Shown here: positions 1 to 64,000 of the stretch, piece by piece | Numbering within the stretch: position 1 is the stretch's first letter | Layout of the letters: the number at the start of each line of letters is the position of its first letter | Origin: Isoetes taiwanensis | Lineage: Eukaryota; Streptophyta; Lycopodiopsida; Isoetales; Isoetaceae | Assembly (NCBI GenBank): GCA_021234155.1 | Contig: JAJEKV010000071.1 | Span: 1,871,138 to 1,935,137, forward strand | DNA length: 64,000 bases | Direction of reading: 5' to 3' | Made by a program: the position numbers and the translations under genes | The notes under the pieces: generated by a model | The model's input: the letters and a program-made list of their open reading frames with translations, nothing else | Told to the model about the DNA's origin: nothing | Database searches by the model: none

Positions 1-751
1 CACTTGAAGATTCATACAAAGATGGATGGGGCAAAAATTTGGAGTGCATGAGGTTATCTTAAGTGGATTGTATTATCAATTCTTGGGTAATTTCAAGTAT
101 ATGTTGCTCACTAAACAACCCGGAAGCCTCGCAATGACCATGTGGTAAGATATCCTAAAATTGATATGGAAAAATAGAAGGCATGCACATGTATGAATTT
201 CACAGAGACCCATGAAAAAATTATGGCCAGTCTCCCAATAACAATGTAATTGTTTGACACTTAACGAAATTGATGTTATTCTTTTCAAGTGATTTGTTGT
301 TCCAGCACCTAAGCATGTAAGCACATATTTTTATACATATTAACAATAGTGAGGGTGCACAAGGGTGGTGTGCATGGACACGTACTTCGAAATGAAGATT
401 GAATTGTTGTTTATAAGAATGTAGATTTGTGACATTGGAATAAGGTTCAATTATTTATTTTGGTACCATCACTATCCCAACATTCTTGGCAAAATTATAT
501 TGTCAAGGCATTTTCTCGATGTGACATGTGTCAATTCGACTGGCCATACGAAATATTTAAGCCTGATTACGAATTAATTGTTCTGGCGCGTGTGAGGTTT
601 ATCGTACACTGACGCGCCTAAGCACATGATTTAAGCAGTAGGCGCCCACAAGCTCACGCTCCGCCTACAAGCTCACGCTCCGCCAATTCCTCCGCCCGCC
701 AAAATCCCTCAGACTCCGCCTCCGCTTCGCATTCCGCGATTCGCATTAGGC
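1..751. other. No recognisable gene
   Basis: AT-rich sequence with only short, low-quality open frames on either strand. Near 645-685 an 18-bp GC-rich motif (ACAAGCTCACGCTCCGCC) is repeated in tandem just before the acidic-protein remnant that starts at 752; it could lie in that gene's promoter or leader. Confidence 0.5.
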
Positions 752-1340
752 ATGAAGCGAGGAAGATCAGAGGAGCCGGAGGTCACCTCGAAGAGGCGCT
801 TACTAAGCGTCGAAGAGGTGTTCCCTCCACTCTTCCCGCCTCTGCCAGAAATTCTTGCTGCCTCTGCTGCCTCCTCTCTTGCCCACTCTGCTGCCTCCTC
901 TCTCACGCCCACCCTCGCCTCCCGGTTTGAGGAGGAGTTCGATTCCCGATTCCTCATCCGATTCCTATGAGGAATCAGAAAATGAGGAATCGGAAATGAA
1001 TTCGCAGGAATATATCACCGCTGTGATGCAGGGATGGATAGGCGAATCAGAAGAAGAGGACGAGTCCGAGGAAGAGGAAGAAGAGGAAGAGGAAGAGGAA
1101 GAGGAAGAGGAAGACGAAGACGAGGAAGCCGACTTGGAGGAGTTCAGGGCGGTCCTTAAAGGTACATGCATTTTCATTTGATTTCTGTTTTCAATTTTTC
1201 GTTTGTTTCAATTTTTCGTTTGTTTAATTATTCGTTTGTTTCATTTGTTGCAGATGGAGAATGAAGATGCAGAAGCAGATGAAGATGAAGAAGACACCCC
1301 CTTTGAAGAAGACACTGGCCTCAGGGCCGAAATTTTGTAA
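752..1340 (+). pseudogene. Acidic, Ser/Glu-rich protein remnant with a possible intron
   Basis: Two overlapping forward frames look like pieces of one protein. The first (752-970) starts MKRGRSEEPEV and has a basic then Ala/Ser/Pro-rich stretch. The second frame (to 1181) carries a Ser/Asp/Glu segment with a recognisable core (NSQEYITAVMQGWIGE) followed by a run of about 20 Glu/Asp residues. A plant-like intron (GT at 1162, T-rich, TTGTTGCAG ending 1253) is followed by another Glu/Asp-rich frame that ends in TAA at 1340. The frames do not join without a shift, so this copy is probably broken, or the splice model is wrong. I do not recognise the family; an acidic nuclear or chromatin-associated protein is possible but unsupported. 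Confidence 0.35.
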
Positions 1341-2056
1341 AAATTTTGTATATTTCTCTTTTGTGTACTGCTTTGGCCTAAGGGCCTTTTTTTATAAAAA
1401 TCTTGTTTACCATCAAACTTTTTTGTAACTTTGTTTTCGTCTTTGTTTCATTGAGATCTCTTCTTCTTCTTCTATGAAATGTTATTTTTGTCTATCTATC
1501 AAATTTATGAAGTTCGAATTCAATGCGGTCCATTCAGATTCGCTTTGAATGTAATAAAGGTCTCTAGCTCTTTCATTAGTTTCAAACACTAAGCATTTTA
1601 ATCAGTTTCAGCAAGATTGCGGTTAGTAACCTTTGGAACACACGAACACTTATGCAATAAAGCGACTACCTTTAAGCGGTTATATGGCTTAACAATAAGC
1701 ACCGCACCTTAAGCGCATGACGGTAAGCACATGATGACATTAAGCAACTACATAAAAGTATACATCCTTTGCATGACAATAAGCAGTATCTGCCATTAAG
1801 ACTCATACCAGACTAGCACTTGCAGGCAATTCTTTTTTTTAAGCACTTGATAAGTTTTAAGCATCCCTTTCAGTCAGCATTGAAGTATATATAAACAATA
1901 TAGCAAAAACTTATAGACAAGTCTGCATTGAACTACATAAACAATATAGCAAAAACATTCTTAAATTAAGATAAAGATGGTACATGAAAAGTGTAGGATT
2001 TCTTGGCCTAAATAAATGACAAACAGGCCAATAATCATGGAGAATGACAAGCGTCA
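1341..2056. other. Noncoding AT-rich gap
   Basis: No coding frame of any quality. The words TTAAGC and AAGCA recur in the 1600-1900 stretch but no periodic repeat unit can be defined. Confidence 0.4.
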
Positions 2057-4808
2057 TCACCATAAACCTTCTCCAATTCCTCCTTCACAAACCTGCAGAA
2101 TCAAGAATTGTTTTTCCGAAAGTCTTTCCGGGCATAGCTTCATAATCTTTCTATCTGTCTTAGGCCAAGGCTTGTATCTATGTGTATTCTTCACCAGTAA
2201 CTTCATTTCTTCCTCAGTCTTGGCCTGCAGTATTTCTTCTATCTTTGGGGTGAGTACTGTTAGCACTTCATCATGGACATCCATCTTGAAGGCAGGTACC
2301 CGCAGAAATTTCCAGGGACTGCTAAGGTAAGACTTGTATAATGAATCATCAAGAAGCAAAGTCTTACCCGAGAATCTTGGGTATGACTCATATATTTTCC
2401 CAAGTGGTTTCATCATGATTTGGACGGCCAGTGCTGTTAGGGTGGTGAAAACCGGTGCGCACACATTTTTCCCTGTCCCCATACAAATTGAAATCATCCC
2501 TCAAAACGGACATAGTACTTGTAGCACATCTTCCACATTGGAGAGTTGCATTGATGACCATATACCAACACAACACTACGTAACAAAGTCTTCAAGAAGA
2601 ACACATACTCGTGCGAATATCACTTTCTTTACGCTAGTGTATGTCATTGTCAATCCCTGCTTCCAAGCGTATGTGTTCATTTGCACCAAATGTTTTTACC
2701 AACACACCATTTAAATCCAAGACAATGAGTTTATCTTTTTGGTGGCAAATCAATATTTAGTAATGCGTTGGAACATCCCGAATACCTACACAACGGGAAT
2801 TACTACATGAATAAATAGATGAAGATGAAAATGAAAAATGGGTTGAATGTGGAAACCTTTTCGTATCAACGTGAGGATTTCTCGACCTAACAGAATCAAC
2901 TGGTAATCCTACAATGAATGCAACAAAAAAATCAATAATATTCAATGTTTTAAGCAACACTAAGTTGTGGCCTTCTTGGCCAACAATGCCCATACCCCCT
3001 TTCGGGGTTATTAATGGCGGCAATCACTTCTTGAAGATCGGGCTCACGAAACTTGAGGGCCCGATTACGCATTTCCTTCGAACACACCGCCGATATGTGT
3101 GGTGTCATGATTGAGACTGCTTCTCGCATCTTTTGCATAGCTACTTCTTGTTCTCTTTCTTGTAGCCCTGAACAACTTCTTTGCCATCCTCCAGCTTACC
3201 CCTCTTTGTTCTTACGCCCTTTCCTTTTCGCAAATATACACCCAAGTTGCCCTCATTCGATGGAATTACTCCCTCAACTTCCTTAGGTGCTTCAGGTGTG
3301 TACAATCGGTTCTGTTGTTTTTCCCAACCGTCTTTGTGTTTACAACCGGTCTTTGTGTTTACTGACTCTTCTTCTATAGCTTCTTGGATGCTTCTTGGGT
3401 GGTGGTGGTGGTTCTCTTTGTTGCATTCAAATCAGTCACAATTAATTTGTACTCCTATAGGACTTTGCGGTGTTGTGCATCTTCAAATGGCACCATTGTC
3501 CTTCTTTGAACCCTCAACGGTGAGACCTCAATTGCGGGACGGATTAACACATCCTTTTTGGTGTACTATTTGAAGCACCACGCAACATGGCCAAAACCTA
3601 GCTCGTCAAATACACCCTCGGCACCTTTCGGGGCAACCATGAATACATTGTCCTCCTCTCAACAATGAACAACAAGCTATATGATACTCATGTTGGCAAT
3701 TCGATTGCTAAACTTAACCCCGTAAGCTTTTATGAATTCCGGACCACATGCCGAACATGTATAAAATGGATCTTCCACTAGCAACTTATCTCGTATAATA
3801 GTAGAGATGCTAAATGTTGCGGGGAGTATCCATTTTCAGCTTCCACAAATTGTTTATGTAGAAATGCGTAAGTCTCTGTTCTTCTTCGAGAACTTTTAAC
3901 TCCTCCTCAAGTTTGAGTTTACGTTTGACCCGCTCATTAATGATGTAGGGTTCATTGCTTTTTGTACCTTGTTCTCGTGCCAAGCTTCCATCCGACGATC
4001 CGCTCCAAATCTTTAATTTCTGCCTCCAACTCACATGTTGGATTAAGCTTGAACTCCTCTGTTTTGTAGCCAAATCATTTGTGTGGCTGTCTTAAACTGT
4101 TTTGACCTCTTCCAACATCATTTTTACGTAATTCGGAGGCCTTCTCATTGCCTTTCAGCTCACTTCCCTCTGCTTCCAGTTCTTTGTGATAAGTAAAACT
4201 GATTTTCCAATCTCCTGTACTGCATTCTCTAAGGTTTTTATGTTTTCATCACATGCACTGATCTCATTTGATCCAGCTCCCACCTTTGGCTTTGCCTTCA
4301 TTTCAGTTTTCCTAACATGTGCTACAACATCCGCCTCTCGTTTTTACTTGTCTATTGTTGTGGTATCTTTGACATTGCTGACAAATGCAGCCCAGATTTT
4401 ACTTTGTGTTCCTCAGGTGCAAGTATTGATCTAGTGCAATTTTCAAAGCGCCAAAAGCAAGGGCCGGTTGCTTTCTTACTTCTTTGTTGTGACAATTCTT
4501 GTAGATTTTTTACAGAGTGTTTCCAACTTCTCTTGAAGATGCTCCTTTGCACAGTGCCATTTTATCTTTCCCTTGTTCAACTTCTTTGTCCAAACAGAAT
4601 CCCAATCTCGATCCGTGACATTATTTTCCAACCAAGCTTCTTCCTCATGGGGCTTCACCCCCGAATTGCACAGACCTCTGATGCTGTGAAAATCATCCGC
4701 GCTCCATGCCTCCATCATCAACAGTGAAACACTGATTTGAGTTTTCGCGCCCAGGGGAAAAGGAGGGAGAAGGGCGTGACGGGCTTCGACGTCCGCGAGT
4801 TTCAGCAC
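2057..4808 (-). pseudogene. Decayed gene with an FCP1/NIF-like HAD phosphatase end
   Basis: Reverse-strand frames from about 4808 down to 2057 look like pieces of one interrupted gene. The 5' part (4808-4476) has a charged frame containing NNVTDRDWDSVWTKKLNKG; the next pieces are Lys/Glu-rich and probably coiled coil (for example KLKLEEELKVLEEEQRL near 3860-3900). A C-x2-C piece (FYTCSACGPEF) lies near 3770. The last piece (2497-2057) reads TGKNVCAPVFTTL, then KTLLLDDSLYKSYLSSPW, then RVPAF. This resembles the second half of FCP1/NLI-interacting-factor HAD phosphatases, where a TGKN-type strand is followed by a DDSPYK-type metal-binding motif. The catalytic DxDxT motif is not visible. Stops and frame changes separate the pieces; some gaps could be introns. 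The phosphatase similarity is moderate and the joining of the pieces is inference. Confidence 0.4.
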
Positions 4809-4914
4809 TTAAAGTGCTTAAACGCTTCGCCAAAAGTTGTACCCCACTAGCGATTTTACACCCAAGAAATGCCAATTATATTTGACTTAGGACAACCATT
4901 CAATGCACTTGCAG

Positions 4915-5400
4915 GCAGTCCGGTACATTGAATTTGATAGCAAATTCACTGAAGAAGAGAGAGAGAGAGAAATCCAGAGAGCTGAAGATAGCCTGCATTT
5001 CAAATAATGCAGCCGGTAAATTAAAGTTAAACAGTTATAGGGAAGCAATCCGGCTGTGTTCAAGAGTAAGCATTAGCCATGGAAGAAAGGTGTATAGTTG
5101 GTATTATGAGAGAATGGAAACTAAGATATTTGCACTGATGCAGATATTAGAAGAAGACCCAAGTAACATAAAGACTCTTTATCAGAGGGCTCAAGCGTAT
5201 ATAGAAAACGCAAATTTTGATGTTGCGGCAAGAGACGTGAAACGGATGTTTATTTTAGATCCTCAAAACAGGTTATGTTTGCTTCAATATTTCAATATTC
5301 ATATTGTTACATAGCAATGTATCATAATGTTTTCTTGTGGTCCATTCCAGGGAGATAAAACTGCTTCAACAGGATTTGCGAACCTGCACTTGGCCCTCCC
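4915..5400 (+). pseudogene. FKBP62/65-type immunophilin TPR fragment
   Basis: After a splice acceptor at 4911-4914 the sequence reads AVRYIEFDSKFTEEE, then shifts frame inside a GAGAGA run and continues as ELKIACISNNAAGKLKLNSYREAIRLCSRV and TLYQRAQAYIENANFDVAARDVKR..DPQNR. This is the TPR region of plant multi-FKBP peptidyl-prolyl isomerases (ROF1/ROF2 type), which binds the Hsp90 C-terminus. A donor at 5272 and acceptor at 5350 join DPQNR to EIKLLQQDLR with the phase kept, so the copy kept an intron and is a genomic duplicate rather than a processed copy. The FKBP domains are absent upstream, there is a frameshift in the GA run, and the 3' end runs into a simple repeat. It is a fragment and not a working gene. 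Confidence 0.8.
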
Positions 5401-5402
5401 GT

Positions 5403-5571
5403 TCTCAAACTCAAATTAAACTCAAACTCAAACTCAAACTCAAGTTTTTTGGTCCTAGTATTAATTTAGGTAGTGAAAAGATCAAACTCAAACTCAAATT
5501 CAAACTCAACGTCAAACTCAAACTCAAACTCAAACTCAAACTCAAAACTCAAAACTCAAACTCAAACTCAA
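5403..5571 (+). repeat. (CTCAAA)n hexanucleotide repeat
   Basis: Two blocks of CTCAAA/CTCAAG repeats are separated by about 60 bp of unique sequence. Read in the frame of the preceding FKBP exon they encode Lys-Leu dipeptides (LKLKLK), so the tract extends the open frame of the pseudogene to 5645. Confidence 0.9.
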
Positions 5572-5645
5572 TGATAGCAAAATGTTATGCCAGATCCTCA
5601 AGGAGCAATTTCTCCATCAATCAACAAAATCAGAAGAATATCTAG

Positions 5646-7023
5646 GATGAACCAGGAGAAGCGCATCTTAGTGCATATGTTGATTTCTCTGCGATAAAAG
5701 ACATGGGCTTTTCTTATTTAGTATTTTTGTGGTCAAATGTTTTTATATAGTCTGCAGAGCATACTCGTAAGGAAGGTTCAGGAAAGAAAGATGCAACTGC
5801 CATCGCCAAACATATCAAACCTATAGTGCGGATGAGCTTCGATGCTATGGCTTGTAAAGCAAATTATCTAAGGTGCATAGTTTGTTTGCAAAAGTATCAG
5901 GTATGGGCTATCCTTATTTAGCATTTGCTTTCCATTGTTGCTCTCTGCAATAAAAATGACTCTCCACATATTATTCTTTACAGGTTCGTCTATATATTAC
6001 CCAATCTCTCAATCAAATTTTTGTAGGAGCTCCTCGCATAAACTTTCAGCTTCAGAAAGTCCAGGTTAGTGTCATCATTCTGGTACTTTACAGTGTCATT
6101 TCTTAAAACATACTCAAAACGTGCCAAAACTACACGAAAGGACGCGAAATTCTTCCACATATTCTTCCACACGAAAGGGGCGATGGGCGATGGGCGATGG
6201 GGAATCGAGGGAAGATAGCGATAAACAGGTCAGTAATCTGTGATTTACTTTCCAATCTGTGTTTGTTATCAGTATGTTTGTAAGTTAGGTTTAGCAGAAG
6301 TAGCCAATTGTAGTCGGAGATCCAGATAGTTATTTCAAATTACTAAAAATGCTAAAAATACAAGAGAACCGTAGCCAGATTCATGAGAGCTTCGAAAATG
6401 GGAGTATCAGAGTGTTAGTCTTAATAATGGAAGGGGACAAGGTTAATGGAACAGAAGAAGGAGGGACGCTTAATCAAAGACAAAGATAGCTAACGGAGCT
6501 ATGGGTCGAGGGGCAGGATGGAGGACGAGAATCGGAAGCATATTCGTCAACGGGTACACAACGGTCATAACATTCGAATTAGCAAGGAAATAACAATATT
6601 ATGAAATAATAACGAAAATAAAAGAAAAGGAAATGGGGTGAGGGAATAATAAACGTGAGATAAATATCGCTGAGTTTAAAATTACATGGGAAAAAAAAAA
6701 AAAAAAAGAAGAAAAAGAAAAAGAAAAAGAAAAAGAAAGAGACGGAATACGTGGCGACAGGGAGATAACAGAAGTAGACTACACATTTAAAGGGGGGCGG
6801 GACACGTGGCAGCACAAGCGGAAAGCGTTAAAGGAGGCGTAAGAATGAAATAATGAGAATATAGAATAGGACGGAACAGACGTAGGTAAGCTAAGTAGCT
6901 AGGAGCCAGGTGGCGAATATCCACGTACGAAATTCGAAAAGACAGCGTAGGACAAGACTACGACAAGACCAGCATTTAAGGAAGACGGCCGTAAAAATTA
7001 GCGGGAATTCAGACAGATCTTCG
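5646..7023. other. No clear gene; purine-rich tract at 6689-6739
   Basis: No convincing coding sequence. From about 6180 onward the forward strand becomes purine-rich with the same texture as LINE-A further right, so part of this stretch may be the LINE-A leader. An A-run followed by AAAAAG repeats lies at 6689-6739, and GGGCGAT is repeated three times near 6180-6200. Confidence 0.4.
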
Positions 7024-7025
7024 TA

Positions 7026-7043
7026 ACCCTAGAACTATATAAC
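7026..7043 (+). promoter_or_regulatory. Possible core promoter: telo-box and TATA box
   Basis: AACCCTA (a telo-box-like word) is followed within a few bases by CTATATAAC, a good plant TATA box, about 190 bp before the ATG at 7233. The spacing suits transcription of the Cys-rich ORF. Confidence 0.35.
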
Positions 7044-7232
7044 AGTAAGCAAGAACAAGGAAAACCCACTCTCAAGATCACTCACGATCCTGCGACGTCT
7101 GGAGCTCTTGAGCCCTTGAGCGGCAATTCCGGATTATCAGAAAAGCGCTAGCCCAGCTCCATCTCCATCTCCGTCTCCGCCTTTATTCCCGTCTCCATCT
7201 CCATCTCCATCTCCGTCTTCTCGCTAACAGAA

Positions 7233-7781
7233 ATGGACAAAGGTAAGAGAGCAGCAGCAGACAGCGATGGTGGAATGAGAAAGGTCGTGAAGCGATCCGG
7301 ATCAGGGGTTCCGGGTAACCTCACGGTGCCCTACAATCCGGACCTCGAGGATCTCAACCCCTGGTGCATCTGCGAACCGGAGTGTTTATGTTTAGGGCGA
7401 GGGCTGCCGTCGTGCATCAGCTGCGGGCGAGTGCACTGTCTATACTGCGATCGAATTCATCATGCTCAAGATATGAGGGATCACGGCTATACTCTAGGGA
7501 TGCTAGAAGTGATGGGAGTCTTAGGCGATAAAAATGATACAGTAAGACGCCAGGACCTAGACAGAACTATGAGCTGTTCTAATCGGATGCAGATTCATGC
7601 AGCGTTGCAGCGGTCTACAAGTTACCAGCACAACTTATACATCTGTGATTTCGGGAAGGTTTGTATATACTGTTGTGAAAAGAATCCCATTGATTTCATA
7701 TGCCGAGCATACATAGCGAGGAACCTGGAGAAAGTTAAAAAGATAGGGGAGTCATCCGCGGAGAAAAAACCAAGGAAGTGA
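7233..7781 (+). CDS. Cys-rich putative zinc-binding protein, 182 aa
   Basis: Intact ATG-to-TGA frame. A basic N-terminus (MDKGKRAAADSDGG, RKVVKRSG) is followed by a Cys/His cluster at about residues 45-80 (WCICEPECLCLG, then CISCGRVHCLYCDRIHH) and a second cluster at about 138-160 (YICDFGKVCIYCCEKN, then FICRAY). The spacing suggests a multi-zinc fold, but I do not recognise the family. The C-terminus is Lys-rich. It lies just upstream of, and on the same strand as, LINE-A, and the surrounding sequence has the same purine-rich texture, so it may be a first ORF (RNA-binding or nucleocapsid-like) of that element. Alternatively it is an unrelated host gene. A TATA box lies 190 bp upstream. Confidence 0.55.
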   Translation: MDKGKRAAADSDGGMRKVVKRSGSGVPGNLTVPYNPDLEDLNPWCICEPECLCLGRGLPSCISCGRVHCLYCDRIHHAQDMRDHGYTLGMLEVMGVLGDKNDTVRRQDLDRTMSCSNRMQIHAALQRSTSYQHNLYICDFGKVCIYCCEKNPIDFICRAYIARNLEKVKKIGESSAEKKPRK

Positions 7782-8819
7782 ATATCTGTGATGGAGGCAG
7801 GCAACAATAGAGGGAAATGAGAAGGGCTGCATGTAACCCTGTGCTTTTGCTTTAGCTTTAGCTTTAGTGTTTTGTTTTGTTTTGCCTTGCCTTTTATCTG
7901 TCACTTTTCCGCTACTTTATGCTTCAATCTTATGCTTCAGTCTTTCAGTTTTGCTTACTATAAAGTGCAACAGAGGAAGTGTTTGAATGATGCGGGGAAA
8001 CCCGAAATAGAAGAAAAATTTTTGCCTGTAATGCTTAGTAATGGCTGAATAAGCCAAAAACCTGTAATTGCAGATTACCTTTTTGAATATAAGATAATTT
8101 TTGCGCATAAGAGATAGCTATTTCGGTTCGGAGATTAGTATGTTCTGACTCCCAACTATTCTCAACTATTCTCAACTACTCTCAATCACTTTTAGTTGAA
8201 TTCTACACAGAGATAGGGTAATATTGTCTAACCCTAACGATTGAGTTAATATATGCGAAAATAGCAAAGTAGCAATGTTCTAGATTGTCCCAGTAATGTA
8301 GCTTTTTCGGCTCTCCATGCACCTCTGAGGTAAGTCTGATTGAATATCGAGACACCCCAACTCGATAAATGGCAAAAATCACGGCGGGTACAGACAAAAG
8401 ACAACATGGACATCCACCCAAGAGGCGGGGGGATAAAATGAGACAGATAACGCGATAGCAAGAATGTATTCAGAGAGCAGGAAAAGGTGGTAGCATGCAA
8501 GATAATAGAATATTGGTCAAACAGGATACCAACTCTGTAACGCAGGAACAGGTAGAGATGGCGGATAACGGTAAACTCAAGTACACAGAATACAACAAAG
8601 GGAATAGCAAACAGATGATCACAGCGGCAGGAAAAAGGGAATAGACACGGGACAGACTGAAGAACTAAAAGGTGGATGAGGTTAAAAGAAACAAGTGAGA
8701 CCCGAAAACAACAAAACATAAGGAAGGCATGCAGAGGGGGGACAGAAGGAAAAGGAGAGATGAACGGACGGATAACAGGAACAATGGAACAAGCAAAGTA
8801 TAAGGAGCAAGACGGACAG
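7782..8819. other. Untranslated spacer between Cys-rich ORF and LINE-A
   Basis: No coding frame on the forward strand. Just after the stop codon there are CTTTAG and TTTTG micro-repeats (7848-7890). The rest is purine-rich and probably belongs to the leader of LINE-A. Confidence 0.4.
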
Positions 8820-9215
8820 TACTAAGTGTGGAACAGGGAGCCCCAATCTCCGCCACACGCCAGTATAGCGAGCGCTAGACCCACCAACTGGTTAACTGAA
8901 GTACCCAAAGCTACAAAAAGGTAAATGTATAAGGCCAAACGACTGAATGAGTAAAAGGTGGACAGAATAAGATACGGGACAGAGAGGCCCAGCCTCCGCC
9001 GTACACCAGGATAGCGAGGGCTAGACCCACCAACTGGTAATCTGGACCACTATAAACTCAAACCATGTGCAAAGTGCACGAAACCATGGATCGAAAACTA
9101 AGAGTAAAAAGCGGGCGGAATAAGATACGGGACAGAGAGGCTCAGCCTACGCCGTACACCAGGTTAGCGAGGGCTAGACCCACCAACTGGTAACCGCGCC
9201 ACTGCAAACTCAAAA
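8820..9215 (+). repeat. Three tandem monomers of about 150 bp in the LINE-A leader
   Basis: The core GCTAGACCCACCAACTGG occurs at about 8874, 9020 and 9173, each time preceded by a GAGCCCCAATCTCCGCC-like block and a CGTACACCAG-like block. Spacing is 146 and 153 bp. The second and third copies are closer to each other than to the first. They sit directly upstream of the LINE-A coding region, the position occupied by promoter monomers in some LINEs. Confidence 0.8.
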
Positions 9216-9552
9216 AGACACGGTATATGACACAGAGTACCTGGACAAAGTACATAAATATATGAGTATGGAAGGACGAGATCTCGAATCGCCAACCAAT
9301 CATTATAGAAGGAGGTATGGACATACCCGAGGAACGGAGTAGATATTAAATATTGGAGACCGAATAATTAACGGGAATTCCAATATTCAAAATTCAAAAA
9401 TCGGGGTTAACGGTGAAAATTTCGAAATAACAAACCGTTTGAGGCTACCATATATACTGATGAAGCGAATACGGCAGAACAGCAGCATACGGGTTGTGCT
9501 GAGAGCACAGGCGAGGAATACAGCGGTGTAGCGGTGTAACACGGCTCAAACC

Positions 9553-9828
9553 ATGGCGGAAAGCGCCAACCATAGCCAGACTAAGAGAGCAGAGGCAGCA
9601 CGAACACCGGCAAGCCAACAAGATCTCAAGGATTTTCTAGCTCAGATAGACAAGCAGTTGGAGACTAGGATACCCAACATGGATGCGCTCAACACACTAG
9701 CGGAATCGGTCAACCGAAACAAGGTAGCCATTGCGAGCATGGACGTGAGGATAGTAGGATGGAAAAGACAAGCGAAGAAATGCAGCGCAGAATGGACGAG
9801 ATTGAGGAAGAGAAAACCAAGATCCTGA
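9553..9828 (+). pseudogene. LINE-A ORF1 N-terminus (frameshifted)
   Basis: Starts MAESANHSQTKRAEAARTP and continues as a predicted coiled coil (DLKDFLAQIDKQLETRI, LNTLAESVNRNKVAIASM). The frame is lost at about 9760-9800, where the overlapping +1 frame starting at 9759 carries on with EEMQRRMDEIEEEKTKIL, an obvious continuation of the coiled coil. Plausible start: the ATG at 9553, about 100 bp after a TATATA word at 9451. ORF1 proteins of L1-like elements trimerise through such a coiled coil and bind the element RNA. Confidence 0.65.
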
Positions 9829-12038
9829 ATAGGTTGGTTGAATTAGAAAAAGGAAATGTTCAATTGAATGCATGGGAGTCATTTGATAAAATAAAACCGC
9901 ATATTGTAGAATATGAGGAACAGACTAGAATTAAGCATGACGTTAGGCTCATAGGGATAGCAGAGAAACCTAACGAAGATACATATCAAGTGACTGCAGA
10001 GGTGATAGAGGTGGTCTTCAAAGAACACAGGAGCATCATTGTCAAGGCAGTGCGATCAGGACAATGGAGGGGGAGAGCGAGGCACATAAATTTAACACTC
10101 AGGGATCGAGCAGCCAAGGAGAGGGTATTGCGGATAGGATCCAGACTAAGAAACGGGATCAAAGTACAGGAAGCACTCACGGTAATGCAGAGGCAAGGGC
10201 TACACAGAGAGCTGGCCAAGGCCAGAGAACTGAATCAGCAGGTACACAGGGGTCAAAAATGGCAAGGTATTCTTGCACAAGAGAATACGGGAAATGACAG
10301 GAGCGGGACAGGATCCAGGGCTGGGAGTTCAGGAGAAAGGGAGGTTGATGGATCGGGAGACAGAAATGGAGAAGGAGAATACCAGCCCACAGGGGGGTTC
10401 CATACAGGTACACGGGAACATAGTGGAGACAACAATAGCCCCCGACATGAGTCAACACAAAGGGGAAGAAAGAGGGGGAAAAGGGGCCGGCGAAGGCCGA
10501 GCAGCACGAGCCGGGAATATGATCCCGACTCCGACCATGAAGACAAGAGGGAGACCAAGAAGAATGGGAAACGGAGCAGAATACACGGACACCCAGAGGG
10601 AACAACCGCGAGGGAAAAGACGCTGAAGATATGGTACTGGAACTGCACGGGGTATCCATGGGATGATGGGGAGAGGCTGGAAGGGGCACACGGCTCTGAT
10701 ATAATATGTCTGGTGGAGACATGGGAGCACAATGTAAAAAGATTGCCAGAGGAGGAAGGATACGAACTATTCACGTGTTGGAAGGACAAAAACTTCAAAA
10801 TTGGAAGAGGGAGCGCAGGATTAGCCTGCTATGTTAAAGATAATGTAGTAAAAAGTGTGTGTATTTTGCAATCTGATGTCAATAAGAGATACATGGTTTT
10901 GAGTTTACAGTTAGAAAACAAGATAGAATTAATTTTGATTTTAGCCTATTACCCACCAAGCAGTGATAAGCTGGATTTGTTAGAACTGGGGGAGACCATG
11001 ATGAAATGGAAAGAACAGGGGCCAATGATATTAATAGGTGACTTGAACGCTAGAACAGGACAGGGACAGGCACAAATCACGAATATGGAGGACACAGACA
11101 GACAATGGACAAGCAAGACAAGATCAGAAGAATGGGACAGGAGAACAGAGGACAGAGCAGAGGCCAATGCTAAGGGAGAGCTACTACTTGAGATATGCTC
11201 GACCACAGGAGTCATTATAGCCAACGGGGTACAGAAATGGGACGGGTCAGGGAAGTACACAAGCCAGAATGCACATGGGAAAAGTATAGTGGACTACGTG
11301 ATAATGAATGACACTTCAGCAGAAATGGTATCGGGATTCACGCTCCTGGACTGGCCGGTCGGCAAAAGAGAGAGCCACAGACCCATACAGCTAACACTTA
11401 TGGGGGATGGATACACCTCGAAAGGTATGCAACAAGAGACAGAGGAAATTAATGGGAAAATGAAAATACAGTTTCAGGAAAAGAAAATAGATGTATTTGT
11501 ACAATACATTCAGGAAGAAATGGGAAAATGGAATTGGGGAGCACACAGAGCAGACGAGAATGGAGACAGGCTTAATGACATAACAGTAAAAGTAGCAGTG
11601 GAAGTATTCGGAAAGAGAAAAAGAAAAAGAGGGAAAGATGCGTTCAAAGCCTCGAGCTGGTATGATGACGAATGCAGAAAACAGAAAAGAAGGGTCAGAG
11701 AGCATAAAGGGAGGGAAACATACCAAACCGAGAAAAAGATATACCTCAAAATGCTGAGAGCAAAGAGAAACAGAAATCTGATACAACACCAATGGGGGCT
11801 GGCTAAGCTCCTGAAAAAACAACCCCGGAAATTCTGGAAAGGGCTCCAAAAGAAAAGACAGGGGAATCAGAAAAATAGTAGTTCACAAGAGGAAATTGGG
11901 ACAGACGGTTGGGAGAAGTACTTGGAGAAACTTTATAAAACAGGGGCATCTCCAGCACCGATACCAGAACTACAAGGGATGGACAAACCGTGTTTTAATA
12001 CACAGGAAGTGATGATGGCATTGAATAGAATGGCTTAA
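9759..12038 (+). CDS. LINE-A ORF1-endonuclease fusion, 759 aa open frame
   Basis: Residues 1-35 are coiled coil; about 40-170 resemble the RRM plus C-terminal domain of L1 ORF1p (HDVRLIGIAEKPNEDTY, then GRARHINLTLRDRAAKERVL, then MQRQGLHRELAKAREL); about 170-285 is a Gly/Arg/Glu-rich linker. From about 288 an endonuclease/exonuclease/phosphatase domain follows: KIWYWNCTG, ICLVETWE (catalytic Glu), ILIGDLNARTG (GD-N), VDYVIM and ESHRPI (the usual SDH is ESH here). The end (about 640-759) leads into the reverse transcriptase, with LNRMA then a stop; the next frame continues NKAPDLYGLTKGTIKE, a typical pre-RT motif, so a single indel at about 12036 separates EN from RT. ORF1 and ORF2 therefore look fused in one polyprotein, which is unusual for L1-like elements. 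Confidence 0.8.
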   Translation: MEKTSEEMQRRMDEIEEEKTKILNRLVELEKGNVQLNAWESFDKIKPHIVEYEEQTRIKHDVRLIGIAEKPNEDTYQVTAEVIEVVFKEHRSIIVKAVRSGQWRGRARHINLTLRDRAAKERVLRIGSRLRNGIKVQEALTVMQRQGLHRELAKARELNQQVHRGQKWQGILAQENTGNDRSGTGSRAGSSGEREVDGSGDRNGEGEYQPTGGFHTGTREHSGDNNSPRHESTQRGRKRGKRGRRRPSSTSREYDPDSDHEDKRETKKNGKRSRIHGHPEGTTAREKTLKIWYWNCTGYPWDDGERLEGAHGSDIICLVETWEHNVKRLPEEEGYELFTCWKDKNFKIGRGSAGLACYVKDNVVKSVCILQSDVNKRYMVLSLQLENKIELILILAYYPPSSDKLDLLELGETMMKWKEQGPMILIGDLNARTGQGQAQITNMEDTDRQWTSKTRSEEWDRRTEDRAEANAKGELLLEICSTTGVIIANGVQKWDGSGKYTSQNAHGKSIVDYVIMNDTSAEMVSGFTLLDWPVGKRESHRPIQLTLMGDGYTSKGMQQETEEINGKMKIQFQEKKIDVFVQYIQEEMGKWNWGAHRADENGDRLNDITVKVAVEVFGKRKRKRGKDAFKASSWYDDECRKQKRRVREHKGRETYQTEKKIYLKMLRAKRNRNLIQHQWGLAKLLKKQPRKFWKGLQKKRQGNQKNSSSQEEIGTDGWEKYLEKLYKTGASPAPIPELQGMDKPCFNTQEVMMALNRMA

Positions 12039-12632
12039 TAACAAGGCCCCCGACCTATACGGGTTAACAAAGGGAACTATTAAAGAGTGTAGATGCAATA
12101 ATCTTAAAGCAAGTGACGATATATTTTAATGGTATCATACACACGGGACTACCATCCGGTGGGCGTGATAACAGGGTGATACCCCTACACAAAGGGGGGG
12201 AGCGACAGAAGGAAATTACGTAACTATAATGGTGAGCTCCATTTTTGCAAAATGGTTTGGAAAAGTTTTAGACAACAAGCTGAAGAATTGGGCAGAGGGG
12301 GGGAATCGGAGAGCACAAGGACAGGCAGGGTTTAGGCCGGATCACTCAACAACGGACCACTTAGTGACACGTAATAATCATGAGCGTAATAGAAACCAAG
12401 GGAAGAAAATAATATGCTGCTTTGTGGATTTTAGGAAAGCGTTTGACACAGTCCCAAGGGAAAAGCTAATACAGAGGCTTATAGATATGCAGGCACCAAA
12501 GGATATGGTGGGGGCAATTGCGAGATTATACTATAATGTGTACGCGAAAATACAAGAAGAAGGGAAAGCGATAGATTGTGACACGGGGGTCAAACAGGGG
12601 TGCCCACTATCTCCCACATTATTTGGGATATA
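12039..12632 (+). pseudogene. LINE-A reverse transcriptase, N-terminal half
   Basis: After a short frameshifted stretch the frame from 12229 shows the RT fingers and palm: QAGFRPDHSTTDHLV, CCFVDFRKAFDTVPREKL (first catalytic Asp) and KQGCPLSPTLFGIYI (motif before the active-site loop). The protein is cut in the codon run encoding FGIYI by insertion of LINE-B; the sequence resumes at 18863. Confidence 0.85.
12621..12632 (+). repeat. Target-site duplication of LINE-B, left copy
   Basis: ATTTGGGATATA, identical to 18863-18874. It flanks the poly-T (poly-A on the reverse strand) end of LINE-B. Confidence 0.9.
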
Positions 12633-12847
12633 TATATATATTTTTTTTTTTTGAGGAAACGGCAGAAATTGTATTACTGTATGTGAGATTACATAGTTAT
12701 ACAAAAAACCAAGGATTATCCATCCATGGAAAAAGTGTTGACATCAGGTTGTCAACGGCCCTATAATGGCCACTAGGAATAACTGAAATAGAAAAACACT
12801 ATATATCAAGAGTTCAGAGTTTAGCAAGACCAAGTTAAAGCCTTAGC

Positions 12848-13294
12848 TCATAATATATCTGGGACTCCATCAAGAGTGATAACAGCATAGGCCTCGTCAG
12901 TATGAAGAAACATCAGGTCATCCAGCTCATTGGGCCCATATCCGGTAGAGTCTAGCAGGTGCATTATCCAAGAATCGCGTGCATCTTCATGTATCTTCTT
13001 CTTGGCAAGGAAGTATGGCTTAAGCTCCTGATTAAATGTCCAGATATCTGTATCCGCCAGTAGCCGATCAAAGGTAATACAACTGATAACTTCAGTCTTG
13101 ACCCAAAACAGTGCATCAATAGCTTCACGAGTGGAAAGCATGGGTGTGGCAGGATCCACCTCACGAGCATGTCCTCCCGCGTGATGTCTCTTCAGCAGAA
13201 ATTCTGTCAAGCACAGCATCCAAATCATTAAAGAGAATTGAGAAAAATTGGAAGAAACCATTAAAGGATCCCAAAGAATCCCAATTTCGATCAT
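12848..13294 (-). pseudogene. LINE-B ORF2 C-terminal extension in a shifted frame
   Basis: The 1192-aa ORF2 stops at 13161 after DLDAVLDRISAEE. An overlapping frame continues with protein-like sequence (EVDPATPMLSTREAIDALFW, LLADTDIWTFNQELKPYFL, LHTDEAYAVITLDGVPDIL) to a stop at 12848, about 200 bp from the poly-A tail. One indel near 13180 would explain this. I do not recognise the extra 110 residues as a domain. Confidence 0.5.
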
Positions 13295-16200
13295 ATTTCA
13301 GGCCACTCTTAGCTCTATGGGCCATAGCAGCCTCTGCTAAGAGGACCTGAAAAGAGGCTTTGAGCTCATTTAAACTTGGGGTCGACCCTTCAATGGCCAC
13401 TGCATTTCTGTGTTTCCATATGGCCCAGCAACTTAATACTCTAATTGTTCCTTTGAATGCTGAGGAATTGTCAAGATAATGGAGCAGAGAGGTATTATCT
13501 GTCGGAATCTGTTGCACCAAAGGATGAATCCAATTCCAGAATGTGGACAACCATGGACAGGTAAAGACATGGGGTGTCGTTTCTCTCTGTCCACATCCAA
13601 AGGGGCACAACTCAGATACCTGGCTGTCAATTTGGGTCCTATAACTATTGGTTTTCAGGTTTTGGTTGAGCAATAGCCACCTAAAAAAGATTATTTTGTT
13701 TGCGCACTGGAGTTTCCATCCCTGCCTGACAATTTTAACTGCTGTGTTTTTTTGACAACTCCAGACTCTGCAAACTTTAAGCTGAGCAGTGTCCAGAAGC
13801 AGATTGTAGATCTGAGATACTTTATATCCTTGATCACCACAAGTCCAGTTAGAGGAAGTGCTACTTTCCTCCCTAGAGTAGCCAGTAACCACATTATAAA
13901 TTTTCCTGTTTGTTTCAGTGTCAGAGAGGCAAGTGGTTAGCTCATTCCAATTTCTCCAATTACCATTTGATCTCAAGGACCCTAAGGTATTTAATCCAGC
14001 TTGACTCCATTCCTTATATTTGAGAGGGTGCTTTAGGGCCAAGCACCCCTCATCTTCATTCACTAGATCCTGATGCCAAAAGAAACCATGGTTGTCCCCA
14101 ATAGAGGCCAGATCCCTAGCACGAAAGCAGGTTGAGGCTGAGTTCCATGCTGAGAGAATCCATTTCAGAATTTTGGAAGTGCCAGGTGCAGGTTTGAGCT
14201 GGTAGAATGCGGAGTCTGGAAGTTGGTGAGGTAGAGAGGGGGCTCCCAAGATAGTTGATGATCCCAACCAGTATCTTACCAGTTTTAAAGCTGGTGAGAG
14301 GTTGTCTGAGTTCAGAGTTCTCCAAACTATCTTAGCAGCCAAGGCCTGTGCCTGAGTGAAGAGGTCTTTGCATCCTAATCCTCCCTCCTTTTTTGGCAAT
14401 GTGAGATTCTCCCAGGAGACCATTCTTGCCCCTTGCCAGATATAGTCTCTCATGGCAGTCTCTAATTTCCTGTAGGAAGCTTTATCTGCAATGATAACCG
14501 AAGAGAAGAATATGTGTGTACTAGCAATCACACTATTAACTATACCAACTCTTCCTGCTAATGATAATGATTTGGAGTACATCTGTATCTTTCTCTTCAT
14601 CCTATTCACAATAGAGTCCCACAGTCCTGGAAGGTTCATATTTATTGCCAAGGGGAGACCTAATAATTTTGTGGCATTTTTATGCCCAGTAACTTTAATT
14701 CCATGTATCTCCCCCTGATCTGTTTCCATCACAATAGTGCTTTTGCTTTTATTTAGAAGGACTCCCGAGGCTTCACCAAAAAGTTGCAACATTTGTAGAA
14801 AAGTTGGTAGACTGGAGCCATCATTTTGGATGAATGTCCCATTTACTAAAACAGCTGAGCAACCAGTCTCATTTAGACTATGCACCTTCTTGATGACATT
14901 TTCAGAGAAGCCAAGATGAGCCATAGCCTTATAAAGAAAATTCCAACTGATTGTATCATAGGCTCGTCTGAAGTCCAGTTTAACAAGCATACAGTTTTGC
15001 TTGGATAGAGAGTTCCAGTGTAATCCCTCATGAGCACCAATAAAATTGTCTAGAATACTTCTCCCTGGAAGAAAAGCTGACTGTACTGGATTAATTACCT
15101 TCTGGAGGACCCCTTTGATCCGATTAGCCAGGATCTTGGCTAAAATCTTGTATGTAGAGTTGGTCAGTGAGATTGGTCTCCAGTCCGAGAAGGAGAGTGG
15201 TGCATCTATTTTGGGGATCAGGGCTATCAGACCAGCATTAATTGCAGGGTGTAGCTTTGATGCAGACCAGGCTCCTTGTATAAAAGTGGTAAGGTCATGT
15301 TTCATGATATCCCAGAATGATATGAAAAACTCTGGAGGAATCCCATCTGGGCCAGGACTCTTCCCATGAGCCATACCTTTGAGGACACTTTCTATTTCAT
15401 TTGTTGAAGGCGTCTGCAGTAAACTTGTATCATCAATTGCCCGTTCAGCTGGCCCAAGCATATCAAAGAATTCTTGTATTTTGTTATTATCCACCTGGGC
15501 TTCAGCAAACAATTCCTTGTATTTATCATGGAAGAAGCCTAATAGATTTTCCTGTCCAGATACTTTTTGGTCCCCCTCCATGACTGAAACAATACCATTG
15601 TTCATAATCCTTCCTTTGGCTGTCTTAAAGAAAAGTTTGGAGCTGCACCTGTCCATACAGTTGATATTGATGCACTTGCTCTTAATTATTAGACCTCTAG
15701 CTTCTGACTCCTCAATGTTCTTTACTTTTCTCTCCAGGCTTTCTTCCTCTTTGTGCAGAATAATGTTGTGAGGGTCTGAGAACAGCTTTTGTCTGACCTC
15801 CTTGACCTGTAAATAAATGTCTCTTTTTTCTTTTTTCATCTTTTCATTCCACTGTTTACCCCACTTCTTCATCCAATCTTTGATCTGCTTCATTTTGCTG
15901 ACATAACCTTTCATTGACCCACTCTGCTGCAGGGGAGGGAGGGACTTAAAGAAGTCCTGGAAATCCTGGCAGAAAGCTTCATTGTTGAGGAGATTAGTGT
16001 TCAATTTAAAGGGGATATTGGTTCCTCCTTTAGCTGGACTTCCAACCTCCAGGAACTGTGGGAAATGGTCTGAGATGGAATTACTGTAATCACCATTGAT
16101 GATCACATGTGGCCATATGCTGGTATCTCTTGTGTAAAATCTGTCAAGAAGACAGAAGACCCTGTCATTACCATCTCTCTTGTTACTCCATGAATAGACA

Positions 16201-16739
16201 TTTGCTGAGGAAGGAGCTTGATATACAAACAAGGTCATGAGTTTTTCCCACTGAAGTCTTTCATTTTTTGTCATGTTCAATTTTTTGCCTAGCTTTTGGT
16301 CCCATTGTGGAGTGTTGTTAAAATCCCCACTTAGAACCCAGCTATCTGCATTCATTGTAGGGATCCATGCTGCCATGTCCCTCCATTGGTTCTCTCTTTC
16401 CTCAGGGTCAGTGGATGCATAAACATTGATTATACCCACTTTTTCCTCCCCAATCTGGAGGAAAACAACATGCCATCTACCAGAGTGGTGATGGTAGGAA
16501 CCTATAGGGGAGTATGAGTTCCAAATGGTGCAGATTCCTCCTTTGGTGCCATCTGCAGGTGACCAGATAGATCCACCACTGGGCATGACCCAATTTCCTA
16601 GGTTTGAGGCCTCAAAACTAGGGAGCCTATGTTCCTGGATGAGGATAATGTCAGCCCTCATTTCCTTTAGTGCAATAATGACACGTTTCCGCTTTAGGGG
16701 GCCTTTAATACCCCTTACGTTCCAAGTAACAATCCTCAT
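13161..16739 (-). CDS. LINE-B ORF2: endonuclease and RT-like protein lacking the RT active site
   Basis: Single open frame of 1192 aa. Residues 1-230: apurinic-type endonuclease (MRIVTWNVRGIKG, LIQEHRL, LSGDFNNTP, ISDHFPQFLE). About 440-620: RT part (GKSPGPDGIPPEFFISFW, LIALIPK, DWRPISLTNSTYKILAKILA, QSAFLPGRSILDNF, LVKLDFRRAYDTISWNF). After SAVLVNGTF the usual QGCPL-type and F/YADD motifs are missing: the frame passes from NDGSSLPTF directly to LQLFGEASGVLLNKSKS, which normally lies after YADD. The C-terminus has the plant L1 zf-RVT-like region (RWLLLNQNL, CPFGCGQRETTPHVFTCPW). Its start ATG overlaps the ORF1 stop (ATGA). The deletion keeps the frame, so the ORF looks intact but cannot polymerise. 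Confidence 0.9.
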   Translation of the reverse strand: MRIVTWNVRGIKGPLKRKRVIIALKEMRADIILIQEHRLPSFEASNLGNWVMPSGGSIWSPADGTKGGICTIWNSYSPIGSYHHHSGRWHVVFLQIGEEKVGIINVYASTDPEERENQWRDMAAWIPTMNADSWVLSGDFNNTPQWDQKLGKKLNMTKNERLQWEKLMTLFVYQAPSSANVYSWSNKRDGNDRVFCLLDRFYTRDTSIWPHVIINGDYSNSISDHFPQFLEVGSPAKGGTNIPFKLNTNLLNNEAFCQDFQDFFKSLPPLQQSGSMKGYVSKMKQIKDWMKKWGKQWNEKMKKEKRDIYLQVKEVRQKLFSDPHNIILHKEEESLERKVKNIEESEARGLIIKSKCININCMDRCSSKLFFKTAKGRIMNNGIVSVMEGDQKVSGQENLLGFFHDKYKELFAEAQVDNNKIQEFFDMLGPAERAIDDTSLLQTPSTNEIESVLKGMAHGKSPGPDGIPPEFFISFWDIMKHDLTTFIQGAWSASKLHPAINAGLIALIPKIDAPLSFSDWRPISLTNSTYKILAKILANRIKGVLQKVINPVQSAFLPGRSILDNFIGAHEGLHWNSLSKQNCMLVKLDFRRAYDTISWNFLYKAMAHLGFSENVIKKVHSLNETGCSAVLVNGTFIQNDGSSLPTFLQMLQLFGEASGVLLNKSKSTIVMETDQGEIHGIKVTGHKNATKLLGLPLAINMNLPGLWDSIVNRMKRKIQMYSKSLSLAGRVGIVNSVIASTHIFFSSVIIADKASYRKLETAMRDYIWQGARMVSWENLTLPKKEGGLGCKDLFTQAQALAAKIVWRTLNSDNLSPALKLVRYWLGSSTILGAPSLPHQLPDSAFYQLKPAPGTSKILKWILSAWNSASTCFRARDLASIGDNHGFFWHQDLVNEDEGCLALKHPLKYKEWSQAGLNTLGSLRSNGNWRNWNELTTCLSDTETNRKIYNVVTGYSREESSTSSNWTCGDQGYKVSQIYNLLLDTAQLKVCRVWSCQKNTAVKIVRQGWKLQCANKIIFFRWLLLNQNLKTNSYRTQIDSQVSELCPFGCGQRETTPHVFTCPWLSTFWNWIHPLVQQIPTDNTSLLHYLDNSSAFKGTIRVLSCWAIWKHRNAVAIEGSTPSLNELKASFQVLLAEAAMAHRAKSGLKYDRNWDSLGSFNGFFQFFSILFNDLDAVLDRISAEETSRGRTCS

Positions 16740-18346
16740 GTCCTCCTGGATCTTGTGACTGGCCCATACGGATTTGGAGTATAGACCTTCCTCTGCCTTG
16801 TCTTTTTGGTTGTCTGAGGAGTGAAGAATGACTCCTCTTCACACTTCTTTACATTTTCCTCATCAGTGCTGTCCCCATCATCCCAAAATTTTCCTTGAGG
16901 AGTGTCCCCAATTTCAATTTCAGGGCCCAAGGAAGATAGGACCCTTTGGTTATCATCGAATAGGGGAGTCCCCTGTGCCTGTTGTCCAAAGACAGGGGAG
17001 TCCTCTACCATTAGATTTGTGAGCTCTAATTCTAATTGAGATTCCTCTTCATCAATAGGAGAATCCAATTGATTTCCTGCTAGGTCCACTATCCTGTTTG
17101 CATTATGGGCATCTGAGAGGTCTAATCGAGCTTCTTGAGCTTGATGTTCAGCAATTGGTGAAGCCAGATGACCCTCTATTGAGTCGGCTACCTGGGTGCA
17201 GCTCAGAACATTCTGAGTCTTTGCCTCCCCAGCACCTCCCTGCTGTTCATCACCAGGGTTCTTATCACTGGCATCCTTGAATAGTTGAAGGATAGGGGGA
17301 GAAGACATTAACCTTGATGGTTCTCCCTGCTCCAACAGTTTCCCCCCCGAGTCATCTGAATCCGAGTATTCATTTACTGGAGGACCATTGGGTTCTTCAA
17401 TGGTTAGAACCTTAGCTCTAACCTCATGAGCAGGGGTGATCACAAGAGCATTAGGGTCCACAATTTCTTTCCCTTTGACTCTGTTTAGAATCTTAACACT
17501 CAAGTCCTCTGTTTGGAACCTGACCTTTTTCCACTGTTTCTTTTGTTCCTTTTGCCTTTGATTCTCCAATTTCTGTTGTTCCTTCAGATCTCTTTCCTTT
17601 TGTTTCTTTGCCTTTCTTTTAGCACTCCCATTAATGTTTTTCTTCTGCCTCTGAGTCGGTGTAACCATATTTCTCTGGGATTTCCCTTTATTGGGAGTTA
17701 TCCATTCTGGTTCCTTATCTTGCTCCACTATGCATCTGGGTTTTCCTGCTGTCACCCCCTTGCAAATCCCTCCTCCATGCAGTCGAATTCCACAGATTCC
17801 ACAGGGCTCCGGTAACCCATTCCAAGCCAGCTTCAGAGTTTTGGGGTTCCCAAAATAATCTATGTAGTGGATATTACTAGGCACAGGCTTCAAGAGATCG
17901 ATCTGTGCCCATACTCTAGGGGCTCGGTCGGGCGAGATTTCAAGGTCAATATAGTTCCCAGTGTTTTTGAATAGTGAGAACAGGGACTGCTCATTCCAAT
18001 ACATGGGGTTCAAGCCTTGCAGAGATGACCAGGCTGGGTGGAAAAGCTCAGTTAGGTTTTGAGGGTCAAAACCTGGGTACCATTTTTGGAAGAAAATCTG
18101 AGTGTTGGCCCTGTTGATGGTCCCCTTTTCTAGGAGCAAGGTAGCTGATCGAGTGTTTTCACACTCCACTATGAAGAAGGGGAACTCAATCCAATATAGA
18201 TTTTTTATTAGAATATCCTTTTCCTTCTCTAATTCAGCTTTCAAATATTGCAGTCTAACCCCTTCATGTCGGACACAGCCAATGAGACCCAGACTAGATA
18301 AATATTTTAATTTACTTTCTACAGCTGGGTTCTTGAGCTTACCCAC
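16736..18346 (-). CDS. LINE-B ORF1: DUF4283-like RNA-binding protein (main part)
   Basis: Long open frame of about 536 codons. Residues about 40-190 match the DUF4283-type gag-like fold of plant L1 ORF1 (KNLYWIEFPFFIVECENTRSA, FFQKWYPGFDPQNL, FKNTGNYIDLEISPDRAPRVW), ending with a CGICG-type Cys cluster (PEPCGICGIRLHGGGIC). A Lys/Gln-rich stretch (about 220-285) and an acidic C-terminal half follow. The first codon of this frame is not ATG; sequence upstream continues in a different frame (18864-18319) with a 28-bp overlap, so the real ORF1 is probably one longer protein broken by an indel near 18340. The stop TGA overlaps the ORF2 ATG. Confidence 0.8.
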   Translation of the reverse strand: MGKLKNPAVESKLKYLSSLGLIGCVRHEGVRLQYLKAELEKEKDILIKNLYWIEFPFFIVECENTRSATLLLEKGTINRANTQIFFQKWYPGFDPQNLTELFHPAWSSLQGLNPMYWNEQSLFSLFKNTGNYIDLEISPDRAPRVWAQIDLLKPVPSNIHYIDYFGNPKTLKLAWNGLPEPCGICGIRLHGGGICKGVTAGKPRCIVEQDKEPEWITPNKGKSQRNMVTPTQRQKKNINGSAKRKAKKQKERDLKEQQKLENQRQKEQKKQWKKVRFQTEDLSVKILNRVKGKEIVDPNALVITPAHEVRAKVLTIEEPNGPPVNEYSDSDDSGGKLLEQGEPSRLMSSPPILQLFKDASDKNPGDEQQGGAGEAKTQNVLSCTQVADSIEGHLASPIAEHQAQEARLDLSDAHNANRIVDLAGNQLDSPIDEEESQLELELTNLMVEDSPVFGQQAQGTPLFDDNQRVLSSLGPEIEIGDTPQGKFWDDGDSTDEENVKKCEEESFFTPQTTKKTRQRKVYTPNPYGPVTRSRRT

Positions 18347-18864
18347 ACATGCCGGGATTGGTCTTTTAGCTCACGTCTCACCGCCTTCTGAATCTCATTA
18401 GCATAATCCAGGATCGGCTGGACAACTCCCTGCTGCCTAATCACCGGACCCACGCCTGCTCCAGTACGAGTATTCACCATATTTGGAAGCCAAGTTAGAA
18501 AGTCACCGAAAGCGACACACCGGGCTGCCTGACCGCGTTCCACCTTGATCAAATCTTCAAGAATGTGCTTCAACTGTTCTCGTCCTCTATGGCTCAACTT
18601 GCGTAACAGTTGCAGAAAATCCTTTTCCAGCCCTATTTCCCATGAGTCCCTTTCTGATCCTGTCCCAAAATCTGTATAACCCTGTTTCCCAGACCCCAAA
18701 ATCTGTCCTCCTGACACTTGCACGGATTCCAATGAAGAGTCTGTGGTACCCTTCAAATCGACCCCACCTTCCACTAATTTATCCCCAGCATCCTTCATTA
18801 GAAGCTTCCCTCCCATTTCCACCCCACTGATTCCTTTCTTTTTTCCCCTTTTTTCCCCTCCCAT
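18319..18864 (-). pseudogene. LINE-B ORF1 N-terminal part (shifted frame)
   Basis: Frame of 181 codons, Gly/Lys-rich at the start (MGGEKRGKKKG) and then helical (KDFLQLLRKLSHRGREQLKHIL). The apparent ATG is at 18864-18862: its A and T belong to the target-site duplication and only the G to the element, so this start is a by-product of the insertion. The next in-frame Met (residue 17) is the first that is wholly inside the element. The frame overruns into the DUF4283 frame near 18340. Confidence 0.6.
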
Positions 18865-18874
18865 TTGGGATATA
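18863..18874 (+). repeat. Target-site duplication of LINE-B, right copy
   Basis: ATTTGGGATATA, identical to 12621-12632. LINE-A coding sequence resumes here as GIYIDALQDF, exactly continuing the FGIYI interrupted at 12632. Confidence 0.9.
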
Positions 18875-20117
18875 CATAGATGCCCTGCAGGATTTTATAG
18901 CAGAACAGCAAGGGGACACAGACGCCCCTACCCTAGGGAACACCAAAGTACCCATCATGCTATATGCAGATGACTTGAGCATGATGGCTACAAAGAACAA
19001 AGGGATGCACAGGTTAAACTGTTAGAAAATTTCTGTGAAAAGACAGGGTTGACAGTTAATCTCGGAAAAACCAAAATAGTCTTTTTCGGGCAAAAAGGTA
19101 GACATAAACCGTTCAGATACTTGGGAACAGAACTAGAAGAATCAACAGAATACAGATATCTGGGATATGACGCGCATGGCACGGGAAAATGGGCTAAAGG
19201 GGCAGACACAAGATTCAAAGCAGCCATCGGAAGCTACTACAATATGAAAAATTTCTGCAACAAAAGCAGGATAATAAACTGGGAATTGTTCAGTGCAGTA
19301 GTTGCAACTACACAGCTATATGGGGCAGAAGCCTGGGGGCCAGGTCTGACGGAGAAAAAGTGGGAAAAACAAGAAGGGATTTACAGACAATGGCATAAGC
19401 AGGAATTTAAACTGAGAACGAATACACCACAAACAACTATAGTATATGAGACAGGGCAAAAACCGATGGAAGTAAGGGCATGGGAAAGGACCATCAGATA
19501 TCTTATAAGGAACAATGCAGGCGGGAAACCAAGCAAGCTAGCAAACATTGCGATCAGAGAATCAGCGAAAGCCCACATAATCGAAGGCAACGGGTGGTTC
19601 AGGGATGTAGCAATGTGGACTGGGGATGAACTTGAGCGATCTCATCACTGAAGGGGAATGGAAAGACGAGTGGGCCGACAAAGCCACGCGCACATGGCTG
19701 CATAACCACACGGGCCCCAAGACAATGTGGCTTATGACAGTTTTCAACCCGGGACAACAGATAGGGCAACAGATATACCAGGATGACATAGTAGGAAAAG
19801 CCAGGAGAGACACTCTAGCAAGATTCAGAATGGGAAGTCACGAGCTGAGGATTGAAAAGGACAGGTGGCGAGGGATAGAGAGAGAGGATCGAATATGCAG
19901 AATCTGTGACAAAGGGGAAGTGGAAGATGAGAATCATATGCTAAATGATTGCCCGGTATATGAAAGCATCAGGAATAAGTACAAAAGTATAAGGTGGGGT
20001 CAGCCAGTACACATCGTGATGACAAAGTCAGAAACAAGGAGGGACCTGGCAGACGCAATACGGGAAATGACGGCCAGGCACCGAGAAGAACACAAAGAAA
20101 AAGGGTTTCTGTTATGA
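18875..20117 (+). pseudogene. LINE-A reverse transcriptase C-terminal half and CCHC-like finger
   Basis: Resumed RT: VPIMLYADDLSMMATKNK carries the YADD active site, then a frameshift near 19010 leads to KLLENFCEKTGLTVNLGKTK and the thumb/connector region (19049-19651: RYLGTELEESTEYRYLGYD, QLYGAEAWGPGLTEKKW). A second frame (19626-20117) ends with CRICDKGEVEDENHMLNDCP, a C-x2-C-x8-H-x4-C finger found at the C-terminus of many non-LTR retrotransposon proteins, and a stop at 20117. With the nested LINE and these shifts the gene is dead. Confidence 0.85.
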
Positions 20118-20355
20118 ACGCCAGAGAGGCGCAACATAAACACCCTGAAAAACGGTCAGCTGAAAGCTGATTGATAACGACGCACCCGTGCACGGCCATG
20201 AAGCCGATCCAAAGCTGGGTGCCGGTATTAATAGAGAAAAGTCAAGCCTTCAGAAAAGGCTACATTGTAAATCAGCATGATGTGCTAGTAGCACCCGTAA
20301 GGGAGCTCGCCCATGCTACATAAGTCCACGGGCCTCAGGGTACAAGGGACAATAA

Positions 20356-20376
20356 TGTATCTATCTATCTATCTAT
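20356..20376 (+). repeat. (TATC)n 3' tail of LINE-A
   Basis: About five TATC units end the roughly 230-bp 3' untranslated region of LINE-A. A short microsatellite instead of poly-A is a known 3' end type among non-LTR elements. It lies 9 bp before the stop codon of the oppositely oriented Helentron endonuclease. Confidence 0.75.
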
Positions 20377-20384
20377 TCCGACCT

Positions 20385-20935
20385 TCAAGCGAACACTATG
20401 TATGCTCGTCTGTGGTCACTCCAGTAGCAATGGCCGATGTCGCAAAATGCAGGTGTGAAGTCTGTCCAGATATGGTCAAGCAGTGCCGCGGAGCGCGTGG
20501 CGGCATTCACTTGTTTCACGTGGACGGGCATCGTGGCCTGTAACACCGCGATGATGTTGTTTTGTTGCAACGCGTCTACGTTGAAATCTCCCATGATGAC
20601 AGTCCTAGCGGCATTGCCTCCAAGCGTGGATTGCGATGTTAAACTCCCAGCAATCGCTCTAATATTGTCAAGGAATTGCTGCATGCTACCGCCGTGGTGC
20701 CTATATATATTTGCCGTGTGCAGGATGGTTCCCGTGGTGCGATCTCGAAACGTGGCAAGGATGGCTGTGACCGAGAGCTCCGTGACTTGTTGCCAGTAGA
20801 GAAGCTCGAGCCTGTCAGTGTCGTAAAGTCTGGCTGTTCCGCATGTGTTGCTGTTGAGCAAGCACTTATACTTAGTTGTCTCGAAGATGGATGCGTCATC
20901 CGTTCTCGTCTCTTGAATCTGACGACATCAGCTGT
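20385..20935 (-). pseudogene. Helentron C-terminal endonuclease domain
   Basis: An apurinic-type endonuclease/exonuclease/phosphatase domain in one frame: QIQETRTDDASIF (catalytic Glu), CLLNSNTCGTARLY, NIYRHHGGSMQQFLDNI, ARTVIMGDFNVDAL (GDFN motif), ALLDHIWTDF, and YWSDHRRAYIVFA just before the stop (SDH catalytic His). All core catalytic motifs are present. The link to the helicase frame (ending 20896) needs one indel at about 20920. In Helentrons this domain is fused to RepHel and resembles endonucleases of CR1-type LINEs. The stop codon is 9 bp from the LINE-A tail. Confidence 0.85.
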
Positions 20936-21330
20936 GAATCTGCTAGTATGTGGTCGATGTACTTTGATGCCGTTAGTGTGTCTAGCGTTGTTGCGACGAG
21001 TGTCGGTGGCCGTTTGTCGACGAGGTTGGGCATAGTCATTGTCCACGGCATCTCTCTTTGCATTCTCCGGATCTCTTCTGTAACTCTGTTGTCAACAGTG
21101 AAGTTTCGGTTTGTCAGCGGGTGCTTTAAGAACAGTCCTGCCATTGTCTTCACTCGCGAGATAGCCGTGTATGCCATTCCGTGCATGTGCATGCCTCTGG
21201 GGTTGAAGCATAGCTGTTCGACTGTCCCACCTTGTGACCTGTGTACTGTCCTAGCAGCGGCCGGTTGGACGGGGAACTGGCGTTTCATGATCTTGTGCCT
21301 CTCGTTTTTGCCTGCCTGGCATAGCTTCGT
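20896..21330 (-). pseudogene. Helentron helicase C-terminal part
   Basis: Frame containing AARTVHRSQGGTVEQLCF (SF1 motif V) and HGMAYTAISRVKTMAGLFL (motif VI, with the usual arginine), followed by NRVTEEIRRMQREMPW, which leads to the endonuclease domain. It follows the previous helicase piece after an indel around 21400. Confidence 0.8.
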
Positions 21331-22059
21331 CAGCTTTTGGATTGGCGTCCATGTTGGCTCCCTTGGGCATACAGGTGTTTCAGCCTATCTCGACAGTTTC
21401 TTCCTGTTGTGGGCTTCATAAATAATATCCAGAGTGCCTCTGTCTCATCCACACCCGAGTGCCCCTGCAGGATGCCATCGGCACCATTGATGAGCCCATC
21501 AGATAAGTCAATGTTGCTCGTCAGCTCAACAAGCATAGTTCGTTTCAACTCTAGCTTGTCTCTCAACCCGTACGTCTTTCGAGAGTCTGTGGGTAGCCTG
21601 ATGCTTCTCGGACAGCCATCCTCGTGCGTGTCTATAGACTGGATGAGGATGTCTTGCTCTGTTATTTGGGCGTACACTTTGTCATTGTGCTCGTCCTTGT
21701 CTTTGTTCTTGTGAAAGACATGCGGAAGACGCGGATCGCGAGGTGTTGGTCGGATACAGGTGGAGTTCATAAGGTGCAAATCATCTACCATTTGCTCTGA
21801 TATCCTCATATGGGACAACGCACGTGCAAAGGGAAGGTCGTCTCCTTGCCTCACGATCTCGGTCAGCTCATAGTACCTGAAATTCAATTTCCATGAGTGG
21901 TACAGGTCTGGGAACTGGACGAAGCCTAGCCGTTCGGCGTCGTCGACATCTGGGTCGCAAAAATTCCACTTGTCAAACATTGGCTTCAATTGGTAAAAGT
22001 CCCCAGCTGCAATCACTGACATGCCCCCAAATGGTATGGGCGTCGCAGTGGCCTTGTAC
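21330..22059 (-). CDS. Helentron helicase, exon 3
   Basis: Begins at the splice acceptor 22060 and reads YKATATPIPFGGMSVIAAGDFYQLKP, joining LCNK of the previous exon in phase. It contains SF1 motif III (AAGDFYQLKP), motif IV region (YELTEIVRQGDDLPFARAL) and the lid region (GLRDKLELKRTMLVELTSNIDLSDGL..GADGIL). The frame ends at 21330 about 40 bp before the motif V frame, probably because of an indel. Confidence 0.8.
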
Positions 22060-22148
22060 CTAAAATCGAATCACACAAATGAGTTAGTCACATATGCCTG
22101 TTTCTCGTGCAGGCTTGCGGGCAGCAGGTGAGCTGTGATATAATTTAC
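22060..22148 (-). other. Intron 2 of Helentron gene (89 bp)
   Basis: Reverse-strand GTAAAT donor at 22148 and TTTTAG acceptor at 22060. Removal restores LCNK-YKATATP in phase. Confidence 0.75.
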
Positions 22149-22639
22149 TTGTTGCATAATGCATCGACGTGGAAGAGGAGGCGAAGCCCGACCCTTGAGA
22201 TCTCGTCTATGACCAACAGTCTCACCGCCTCGTAGGCATTCCTTCCCGTTTGCAGCGTCGCAGATGTGGGCATCGTCATCTTATTTCCAAACGCTGTTGT
22301 TGGTCTTATGCCGAATGCCGAGTGCAGCGTGATGCCCCCAACGTTATCTGCTGCCCTGCCTGTGTACGCAGCTATGACAACCGATGGCCTGCTCAATGCA
22401 TCGGGAAGATCTTGTTGAAAGAGCCGCTTTTGTCCCTCGATAAGGCACTGTAGCAAACGCGACTTACCCACACCCGCACCGCCCGTAAGAAACAGGTTGT
22501 ACCTGTGGGTTGGGTCATGTATCTTTTTGTACATGATATCATCATACAGTAACCGTTGGCCCTTCCTCAACGTCTTCACCATTGTGTAGTACATCTCATT
22601 GGGCATGATTTGTTTATTTGATGCCATCGTCCTCTGCAC
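22149..22639 (-). CDS. Helentron helicase, exon 2 (Walker A and B)
   Basis: Reads VQRTMASNKQIMPNEMYY, then QRLLYDDIM and LFLTGGAGVGKSRLLQ (Walker A), VIAAYTGRAADNVGGITLHSAF (motif Ia) and RLLVIDEISRVG (Walker B, DE), ending FHVDALCNK at the intron 2 donor. These are the motifs of Pif1-family SF1B helicases as used by Helitrons for 5'-3' unwinding during rolling-circle transposition. Confidence 0.88.
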
Positions 22640-22701
22640 CTGCAATGCACAGAAACAGGTGAGTTTCTAATAAATGATGGAATCAATTCTGCGTCATGTA
22701 C
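22640..22701 (-). other. Intron 1 of Helentron gene (62 bp)
   Basis: Reverse-strand donor GTACAT at 22701 and acceptor TTGCAG at 22640, phase 0. Splicing joins HRSPQE to VQRTMASNK. Unspliced, the Rep frame reads on to a stop at 22576. Confidence 0.75.
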
Positions 22702-25191
22702 CTCTTGAGGAGACCGGTGTAGAGTGTAATATGGAAGGTCTGCGCCTACATCAAACTCATCCTCGCCTTCCGCTTCCTCATCTTCATTCGATCGCCGTGT
22801 TCTATGCTGATCGATCTCTTCAGCTATCCTCTCTATGTCACCCCAGCTATGCAAATCCCCGGTGTGCTGGAATGTTAGCGTTGTATGAACTGCTTCGATT
22901 TCTTCTTGCTTCGCCATGTATGCACTATAGTAGCTCGAGTGCCCGTCCAGGAGATCATCTTCCGTCCTAAACTGCACGTGCAACAGAAGCCGTTCGTACG
23001 CCCATCCTTCTACGTCTTTATTCTCGTTGAACTTCACATACCTAACTACAGCCGCTTTTGGATTGCCTGATCTGTCCCTCCTCATTTTGTTCACAAATTG
23101 CCCATGCTCATCCTTGTATAACATGGCTGCTCGCGCAAGGCTAATGTGTTCGAGCTCTGTCGTTCGCTGCTTATACTTGTCAATAATGTTCGGGGCGAGA
23201 ATATCTGTGCTATTAGGATCGAGCTTTGCAAGCTCTTTTTTTGTCTTCAACAACCTGGACCTATTCTGCGGCATGTTCGTGTCAATGAAAATTACAGTTC
23301 GCGTCTTCGTATGCAGGGGCATGCCGAGGAGAAGCATTGTGGCCTCGGAGATCGAAACCTCCTGCGAACGTATAATTGCGTTGCCTAATTGTCGTATCCT
23401 CTCAACGACATGCTGGTTATTCTTGTTGCAAGAATCTATAATCTTTGCCAAGGATGCAGACATGCTCGTCTCTGCTGTCGTTATGTAAGATAGACAGTAC
23501 GTGGCAACAGCATAGGCATTAAAGATATACTGGAAATCTGTGTTGGCTCTCCACAACGTCGCGATGCGAGGATTAAAGGCTGTTGTCTTGCAATCACTCA
23601 CCTGCCTCTTCAAGAAGAGCTTCGGCCCTTGGATGCCATATGCAAGCACCTTCTTGTATTGATGTTCATCGAGGCCTACGTGTTGCAACAAATCATCCAT
23701 TGTCTTAGTTTTGTCCTTCCAATGTTTCTTCAGCCAAGCTTTGATTTTCTCCTTATTTTCTTTCAAGGCCTTACCTTCTTCAGGGGAGTGCTCTTCTGGT
23801 TCTAAGATACATGTGCTTCTAACAGGAAAGTGCGGCACATGGAACCTGCAGTCAATGCCCCGCTTCTTTTTGCATGTGCGAGTGTGCCTGTGTATCTGCA
23901 TTGGACGCAATTCTTCTGGTAGCAACTCGATGTCCGTTGTAATAAGCTCGTCAACAAAAGATATGATGTCGTCATACATTGCATTTGGATATTGTGGGGC
24001 ACCTTCAATCCATAGCAACATGTGGTCATGTGGGCTTCCTCTATGCTGGAACTGGGTGATACATACGAAATCAGTAACCTTGCCAATCATATCATTCGGC
24101 TTCTGCAGTACCTTCTTCAACCCCATCACCCTGTTCACATAGTACCTCGTGCACGTCACTGGGTCCGCTCTCGTGAGTTCTAGTGCAACTTTCTTGTCAT
24201 TCCAACCTTCTGAATTTGCTCTGGCCATCGTATCAGGATTAAGATGCTTAAGTGCATCAAGCAAGTCTGGCCAATTGGACTCTGCCATGCTAAAGGTCGC
24301 AAAAATGGACGGCGGCCCAAGCTGCCTGATCATTGCAAGTGCATCCTTCTTAACAGCATCTAGCTTATCAGGTGACGCACGCAACGATTTCAAGTCATGG
24401 TAGCCAGTGTTATCTTTGCACAGGTTCCGAAGTGCAGTTTTATCCTGTGTTTGGTACGCGAATAGATTCAAGTCATTATGCTTCCCTCGTCTTATTCGAA
24501 AATTTGCAGAGCTACGCACAAAGTGGATCTCATCCTTTATGAACTTTAGAAACATGTTCGTTTGGTCCTTTGCAAACCTCCGATCTATATTTTGCAATTC
24601 CCACTGGCATATCTCTTTGTATGTGAAGTCCTGATAGATTGCTGCATCACGTTGTATGCCCCCAAACAGGCGAGGAAAGCACATCTCCTCGCAATTCGGG
24701 ACGGCATAAAACCCCATCGGGTGTAAACCCTCCCCTGGTGCAACGATGACAATGTTGTCGTCGAAATCCTGGATGGTCTCACGTTGCATATTCCACAATA
24801 GAGTCTGTCCCACATGCACTGGATCATGATCGTCCCTGTTAGTCCCTGCGCTATCCAGCTCGACGACTGTGCATTGATCGTTAAACTGTGTAGCCCATTC
24901 CTCGTTCATCTTGATGCCTGCTTCCACATAAAGGGGTTGCTTGTGAAGGTAATGCATGGCTCGCATCACGGTAGTTGGATTCACTGGTCCTTCCATATAC
25001 GGGCATGTGTCTGCCATTCTCCTTTTCAGTTGCAATCTAATTGACGCATGGTCGTCGCTGAGCCTGGGCAATATGACATGTGTTCCTTCAACATTAGATG
25101 CAACATGAATAACAGACCCGTGCAACTTGTTCTGCCCAACCCATTGGTCTGATAACGCTATTCTCGCAAAGGGTATCCTCACCGATACCAA
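22702..25191 (-). CDS. Helentron Rep region (HUH/Y2), exon 1
   Basis: About 830 codons. The start resembles the DUF6570 region of Helitron-like proteins (VSVRIPFARIALSDQWVG, then VIHVASNVEG). The Rep catalytic part includes ITQFQHRGSPHDHMLLWIEG, with the HUH motif as H-D-H, and NAYAVATYCLSYITTAETSMS, with two tyrosines three residues apart as in the Y2 motif. Members usually have Lys three residues after the second Tyr; here it is Thr. After this QEVSISEATMLLLGMPL is a conserved segment of this family. The zinc-finger region lies in the overlapping upstream frame. The enzyme would nick and join single-stranded DNA during rolling-circle transposition. Confidence 0.88.
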
Positions 25192-25720
25192 TCTCTCTTC
25201 CCAAGTCTGTAAGCGACCTTACGGATTCTGGTACTGCATTCATTTTTATGCGCACGGGACTCTCAAACCTTGGGCTTCTTTGGCATCGCTTACATACATT
25301 GTTCCCTGCGGAATAACTGATACCATTGACCAAGTTGTGCCTATTCTTCCAATGTGTTGTGGAGCACGTCATTTGGCGAGAGAACCAAAGCATGTTACAC
25401 TTGGCACATGGAAATATAGGTATGTCTGCACTGTACTTTTTAAAGCACTCCTCTGCTTGCACCTTTACACTATCTACTTCATCATCTCGTTCAACATTTT
25501 CGTTTTCGTCATCTCCCGATGTACTTGCTGGACCATTGTCTTCATCGCTTCCAGTGCTTCCATCTACGACAAAAATTGCTTCCTCAATCTGTTGTACATT
25601 GCTATCTTCCAGCTCTAAAGATTGCCTCATAACGACTCCTGATGTACTTGCTGGACCATTCTCTTCATCGCTTATAGTGCTTCCATCTACGAGGCAAACT
25701 GCTTCTTCAATCCTGTACAT
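25094..25720 (-). pseudogene. Helentron N-terminal zinc-finger region (shifted frame)
   Basis: Frame of about 208 codons. It starts with two copies of a 37-residue acidic segment (VDGSTISDEENGPASTSG and VDGSTGSDEDNGPASTSG) and then carries FPCAKCNMLWFSRQMTC and NVCKRCQRSPRF, a Cys cluster typical of the N-terminus of Helitron-like proteins. The reading continues into the Rep frame after an indel at about 25150-25190. The duplicated segment probably arose by slippage or unequal exchange. Confidence 0.7.
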
Positions 25721-26377
25721 TGCTATCTTTCTGCTCTAAAGCCCGCCTCATATCAAGTATGCTATTCACTCTCCTGCGTACGTTTGAATAGCACACATCA
25801 ATGTTTGCATTCTCATTCATAAATAGACGGGCGTATTTTGCAGCGGGTTGAACATCAGTGCCCTGACGATCCATAAACATTGTCAACTGCTCATTTGTCA
25901 AGCGACGCTTTCGTGATGGTGGCTGCAGCCCGGCCTGCTCGTCACTTTCTGCCAATGGCTGCAGTTGCAAGTGCGTACTACTGTCTGTTCCTGTGCGGTC
26001 TAGTTCGATTGTGATTTCTGCGTCTGCTACTATGTCGTTTACACCAGATGAAGTGGCTACATCTTCCCTTATATCTGCTCTATTTCTGCTTCCTCCTGTA
26101 TGGTAGACAACATGCTACTCACTAATGTTGATGGGTTGGTGTGCACGTCTAGCCCAAGGGCTAGCTGACTTTGTTTTGAACTCATCAATCTTTTTGCATT
26201 CCTTATTACTGTATGCGGGCAGACTTGAACATGCCTATGTTCTTCCAAGAATGCAACTGCTCTTCTTTGCGCTGATAACATCTTGTTTTCCTCCATGTCC
26301 CAAAATTGCAGCAATAACGGATCATCCTCCTTTTTCCAGCGCTCATACACCATTGTCGACAGTCCCTGTAAAACCAC
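25707..26377 (-). pseudogene. Helentron 5' coding remnants
   Basis: Two reverse frames upstream of the zinc-finger part: 26377-26069 (LLLQFWDMEENKMLSAQRRA, basic/helical) and 25970-25707 (SRKRRLTNEQLTMFMDRQG, then AKYARLFMNENANIDVCYSN). They may be 5' exons or a shifted continuation of the Helentron protein. No known domain recognised. Confidence 0.4.
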
Positions 26378-26685
26378 GATATTACATCAAGGTACAAATT
26401 GATACATGCAATACTAAATTTAATTTACAACAAATATTCTAGCATTTAATTACATGCTAAGATCTATTTAGAATGCACAAAAAAATTGCAAATATAAAAA
26501 ATTGCAAATAGCCTTTATTGACAACACAAAAAAGAAAAAGGTAAAAAGTGCCATATAACAGTACAGCTAACTACACTACAATCCTATACTGCAATACAAT
26601 GACCCATTTACCATACCAGTTGTAGAAGTCCAACATATACGAACGACTTGATACATATACAATTTAGAATCCAAAAAAAAAAAAA
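26378..26685. other. AT-rich gap ending in an A-run
   Basis: Nothing coding. It ends with a 13-A run (26673-26685) that forms the left border of the 2.9-kb array. Confidence 0.5.
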
Positions 26686-27655
26686 CCCGGCTTGAACTAG
26701 TTAAACCTAGCACAAACATCAGCATTGGTCAATCCCTCCGCTGTCTTATCTGGCCATACAAGGACTTTTCAATCCAGGATGGTACCATAAATCCAGGGAA
26801 AACAGTTAACTACTAGTAATCTTCATAATACAATCACAAAGACTTGAAGTCCAAATATCATAAACACCCAAATGGACAACATTTCTCAAGCTCAATAAAT
26901 ACCTTAGCTCAATAAATACCTTAGGACAGTAAACCATTGATGTATAAGAAAACATAGTTACATAAGTGTAACTAGTACACTATGTCGTGCCATATAAGAT
27001 CCCTGTTTTCTCATGTATGAGTAAGATAGTTTTGGACAGCCAACATTCTATATCAAGGCTAAACTTTTCAGCCATCATGGCAATCCTAGGAAAGAGTATC
27101 AGTTCACAAAACATTTATAACAACCATATAGAGTACCAATTTGATGTAATCATTTAAACTGCATCAGATGTGCCAAGCTCCAGTCCCCATTTGCATGTCA
27201 ACTCCTAAGAACTCCTAATACACTGGACAAAAGGAAAACATTAAGAGGAGAAGCCCGTACCTGCAGCCAATCAATACATCATTAGCCTGATAAGGGTAAA
27301 GATGCAAGGGCCAAAAGGTACCTTAGGCTTCTCGGTTATTAACCGGTCACCTAATGTAGTCCTTTTGCCCAAAGATCAAAAATATCTTAGAATCTATTGA
27401 CATAAATCTTGACAAATAAGAGAACATAACCAATATATTGGAAACAAAAATAGCAAATTACCGAGTGGTTGAGAGGTGATTCTCGCCATAAGCTAAATAT
27501 AAGCAATTAACAGGAAAAGAGGCATTTAACAGTAATTAGCACAGAAGCATCAAAGTGCTGCTAGCAATTTTTTTTAGCAAGTGCATGCATAAGCAAATCC
27601 AGTACAAGCATACCCATTATGTCATACCTGAATATATGGAAATGCATTGCATTAC

Positions 27656-27730
27656 CTGGTTATTTGTAGAATTAGACCCATAGTCTTCTTCTTGCATTTG
27701 AGTAATATAAACAGGAGCAGCTAGCATTGT
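27656..27730 (-). other. Possible 25-codon exon inside the 2.9-kb unit
   Basis: On the reverse strand a CTTTTAG acceptor is followed by 75 bp that read without stop as TMLAAPVYITQ then MQEEDYGSNSTNNQ, and then a CAG/GTAATG donor. Both ends are in phase 0. Copy 2 has it at about 30557-30631; copy 3 has an indel. The protein is not recognised. Splice-like borders can arise by chance, so this is only a candidate for a partial gene copy in the unit. Confidence 0.25.
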
Positions 27731-27939
27731 CTAAAAGTCCAGCATGATGTATGCCATTTGACAACGGTAAGACACAGCCATCAATAGCTCCACATTTTCC
27801 TGAGGTAAGCTCCATAATTTGAGGCAAAGAATCCATATGCAAATGGATACACACTTGCTCTATTTTTCAACAAACAAAGAAATCCAAAAACCAGATGTAG
27901 GATCTATATCTGAGAAGATGAACTGAACTCAGCAGAGCC

Positions 27940-28400
27940 TGCCTATAGCATGCTGTTCAGCATAAAGTAGGACCTAATCAGTATGAAGATTAACTGAAAA
28001 GCTTCAGCTTGTAGCATGCCGTTCCAGCCAAGAAAGAGGTCGGATTTGCAAAGTATGAAAAAGCTCCCAAAATCCGAATCAAATCAGTATTAAGATTAAC
28101 TCAGAAGCATCTGCTTATAGCATGTCATTCCAGCCAAGAAAGATGCCGGATTTGCAGAACATGAACTCTAAAGCTTCAGCTTGTAGCATGCCGTTCCAGC
28201 CAAGAAAGAGGCCGGATTTGCAAAGTATGAAAACGCCCCTTAAGAAAAATATTCAAGGCATAATCCGAACCTAATCAATATGAAGATTAACTTAGAAGAT
28301 TCAGCTTGTAACATGCCGTTCCAGCCAAGAACGAGGCCGGATTTGCAAAATACGAAAAATCCCTTTATGAAAAATATTCAAGGCAAAATTCGGAATCAAA
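27940..28400. repeat. Degenerate sub-repeats within the unit
   Basis: The phrase TAGCATGCCGTTCCAGCC followed by AAGAAAGAGGCCGGATTTGC occurs four to five times with small changes, about 60-120 bp apart, each time near an AAGATTAACT word. The same cluster is present in copies 2 and 3 (near 30840-31290 and 33740-34190). Confidence 0.8.
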
Positions 28401-29588
28401 TATGCTCTGCAAGATATTCTTGGGAAGAGACCACATAAAGCTGGTGGAATATTCCCTTAGCCTCCCATCATAATTATGAAGGCCACTTAGGTATAACCAT
28501 AATGCTCAGTTATGTAAATGAATGCCTACGAAATTAGCTATACATATTGCCATGGAAGTATTCCTCTAAAAAAAATGCCATGGCATATATTATGCCCATA
28601 TCAGGACAATGGATTTGCCACATAAGCAAATTGATGCCTATGTCGGTCTGGATTACTATTAAGCCATGTGAGTGTACACATTAAGGACTAAATCTAGATA
28701 CTCAAGTTATCCTTATAGCAATTGCACAAGAATTTCCAAGTCCACCTGCCTAGGAGGGATAGTCAACACAAAGGTTTACTCCCTCACGGGTGCTATTCAG
28801 TTACATTCATGTAATATCAGTAAGAGAAGCTAACAAGTAGCATGCATATATAAAAAAAACCCTACCTCCTACCATAAGGAGAGGCCAAGATTCTTCCTGC
28901 AACACAGTTTTCATAGGGATGACAGACCCCTACAACTGCAGGAATCATGCCTCACCTCATGAAAACTGTTTGCCAATGCTTGAAGATAGTACAAAAACAA
29001 AAAATATGTGATCACAGAGCTTAAGGAACCTCCGTTTCCTTTTAGCAATAGAAACTTAGAATGAAAGTAACACTACCTCAAATTGAAAAGTAGTTGTTGC
29101 GAACTTGCATTAGCACCTGGAATCAAACCGAATTCCAGCAAACAGACGTATCATCAGACGGCATGAACATAAGCCATGTGGCTACGTAGGAACTTCATTG
29201 TTCCAAAGCTCATCCATATTTTAAATAGCAAGCCAAGTGGCAATGGAGGACAACAGTCCATGTATGTGTTTTCAGTCAAATGGCACACTGTGCCAGATGG
29301 CAAACAATGACATCTGGGTCTTTCAATTTTGCATCTTGTCAAAGCCTCAGCTCACGAGTTCTGAGTTCCATTGGAATCACTATTTTGAACTCAAACTCTT
29401 CTTGATTCTCATATTCTGCCATTAATCATGCATCAGAAATATATGGAATTTAAAAAAATTCAATGCAAGTGCAAAGATATATCCGAAGAAACCTAAGCAT
29501 TAATATATAATCGAAAGGATAAGAAACCTTAACCAAGGAAATATGGCAGCACTGATAAGACCAATGCACAGAAGTGTCATAAAAAAAA

Positions 29589-32486
29589 CCGGCTTGAACT
29601 AGTTAAACCTAGCACAAACATCAGCATTGGTCAATCCCTCCGCTGTCTTATCTGGCCATACAAGGACTTTTCAATCCAGGATGGTACCATAAATCCAGGG
29701 AAAACAGTTAACTACTAGTAATCTTCATAATACAATCACAAAGACTTGAAGTCCAAATATCATAAACACCCAAATGGACAACATTTCTCAAGCTCAATAA
29801 ATACCTTAGCTCAATAAATACCTTAGGACAGTAAACCATTGATGTATAAGAAAACATAGTTACATAAGTGTAACTAGTACACTATGCCGTGCCATATAAG
29901 ATCCCTGTTTTCTCATGTATGAGTAAGATAGTTTTGGACAGCCAACATTCTATATCAAGGCTAAACTTTTCAGCCATCGGGCAATCCTAGGAAAGAGTAT
30001 CAGTTCACAAAATATTTATAACAACCATATAGAGTACCAATTTGATGTAATCATTTAAACTGCATCAGATGTGCCAAGCTCCAGTCCCCATTTGCATGTC
30101 AACTCCTAAGAACTCCTAATACACTGGACAAAAGGAAAACATTAAGAGGAGAAGCCCGTACCTGCAGCCAATCAATACATCATTAGCCTGATAAGGGTAA
30201 AGATGCAAGGGCCAAAAGGTACCTTAGGCTTCTCGGTTATTAACCGGTCACCTAATGTAGTCCTTTTGCCCAAAGATCAAAAATATCTTAGAATCTATTG
30301 ACATAAATCTTGACAAATAAGAGAACATAACCAATATATTGGAAACAAAAATAGCAAATTACCGAGTGGTTCAGAGGCAGATTCTGCCATAAGCTAAATA
30401 TAAGCAATTAACAGGAAAAGAGGCATTTAACAGTAATTAGCACAGAAGCATCAAAGTGTTGCTAGCAATTTTTTTTAGCAAGTGCATGCATAAGCAAATC
30501 CAGTACAAGCATACCCATTATGTCATACCTGAATATATGGAAATGCATTGCATTACCTGGTTATTTGTAGAATTAGACCCATAGTCTTCTTCTTGCATTT
30601 GAGTAATATAAACAGGAGCAGCTAGCATTGTCTAAAAGTCCAGCATGATGTATGCCATTTGACAACGGTAAGACACAGCCATCAATAGCTCCACATTTTC
30701 CTGAGGTAAGCTCCATAATTTGAGGCAAAGAATCCATATGCAAATGGATACACACGCTCTATTTTTCAACAAACAAAGAAATCCAAAAACCAGATGTGGA
30801 TCTATATCTGAAAAAGATGAATCGAACTTCGCCAGAGCTCGCCTATAGCATGCTGTTCAACATAAAGTAGGACCTAATCAGTATGAAGATTAACTGAAAA
30901 GCTTCAGCTTGTAGCATGCCGTTCCAGCCAAGAAAGAGGCCGGATTTGCAAAGTATGAAAAAGCTCCCAAAATCCGAATCAAATCAGTATGAAGATTAAC
31001 TCAGAAGCATCTGCTTATAGCATGTCGTTCCAGCCAAGAAAGATGCCGGATTTGCAGAACATGAACTCTAAAGCTTCAAATTTTGTAGCATGCCGTTCCA
31101 GCCAAGAAAGAGGCCAGATTTGCAAAGTATGAAAACGCCCCTTAAGAAAAATATTCAAGGCATAATCCGAACCTAATCAATATGAAGATTAACTTAGAAG
31201 ATTCAGCTTGTAACATGCCGTTCCAGCCAAGAACGAGGCCGGATTTGCAAAATACGAAAAATCCCTTTATGAAAAATATTCAAGGCAAAATTCGGAATCA
31301 AATATGCTCTGCAAGAGACCACATAAAGCTGGTGGAATATTCCCTTAGCCTCCCATCATAATTATGAAGGCCACTTAGGTATAACCATAATGCTCAGTTA
31401 TGTAAATGAATGCCTACGAAATTAGCTATACATATTGCCATGGAAGTATTCCTCTAAAAAAAACGCCATGGTTTCTCTATGCATATATTATGCCCATATC
31501 AGGACAATGGATTTGCCACATAAGAAAATTGATGCCTATGTCGGTCTGGATTACTATTAAGCCATGTGAGTGTACACATTAAGGACTAAATCTAGATACT
31601 CAAGTTATCCTTATAGCAATTGCACAAGAATTTCCAAGTCCACCGCCGGGGGAGGGATAGTCAACACAAAGGTTTACTCCCTCACGGGTGCTATTCAGTT
31701 ACATTCATGTAATATCAGTAAGAGAAGCTAACAAGTAGCATGCATATATAAAAAAAACCCTACCTCCTACCATAAGGAGTGGCCAAGATTCTTCCTGCAA
31801 CACAGTTTTCATAGGGATGACAGACCCCTACAACTGCAGGAATCATGCCTCACCTCATGAAAACTGTTTGCCAATGCTTGAAGATAGTACAAAAACAAAA
31901 AATATGTGATCACAGAGCTTAAGGAACCTCCGTTTCCTTTTAGCAATAGAAACTTAGAATGAAAGTAACACTACCTCAAATTGAAAAGTAGTTGTTGCGA
32001 ACTTGCATTAGCACCTGGAATCAAACCGAATTCCAGCAAACAGACGTATCATCAGACGGCATGAACATAAGCCATGTGGCTACGTAGGAACTTCATTGTT
32101 CCAAAGCTCATCCATATTTTAAATAGCAAGCCAAGTGGCAATGGAGGACAACAGTCCATGTATGTGTTTTCAGTCAAATGGCACACTGTGCCAGATGGCA
32201 AACAATGACATCTGGGTCTTTCAATTTTGCATCTTGTCAAAGCCTCACTCCACGAAGTTCGAGTTCCATTGGAATCACTATTTTGAACTCAAACTCTTCT
32301 TGATTCTCATATTCTGCCATTAATCATGCATCAAAAATATATGGAATTTAAAAAAATTCAATGCAAGTGCAAAGATATATCCGAAGAAACCTAAGCATTA
32401 ATATATAATCGAAAGGATAAGAAACCTTAACCAAGGAAATATGGCAGCACTGATAAGACCAATGCACAGAAGTGTCATAAAAAAAA
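29589..32486. repeat. Tandem 2.9-kb unit, copy 2
   Basis: Full-length copy with small clustered differences from copy 1 (for example near 30370, 30800 and 31640) and a 15-17-bp loss near 31310. Both borders lie in A-runs of 8. Confidence 0.95.
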
Positions 32487-34690
32487 CCCGCTTGAACTAG
32501 TTAAACCTAGCACAAACATCAGCATTGGTCAATCCCTCTGCTGTCTTATCTGGCCATACAAGGACTTTTCAATCCAGGATGGTACCATAAATCCAGGGAA
32601 AACAGTTAACTACTAGTAATCTTCATAATACAATCACAAAGACTTGAAGTCCAAATATCATAAACACCCAAATGGACAACATTTCTCAAGCTCAATAAGT
32701 ACCTTAGCTCAATAAATACCTTAGGACAGTAAACCATTGATGTATAAGAAAACATAGTTACATAAGTGTAACTAGTACACTATGTCGTGCCATATAAGAT
32801 CCCTGTTTTCTCATGTATGAGTAAGATAGTTTTGGACAGCCAACATTCTATATCAAGGCTAAACTTTTCAGCCATCATGGCAATCCTAGGAAAGAGTATC
32901 AGTTCACAAAACATTTATAACAACCATATAGAGTACCAATTTGATGTAATCATTTAAACTGCATCAGATGTGCCAAGCTCCAGTCCCCATTTGCATGTCA
33001 ACTCCTAAGAACTCCTAATACACTGGACAAAAGGAAAACATTAAGAGGAGAAGCCCGTACCTGCAGCCAATCAATACATCATTAGCCTGATAAGGGTAAA
33101 GATGCAAGGGCCAAAAGGTACCTTAGGCTTCTCGGTTATTAACCGGTCACCTAATGTAGTCCTTTTGCCCAAAGATCAAAAATATCTTAGAATCTATTGA
33201 CATAAATCTTGACAAATAAGAGAACATAACCAATATATTGGAAACAAAAATAGCAAATTACCGAGTGGTTCAGAGGCAGATTCTGCCATAAGCTAAATAT
33301 AAGCAATTAACAGGAAAAGAGGCATTTAACAGTAATTAGCATAGAAGCATCAAAGTGCTGCTAGCAATTTTTTTTAGCAAGTGCATGCATAAGCAAATCC
33401 AGTACAAGCATACCCATTATGTCATACCTGAATATATGGAAATGCATTGCATTACCTGGTTATTTGTAGAATTAGACCCATAGTCTTCTTCTTGCATTTG
33501 AGTAATATAAGCAGAGCAGCTAGCATTGTCTAAAAGTCCAAAGATGATGTATGCCATTTGACAACCAGAAGACACACGACCATCAATAGCTCCACATTTT
33601 CCTGAGGTAAGCTCCATAATTTGAGGCAAAGAATCCATATGCAAATGGATACACACTTGCTCTATTTTTCAACAAACAAAGAAATCCAAAAACCAGATGT
33701 GGATCTATATCTGAAAAGATGAACTGAACTCAGCAGAGCCTGCCTATAGCATGCTGTTCAACATAAAGTAGGACCTAATCAGTATGAAGATTAAGCGAAA
33801 AGCTTCACGACTTGTAGCATGCCGCTCCAGCCAAGAAAGAGGCCGGATTTGCAAAGTATGAAAAAGCTCCCAAAATCCGAATCAAATCAGTATGAAGATT
33901 AACTCAGAAGCATCTGCTTATAGCATGTCGTTCCAGCCAAGAAAGATGCCGGATTTGCAGAACATGAACTCTAAAGCTTCAGCTTGTAGCATGCCGTTCC
34001 AGCCAAGAAAGAGGCCAGATTTGCAAAGTATGAAAACGCCCCTTAAGAAAAATATTCAAGGCATAATCCGAACCTAATCAATATGAAGATTAACTTAGAA
34101 GATTCAGCTTGTAACATGCCGTTCCAGCCAAGAACGAGGCCGGATTTGCAAAATACGAAAAATCCCTTTATGAAAAATATTCAAGGCAAAATTCGGAATC
34201 AAATATGCTCTGCAAGATATTCTTGGGAAGAGACCACATAAAGCTGATGGAATATTCCCTTAGCCTCCCATCATAATTATGAAGGCCACTTAGGTATAAC
34301 CATAATGCTCAGTTATGTAAATGAATGCCTACGAAATTAGCTATACATATTGCCATGGAAGTATTCCTCTAAAAAAAACGCCATGGTTTCTCTATGCATA
34401 TATTATGCCCATATCAGGACAATGGATTTGCCACATAAGCAAATTGATGCCTATGTCGGTCTGGATTACTATTAAGCCATGTGAGTGTACACATTAAGGA
34501 CTAAATCTAGATACTCAAGTTATCCTTATAGCAATTGCACAAAAATTTCCAAGTCCACCTGCCCAGGAGGGATAGTCAACACAAAGGTTTACTCCCTCAC
34601 GGGTGCTATTCAGTTACATTCATGTAATATCAGTAAGAGAAGCTAACAAGTAGCATGCATATATAAAAAAAAAAAAAAAAAAAAAAAAAA
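32487..34690. repeat. Tandem 2.9-kb unit, truncated copy 3
   Basis: Matches the first 2.18 kb of the unit and stops at GCATGCATATAT followed by a 26-base A-run (34665-34690). In copies 1 and 2 the same place has a TATAAAAAAAA word followed by the remaining 0.7 kb. Truncation therefore occurred at an internal A-run. Confidence 0.92.
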
Positions 34691-35450
34691 CAATTCACAC
34701 CATGTTTTGCAACTCTCTCATCCAATATCAAGCTAGAAAAAAGTTTAGGGACCAGCTTATGCATCTACAACATCAATTATAAAATTAAGGGATTTCTTAA
34801 AGCTTCTCAGCATATTGTCTACACAAAATCAGATTGAATGTATCAAAGGTAAAAGATCTTCTAGCCTACCATTTTTCATTTTGTGCATGAGAATTTACGC
34901 CACTTATTATGAACCTTAGGTTAGCCAATAATCAAAGAATTAAACATCTAGTAAACCAACACTAAAACATTAAACATTCTCAAAACCAAGCCTTTACCCA
35001 AAGCTCTACACCCAACCAAACTACTGATCTACCAATATCAAGCTGAAATATAAAAACAACAAGACTTATCTGACAATCAATTACCTCTTGTACCTCCTTT
35101 ATCGACCTAGCAATTCTCAATATGATACACCAAAAACCAGGTCCGAGAATACTAACAGGATATTAAAAAGCAACAGCAGAAGCCCTAGAAAAAAGTAATA
35201 GCTTTCTAGGAATCAAATTGAAGACGGAATGAGTAGAGTAGTCTTTCTTGACCCCCTATCACTCTTCCGGCCATAACTTTGTTATTCGGAGAAGTTACAA
35301 AAAGTGCAGCCCCAATTCGGAAACTAGACTCGAATACGATTCTAACGAAGTAAATTTCACCTAAATCGGACCTGTAATTGCAGAGATATCGCAAATTGAA
35401 TTTTAGGCTGTATTTATACAACCCTCTGCGACTTCAACCTTTTTTCACCT
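34691..35450. other. No recognisable gene
   Basis: AT-rich to about 35200. The stretch 35206-35420 resembles noncoding sequence of plant retroelements (a short open frame exists on the reverse strand but has no motif). Confidence 0.4.
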
Positions 35451-35499
35451 GCCTTTGCCTTTGCCTTTGCCTTTGCCTTTGCCTTTGCCTTTGCCTTTT
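35451..35499 (+). repeat. (GCCTTT)n microsatellite
   Basis: About eight GCCTTT/TTGCCT hexamers, 150 bp before the RPA-like gene. Confidence 0.9.
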
Positions 35500-35650
35500 G
35501 TTCCAACCATGACATATAACAACTCTATAAAAATGGTGCAGGAGCAAGCCTTCCAACAATTAACAACTAAAACCCCATTGCTTGTTCTCGTTAACCTCCA
35601 TTGCTTGTCGTCATTCATTTCGCACCCCATTAACCTACCTCACACTGCAA

Positions 35651-36786
35651 ATGGCATCACCTACTGGCATCAAACGCACAGCAAGCGAAGAATCTATGCA
35701 CATGCCCAATTCAAAGTCAACAAAAACGATCCAAAAATCAACTTATTTGTTCGCTGCTCCTGGAAACGAGATACATGTCCTCGTTCTAATCCAATACGGA
35801 AACTTGCTACGACCAACATCCAACAGTTATAAGGCATTAAATGTGGATGTCGTGGACGAACAAGCAATGCACACAATCACAGTAACTGCTGACGACGAAC
35901 GCGGCGTGGAATTACAAACCGTGTTGACACCAGGTTCTTGGGTCTCCATACGTAATTTTGGTGTAAGGAAGAGAAACCCATTGTACGAGTACGGAGATTG
36001 TGTGAACACCATAAAGATTCAAAGGAACACTGAAGTGGCACCCATTGAAGGGCCTGGAGTGCTGCTCTCCTTATTGCCCACAGACAATGCAAACATACAG
36101 TCACTGTTAAACGCAACCCATGACCAACCCATACACGTCAACCTGCTAGTTGCTATTGTCGGAGTCAAAGAACATACGATGTTCCCTTGTTTGCTAATCG
36201 CAGATGGATGCGACAAAAAGGATGTCGCAGAATTAAAGTTCTGGTCTGAATAAGCATATGTGTTTGACAAGCTCAAAGACTTGTTTCTTTTAGGACGTAA
36301 ACCCATTATCTTATTCAAGACCCTAAAGGCAAGTACGTTCCGTGGTCAGACTAGCTTAACATCTACAGAAGCTACAATGGCATTCAAGATTGTCGAGGAC
36401 GCATTGTCAAGTTGGTTTCCGGATGAATTATGGTTCCCAGATGATGACATAGTAGCAAAACTCACAAATGAAGTCTTTACAGCACACGTTCTACAAAATA
36501 CCAATGTATATCTTCTACTACTAAAACTAAGCCAAAATTGTCTTCTCTTTTTACCTTCTTTCATAAGCTCTCCACTAATCAAACATCCTTGCTTGTACAG
36601 ATCACAGGCACATTAAGATTGAATACAACTGGCAAAAACAAGGTTGTCAAAACATGCAATTCTTGCAACAAGGTAGTGCCGGACAGTCTCTGCAACACGT
36701 GCAGAAACGACGACATCACAGAAGAGTTAACAATGTTCGGCGACATCGACACTGGATCCAACACGCGCTACATGTCACAATGGTAG
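35651..36786 (+). pseudogene. RPA70-like single-strand DNA-binding protein (one in-frame stop)
   Basis: The chosen ATG at 35651 gives MASPTGIKRTASEESM. Exon 1 (35651-36505) shows an OB-fold-like stretch (HTITVTADDERGVELQTVL, PGSWVSIRNFGVRKRNPLY) and a TAA at 36251-36253; the same frame continues open after it (FDKLKDLFLLGRKPIILF, LTNEVFTAHVLQNTN). A 95-bp intron (GT at 36506, TGTACAG ending 36600) leads in phase to exon 2: ITGTLRLNTTGKNK, then TCNSCNKVVPDSLCNTC, a C-x2-C-x8-C-x2-C zinc ribbon as in the DBD-C domain of RPA large subunits, ending at TAG 36784-36786. RPA-like genes are often carried by plant Helitrons, and a Helentron lies 9 kb to the left on the other strand, but linkage to it is unproven. 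The single stop makes it a pseudogene unless it is a sequence error. Confidence 0.6.
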
Positions 36787-37525
36787 GAGCATTGCTTGAT
36801 AAATTTCTCGATTATCCATTCGGAGGCACATTAGCTACAATGAAAGCAGATCCTCGATCATTCCGCCAAAGCATACTGAAGAGCCAGAGTAAATGCACAT
36901 TTCAGCTCAACCACCGACTCCAAATTATTGCCTTCAATAGGATCTAGGCTCAAACATGATCCATAACTATAGAACAACAAAAGACATCCGTTCATATTTT
37001 TAACAACTTTACTTTGCTTGTAACTTCCATGTATTCCATGCTATTAAATTCTTAGCAACCTTCTTCAATTTAAAGTATTGAATTCTTCCTTCATGTCCTA
37101 AACAAAATTCACATGCAAAACAATTTATAAATCTTAACATCTTTTGCACACAACCCCCTGTCTCTTCTTCCTCTATTTCGATTGTCCATAAATTGTTTCC
37201 TATGTTATCAACTATCAAGTACTCCAATGTATATCATCCTATTAATAAAGTCATGGTTTCAAGTACTCTATTGTCTAAAAGTACCCATTTCAATAAAATG
37301 TCAAAACATAACTTTCAACTACGATTTAAGCCCAACTACGATTTAAGCCACTTCACAAAACATGTACATCCATTCTCTCCTTTATTACACTTCTCCTTAT
37401 GCCTCTGCCATCCTAGTTCCGTACTAAAAACCAAACACCAATACCTTGCACTCAAACCCCAAAGTCCATATGTCTCTAAATCATTTTTGTAAATGCCAAG
37501 CGTATTGAGAAACTAGATGGTGTGA
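36787..37525. other. Noncoding sequence with a dispersed repeat
   Basis: Nothing coding. The stretch 37257-37352 is related to 40371-40453. Confidence 0.5.
37257..37352 (+). repeat. Dispersed repeat, copy 1
   Basis: TTTCAAGTACTCTATTGTCT.. and ..ACGATTTAAGCC match 40371-40453 with scattered changes (roughly 80% by eye). The second copy is directly beside the foldback element. Confidence 0.7.
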
Positions 37526-37985
37526 ATGGCAGTAAAAAACTCAAGAGTTGCATTAGGATTTTGCAAATGGGCAGAGAAACAAAGGGGTCATACGCATAAT
37601 GTAGATGTACATAATCGTCCTCTTGTTATATTGATATCAGGATCTTTGTATGAGGATGTACATAATATTTACAGGAAAATTTTGGTGTCTGGTTGTTCTC
37701 CAAATTGCTATATTGTACGAATTTTGCTGAGATGCCTTTGTAAAGAAGGTAAAGTGAATGAGGCGTATCACTTCCTCTGTAGTTGGTTACAACATTTTAA
37801 TTGATGGACTTTGTAAATTTGGGAACGTTGAAGAAGCTAAAAAGTTGCTCTTAAAAATGGCTGAGGCACAAAAGCTGTTAGCTTTAGGAGCTCGTGTTCC
37901 CAGCGTTGAGTTCCAAATGAGTTTCTGCAATACTTCTTCCATGCCGAGCACCAAAGATTTCTTCAGACCAAATTCCAATATGTAG
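37526..37985 (+). pseudogene. PPR protein fragment
   Basis: Two forward frames joined by an indel near 37770. The first reads VALGFCKWAEKQRGHTHN, then NIYRKILVSGCSPNCYIVRI and LRCLCKEGKVNEAYHFL; the second reads VGYNILIDGLCKFGNVEEAKKLLLKM. These are typical P-class pentatricopeptide motifs, about two to three repeats. Such proteins bind organelle RNA, but the fragment has no transit peptide region and too few repeats to function. Confidence 0.85.
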
Positions 37986-39912
37986 CATTATAACAGGGGG
38001 TTTTTTTTGTGTTTTTGTACGCTTTTTGGCATGGTTTTCCTATGATTTCGGTGCTGTATTCATTGGGCCATACTAAATAGTATTTCTAGAGTGCAGCTTT
38101 TCTGGAGCGTTGATGTGGATTAGCTTTAACAATCTAACGGTTCTTATGCCGAGCTCCTTATTCATATGCATGAACCCAGCAAAGCTCTGTTCTCTCACAA
38201 GCTCTTGTGGTGGTTTTATCCGTCGTGCCGTCGCGCCGATCCGTCTGCCTCTATCCTCATCCAACAGTTGTGGTATGGAAGTTTGTGCTTTTACATATTC
38301 ATGACAGACAATCTTCCATGACAGAGATTGGAACAATGCATGATACGGTGTTATTGTGTTTTTGCTGTTTTTTGCTTTTTATGCTACATATTGCATTCAT
38401 CTTTTTTAAACATTCCGCAGAAAGTGTTGTGTTATTTGGTTTTGGTTCACAAGATTGAAACGTGCAGGGAGATTTCTAGCATGGTGAAGTGGAGATGGAA
38501 AAAGATCAGGCTAAAACAACCACAACTACCCCTCGCTTAGCATCCGCATTGCCTTAGTGCGTAACTAAAGCCCAGACCGCATGCCAAACCCAAAACTGTT
38601 GTAATCGTATTCATCTTTTTTAAACATTTCTCAGAAAGTGTTGTGTTATTTGGTCTTGGTTCACATGATTCAAACGTGCAGGGAGATTTCTAAAATGGTA
38701 AAGTGGAGATGGAAAAAGATCTGGCTAAAACATCCACAACTCCCCCTCTGCTTACCATTTGTGCCTTAGTACGGATCTGCAGCCCAGAATCTGCATGCCA
38801 GACCCAATCTTGTTGCACAGTTCAATCCGGGAGAGCGAAAGTCTGCATGGCAGAGCCAAAACCGGGACCTTGCATTATTTTCTTGAATCCAAACCCTGCA
38901 TAAACCTCGCATGGCGGCGTGAATCGAAGGCTGCAATCCACCGTGGTTACTCTTGAAACCGAGACTCGCACGCGATTCAACCGTGTTACTCTTGAAACCG
39001 AGACTCCCCGCACGATTCATCATGCCGTAACCGAAACCCTAACAAATGTAAACTTGATGATACCTGGCGGCAAACGCGAATCGCAATCCATGGCATGGCC
39101 AGAAAACCTCCTTGCTAGCAAAATCCGGAAGCTTGGGTGGGTATTCATGCTGAATCGATGGCTTGGAAGTCTGGTCCGGAACCGCAGTTGAAGCCCGTTT
39201 CTGTAGATGAACGTTAACAAAAAGCCAATAGTTTGAAACGAAATAATATAATTAGGATAAGAAATATTGGTAACCATTAGCAATTGTTAAAGTTAAGAAC
39301 TAAGTTAGTAGGGCTAGGGAAAGGTAAGAGTTGCCGCCACTGACCTCTGCATTGACCTTTTGTGCATGCTGACCATTGCTTAGGTTAATATCCAATTACA
39401 ATTACAAGCTTGTGTTATTCTTATTATAATGCTATATAAAACTTTTAACCTTGTGTTGTTTTTTTTAATGGTCGCAGCTGACTATTACAATGAGGCTAAT
39501 GGCACTAAAAGCAGGACGAGGCTCAACCTCAACATCAATTAATGGGAGTTATACAAGCGTAAGGCATCACGCATCTGAGATAAACCAAGACTATTTGATA
39601 GGCAAATCAACCAAGATTTGTATCGTATCTTAAGCCACTATCCACTTTAAGTGCTCCAAAACTATTATAATACATTGGCTATTTTCAATAACTCAATAAA
39701 TTTCTAAATAAAATGCTTTTATAGCATATATAATTATATTACATTATGCTTTGATATTATAGTTAGTCATGTTTCATTTTACTATATTTTTTTTTCTTAA
39801 TCTTTGCATATTACATAACACATATTGCTACATGTTTTAGATGTCTTTTATATTCTCACGTCCGTTTTTTTTTTTATGGCCCGAAGGGCCAAAAATTTTT
39901 TTTAGTATAATA
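37986..39912. other. Noncoding, with one tandem duplication
   Basis: No gene recognised. Contains a direct duplication of about 214 bp (38395-38822) and a 3' part rich in T-runs. GGCCCGAAGGGCC near 39877 is a perfect palindrome-like word. Confidence 0.5.
38395..38822 (+). repeat. 214-bp direct tandem duplication
   Basis: ATTCATCTTTTTTAAACATT starts both copies at 38395 and 38609. The copies share the phrases AGAAAGTGTTGTGTTATTTG and GTGGAGATGGAAAAAGATC with about 85% identity by eye. Confidence 0.85.
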
Positions 39913-40357
39913 ACCAACACATAACTACCATTGACATTAATTAATATAACCATTGAATCCAACACAATTAAATTAAAATCCCCCTTAAACCCCCTTTGGT
40001 TTGGGTGCATATTCACACGGGGGGTGACGTAGGGCAGCGAGAGCCCTCATAATTGTATTTTGCACGTACGAAATCAACACCATATAGTATTCCGGTTGAA
40101 ATCTTATAGTATTTTGCAAATCTTGTTATACAGTATAGCAAATCTTGTACTTGCATACCCCACAAATGAGGAACTTTACGTATGGTGTAGATTAAGGAAT
40201 AAGGGGCGAATATGCCAATCCGACAGCTCTCGATGCCCGGAGTCACCCCCCGTGTGAATATGCACCCAAACCAAAGGGGGTTTAAGGGGGATTTTAATTT
40301 AATTGTGTTGGATTCAATGGTTATATTAATTAATGTCAATGGTAGTTATGTGTTGGT
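39913..40357. mobile_element. Foldback element with perfect 116-bp inverted arms
   Basis: The arm 39913-40028 (starts ACCAACACATAACTACC, ends CACACGGGGGGTGAC) is the exact reverse complement of 40242-40357 over 116 bp. The 213-bp centre continues as an imperfect inverted repeat (GGGCAGCGAGAGC against GGGCATCGAGAGC). There is no coding capacity. It looks like a young foldback or MITE-type element. No clear target duplication was found; the right border shows a short direct repeat (AGTTATGTGTTGGT twice). Confidence 0.88.
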
Positions 40358-40370
40358 AGTTATGTGTTGG

Positions 40371-40453
40371 TATCAAGTATTCTATTGTCTAGAAGTAACA
40401 ATTTGAATTGATCGTCAAAACATGACTTTGAACTATGATTTAAGCCATTTCAC
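40371..40453 (+). repeat. Dispersed repeat, copy 2
   Basis: Related to 37257-37352. It begins 14 bp after the right arm of the foldback element. Confidence 0.7.
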
Positions 40454-40540
40454 CCTCCGGCCATCGGGGGCAACCCTCCGTGCGCAGCACCTTGTTATTT
40501 TTATAGTGGATACTAGTCTTGATGGACATTTATTTTATGT

Positions 40541-41108
40541 CTATTGGAATCTAGCAGTGATCATCCAGTATTTGTCCTTATTTTTAGAAAACTTAGGTAT
40601 TTTTAGACGTTTGGTATCTTGAATTAGAGGTCCCAAAGGGATGGCCCAGATTGCTTGATCCATGGCATATCCCATGATGTGCTCTAAGCCAACGTCCCAG
40701 ATAGGCATAAGGTAGGATTTAGCCATCAAGCAGGAGTTGTGATGAAGGACATAACTGTCTTTTCATGTCCATTACCTCCTAGAGATATGATGCTAATTGC
40801 TAGTACCCCCACTAAGATTGCAACATCACATATAGCGGTTGGTTAGGTGTAACCAATCGGGCATATCATGCCCTGATAGGCCCAAATGCTGGGCAATTCT
40901 GAAGAGTGTGGCATCATCTTCAATAACCCTCAGTTGGCAACATTGATAGATCCCTCCATCTACCTGCCCCAATTTTGAGGTAATGCGCACCTGCGCAAGT
41001 GGATGCAAACATTTTGCGCTTCTCCATGGGCAAATGCGCTAACCAGTACCATTGCAGATCCATGACATGCGAGGGATGAAGTGGAACTTCCTCATAAGGA
41101 GACTCCAA
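40541..41108 (-). pseudogene. Unrecognised reverse-strand coding remnant
   Basis: Three short reverse frames are protein-like: HVMDLQWYWLAHLPMEKRKM and AHYLKIGAGRW (41108-40920), QVRITSKLGQVDGGIYQCC then RVIEDDATLFRIAQHLGLSG (41008-40826), and LMPIWDVGLEHIMGYAMDQ (40729-40541). They overlap in different frames as expected for a decayed gene. I do not recognise it. Confidence 0.25.
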
Positions 41109-41493
41109 TGGATATTTAACATCATTGTAAAAAACTATTAAAATATAGTTATGTAATTATTTACCTTTAAACTTGTCTCCTTACTTTGTATTTGGGGAGT
41201 GCACCATGGGGGTATATCATATGCGTGCAAGGGGCCTACAAAACCCCCTTGTATACACCTTTTAAAATTTGCCAATAACCCCGTTCAACCACGATTGTAC
41301 TAGAGTCACCTAAAAAAACAACCCCTAATTTAAGGCAAAAAAAGAACTCTTTTGGGCCACTCACCTAGCTATCTATCTTAAACTATGTGAATCCTCCTTG
41401 ACTTTGTCATATATGATGCTTTATTTCTTCTTAGGTTAAAATATATGGTTGCCTTCTCAAGTTTATGATTTTGGACATTTATTTTGTATAAGG

Positions 41494-41568
41494 GAAAGAT
41501 CATCTACTTGCAATTCTGGGCTGCGGAGGCATGCTTGACAGCCCAGAATTGTAAGTAGAAGGTCTTTC
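41494..41568. other. Short hairpin (27 of 30 bp paired, 15-nt loop)
   Basis: GAAAGATCATCTACTTGCAA..GGGCTG at 41494-41523 pairs with 41539-41568; three mismatches. The flanks do not extend the stem. It could be a foldback remnant or a small-RNA precursor. Confidence 0.6.
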
Positions 41569-42100
41569 ACTCAACATGAAGGCACAAATTCAGGCGAGTA
41601 AGGAAAGGAGAATTGCGAGTAAGAATTCTAGACTTGCAAGTAAAGCACAGCGGAATCGCAAGTGAAACTGCAGAACACTCACAATTGTTTTCCTTCAAAA
41701 TAGGTCTGGCATGCATAGTGTCAAAATTCGTCTTCGATAATGCAATCTATGCGTGAGCATTTAATGATGCTTATGCATCGATTAATCTATCTATCTATTT
41801 ATGATGTTTGTTATCACCCGGTCATCCCAATGGGATTGGAGTGAATTTGGGTGAGTCAGATGTTATTAGTTGGTAACAACACTTCAATCAATGGTTGAGA
41901 TTAGATCTCACCTTGCAAACTCAAGCACCCAGCGTTAAGGTACGTGAACGTATAGCATTCATAACATTCAATTAAGGTATGTGAAGATATAAGATTCATA
42001 ACATTCAGTTAAGGTACATGAAGATATAACATTCAGACTTGCATGGAACCATGTGAAGTCTAAACGTAAATTTATGACATTCATCTAGGTGATTGAGGCT

Positions 42101-42105
42101 TGCAT
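42101..42105 (+). repeat. Target-site duplication of LTR element, left copy
   Basis: TGCAT, repeated at 55332-55336. Confidence 0.85.
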
Positions 42106-43756
42106 TGTGACGCTCCCTGCTAAACATACGGCGCCCAGCCGTACACTCGGCAGGAAATCCCCCGTCCGGCTCAACAACCGCACGGGCCCTTCGTCTACCC
42201 CGCACTCTGAGGTGATCCCTAGTGCGGGGAGGGAACACGAAGGTGTCTTGCGCGCCCTTCCCCTATGGGCTCCTATAACAGCGGAAGCGATAACACGTCA
42301 GAACTAGCATCAAACATATACAAATACTACCTCGAGGGGTAGTGCATCACACATATACCAATACAAAGATGATAAGCACAAACCGTGAAACATGAGAGCT
42401 CCTACCCCGGCTCAGACTCATAAGGAGGATGACTAACCGGCTAGGCCTCAAGATAGAGCAGACCGAGTCATGGCAATGGCGAGGGCTGGCATAGAACAAT
42501 GGCTAGGGTTGACCACTCCATCCGCCCCTCCTGTGCATACTTTGGATGGGCTAAATCAGGCTCGCATGACTCTAGCCTTCCGGATCACGCAATCCCATGG
42601 CATCACCCATCGGGACTACCTGTGTTGCATCTCCCTCGGGTCCGATGAGGCAGGGAAGGGTTGCATCTCCCTCCCCCGTGGTCTAGAGGTTCCGTGGCGG
42701 CTAGAGAATCGTGGACGCACACGCGATTCGCACCGACTTTAACCCCCAAAACGAGAGCCAAGCCAACACTTGCAGCCCCGAGAGGCAGGCGACACCATTG
42801 CCCCTGGGAGGTGTGGGACCCATGCTCGCCCACACTAAGTGACCCCACCATAAGCCTAGCTCACTATGGGATCCCCCCAAAGCCCCCCACTCGGCAGGGA
42901 TCCCCCACCACCTTCCCTCTAGCCCCGTTGTGTGGTGCTGAGTCATATCATAGCCTCGATAGCCTGGTGGGCTCCTATGCACAGGCCGCAACTAATAGGA
43001 ACTAAGGGATCTACTCTAGGAGCATACTACTTATGGCCCTAGGTCTCTACCCCCCTTCCCAAAACAAGAGGAGCAAACATGATCAACCATCATCACATAA
43101 TCATCACATCATGAGAATAATCATAAGAAGAACATCTTAACCTAATCATACAAATCTAACTAATGGTTAGGGTTCATTGATTAGGGTTCAAGATGTTGAA
43201 TACGGGTTCTAGGATGGCTCTACTCTAGATACAAGATACTAGCACATCCGGAATGCTAAGCCCAGATGAGCTATCACAACTACTACCCTACATACCTGCT
43301 CCTGATGCTCTCCCTCCAGATCCGTGTGCCTCCATGGTCTTCGACTCACGTGATGCTGCTCCTGCTCCAAGAACGAGTCTACCCCTCGGCCTGGGGCCAT
43401 TTGCACCAGCCTATGCCACAGCAAACGATGTTCGAAACGGGGTTTCGAACGAGTAGGTGAGTCTCTAGGTGCTAGGGCTGGAAAAAGGCCTAGGGTTAGG
43501 GTTTAGGCCTATATAAGTTAGGTCCACCTAGGATGCCACGTGGCACCAATCGGGTGAGTCCTGTGTGGCGGGTGCCCAATAGGTTAAGGCCACGTGGATA
43601 ATGGTCTTAGCCTATGGTTGGCTAAGTTATGTGAATAACTTGGCCATGCCCCCTAGTGCCACAATCTATGGTATACAAGGCTATGAAGATAGACTTGTAT
43701 GGTGGCGGATCCAGGAATATACGTATTTATGGCGTATATTCCCTTGGACCGTCACA
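42106..43756 (-). repeat. 3' LTR (1651 bp)
   Basis: TGTGAC..GTCACA ends. The first 290 bp and last 350 bp are almost identical to the other LTR, while the middle carries clustered small differences. A CTATATAAG word near 43510 and telomere-like TTAGGGTTTAGG near 43490 occur in both LTRs. Confidence 0.93.
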
Positions 43757-43768
43757 TTCTCCCCCCCT
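43757..43768 (-). promoter_or_regulatory. Polypurine tract
   Basis: Reverse strand AAGGGGGGAGAA immediately upstream of the 3' LTR; it primes plus-strand DNA synthesis. Confidence 0.85.
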
Positions 43769-44594
43769 TAGGACAATGCTGTCCTCAGCATTAAGCGCTT
43801 AAGGTGATTTAACCTACCTTATGCCTGCACAAGGGACAACATGTCATAACCTTTAGCTTATTATAGTAATCAAGTTTTATTAGTTCAAGTCAAAATTTAG
43901 GCTATATTTGTACTTATACAAAATTATATAGCCTTAACACGGTTATTTCTTACGATAATTCAAACATTATTATAAGAGTTATTATCTTCTCGTAATGCGC
44001 TCCTCGTTGAAGTCCGCCTTCTACTTGCCTACAAAAGGAGCACATTACGTTAGTTTAGTTAATAATTTGTGGTTTTAGGGGACCACCCCCCTTACCTCCT
44101 TGAGCCGAACTACTGACTCAAGGTTGTCCTACTACCTTGTCCAAGATCATGGCCCTTTCGGATTTGAGCTTAAGGATCATTTAAGATGCTCCCATCGTAA
44201 GCCCATGATCGAAAGTGCTACCTTGTACTTTCGGTTACTTGGTTGCCGAAAGTACCCCTAGTGCATCATGCCCCACGGGTTTGAAGCTAGGGAACGCCTC
44301 ACGATCCCATCATCGCAAGATGATCACTTTAACCCTCACCATGACCCTCCTACGGCCAGGTGTGCGTACCCCGCATCGTGGCATAGAGATCATCCGATCG
44401 ATGTCCCATCATCGCCCACCATGCCTCATTCCTCACTCACATGACCCTAAAGGTCATGTGCACCTCTTGGTGCGTGTGGCCTAGAGAATGCCCTAAAGGC
44501 GTATCCCATCATCGCCCACACGATCCAAAGTTCTGGCACATGCACCCTACTAACTAGAATGCATGCGCCAGGCTTAAGGCTAACTAACAACATA

Positions 44595-45356
44595 CTAGCT
44601 AACCACCGGCAAGTCGGGATTCGACCAAGCCCGGAGACGACTTCGACCATCAAACTCCTTCATAAACTCTGGGTATTGCTTCTCCAAATCTTGCTTCAAT
44701 ACCCATGTCGCATCTTCCACGGGTAAGTGCTTCCACTTAACCAAATATTGGAGGAACTGAGACCTCCTAGTCTTCTTGAATGACTTATCAAGAAGTAATT
44801 CGGGCACTATTTCTACTTGCTCCTCCGTCATTTCCAACAAGGTTGGAGTATCCAAAACCTCCTCAGGGTTAGGATTGTGCCTTTTTAATAAACTTACGTG
44901 GAAGACCTTGTGAACTTTGAGATGGGCCGGAAGATCCAACTTGTAGGCTTGGGAGCCCACTCTCTCCAAAATCTTGAACGGACCAGCCCACCTAGGGGCA
45001 AGCTTCTTACAACTCCCAATCCGAAGCTTGGCTTGCTTCACCTTGATCTTCAACCAAACGCTATCGCCTACCTTGAATTCTCTTACGGTCCTGTGCTTGT
45101 CGGCTACACTCTTCTGCCGACTTCTTGCTGCTAATAAGTAACCCCTTACTTCTTCCACTAGCTGCTGCATATCCCCTAGCATCTGCTGGGATACTTCCAC
45201 CTTCGACACAGGATTGTGCCAGGTATCCGGGGTTAAGCACTGGTACCCGTAATTTACCATAAAAGGAGACATCTGAGATGACTCTTGCTTGGCACTATTG
45301 TAGGCGAATTCCACCAAGTGGATGTACTCATCCCACTTGGACTGCTTGTTCCACAC
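44595..45356 (-). CDS. Integrase C-terminal part with chromodomain
   Basis: Open frame of about 253 codons. WDEYIHLVEFAYNSAKQESS and SPFMVNYGYQ are the end of the integrase core; then RSRQKSVADKHR, FKVGDSVWLKIK and KLAPRWAGPFKILERVGS form the GPF/Y-type DNA-binding part, and VHKVFHVSLLKRH the usual end. The last 60 residues (LLDKSFKKTRRSQFLQYLVK, WKHLPVEDATWVLKQDLEKQ) are a chromodomain with two of the aromatic cage positions visible. Chromovirus chromodomains bind modified histone H3 tails and direct insertion to heterochromatin. The core domain upstream is broken by frameshifts. Confidence 0.92.
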   Translation of the reverse strand: MWNKQSKWDEYIHLVEFAYNSAKQESSQMSPFMVNYGYQCLTPDTWHNPVSKVEVSQQMLGDMQQLVEEVRGYLLAARSRQKSVADKHRTVREFKVGDSVWLKIKVKQAKLRIGSCKKLAPRWAGPFKILERVGSQAYKLDLPAHLKVHKVFHVSLLKRHNPNPEEVLDTPTLLEMTEEQVEIVPELLLDKSFKKTRRSQFLQYLVKWKHLPVEDATWVLKQDLEKQYPEFMKEFDGRSRLRAWSNPDLPVVS

Positions 45357-45642
45357 ATAGCTTCAAGCATGTCTTCAATGATCCGATTCGTCCCCTCCGT
45401 CCCGGCCATCTGTTTGGGGATGATATGCCGTGCTCATGGAGAGCTTCGTCCCGAATGGTGCTAAAGAGATCCCGCCAAAAGGCACTCATAAACTTAGAAT
45501 CTCTATCGATATTATCTCCCGAGGCATGCCATGGAGTCTAAAAAATCTCCCTTACAAATAACTTGGCAAAGATCTAATGCGGTGTGGGTAGTCTTGCAAG
45601 GCACAAAATGTGCCATCTTAGATAACTTGTCTACGACAACCA

Positions 45643-45948
45643 TCAATGCATCCTTGCCTCAAGAGTTCTAGGGAGCCACAGAATGAAATCCATGCTTATG
45701 ACCTCCCACTTCGCATTTGGCACCCCCAATGGCTCAAGAGCACGGAATCGAACTGGGTTGCTCCGCTTTGGTCTGCCGACATAACCGGCAATCCCGAATA
45801 TATATGCAGCTATCGCCTCTTCATTCCTGGCCGAAGTAACTACTTGAATCTTGAAATAGGTCTTCATGAAGCCAAGATGCCCCGCTATTGGGCTGTTATG
45901 TGTGTCATGAAGAATTAGCTTCCTTACCCCCGATGATTGGGCACACAC
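45643..45948 (-). pseudogene. Integrase N-terminal part
   Basis: HDTHNSPIAGHLGFMKTY is the HHCC zinc-binding start of integrase, with the distal Cys pair lost; WEVISMDFILWLP is the start of the catalytic core with its first Asp. Frameshifts precede and follow it. Confidence 0.8.
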
Positions 45949-46065
45949 AACTTATGCTTGTGATACAACGGGTTGCCTTCCTTCTTATAATGCTTGAAGG
46001 CTTCCCGCTCTTTATCCATTCGCTTCCTTGGAAAGGCTTTCCCACACCTCCTTGAAGTCCACATC

Positions 46066-46856
46066 CGTTGGCAAGGACTCCTCAATCTTCTTGCCAAATT
46101 CACTTTCGAAGAGTGGAAATCGTGATTACAATGCGCCCTTGTCCGAAATGGCCTCCCGGAGAGGGCATCCGCTACAACATTAAGCTTGCGGGCTTATATA
46201 CAATATCAAAATCATACTCCTCAAGAAATTCCATCCACCTCCTTTGCCTTAAATTGAGGAGTGGCTGGGTAAAAGATATCGCAGACTCGTGATCAAAGAT
46301 CCAACTGAAACTTCCTCCCCAAAGCAAATAATGCCTCCATATCCTTAATGCCCGACAATGGCTAGCAGCTCCCCGATCATGGGTTGGGTAGCGTTGTTTC
46401 GGCGTCGTTCATCTTCTTCGAGTCGAGGCTTGACTACCCTTCCTTCTTGCATCAAGCTCTGTTGCTATCTTACTTGCATCATTTGCTATCAACTTATCTT
46501 TACTGGTCCGGGAGAACCAAAGATCGTGTTTGTTGTTAAGGCCTCCTTAAGCTTCTCGAAGGAAGCTTGGACTTTCTAACCAATGACTAGTCCAATCCTT
46601 AATCTTCTTGGCCTTGGTGAGGTCCGGCTGAGGGGACGCCCACTTAGCAAAGTCCTTACTTAACTTTCTCGTAATATCCCGCCAACCCGAGAAAGCTTCT
46701 TACTTACGCCACATTCCTTGAGTGGCCAATCAACTATTGCCTCAATCTTAGATGGATCTCGTGGAGATTCCCTCGGATGTTACTACATGCCCCAAATACT
46801 CCACTCTACTGTTGCAAAGTGGCACTTAGAGAGCTTCCCATACAACCGATGACGCC
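46066..46856 (-). pseudogene. RT thumb and RNase H remnants
   Basis: Decayed reverse-strand sequence between the RT ORF and integrase. Pieces such as GLAGYY and FAKW..S..DLTKAKK can be read across frames. No continuous ORF remains. Confidence 0.55.
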
Positions 46857-47429
46857 TCAACTTTTCCAAGACTTTCCCCGAGATGTCGACAATCTTTGCT
46901 CAAGGGACTTGCTGTAGATTAGAATGTCGTCGAAGAAGACAATAACAAACTCATCCAAGAAGTCTCTGAAGATGTCGTTCATGAGGCGCATAAATGTTGC
47001 TGGAGCGTTCGATAGTCCAAAGGGCATTACTGTAAACTCAAAATGACCATACCGCGTTCTGAAAGCGGTCTTATGGATATCCTCTTCTTTTATTCTTATC
47101 TGATGGTATCCTGACCTTAAATCAATTTTAGAGAATACCTTTGCTCCTTGTAACTGGTCCATTAGGTCATCTGCCCTTGGCAATGCATATTTGTTCTTTA
47201 TCGTCTGCTTATTGAGCTGGCGATAGTCTATGCACATTCTTAAGCTCCCATCTTTCTTCTTCACAAAGAGTATAGGTGCTCCGAAAGGAGACACACTTGC
47301 TCTTATAAAGCCAAGCTCAAGCAATTCCTGAAGCTGCTTCTTGAGCTCAATCAATTCAGGGGTGCTCATTCTATATGGCGCCTTACTGGTAGGCTTCGCA
47401 TCTGGAGCCAACGTGATCTCACATTCCAC
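46857..47429 (-). CDS. Reverse transcriptase (partial open frame)
   Basis: About 190 codons: [78 protein letters not shown] (first catalytic Asp), [20 protein letters not shown] and [15 protein letters not shown] (FDD box for the usual YVDD). All core palm motifs are present; the frame ends soon after the active site. Confidence 0.93.
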
Positions 47430-47654
47430 ACCCCTATAAGGTGGCAGCTGCCGGATTTCATCCGGAAATACATCCTTGAACTCGGAAATAAGCCTTGCTA
47501 TCCGCTTTTGGGCAATTGATTTCCCTTTGGGTCACTTCCATCCCGCTTGCCCGCTCAAGCGGATTCCATCCTCAAGATGTAGTCCACCTTATTCCTTTCT
47601 ATACTCTTCCTTAGCCGCTTCAAAGAGATACACCGCATGGGAGAATCTAGCTTC

Positions 47655-48078
47655 TTACCTTTCACTATCAATTTTTGCCGCCCGCGCCGTCATGGTGACT
47701 TCTGTCCGGGCCGCTTGATCAATCATGGCTTTGGCTGGCTTCAAGAATTCCATCCCCACTATAAGATCGTATCTTCCGATATCCATGACTTCCGCCCCCA
47801 TCGGCCACTTAGCCCCACTAAGGTCTATGTCAAAGATGATTCTCCTACCCTTAGTGTGCCGAATGGCGCCGTTTGCCATAGCCACTGGCCTTGGCTTAGA
47901 CTTCAATACCTTGTTCTTCATTAAGGCAGACCAACCTAGGAGATGCAAAATTGTGAGAGCTACACGTATCTATGAGGACTACATATGGATTACTATCTAT
48001 GATCCCATCAACCGATGACGGTCGGTCGATTCTCAATATCACCTGTCTCAATGTTTGCACATATGTGGCACTCACCAT
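47655..48078 (-). pseudogene. Aspartic protease remnant
   Basis: YVVLIDTCSSHNFASPRL is the retroviral-type protease active site with DTC in place of DTG; the following region (YDLIVGMEFLKPAKA, KRRIIFDIDLSG-like pieces in another frame) is the rest of the protease fold. Gly to Cys at the active site and frame breaks indicate an inactive enzyme. Confidence 0.75.
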
Positions 48079-49240
48079 CTATGAAGTCCTGGGCCTCCTG
48101 CTGGTCGCCGCCCCGGCCCGCCACGTTGGGGAGTCCCAATCGACCCGCCCGCCAAGGCTGCCCTCGCATGACGAATGGGCAATCATGCGTTGATTGCCCG
48201 GGCTGGAAGCACTGAAACATAACTTTTCTCAATGCATTCTGTCTCTTTTCCTTTCGGCATCGCCTAGGAGACGCTTTGAGAGCACCGCCCCGATGCATTC
48301 TCTCGCGACTACGGTCCCCAAAAGCTTTGTTCGACCCTTACCTTTGCTGCTGACCTCGATGGTGTGGCTGGCTGATTGCTTACCCCGATATTGCCCCCGA
48401 GCACGCCTCGAACTCTTACCCCCGAAGGTTGATCGCTTCTCTGGCTGGAGTTCTTTGGTGCCTCCTCCAAACTTATAGCTTTATCTTCGGCCCCTCGAAT
48501 CGACCTTGGGTTGATTGCTCTAACACGCCTCTTGATATTGATTTGTTCAACCCCTCAATGTAGGTATCCACCGCTTGCCTTTTCGAGACTCGGGAACATG
48601 GAGCCTAAGCCTCATGAATTCTTCGGTATACTTAGCCACTGATAAGCTACCCTGATTCAACCTGTAAAACTGCTGGATCTGTCTACTAGTATGAGACCTT
48701 GGCACATAGTGCTTGCGGAAAGCCTTGCTGAAGGTCTTAAACCCGCAATTGTTCCTCTTGACTTGTTAGACTTAGCATATCCCTTCCACCAGATCCTTGC
48801 CGGTCCAATAAGGTTAGCTGTAGCAACTTTCCCTATGTCCTTGTCTTTCATACCGTAGGAGTTACCAAATTCTTCCATTTCATCAAGCCATGCTTCAGCC
48901 TCCATGCCCGACCGTCTTTCCCCAGAACGGCCCGGCTTCCTTTGTCTTCCATACGTTGCTCATAGCACTATCTACCTTTTTCGATAGTCATCCGCCTCTT
49001 TCTTGCCCTTTTCCTTACTCTAGATGTGTGACCGATTTGACCGTTTGAGCTAGAGCTGTCCCCCTTTGGAAGAACCGCCCCCGATGAGCTGGAGCTAGAT
49101 GATGATGGGCTCTCGGTTCTTCTCTTCCTTCTCCTATCCCCGCGTTCCCCCAGGTTGCCCTCCCCTTCTGGCCGAGGGCCTTCGCCGCCACCCTCGGGAA
49201 CACAAGGTGGAGGTGGAGGACCATCTTCTGATGCGTTCAT
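48079..49240 (-). pseudogene. gag remnants
   Basis: Frame 49240-48968 is Pro/Ser/Arg-rich (MNASEDGPPPPPCVPEGG, KRRTESPSSSSSSSSG). Frame 48905-48657 has the gag core (MEAEAWLDEMEEFGNSYGM, ATANLIGPARIWWKG). Near 48210 FQCFQPGQSTHDCPF is a degraded CCHC knuckle. Pieces are separated by frameshifts. Confidence 0.7.
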
Positions 49241-50948
49241 CGGGAGGTGTCGCCCGAGTTGATGAGGTGTTGCATCGGTTCCTCATCCGCACCAACCTTG
49301 CGTTGGATCGCCCTCGGTGACATATCCCCGCTTTCGAAGTCCTCTTGTTCTCTCGCCAAACAAATTCCTTGGTACCCAATTGCGTTGTCGGTGGCCGGGT
49401 CTTGAGATCCCCGCGACTTGAGTTCCTTCTTTGCAAGGATTGATCATCAATACATGTTATTTGGGTTAGATGTTGATCAATCTTACTTGTAATTGAATTA
49501 TCTTTATTAGTTATAAAGAAATCATACAAAGCCTTGCATTTATAAAACAGTTAATAGCCATTAATACATAAGGATTACATGATAGGGTAGATATGTCTTA
49601 GCACAATGGGTACAAGAAAACATTTAGCACACAACTTAAGAAAATTTTACAACTATTCAATGGCCTCCCGAAAGCCTGAAGAGGTTCTTGACATCCCTGA
49701 ATCGGAGGCCTTTGCCGAGGTTGCGCAAGATGTTCCTTGTCGATCTTCCTTCAAGTGCTCGGGCCATCTCCGGGTTCGAAGTTCTCGTGTCATTTCGCTA
49801 CCACCGAAAAGTGTTGCATCCCTAAGGTGCCCTCGCAAAGTCGAGGCAATGGGTTTTGACGGCCCCTGTTGAAAAGGATGATGTGGTCGGCATGGGCGTA
49901 TATCTTCGAATGCTGCCCAAAGCCGGAGAGCGCTATGAGAAGTGCCACGGATTCCTCCCCCCTTGGGCTGAACTCCTTGTGGAAGACTATCATTTGCCCT
50001 TGGCTGAGGGCTGGAAGATAGTATCGAAGTGTCGTGCCCTTCCCTGTACCTCGCGATCCAATGCCCTTCCTTTGAGCCGCTTCGGGCCAGAGGCATCCCG
50101 CTGCGATAAGATCTTCATGATCTCTCCACATCTTTGGTTGCGTTGTCCGGTTGATGCCGCTGGACCCTTCCCTCATGCTCTGGCTCGAACCGGGTCGGCT
50201 TGAGCTTGGGCCCCTCCCCGGTTTGTAGAGTGTGCTCAGATCTGCTGGAACTCCTCCTCCGAGATGATAGGTTCTCTTTGTCGATAGATCTCCCTTATCT
50301 GGCGATAGGCTGCTATATCCGACATTGTCTCCCCGCATAAGAGTGTCTCTCCGCCAGGCTCCTTGGAATCTCCCGGTATGAGTAGTCGATGAAGTCTGCG
50401 CTCTTCCCATGTGCTATCATGCCTAAGAGCTCGTCAATTCAAGACCACGATTTCCCGGCAATAAGACAAGTTGAGGATGTGGATTTTGCAAAATATACTC
50501 CTCCCCGCCGATGACTATCGGCGACAGAAGGCCGGATGCCGGGAGGCTCGGTAGCTCTTTCGATGTCGCCGTCGTCGTGCCTCGACATGTACCTCTGCAT
50601 CCTTGTTGCCTCCCCGCTCTCCCATTCTCGGGTTTTGCCCCTAATTTTTCGTAGTCTTCATGGATCTGCAGAGATGGTGCCCCGACGTCGTGCCATGGTA
50701 TTCATAAAGGAGGACTCTATGTTCGAGGATTTGATCCCGGGCCCTACTGTATCAAGTGGCGCTAAGTCTAAGGGCTGAATGAAGGTTCTCCTACTTTGTT
50801 GATTGACTTATAGTGCATGAAAAGGGCAAGGGGCTGGGTGCGGGACGAAATGTACCTATGCCTATTGTGTCTGCAGGGTCATATAATCGGGCATGGTCCT
50901 AGTCCTATCCCATAGTCGCTTCTTGCCTTTGGATCCCGCCAACTCGAC
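49241..50948 (-). pseudogene. Unassigned decayed coding region upstream of gag
   Basis: Many short, Arg/Ser-rich reverse frames (for example 50410-49790 and 50096-49653) interrupted by stops. No motif recognised. It may be the N-terminal part of gag or an additional ORF. Confidence 0.3.
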
Positions 50949-51392
50949 CTAAGACTTGGGCGAAGTGTCTAGAGAAACCCAATTCCATCCCCTAGGAGGT
51001 AGTCTAACTTCCCAAGGCAGGACTTGCTGGTCATATTGGCACATAATGTCTGTGTAGTAGGGTGTTCTAGTCAGAGTTGCATGCAGATCAAACAAGTGGT
51101 CGAACACGAGAGAAGGCTTGATCTGGTGAAGTCGATGGATATGGCTTAAAGCATTGTACCATCTCTCAAAGTTCTTTGGGCCATTGAGTAGGAAAGGGTG
51201 CAGAAAATGGCTTGCAAAGATCAGTGAAGGATCAGAAAATCGCCTAAGGGGCTGGGAGCAGTTCTGTAGAAGGAAAAATGGCAAATGAGACCTCTTTTTA
51301 TAGACTATGGGTGAGCTCGGGGTTCGTGCAAAAAGGTACCTACCTAAGACGGCCTTGGTTCTATGGCTCTGGGTGTCCAAATGAACTACCAT
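50949..51392 (-). CDS. Unknown ORF between H3-like gene and gag, 147 aa
   Basis: Open frame from the ATG at 51392: starts MVVHLDTQSHRTKAVLGRYL, hydrophobic/aromatic middle (SDPSLIFASHFLHPFLLNGP, NFERWYNALSHIHRLHQIKP) and end VLPWEVRLPPRGWNWVSLD. It has no recognised domain, signal peptide or transmembrane run. It shares the orientation of gag-pol and of the H3-like gene. It is protein-like in composition and unusually long for the surrounding decayed sequence, so it may be an accessory gene of the element, or a chance frame. Confidence 0.4.
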   Translation of the reverse strand: MVVHLDTQSHRTKAVLGRYLFARTPSSPIVYKKRSHLPFFLLQNCSQPLRRFSDPSLIFASHFLHPFLLNGPKNFERWYNALSHIHRLHQIKPSLVFDHLFDLHATLTRTPYYTDIMCQYDQQVLPWEVRLPPRGWNWVSLDTSPKS

Positions 51393-51475
51393 GAAGTGCA
51401 GATTTAAGCAAAACAAAGCAAGAAACACTACATGGCAATTTATTGGATCAAATTTGGCTAATTTGGGTCAAAAAT

Positions 51476-51780
51476 GGGCTGACCCGGGTGAATCCGCGCG
51501 GATGGCCTCCGCGTCGCGGACGCAGACGCGTTTGGCGCGGTCTCACCCGGTTGGCCTATTTTGGAGCCATTTTTGGTCAATTTTGGGAGTTTGAAGATGC
51601 TAACATGGCTAATTGGGCCGATTCTAATCTAACTAGCAACTTATTTTGAGCAAAACTGACACCAAAAAGCATGTTCTTGGGGCGTCCCGGGTGAATCAGC
51701 GAAACGAGCGTCGTCCGGGACGCAGAGGCCATTGGCGCGGTCTCACCCAGTTGGCCCAATTTTCAGCTTTTTTTGATGAT
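51476..51780 (-). repeat. Two GC-rich direct repeats, about 200 bp apart
   Basis: CGCGGTCTCACCCGGTTGGCC (51537) and CGCGGTCTCACCCAGTTGGCC (51736), each preceded by a CCCGGGTGAATC word (near 51486 and 51688) and followed by an AT-rich stretch. They lie between the unknown ORF and the H3-like gene. Confidence 0.7.
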
Positions 51781-51990
51781 TTTTTTTTTGCCAAATTTTC
51801 GTTGTAGTTATGATTTCTAGGGTATTCCTAAGCATACTATGAAGAATTCTACCACAATTGGGTTCTATTTCCTAAATTTCAAGCATCCAACATTTTTCTA
51901 ATTACAGAGGAAAATAACTTTTATATTAATATGGGAAACACAATTACATGAAAATTTAACTTTTCTAACAAAATTTACAAAATTTGAGGC

Positions 51991-53108
51991 CTAGGGCCTC
52001 TCCCTGCGGATCCTCCGTGCTAAGTGAATGTCCTTCGGCATGAGGGTGACTCGCTTAGCATGGATTGCGCAGAGGTTCCCTTCCTCGAAGAGCTGCACCA
52101 GCTCTGCTTCGGCGGCCTCTTGCAGGGCCCGGGTCATTAGAGGGGTAACCCTATAATCGGTCCGGAACTCCTGCATTACTTCCCTAAGGAGACGCTCGAA
52201 GGGCGCCTTCCTTATCAGGAGATTCGTGCACATCTGGAAGTGCCTTATCTCCCTAAACACCCGGGCGTACGTGCTGTTCGGCCCGTGGTGAACCCTCTTG
52301 GGTTTTTCCGGTCTAGGTGGGGGTGGCTTGGGCTGGTTCTTCTTCGGCCTGCCGCCCTCCACAACCCGCTGCACCTCCTGGCGGCAATACCAATCGTTGT
52401 ACCTCGTCCAACGACGGAGGTACTCCTTGTATGCCGCCATTTTGCGCTTAAATTCGCGATCCTGTTGGAGCGCGAATGCCCGCTCCCCTACCTTCTGCTT
52501 CTTCACCACCTTTGGTGGCTCTGGCCACTTCGGGTAGGGTGGCCTCGCATCGGGGTTTGAAGCTTCTCAGAGCGGGCCGGTGTCCCCTTCCTCTTCTTCT
52601 TCCTCCACCTCCTCATGTTGGCGCTGGGGAGGCTCTTCTATGACGACGGTCCTGCGAGGCTCGTCGTTCTTCCTCTTCGTCGCCTTTCCCGGCTCCCTGC
52701 TCGCCCTCTCCCGCTCCCGCTTCTTCACGGCAGCCCTCTCCTCCGGCCATTCATGACCTTTTCCTTACCCTTCTTCTTGGGCCTTTGAAGGGCCCGCTTC
52801 TTCGATGCAGTGCTGGTCTTTGCTCTTCCACCTGTTCTTGACCTGCTCTTCCACCTCGGTGTCCAGAGGCCCGAGAATGGCGGGACTCGCCTGCTTCTCT
52901 GCGTGCCCCGATGACGAATCGCCGCTGGGGCTCTCCTCGGCATCATGGAAGCTCGTCAGTGGTTCTGCTTCGCCGGGCTGGGGACTCCTCATCGCGGGCT
53001 TCTACCGAAGGTGTTCGGGGACCTTCTTGACGCCGCCTGGCCGCCTGCGCCATGGAGAGGGTGGGCCTAGGGCCGATCTTCCCCGTAGGTTTGCTTGGTG
53101 CGTGCCAT
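51991..53108 (-). pseudogene. Histone H3-like gene inside the retrotransposon
   Basis: Reverse strand, about 370 codons in all. The ATG at 53108 reads MARTKQTYGEDRP: the first seven residues equal the canonical H3 start (Lys4 context), then it diverges, so the H3 ARKS motif with Lys9 is absent. After an indel a long linker follows in shifting frames: Ser/Glu-rich (SPSGDSSSGHAEKQASP), Lys/Arg-rich (KRALQRPKKKGKEK, RAAVKKRERERASREPGK) and Glu-rich (QRQHEEVEEEEEEGD), with an in-frame TGA near 52567. The last 172 codons (52509-51991) are one intact frame: after [20 protein letters not shown] come [67 protein letters not shown] and [16 protein letters not shown]. This is a complete H3 fold (alphaN to alphaC) with the loop 1 length of canonical H3, not the longer CENH3 loop. 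Sense orientation between PBS and gag means it would be transcribed from the 5' LTR. Confidence 0.92.
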
Positions 53109-53671
53109 GTCTTGTGGTTCGGGAAATGGGTGACGTAAGGTCGAGCAAAGAGAGAGGTGGAGGTGAAAGGTTGAGAGAGAGAATGAGGTGTCGATATTTA
53201 AAAAGGAGGGTCCCTAGGAATATTCTCCCACCATAATTACCCCTATTTATTAGCCCCCCTTATTAATTACACCACATTTAGTAATTATTTAATTATTAAG
53301 ATATGTATTACTCCTGTATTAATTCGTATTATACCTAAAATTTTTCGAATTTTCTAATGGTTTGAAGTGCTAATTATGGATTTGCGCCATTTTTCACTCG
53401 GGTCTCCGATTGGTATGATTCTTCGACCCATTTTAGGTGAAATTTGATGCAGATGCATAATTTTCACTCCAAATTTACTAGAAGATGAATTTGACTTACG
53501 CATTCCTTCGTCTAACACTTATCCTAAGTCCTGACCCACTACCTAGGAGAAAAATTTTTCCCCTATTTTCGCGGTTCAACGGTGGAAATGTTTATTTCAC
53601 ACCTCCTATAGGCTTGTTAGACTACTTCCATGGTTATGGTCAGTGCTAGTTCCTGGTCAACCAAGAACATT
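53109..53671 (-). other. Retrotransposon leader between PBS and H3-like gene
   Basis: About 560 bp, AT-rich and noncoding; a short upstream reading of the element RNA before the H3-like ATG. Confidence 0.6.
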
Positions 53672-53683
53672 GCTCTGATACCA
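53672..53683 (-). promoter_or_regulatory. Primer-binding site (initiator tRNA-Met)
   Basis: Reverse strand TGGTATCAGAGC, one base after the 5' LTR end; it is complementary to the 3' end of plant initiator methionine tRNA. Confidence 0.92.
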
Positions 53684-53684
53684 T

Positions 53685-55331
53685 TGTGACGCTCCCTGCT
53701 AAACATACGGCGCCCAGCCGTACACTCGGCAGGAAATCCCCCGTCCGGCTCAACAACCGCACGGGCCCTTCGTCTACCCCGCACTCTGAGGTGATCCCTA
53801 GTGCGGGGAGGGAACACGAAGGTGTCTTGCGCGCCCTTCCCCTATGGGCTCCTATAACAGCGGAAGCGATAACACGTCAGAACTAGCATCAAACATATAC
53901 AAATACTACCTCGAGGGGTAGTGCATCACACATATACCAATACAAAGATGATAAGCACAAACCGTGAAACATGAGAGCTCCTATAAAACTCGGACTCATA
54001 AGGAGGATGACTCTTAGGCTAGGCCTCAAGATAGAGCGTAACCGAGTCATGGCAATGGCTTAGGGTCGGGCATAGAACAATGGCTAGGGTTGACCACTCC
54101 ATCCGCCCCCCGTGCATACTTTGCGGATGGGCTAAATCATACTCGCATGACTCTAGCCTTCCTGGACACGCAATCCCATGGCATCACCCATCGGGGACTA
54201 CTCCGGTGTTGCATCTCCTCGTCCGGGATGAGGCGTGAAGGGTTGCATCTCCCCTTCCTGTGGTCTAGAGGTTCCGTGGGCGCTAGAGAATCGCGGACGC
54301 ACACGATTGCACCGACTTAACCCCCAAAACGAGAGCCAAGCCAACACTTGCAGCCCCAGAGGAGGTGGCGACACCATTGCCCCTGTGAGGTGTCGGACCC
54401 ATGCTCGCCCACACTGAAGTGACCAGACCATAAGCCTAGCTCACTATGGGATCCCCCGGCCCCCACTCGGCAGGGGATCCCCACCACCTTCCCTCTAGCC
54501 CCGTTGTGTGGTGGGCCGAGTCATATCATAGCCTCGATAGCTGGTGGGCTCCTATGCACAAAGCCGCAACTAATAGGAACTAAGGGATCTACTCTAGGAG
54601 CATACTACTTATGGCCCTAGGTCGCTACCCCCTTCCCAAAACAAGAGGAGCAAACATGATCAACCATCATCACATAATCATCACATCATGAGAATAATCA
54701 TAATAAGAGCATCTTAACCTAATCATACAAATCTAACTAATGGTTAGGGTTCGTTGATTAGGGTTCAAGATGTTGGATACGGGTTCTAGGATGGCTCTAC
54801 TCTAGATACAAGATACTAGCACATCCGGAATGCTAAGCCCAGATGAGCTATCACAACTACTACCCTACATACCTGCTCCTCGATGCTCTCCCTCCGGATC
54901 AGGTGTGCCTCCATGGTCTTCGACTCACGTGATCTTTTGCTCTGCTCCAAGAACGAGTCTACCCCCGGGGCCATTTGCAGACCGTCTATGCCACAGCAAA
55001 CGATGTTCGAAACGGGGTTTCGAACGAGTAGGTGAGTCTCTAGGTGCTAGGGCTGGAAAAAGGCCTAGGGTTAGGGTTTAGGCCTATATAAGTTAGGTCC
55101 ACCTAGGATGCCACGTGGCACCAATCGGGTGAGTCCTGTGTGGCGGGTGCCCAATAGGTTAAGGCCACGTGGATAATGGTCTTAGCCTATGGTTGGCTAA
55201 GTTATGTGAATAACTTGGCCATGCCCCCTAGTGCCACAATCTATGGTATACAAGGCTATGAAGATAGACTTGTATGGTGGCGGATCCAGGAATATACGTA
55301 TTTATGGCGTATATTCCCCTGGACCGTCACA
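53685..55331 (-). repeat. 5' LTR (1647 bp)
   Basis: Pairs with 42106-43756. It should contain the promoter that drives the H3-like gene and gag-pol. The differences from the 3' LTR are clustered in the central kilobase. Confidence 0.93.
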
Positions 55332-55336
55332 TGCAT
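55332..55336 (+). repeat. Target-site duplication of LTR element, right copy
   Basis: TGCAT, directly after the LTR end and identical to 42101-42105. Confidence 0.85.
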
Positions 55337-55463
55337 CACCTAGATGTACAAGAATGTGCATGTTTTTGTTTTTTTTAATCTTATCTTGCAAATCGGTAAA
55401 ACCTTTTGGAATTTACAAATATTCTACATTTGTTCAATTATTGTGAAAATCAACAATCATTAT

Positions 55464-57321
55464 CTAATATTCATCATCATCATTTTCATCAGGAGATTCA
55501 GCTCCAACCTCCTCATAATCCTTCTCCAAAGCTGCAAGGTCCTCCCGAGCTTCTGAGAATTCACCTTCCTCCATTCCTTCACCAACATACCAGTGCACAA
55601 ATGCGCGCTTTGAAAACATGAGGTCAAATTTGTGGTTAATACTTGCAAACACCTCAGCAACCGCAGTATTGTTACTGATCATACACACTGCTCGTTGAAT
55701 GCGTGCAAGATCCCCACCTGGGATGACACTTGGAGGCTGGTAATTGATGCCACATTTAAATCCAGTTGGGCACCTATTTAAAATTTCAAAGAAAAAGTAA
55801 GAAAATGGTGCAAGAAGAAAATTAGAAGGCCAAAAAACAACCCAAAAAAAAAAAACAAACAAGCAAACAAACAAAGAAAATATAGATGAAGAAAAAAAAA
55901 ATGGCGCCCTAAAAGATGATGAAACATGAACCCTAAAATTCTAGAGTAGATACTTACCAATCGACGAATTGCACAGTTCTTTTGGTTTTGATAGTTGCAA
56001 CAGCGGCCTGGACATCTTTAGGAGTTAAATCGCCTCTGTACATCATGCAGCAGGCCATATATTTGCCATGGCGAGGATCGCATTTGGCCATCATAGAATT
56101 AGGCTCGAAAACGCTGTTTGTAATTTCTGCAACAGAAAGCTGCTCATGGTATGCCTTCTCGCCGGAAATTACCGGAGCATAAGATGAAAGCATGAAGTGA
56201 ATCCTTGGATATGGCACTAGATTGGTCTGAAATTCTGATATATCCACATTTAGAGCCCCGTCGAACCGTAGCGATGTCGTTAATGAAGAAATAACTTGAG
56301 CTACTAATCTGTTCAGGTTTGTATATGCCGGTCTTTCTATGTCTAGGGATCTTCTGCAAATATCATAAATTGCTTCGTTGTCCAGGAGAATCACAACATC
56401 TGTGTGTTCAATCAAAGAATGCGTGGATAAAACACTGTTATATGGCTCCACAACTGCTGTTGAAATCTGCAGAAACAGGGATTGGAAATGCTTTCTCAAA
56501 AAAGGATGGAAAGTTTTTAGTGCAGAAACAGGGGATTTCCAAATGCCCTTTCTAAATCTAAAAAATTAAAGAAACAGAAATTCAAGCAATCCCCTTACTC
56601 TAGGAGATGGATAAACTGTAAAACCGAGTTTGGATTTCTTGCCAAAGTCGACCGACAGACGTTCCATTAATAAAGAACCCAGGCCGGAACCCGTGCCTCC
56701 ACCTACTGCATTAAAAATAAGAAATCCCTGCAAGCCGGAGCAATTATCCGCAAGCTTTCTGACACGATCAATGCATAGATCAACATTTTCCTTCCCAACT
56801 GCAGAAAGGAAACTTACAATGGTAAGAACAGAGCAATTGAACAAGGATTTTAGGGGCAAATGCATGAATAATTCTTGCCTGTGTAGTGGCCTCGAGCAAA
56901 ATTGTTGGCCGCATCTTCCTTGCCGGAGATTAGCTGCTCCGGATGAAATAATTGTCGATAATTTCCTGTGCGTACTTCATCAATTACTGTAGGCTCTAAA
57001 TCCACCATTATAGCTCTAGGAACATGCTTTCCAGCCGTGGTTTCGCTGAAAAATGTGCTGAAAGAATCTTTCCCAGTACCGGCCGCTTCACTACAAAATC
57101 AACAGCATAATTCCATCAAATTTTACTTCAAAAATAAGCAATCAAGACTCTGCGAAACAGAGCGTTTCTACAGTCTGAGAAAAAGATTAACAAAATTCAG
57201 GGACATACGCAAGAATTCTTCCATCAGGTTGAATGCCATGCTCGAGACAGAAAAGCTCCCAGCAAGCATTTCCTAACTGGATACCTGCCTGGCCGATATG
57301 TATACTGATAATTTCTCGCAT
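55464..57321 (-). CDS. TUA: Alpha-tubulin, five exons, 447 aa
   Basis: Exons 57321-57209, 57090-56879, 56798-56599, 56466-55958 and 55773-55464; the spliced length is 1344 bp with all phases consistent. It starts [20 protein letters not shown] (GTP-binding loop), has [19 protein letters not shown] (tubulin signature), [31 protein letters not shown], the alpha-type insert region near [17 protein letters not shown], and [20 protein letters not shown], ending DENDDDEY with the terminal Tyr. The loop after QPDG reads [14 protein letters not shown], one residue shorter than the usual one and lacking Lys40. Intron 2 uses a GC donor (AG/GCAAG). The product is an alpha subunit of microtubules. No frameshift is present, so this is probably a functional, divergent family member. 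Confidence 0.95.
56799..56878 (-). other. GC-AG intron of alpha-tubulin (intron 2)
   Basis: Donor AG/GCAAG at 56878 and acceptor CTGCAG ending at 56799. Splicing gives [12 protein letters not shown] in phase, matching the family. No GT donor is available at this position. Confidence 0.85.
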
Positions 57322-60035
57322 GGCGAGGCTTCCGGCTTGGAATCAAGGGGCAAGCAAGTTTCTGAAGAGCTGAATTATGGATTCAAAGGATAAGAAAAGG
57401 GAGAATTAGATTCCGGCAATATCCAAGTAGCGATCAAGCTTAGAACATTCTGGCATGAAAGAAATGGCATCTAGCCAGGCAAGTACATTTCGAGACCCTT
57501 AATTGGTGTAATATACAACTGGCATAATGGTCTGGGATATTTAGATGCCCGGAGGCCCCTCGTTAGGTGGGAATAGAGTGTCATATGTGACAAGGTCCTC
57601 CATGATTGGCTTTTCATTAGAGATTCTACCATTTTTAAACTAAGGTCCACCATTGTCATGTAAATATATGGAAATTGAAGCTCTAGGATGTTCTGTTGTA
57701 TGGGTCAAAGGATTACTAAACTTGATTCTATACACGTCAAGGTAGGTGGATTTGTGTTCTGGCAATTCATTGGATCATTCTCATCCAGAATAGCAACTGG
57801 CCCCCAAAAAACATGTAGAATCCGGTAGCTTACCTTGACGTAGTGGACATGTGAAGGTGTCGAGCATTCTTGCCATCCCCCTGACCTGCAGAATTTGGTT
57901 GCTCCTCAACGGCGCTCCCGGATTCTGCAGGTCAGGGGAATGGCAAGAATGCCCTCCCCCTCCATACTCCATATCACAGCAAATGCCCTGGGGTGTGAAT
58001 TTCGGGGTGGAAACGTGCCGACTTCTGCCCTGGAATTCAAGCCTCGGGGTGTTTCTTGAAGCATATGGGGTACAGCGTCAATCAGTGTGAAAGCCATAGG
58101 TCTAGTGATAAATTTGTGTCGAATGCTACCAACTTGAAATAATGAGCTTGTATTGTGTCAAAATGATATCTAGTGCACAGTACCAAATATTTTTTTGTCT
58201 AAGGTATGACCTCCTTTTTGTTAATTTTTAATCGCAAATTAAGTAGGTTATTGCAACAACTTTTGAACAATGCTAAATTGTGCCAACCTTTTCTTCATAC
58301 TTAAAACTAAATGTTTATTAAAATTTTATCTAATATTTTAAGTTGTGCCAACAGGATTTTGAGGAGGATTTGTCAACTTTATATTGCAATTTAATTGTTG
58401 CAACAACTTTTAAACAATATTGTAAGTGGAAACAACAACGATTGAGGCCACGACCAAATCCGGAATCCGTGAACAGAACCGAAGAGCTAATCTTGCATGC
58501 CGACCTCCTGTGCAAGCCTTAATGTCTTCTTGCTTTTATCCAGAGTTTGCGATCAGCACACAAGTGCACACAAGGCTGAAACTTGCATATTTGTGGCCGG
58601 ATTCCTGGCGACCTGGAAGACGCTGGTGATTCCTAGATAGTTGCAGATTCTAGACTGATGGAAAATCGAATTACAAATGTATCCAGTAGCTGATTTTTAG
58701 AGCAGAGATTGCGTCTGGTAAATTATGTGAATTTAAATCCGCGTCTCAAGATTTCTTATTCTAACACATCACTAGAAGTCTTTTGCATCTAGAAGCCCTT
58801 TGCTAAATTCCTAGCATACTTTTCTTTATCACTTTTGGATCCTAAATAGAAAGATTTTGAAAATCTGTAGAGACATTGTTGAAAAAAGCCTCGGGCTTAC
58901 TTATGCCAAAGAAGAAGATTACGACATAGCAAAAAAGGGCCCACTATAGGATCTGATAGCTATGTACAAAAAACTGGAAGACGCCAAGAAGCAGCATCCA
59001 TGGGCAAAAATAAAGCTTTGAACACTATAGACAAAAGACCAAATAGGGAGAAATAAAGATAGAATCGGAGCAAAAATTTGTAAAAAAAATTAGCACTCTC
59101 CTTATCTATGATAGTTGATCTTTATTAGATGTTCTAGAAGTTTTGACATCTAGCGGACGAGTTACCCTTTATCTACCTATGAATCGATGGCAATCGAAGT
59201 GCAAGCATAGGAGCAAAACAAGAAAAATGTCTAAATTGGAAAGGCAAATACCTCAGACTAAAGGCATGGATTTACAGAGAAATTAGTGATAAAACAGGAC
59301 AGAAACAGGCAAAACAATCAGGCCTATCCATGGAAAATACAAAAAAAAACCAAAAAGGAGATTTTAGAAACTTCGAAATCTGCTTTCAAAAAAAACGCAT
59401 GGATAAATAAAAAGATAGATGCTTGTGAACATAAAATTTTTGAAATGAATCTGATGTTTCCTATCGAATTCAAATAGCAACTAGAAATGCTAAAGATGGA
59501 TAATATCCTAAAAAGCAAACAGATTGTCCAAACATGTCAAGAGGAAACTGACTCCTATGGTTAGAAACTAGTAGATCATCCAATTCTAAATCACATGTCA
59601 GGAGCAAAAGGACTGCTTTGAGTTAGAATCAAAATCTAGGAAAATGTAAGTTTAAATCGAGTACCTTGACATGAAAAAAAGGAAAAAAAAGAAGACTAAA
59701 AGAGTTATGACACAAGAAGAACTTGATGCTAGCATGCGTACCAAGTTATAGCTACCCTACCCAAACATAAATAAGACCCTAACCTATAAGCAACTAGGAA
59801 AAATAGACACACAAGAGAAATGAAATGGAATGCTCAAGAAGAAGATCAATGAAAAGAACTAGAAATTGAAGTAATATATAGAGGAACAAAAAGGTGCAAT
59901 AAGGTCCAAGCTATTTTTGTCTTGCCAAGTTGATGGTTCTATATTGTTATAGAACTTGCACTTCCTGTATTATATTAACATGTATACAATGGCTTCCAAT
60001 TGCATGAACTTTAATGTAATTGCATCTTTATGGAA
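57322..60035. other. Tubulin upstream region and AT-rich sequence
   Basis: 57322-57500 is the leader and promoter side of the tubulin gene; no clear TATA box was identified. A miRNA-like hairpin lies at 57864-57952. From 58130 to 60035 the sequence is AT-rich with no gene recognised. Confidence 0.5.
57864..57952. ncRNA. Near-perfect 31-bp hairpin, candidate small-RNA precursor
   Basis: GCATTCTTGCCATCCCCCTG..CAGAAT (57864-57894) pairs with 57922-57952 with one G:U-type mismatch; the loop is 27 nt. Size and pairing suit a plant miRNA precursor, but it does not match a miRNA family I can name with confidence. Such hairpins may also come from foldback elements. Which strand might be transcribed is unknown. 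Confidence 0.4.
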
Positions 60036-60108
60036 TAGAATAGAATAGAATAGAATAGAATAGAATAGAATAGAATAGAATAGAATAGAATAGAATAGAA
60101 TAGAATAG
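60036..60108 (+). repeat. (TAGAA)n tail of LINE-C
   Basis: About 14 pentanucleotide units; read on the reverse strand, (CTATT)n ends the 3' untranslated region of LINE-C. Confidence 0.9.
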
Positions 60109-60506
60109 TTTTTTTAACGTCCACGGAGACCAATAGGTCATGGGACCCATACAATGGGCTAGTACAATCATTACTACTAGGGCTAAAAAACCCCTGCCTC
60201 GAAAGGTTTTCAAGGGAAAAACCTTTGCAGTAAAGATGATACTAGACAAGCGGAGGTAATGACTACTGGGGGCTCAGTAATTGCAGACGTTTATCTAGAA
60301 CCTCAAGTATGTATAATGCCAAGTCATGCACAGATGGTGCTCTGAGAAGTTGTGGAAGCGTGGAATGGAATGCCAAGGTCAAAAAATGATTCCGGACTAT
60401 CTCAAAAGGGGCAACTTCGGAAGAGTATGGCTTTCATCTTCAATAACCTATAACCGCAATGTGTACATAGTCTTGCTTCTCGCGGCAATTGCGCGGCCAC
60501 TCCCAT

Positions 60507-61127
60507 CTACTGTCTCAATCCAGAAGAGCTGTGGGACCCCGTGCGAATTGATGCAATAGCTACAAGCTTGTTCCTGGACAATGAAGCAAGCAGATAAGCT
60601 TGGGGCCCTGGTGCCAAGGTGGGACTTATGTGTGCATGATAATGACCAGTTTTCACTTGGGCCAAAGTAACTGCGTCCCATATCTTTTGAGAAAAACGAC
60701 CATTGAGATATTGTTGCAAAAGCCCAGGATCAGAACTGGCAAGCATCAGGCAATGCTCTGGTTGCACAGCCCAACGGGCAAACCATGTAGTGCAATGCTC
60801 TTTCCAACATCGTTTCAAACGCTGAGGAGATTCAGCCATGGCAAGTGCAAGAACAGGATACCTAACATCATCCATGTGGTGCACCTTGCAGATAGAGTGG
60901 AGATGGCGGTTCATGGCAGAATGTTGAAGAGGCCAAAAACTTGTCTCTTGTAAAAGAATAGCATAGGGCACCGTTGTTTTAACTCCGAGGCTGTAAGTGA
61001 GAAAGGACTTTTGCACCCGCTCCAAGCTCTCCCAAGCACTAGCACTAATGGCAGGCCCCCACACTTCAGAACCATACAAAAAAAAGGCTCTACCAAAGCC
61101 GAAACAAGTGGGCTTTCCGCGGGCCAA
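60507..61127 (-). pseudogene. LINE-C protein C-terminal region
   Basis: AFFLYGSEVWGPAISASAWE and LERVQKSFLTYSLGVKTTVP are the post-RT segment seen in many LINE proteins; the rest is helical and unassigned. Frame breaks lie between it and the RT part. Confidence 0.75.
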
Positions 61128-61320
61128 TCATGAATTCTCTTGAAAACAATTGTTTTGCATTGCATAGAGTGCTCTCCATCCAAGCAGACTACCGGCTTGG
61201 TAATACTTCGTTCCCAAAGTGTGTTCTTCTGAATTCTACACCAAGATACTTGTAGCTATCTACAACTTCAACCGGCGGCTATCATAGTGCATAGGGGAAC
61301 ATTGTGACGAGAAGATTGAA

Positions 61321-62204
61321 CTACCAAAAGCTTGGTCTTTTGGAGAGTAACACGCAGACTGTGTTCTTACAAAAACCGTGCGAGCATGTAAATGTTCTTT
61401 GCATACTAGCGGCGGTATGTGCCAGAAGTGAAACATCATCAGCATACATAAGTTGCCTAATGATATAGTGTGCCAAATGTGGACCTCCGCCGCCATGATT
61501 ATCAAGCCATTCTTCCAATTGATCAATGTACAAGCCAAAGAGTGTAGGAGATAAAGTGCAACCACGGCGAACTCCAATATTGCTAGTGATTTGAGTACAC
61601 GATCTTTGGAAATTTAGCAAAACCCTTTCATAGAGCCGATAAACCGCATTTTGAAGATCTTGTGGAACCCCAAGTGCACGCAAAGCCGCCAAAGAAGCTC
61701 GCGTGGTAATTGTATCAAAAGCAGAAGTAAAATCCACAAAGCATATATAGAGGTCTTGTTTCAAACTTCGACTATGTTCAATAAGCATGCGCAATGTGAA
61801 AATATGGTCTATTGTAGAAAGGCATGGACGAAAGCCTGCCTATCCTACAAAGACGCACACAAAGTATGTTACGCCCATGATGTCAACTGCTTCGGTAAAA
61901 GACTGGCTAAGAGCTTTGAAAATATGGAACTTACCGTGATCATGCGATAATTAGAAGGGTCATGCTTATCACCTGCTTTGTAAATTGGTACGACCTTACT
62001 GACAGCCCAAGTTTCTGGCAAGCCTTCTTGCAAAGCTTGATTTAAAAGACTAGTGATGATTGGAAGCAATAGCGGACCCCCCCATTTAAGCAATTCTGCT
62101 TGCAAACCTTGAAGATCAGGAGACTTGCCATTAGATAGATGCCGCAGTCCTTCTTTGACTTCCTCCTCTGTGAATTGAAGAATATCACCTACCAAAGGAG
62201 GCAC
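61321..62204 (-). pseudogene. LINE-C reverse transcriptase
   Basis: Frame 62204-61869 has EEVKEGLRHLSNGKSPDLQG, WAVSKVVPIYKAGDKHDPSN and YRMITVSSIFSKLLASLL; frame 61794-61321 has DLYICFVDFTSAFDTITTRA, GVRRGCTLSPTLFGLYIDQL and IIRQLMYADDVSLLA (YADD active site). One or more indels separate the two frames and another follows the active site. Confidence 0.85.
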
Positions 62205-62235
62205 AGAATTAAGGACCCCAGGATGATCAGGAGGA

Positions 62236-62400
62236 ATAGGATAGGATAGGATAGGATAGAAGGGTTTTTATCGTCCACGGAGACCAATCGGCCTATAGGA
62301 CCCAACAAAATGTCGCAACTTATTACTCTCTGGGTTAAAAAGACCTCGCTTAGAGAGTTTTCGTGGAAAAAATCGTGACAGAAATAAGAGTGTTGTCGAA
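62236..62400 (-). repeat. Second, related LINE 3' end with (AGGAT)n tail
   Basis: TAGGATAGGATAGGATAG (62239-62262) is followed by CGTCCACGGAGACCAATCGG, homologous to CGTCCACGGAGACCAATAGG at 60118. It is the 3' end of a related element, cut off after about 150 bp. Confidence 0.75.
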
Positions 62401-62714
62401 CTTTACAAATATACACCACGAGAAAAATATACACATGTCAGACGAGTGCCCGAGAGTATAGCTAATCCAGCCGAACCATAACCTCTTGATGGTTGATCCC
62501 AGCATCCGTATGCTCAACATATGGCTGGGAGAGCGGAAGTATCTGGCGACCAGCTACGGCAACTTGACGACATCTTTTAGCTGCTACAGTAGCTTATGGA
62601 CTGGCACTTCAATATCTTGGCTTCAACAACTATTTCCAGAGGCGAGCAACATCACACGAATCCAGTCCAAAGATCTGAAGGTTATCACCAAGTTCTTGGA
62701 CCCCGATTACCCTT
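62401..62714 (+). other. Spacer; short open frame of unknown origin
   Basis: A forward frame (62486-62725) reads MMVDPSIRMLNIWLGERKY and ends in the border of the small LTR relic. No domain recognised. Confidence 0.3.
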
Positions 62715-63728
62715 ATACTTTATGAGATAATCTTTTGTGGAATTCTTCTAAGCAGAATTGGTAGAGGATTCTATCAATTCTTTTATTGTGAATAACCCAA
62801 TTCTTGTTTAAGCCAATCTTCTAATTAGTTCTTCCCTTTAAATTCGTAATTTTGCTAGACGGTGCTCTAGTGTTTAATTGATTTTACCTTAACCTAATCC
62901 TTTCCAGAAATTTAGTCTTTCCCTTTCTTATTCAGAGTCTGTTCTACTGTCATAAAATTCTGTAGATGTATCAATTTGGTATCAGAGCCTCTCGATTCTA
63001 AAACCAATTTTTTAGATATATCTGCCAATTGCTTCAGCGTACCTGATCAGCAGTATAACCAAGCTATTAGCAATGCCAGCTACATAACAGGCCAAATGGT
63101 TATTCCTGTCTCTTCCAATCTAGCAGAATGCCAAAGACAACTAGAATTCCCTGAGCTCCCATGCACATTAATGCATCACAGAATTAGCAGCAGCCTGCAG
63201 CACCTGTCAACGTACAGCAATCTCCAACTACATCTTGCCTAACTTCTCTGATGAAAAGAGAAACCCGCCTACAGTTTTTGGATTTATTTCCACATGGGCG
63301 AGCTACTTTGAATTAGTAAAAGCTCCAGAAAAATAGAAGCTTCAAGCCATGGATAAATATTTGACGAATATGGCTAGAACTTGGTGGCAAGAAAGAAAAA
63401 GAATGGAAGACGTTAGACAAAGGGAACAAGAGACCCAGATCAAATACGAGAGATAATCAAGACCAAGCTCATAAAGCAAGGTGGGGCAACTAATTTGACA
63501 GATCTTCACTAAAAAAAAGCATATGTTTCTATTGTGGAGGACCACATCTTAAAGTAGATTGCCCGAAATTAAATGCAAAAGGAGACCGGAGTGACTGAGG
63601 TAAATTATAAAAGAGAACAACGGGATCAAGGCCCCAGCTACCCTGTTCCTTACCTTGTGAAAATACTTTATGAGATAATCTTTTGTGGAATTCCTCTAAG
63701 CAGAATTGGATAGAGGATTCTATCAGTA
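62715..63728 (+). mobile_element. Small LTR-retrotransposon relic (gag only)
   Basis: 5' LTR of about 250 bp (62723-62973, starts TGAGATAATC), PBS TGGTATCAGAGC at 62977-62988, gag-like sequence (VFGFISTWASYFELVKAPEK, MARTWWQERK) with stops, a knuckle KKSICFYCGGPHLKVDCPKL at about 63510-63570, and a 56-bp start of the 3' LTR at 63672 (TGAGATAATC..). pol is absent and the 3' LTR is truncated. It resembles short non-autonomous LTR elements. Confidence 0.7.
62977..62988 (+). promoter_or_regulatory. Primer-binding site (initiator tRNA-Met) of the relic
   Basis: TGGTATCAGAGC, three bases after the presumed LTR end. Confidence 0.8.
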
Positions 63729-64000
63729 GATGTGCTTTTAAATTAACGCATTTCACGCCATGCATGCTTTTAAATCAACGCAATTCGCGCCTGGCATGCT
63801 TTATGCTATGCAAAAAGCATACATCCATCCATCCAGCAACTACATTTATGCAACTGAATAAGTATTATCGAATACATTGCCCAAATGCTTAAGCCATGTT
63901 CATTTATACACAATGGACACGTGATTAACTACTTTGCAAAGACCTTGCCTCCGTGTCACTAATGAATGTACAGTGCTGATTAGATTATTCTTACTGATGT
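63729..64000. other. No recognisable feature
   Basis: AT-rich; the phrase TGCTTTTAAAT..AACGCA.TTC.CGCC occurs twice (63728-63790) as a short tandem repeat. Confidence 0.5.

Follow-up and report, generated by a model that had tools for sequence, protein, structure and literature searches.

The closest described relatives of the locus reported here are plant chromoviruses that carry extra open reading frames (ORFs), with which it shares long terminal repeats (LTRs), a tRNA-type primer-binding site (PBS), gag, reverse transcriptase (RT), an integrase with a chromodomain and a 5-bp target-site duplication. In a survey of 8453 plant Ty3/gypsy elements, 3372 carry additional ORFs that reach at least 250 codons and are highly heterogeneous (Neumann et al., 2019; PMC6317226, excerpt), and its accessible main text names no histone ORF, the word histone appearing there once, in connection with chromodomain binding. 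Viral histones, namely single H3 or H4 genes of DNA viruses and the H4 of bracoviruses, offer a second comparison: there, likewise, a parasite gene derives from a core histone of the host, its fold kept and its tail changed (PMC9145170, excerpt). The carriers in that case are DNA viruses or viriforms, and the accessible part of the review does not contain the word retrovirus.

We describe a group of chromodomain LTR retrotransposons whose first gene encodes a divergent histone H3 and is followed by a second ORF (ORF2) and gag-pol. In contrast to the extra ORFs of chromoviruses, the 5' extra ORF is here a recognizable core histone under selection. Unlike the viral histones, it is carried by an LTR retroelement, and in place of the H3 tail family A has a long charged tail and family B a different domain. 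Family A has the MARTK start in common with host H3, and is set apart from plant H3-like variants and CENH3 by a long charged insert and by its location in mobile elements. The first-pass annotation of this DNA knew of no LTR family with such an H3 variant, and an exact-term search of the open-access literature agrees, having returned no description of a histone-encoding LTR retrotransposon; the word histone is absent from the main text of the Isoetes genome papers.

The window, a stretch of 64,000 nucleotides from Isoetes taiwanensis, contains a whole chromodomain Ty3/gypsy LTR retrotransposon of 13.2 kb on the minus strand (42106..55331). Its 5' LTR (53685..55331, minus strand), which begins TGTGACGG, contains TATATAGG and terminates CGTCACA, is 94.0% identical to the 3' LTR (42106..43756, minus strand), and the complete element is bordered by a 5-bp target-site duplication that reads TGCAT on the plus strand (42101..42105 and 55332..55336). 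An α-tubulin gene with introns (55464-57320, minus strand) adjoins the element, with some 130 bases between its stop and the 5' LTR. The PBS, TGGTATCAGAGC (53672..53683, minus strand), was read from the sequence, is separated from the end of the 5' LTR by one base and is, we presume, of the initiator-tRNA-Met type. A G-rich polypurine tract (PPT) lies directly 5' of the 3' LTR. Downstream of the H3 gene, in sense orientation, are an open piece of RT (46857..47531, minus strand; Pfam RVT_1, E = 1e-30) and an integrase C-terminus with a chromodomain (44595..45362, minus strand; Pfam SH3_Tf2-1, E = 2e-23, and Chromo, E = 2e-11); an integrase zinc-domain match in the same part is under the Pfam cut-off. 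Gag (48000..49550, minus strand) is decayed, with approximate borders, and was called from a zinc-knuckle-like sequence near 48220, recognized by eye, and from homology to an open relative. The ORF2 region (49650..51190, minus strand), also decayed and with approximate borders, corresponds to about 509 codons in an open relative. The element thereby shows features of a chromovirus: a Ty3/gypsy RT, an integrase with a C-terminal chromodomain, LTRs, a target-site duplication, a PBS and a PPT. Its pol contains about seven frame changes over 2.85 kb (frames read by hand from a tblastx comparison with L001). L001 and L002 are two RT matches with Ty3/gypsy pol frames in bacterial metagenome bins, and are probably eukaryotic contamination. 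Scans against Rfam and for tRNAs gave no matches, and those against NCBIfam only weak ones, all under the cut-off.

The H3 gene itself (ORF1; 51991..53108, minus strand) comprises a MARTKQT start, a charged tail, a linker and an H3 fold, and is broken upstream of 52566. Its last 191 codons (51991..52566, minus strand) are intact and encode a conserved linker, for which a long helix is predicted, followed by the complete H3 fold: the frame of 191 codons plus stop matches Pfam Histone (E = 5e-30), and its residues 80-190 match solved H3 chains in the PDB (E = 3e-32). The first-pass annotation had reported a complete H3 fold in a sense-oriented gene between the PBS and gag of a chromovirus, a reading that the features located around the gene bear out. 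The frame that ends in the fold is 191 rather than 172 codons long, and the MARTKQT placed upstream of it does stand at 53108 but is out of frame with the fold in this copy, where at least two frame breaks and three in-frame stops lie between them when read against open relatives. Searched against the protein database, the 191-residue frame returned general and tandem H3 proteins at 39-68% identity (best 120 of 7085) and the fold alone H3s at 51-70% identity (best 120 of 7062); the linker region alone returned nothing at E <= 1 among 54 candidates. In the viral_contigs collection there was no relative of the integrase, the window H3 frame or ORF2, and one match of 37% identity to the family B fold; the plasmid collection gave no relatives.

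A search of the plant's own genome (1,658,258,908 bases in 1110 contigs) with the window frame gave at least 150 matches running across linker and fold, 150 having been scored of 11,597 loose candidates. These 150, the window copy included, are 81-100% identical to the window frame and span nearly all 191 residues, down to about 175 in the shortest, and by hand count 123 contain no stop within the match. For 20 high-ranking matches other than the window copy, 10 kb was fetched around each. All 20 have the order 5' LTR, PBS leader, H3, spacer or ORF2 region (the LTR match of L014 is partial), the exact 12-mer TGGTATCAGAGC being present in 15; within the fetched stretch gag was seen downstream in 19 and RT in 15. 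An open frame of 364-372 codons that begins with MARTK is found in 13 of the 20. The position between PBS and gag is thus a property of many copies, and the alternative that an H3 retrocopy landed by chance in a single element, which a lone copy with a target duplication of its own would have indicated, is refuted by the same placement in these 20 and in 36 of the 39 leader-chosen copies described below. A poly(A)-tailed retrocopy in one element was also considered and rejected: a T-run near 51782-51791 is part of a diverged direct repeat, and the arrangement is common to 20/20 copies. This repeat (51475-51784; about 110 bases, 200 apart) lies 3' of the H3 stop and has a similar counterpart in many of the 20 copies.

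Because the first 20 copies are among the best H3 matches and hence biased, a fairer sample was taken by leader DNA alone, consisting of the best 40 of 2,094 candidates minus the window copy (39 copies; 36 newly fetched and three from the first sample). Of these 39 copies, 36 contain the H3 fold; two of the other three retain about half of the gene, and nothing of it appears within the 1.3 kb read of the third. Nine copies have the whole H3 frame open, 30 have it broken or incomplete, and the fold frame is open in 18 (19 in the hand list used for dN/dS, which adds L054, at the coverage limit). Since the fold occurs in 36/39 copies and the whole frame is open in 9/39, the H3 gene is a regular component of the element that, like pol, degenerates once a copy has inserted. 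The proposition of the first-pass annotation that the H3 belongs to an element family therefore holds in copies chosen without regard to H3; the roles that it suggested for the protein, namely marking or opening element chromatin or packaging its DNA, are tentative. When matches were chosen by RT, at least 28 of 149 (window copy dropped) had an H3 match among those listed 4.2-11.3 kb upstream on the same strand, against 0.07 expected by chance, the H3 side being restricted to the 150 scored matches, so that the other 118 RT matches are uninformative either way. The H3-to-RT distance was 4.9-5.1 kb in 21 of these 28, and three further RT matches had a leader match only.

LTR elements are known to capture host genes (PMC6431247, excerpt), and the broken or incomplete frames in the window copy and in 30/39 leader-chosen copies are what would be seen if a captured host H3 had been amplified with the element without benefit and were now decaying. 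The substitution pattern makes such a passenger very improbable. Pooled over the 20 H3-chosen copies, dN/dS is 0.049 for the fold (95% interval 0.022-0.093), 0.063 for the linker and 0.196 for the tail (17 copies), and within lineage A2, one of two lineages of the family A H3 (12 copies), it is 0.064 for the fold. On average 3.6 amino-acid-changing differences separate a pair, whereas about 61 would be expected without selection (230 sites assumed). ORF2, RT and gag-pro have dN/dS of about 0.52-0.54 (20, 16 and 16 of the 20 copies), values to which dead copies and frame noise contribute, and the contrast with the fold is due in part to the choice of copies by H3. In the leader sample, the nine copies with the whole frame open give 0.075 for the fold (0.037-0.140), and the 19 copies with the fold frame open give 0.111 for the fold, 0.27 for the linker and 0.33 for the tail; pooled values are 0.31-0.36, with 0.36 for the fold over 36 copies, dead copies and frame noise being included. 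The H3 protein is under strong purifying selection. Between lineages A1 and A2 the fold has a dN of 0.13 with dS saturated, which together with ratios of 0.05-0.075 at a dS of about 0.3 rules out that the gene was carried neutrally over such a span. That conversion by host H3 genes produced the low ratios as an artefact is countered by a fold identity to host H3 of only 59/91.

The family A fold consists of 87 residues and aligns without gaps to H3 in all 32 copies fetched by H3. Arg63, Lys64, Arg69, Arg72, Cys110, His113, Lys115, Thr118, Leu126 and Arg129 are kept in 32/32 copies, and Arg83 and Asp123 in 31/32. We take these to be H3 contacts to DNA, to H4 and to the second H3, most of which would then be retained. 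Phe84 is replaced by Val or Ile and Lys56 by Met or Gln in 32/32 copies, both positions presumably mattering for the grip on DNA. Of eight positions that we assume to contact H4, three (Val71, Ile74 and Leu82) are changed. Nucleosomes containing the family A H3, if formed, may be weak, because Phe84 and Lys56 are replaced and three H4-contact positions are changed. These same replacements, the changes at residues 87-90 and the many copies would suit a poison directed at the host, in which a defective H3 displaces host H3 or titrates H4 and chaperones, so that heterochromatin is loosened genome-wide with no preference for the element. Strong purifying selection over the whole fold, DNA-contact residues included, suits a working particle better than a sink, and we consider this explanation improbable.

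Residues 87-90, which bear on the choice of chaperone, read in the 32 copies Leu; Met or Thr; Thr (Ser twice, Arg once); and Arg (Gln once). Residues 31, 41, 87 and 90 define H3.1 versus H3.3 (PMC4357034, excerpt), and at residues 87 and 90, the two compared, the corresponding signatures are absent from family A, residue 87 being Leu in 32/32 copies and residue 90 Arg in 31/32 and Gln in 1/32; two host genes (L082 and L083) bear the H3.1A and H3.3 signatures of the same source. In the fold, an A1 copy matches host H3 at 59/91 residues and an A2 copy at 56/91. Against the 59/91 with host H3, the fold shares 44/91 residues with a CENH3 sequence. The MARTK start is found in plant CENH3 as well, and the EIRHFQ and TNLLI motifs of family A are shared with Arabidopsis CENH3. 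An origin from CENH3 was nevertheless rejected: the loop-1 extension of CENH3 is missing from 32/32 copies, and in a tree family A does not group with the one CENH3 included (a long branch whose placement is unsure). The tree places family A in one clade (100/100) on a long stem and is otherwise poorly resolved, with 11 of 18 inner branches open.

The tail of family A is long and very charged. In the 21 of 32 copies with a MARTK start it begins ARTKQTARK (ten copies), ARTKQTYRK (ten) or ARTKRTYRK (one) and is divergent thereafter; residues 1-9 of H3 are thus kept except at position 7 (Ala or Tyr), and the part from Lys14 to Lys36 is gone. An AlphaFold model of the window frame, computed with 21 H3s, shows a linker helix of 42 residues followed by the H3 helices, at low confidence (mean pLDDT 63). 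Such a tail and predicted helix before the fold, in an element that also encodes a chromodomain, would be in keeping with a packaging or integration factor: the H3 might coat the element cDNA or sit in the particle or pre-integration complex, with the tail and helix contacting Gag or integrase, and thereby provide compacted nuclear entry or guidance by chromatin type. We judge this unlikely. The kept residues presumed to make H3-H3 contacts favor nucleosomes over free DNA binding. In addition, the first and last aromatic cage residues of the window chromodomain are missing (judged by eye), a pattern termed type II, in which the residues for binding methylated H3K9 are absent (PMC6317226, excerpt). 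A chromodomain that reads the element's own K9-methylated tail is therefore an unlikely arrangement, given that cage residues are missing in the window copy.

From the architecture of the element, which is directly observed, we infer what its H3 may do, and it is quite likely that the protein is a nucleosomal variant serving the element. A separate mRNA could be supplied by a promoter within the leader. A TATA-like block with a presumed initiator region (53173..53204, minus strand), a putative internal promoter, lies some 96-97 nt 5' of the H3 ATG. An alignment of the window leader with those of 20 copies has its best conserved 24-nt stretch about 97 nt 5' of the ATG (23 of 24 columns invariant), within which the TATA-like TTTTTAAATATC is invariant in 12/12 columns; over the whole leader, 331 of 575 columns are invariant in these 21 sequences. 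The longest invariant run falls just after the PBS, outside the promoter-like block. In the window copy no ATG precedes the H3 ATG from the TATA-like block on, and 47 do so from the LTR TATATAGG on. An internal promoter for the H3 gene is the natural reading of this block.

We propose that the H3 gene is expressed as a separate mRNA from this internal promoter, and that the protein would enter the nucleus, pair with host H4 and form nucleosomes that differ from those of the host. With residues 87-90 altered, only the tip of the H3 tail present and a new charged arm added, these nucleosomes might not be served by the host H3.1 machinery. In plants, silencing of elements is maintained through H3.1-linked pathways. 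DDM1 is reported to promote the replacement of H3.3 by H3.1 (PMC10529913, excerpt). Variant nucleosomes might be placed on active or newly integrated copies, which would then be unable to bear the H3.1-type marks that silence elements; this last step is tentative, and we would sooner doubt it than rely on it. The H3 of the element probably acts against host silencing. The explanation as a whole, that of a group of chromodomain LTR elements whose first gene, an H3, is expressed from a promoter of its own and makes nucleosomes unlike those of the host, appears on balance to be the better guess.

The H3 module also varies among elements. MARTK starts occur in 8/12 copies of lineage A2, and in three A2 copies whose lineage was verified from their sequence (L031, L036 and L041) an RT about 5 kb downstream is 92-94% identical to that of the window. 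On this ground elements of a single pol lineage appear to have traded H3 modules. In the RT pairing, the split into A1 and A2 follows rank in the H3 match list, with verification by sequence for the 32 H3-fetched copies. ORF2 lies in sense in the spacer between H3 and gag; it is open over about 509 codons in one copy (L011:4540-6102), is broken in most of the other fetched copies and has no significant match in Pfam or the PDB.

A canonical H3 query against the same genome returned 15 host-type genes at 96-98% identity and at least 135 further matches at 71-86% (150 scored of 9,022), many of these 135 within open frames of more than 400 codons and at least 45 of them of the kind that we call family B. 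In two family B copies read to the stop (L079 and L081), the H3 fold terminates frames (463 and 451 codons) whose N-terminal domain differs from that of family A; a third (L080) shares this N-terminal domain, the fetched piece ending inside the fold. When the N-terminal domain alone was searched, at least 45 of the 150 matches listed were followed, at a distance of 455-936 nt, by a listed H3 match. None of the three copies has a MARTKQT start, and functions of the tail tip are therefore not general. At one locus, L079, a PBS lies 747 nt 5' of the first ATG, the LTR end known from the window element, GGGAGCGTCACA, stands before it, and an ORF beginning 202 nt 3' of the stop aligns with the family A ORF2 (23% identity over 123 residues, E = 3e-5, in a one-to-one comparison; gag and pol fall outside the piece). 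The family B fold is more H3-like than that of family A, and the tree does not join the two; a single capture followed by rapid divergence of A and two separate captures would each fit.

The broadest form of our proposal is an old LTR group with a core histone as first gene, which would form its own nucleosome by way of a dedicated internal promoter, swap or re-tail the module between families and so escape H3.1-based silencing; we regard it as possible and would expect it to fail somewhat more readily than to hold. If it were true, a retroelement would encode its own chromatin. Should the protein make nucleosomes, the element would directly handle the chromatin that it must inhabit, and its H3 would be a natural experiment on which parts of the H3 tail and which chaperone-choice residues plants need for the silencing of elements. 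The locus extends histone capture beyond DNA viruses and makes mobile elements a possible source of divergent H3 genes.

The window contains several other repeats. A large direct repeat (26679-34672) has units of about 2.9 kb that are about 97% identical and contain internal repeats. A Helitron-type element (20385-26114, minus strand) has a Helitron_like_N match and, farther on in sense, an endonuclease-like frame recognized by eye. A plant L1-type LINE (13161-18370, minus strand) includes an open frame of 1225 codons with endonuclease, RT and zf-RVT domains and an upstream DUF4283 frame, and two more LINE-like elements with endonuclease or RT frames are located at 9669-12654 (plus strand) and 60500-62300 (minus strand).
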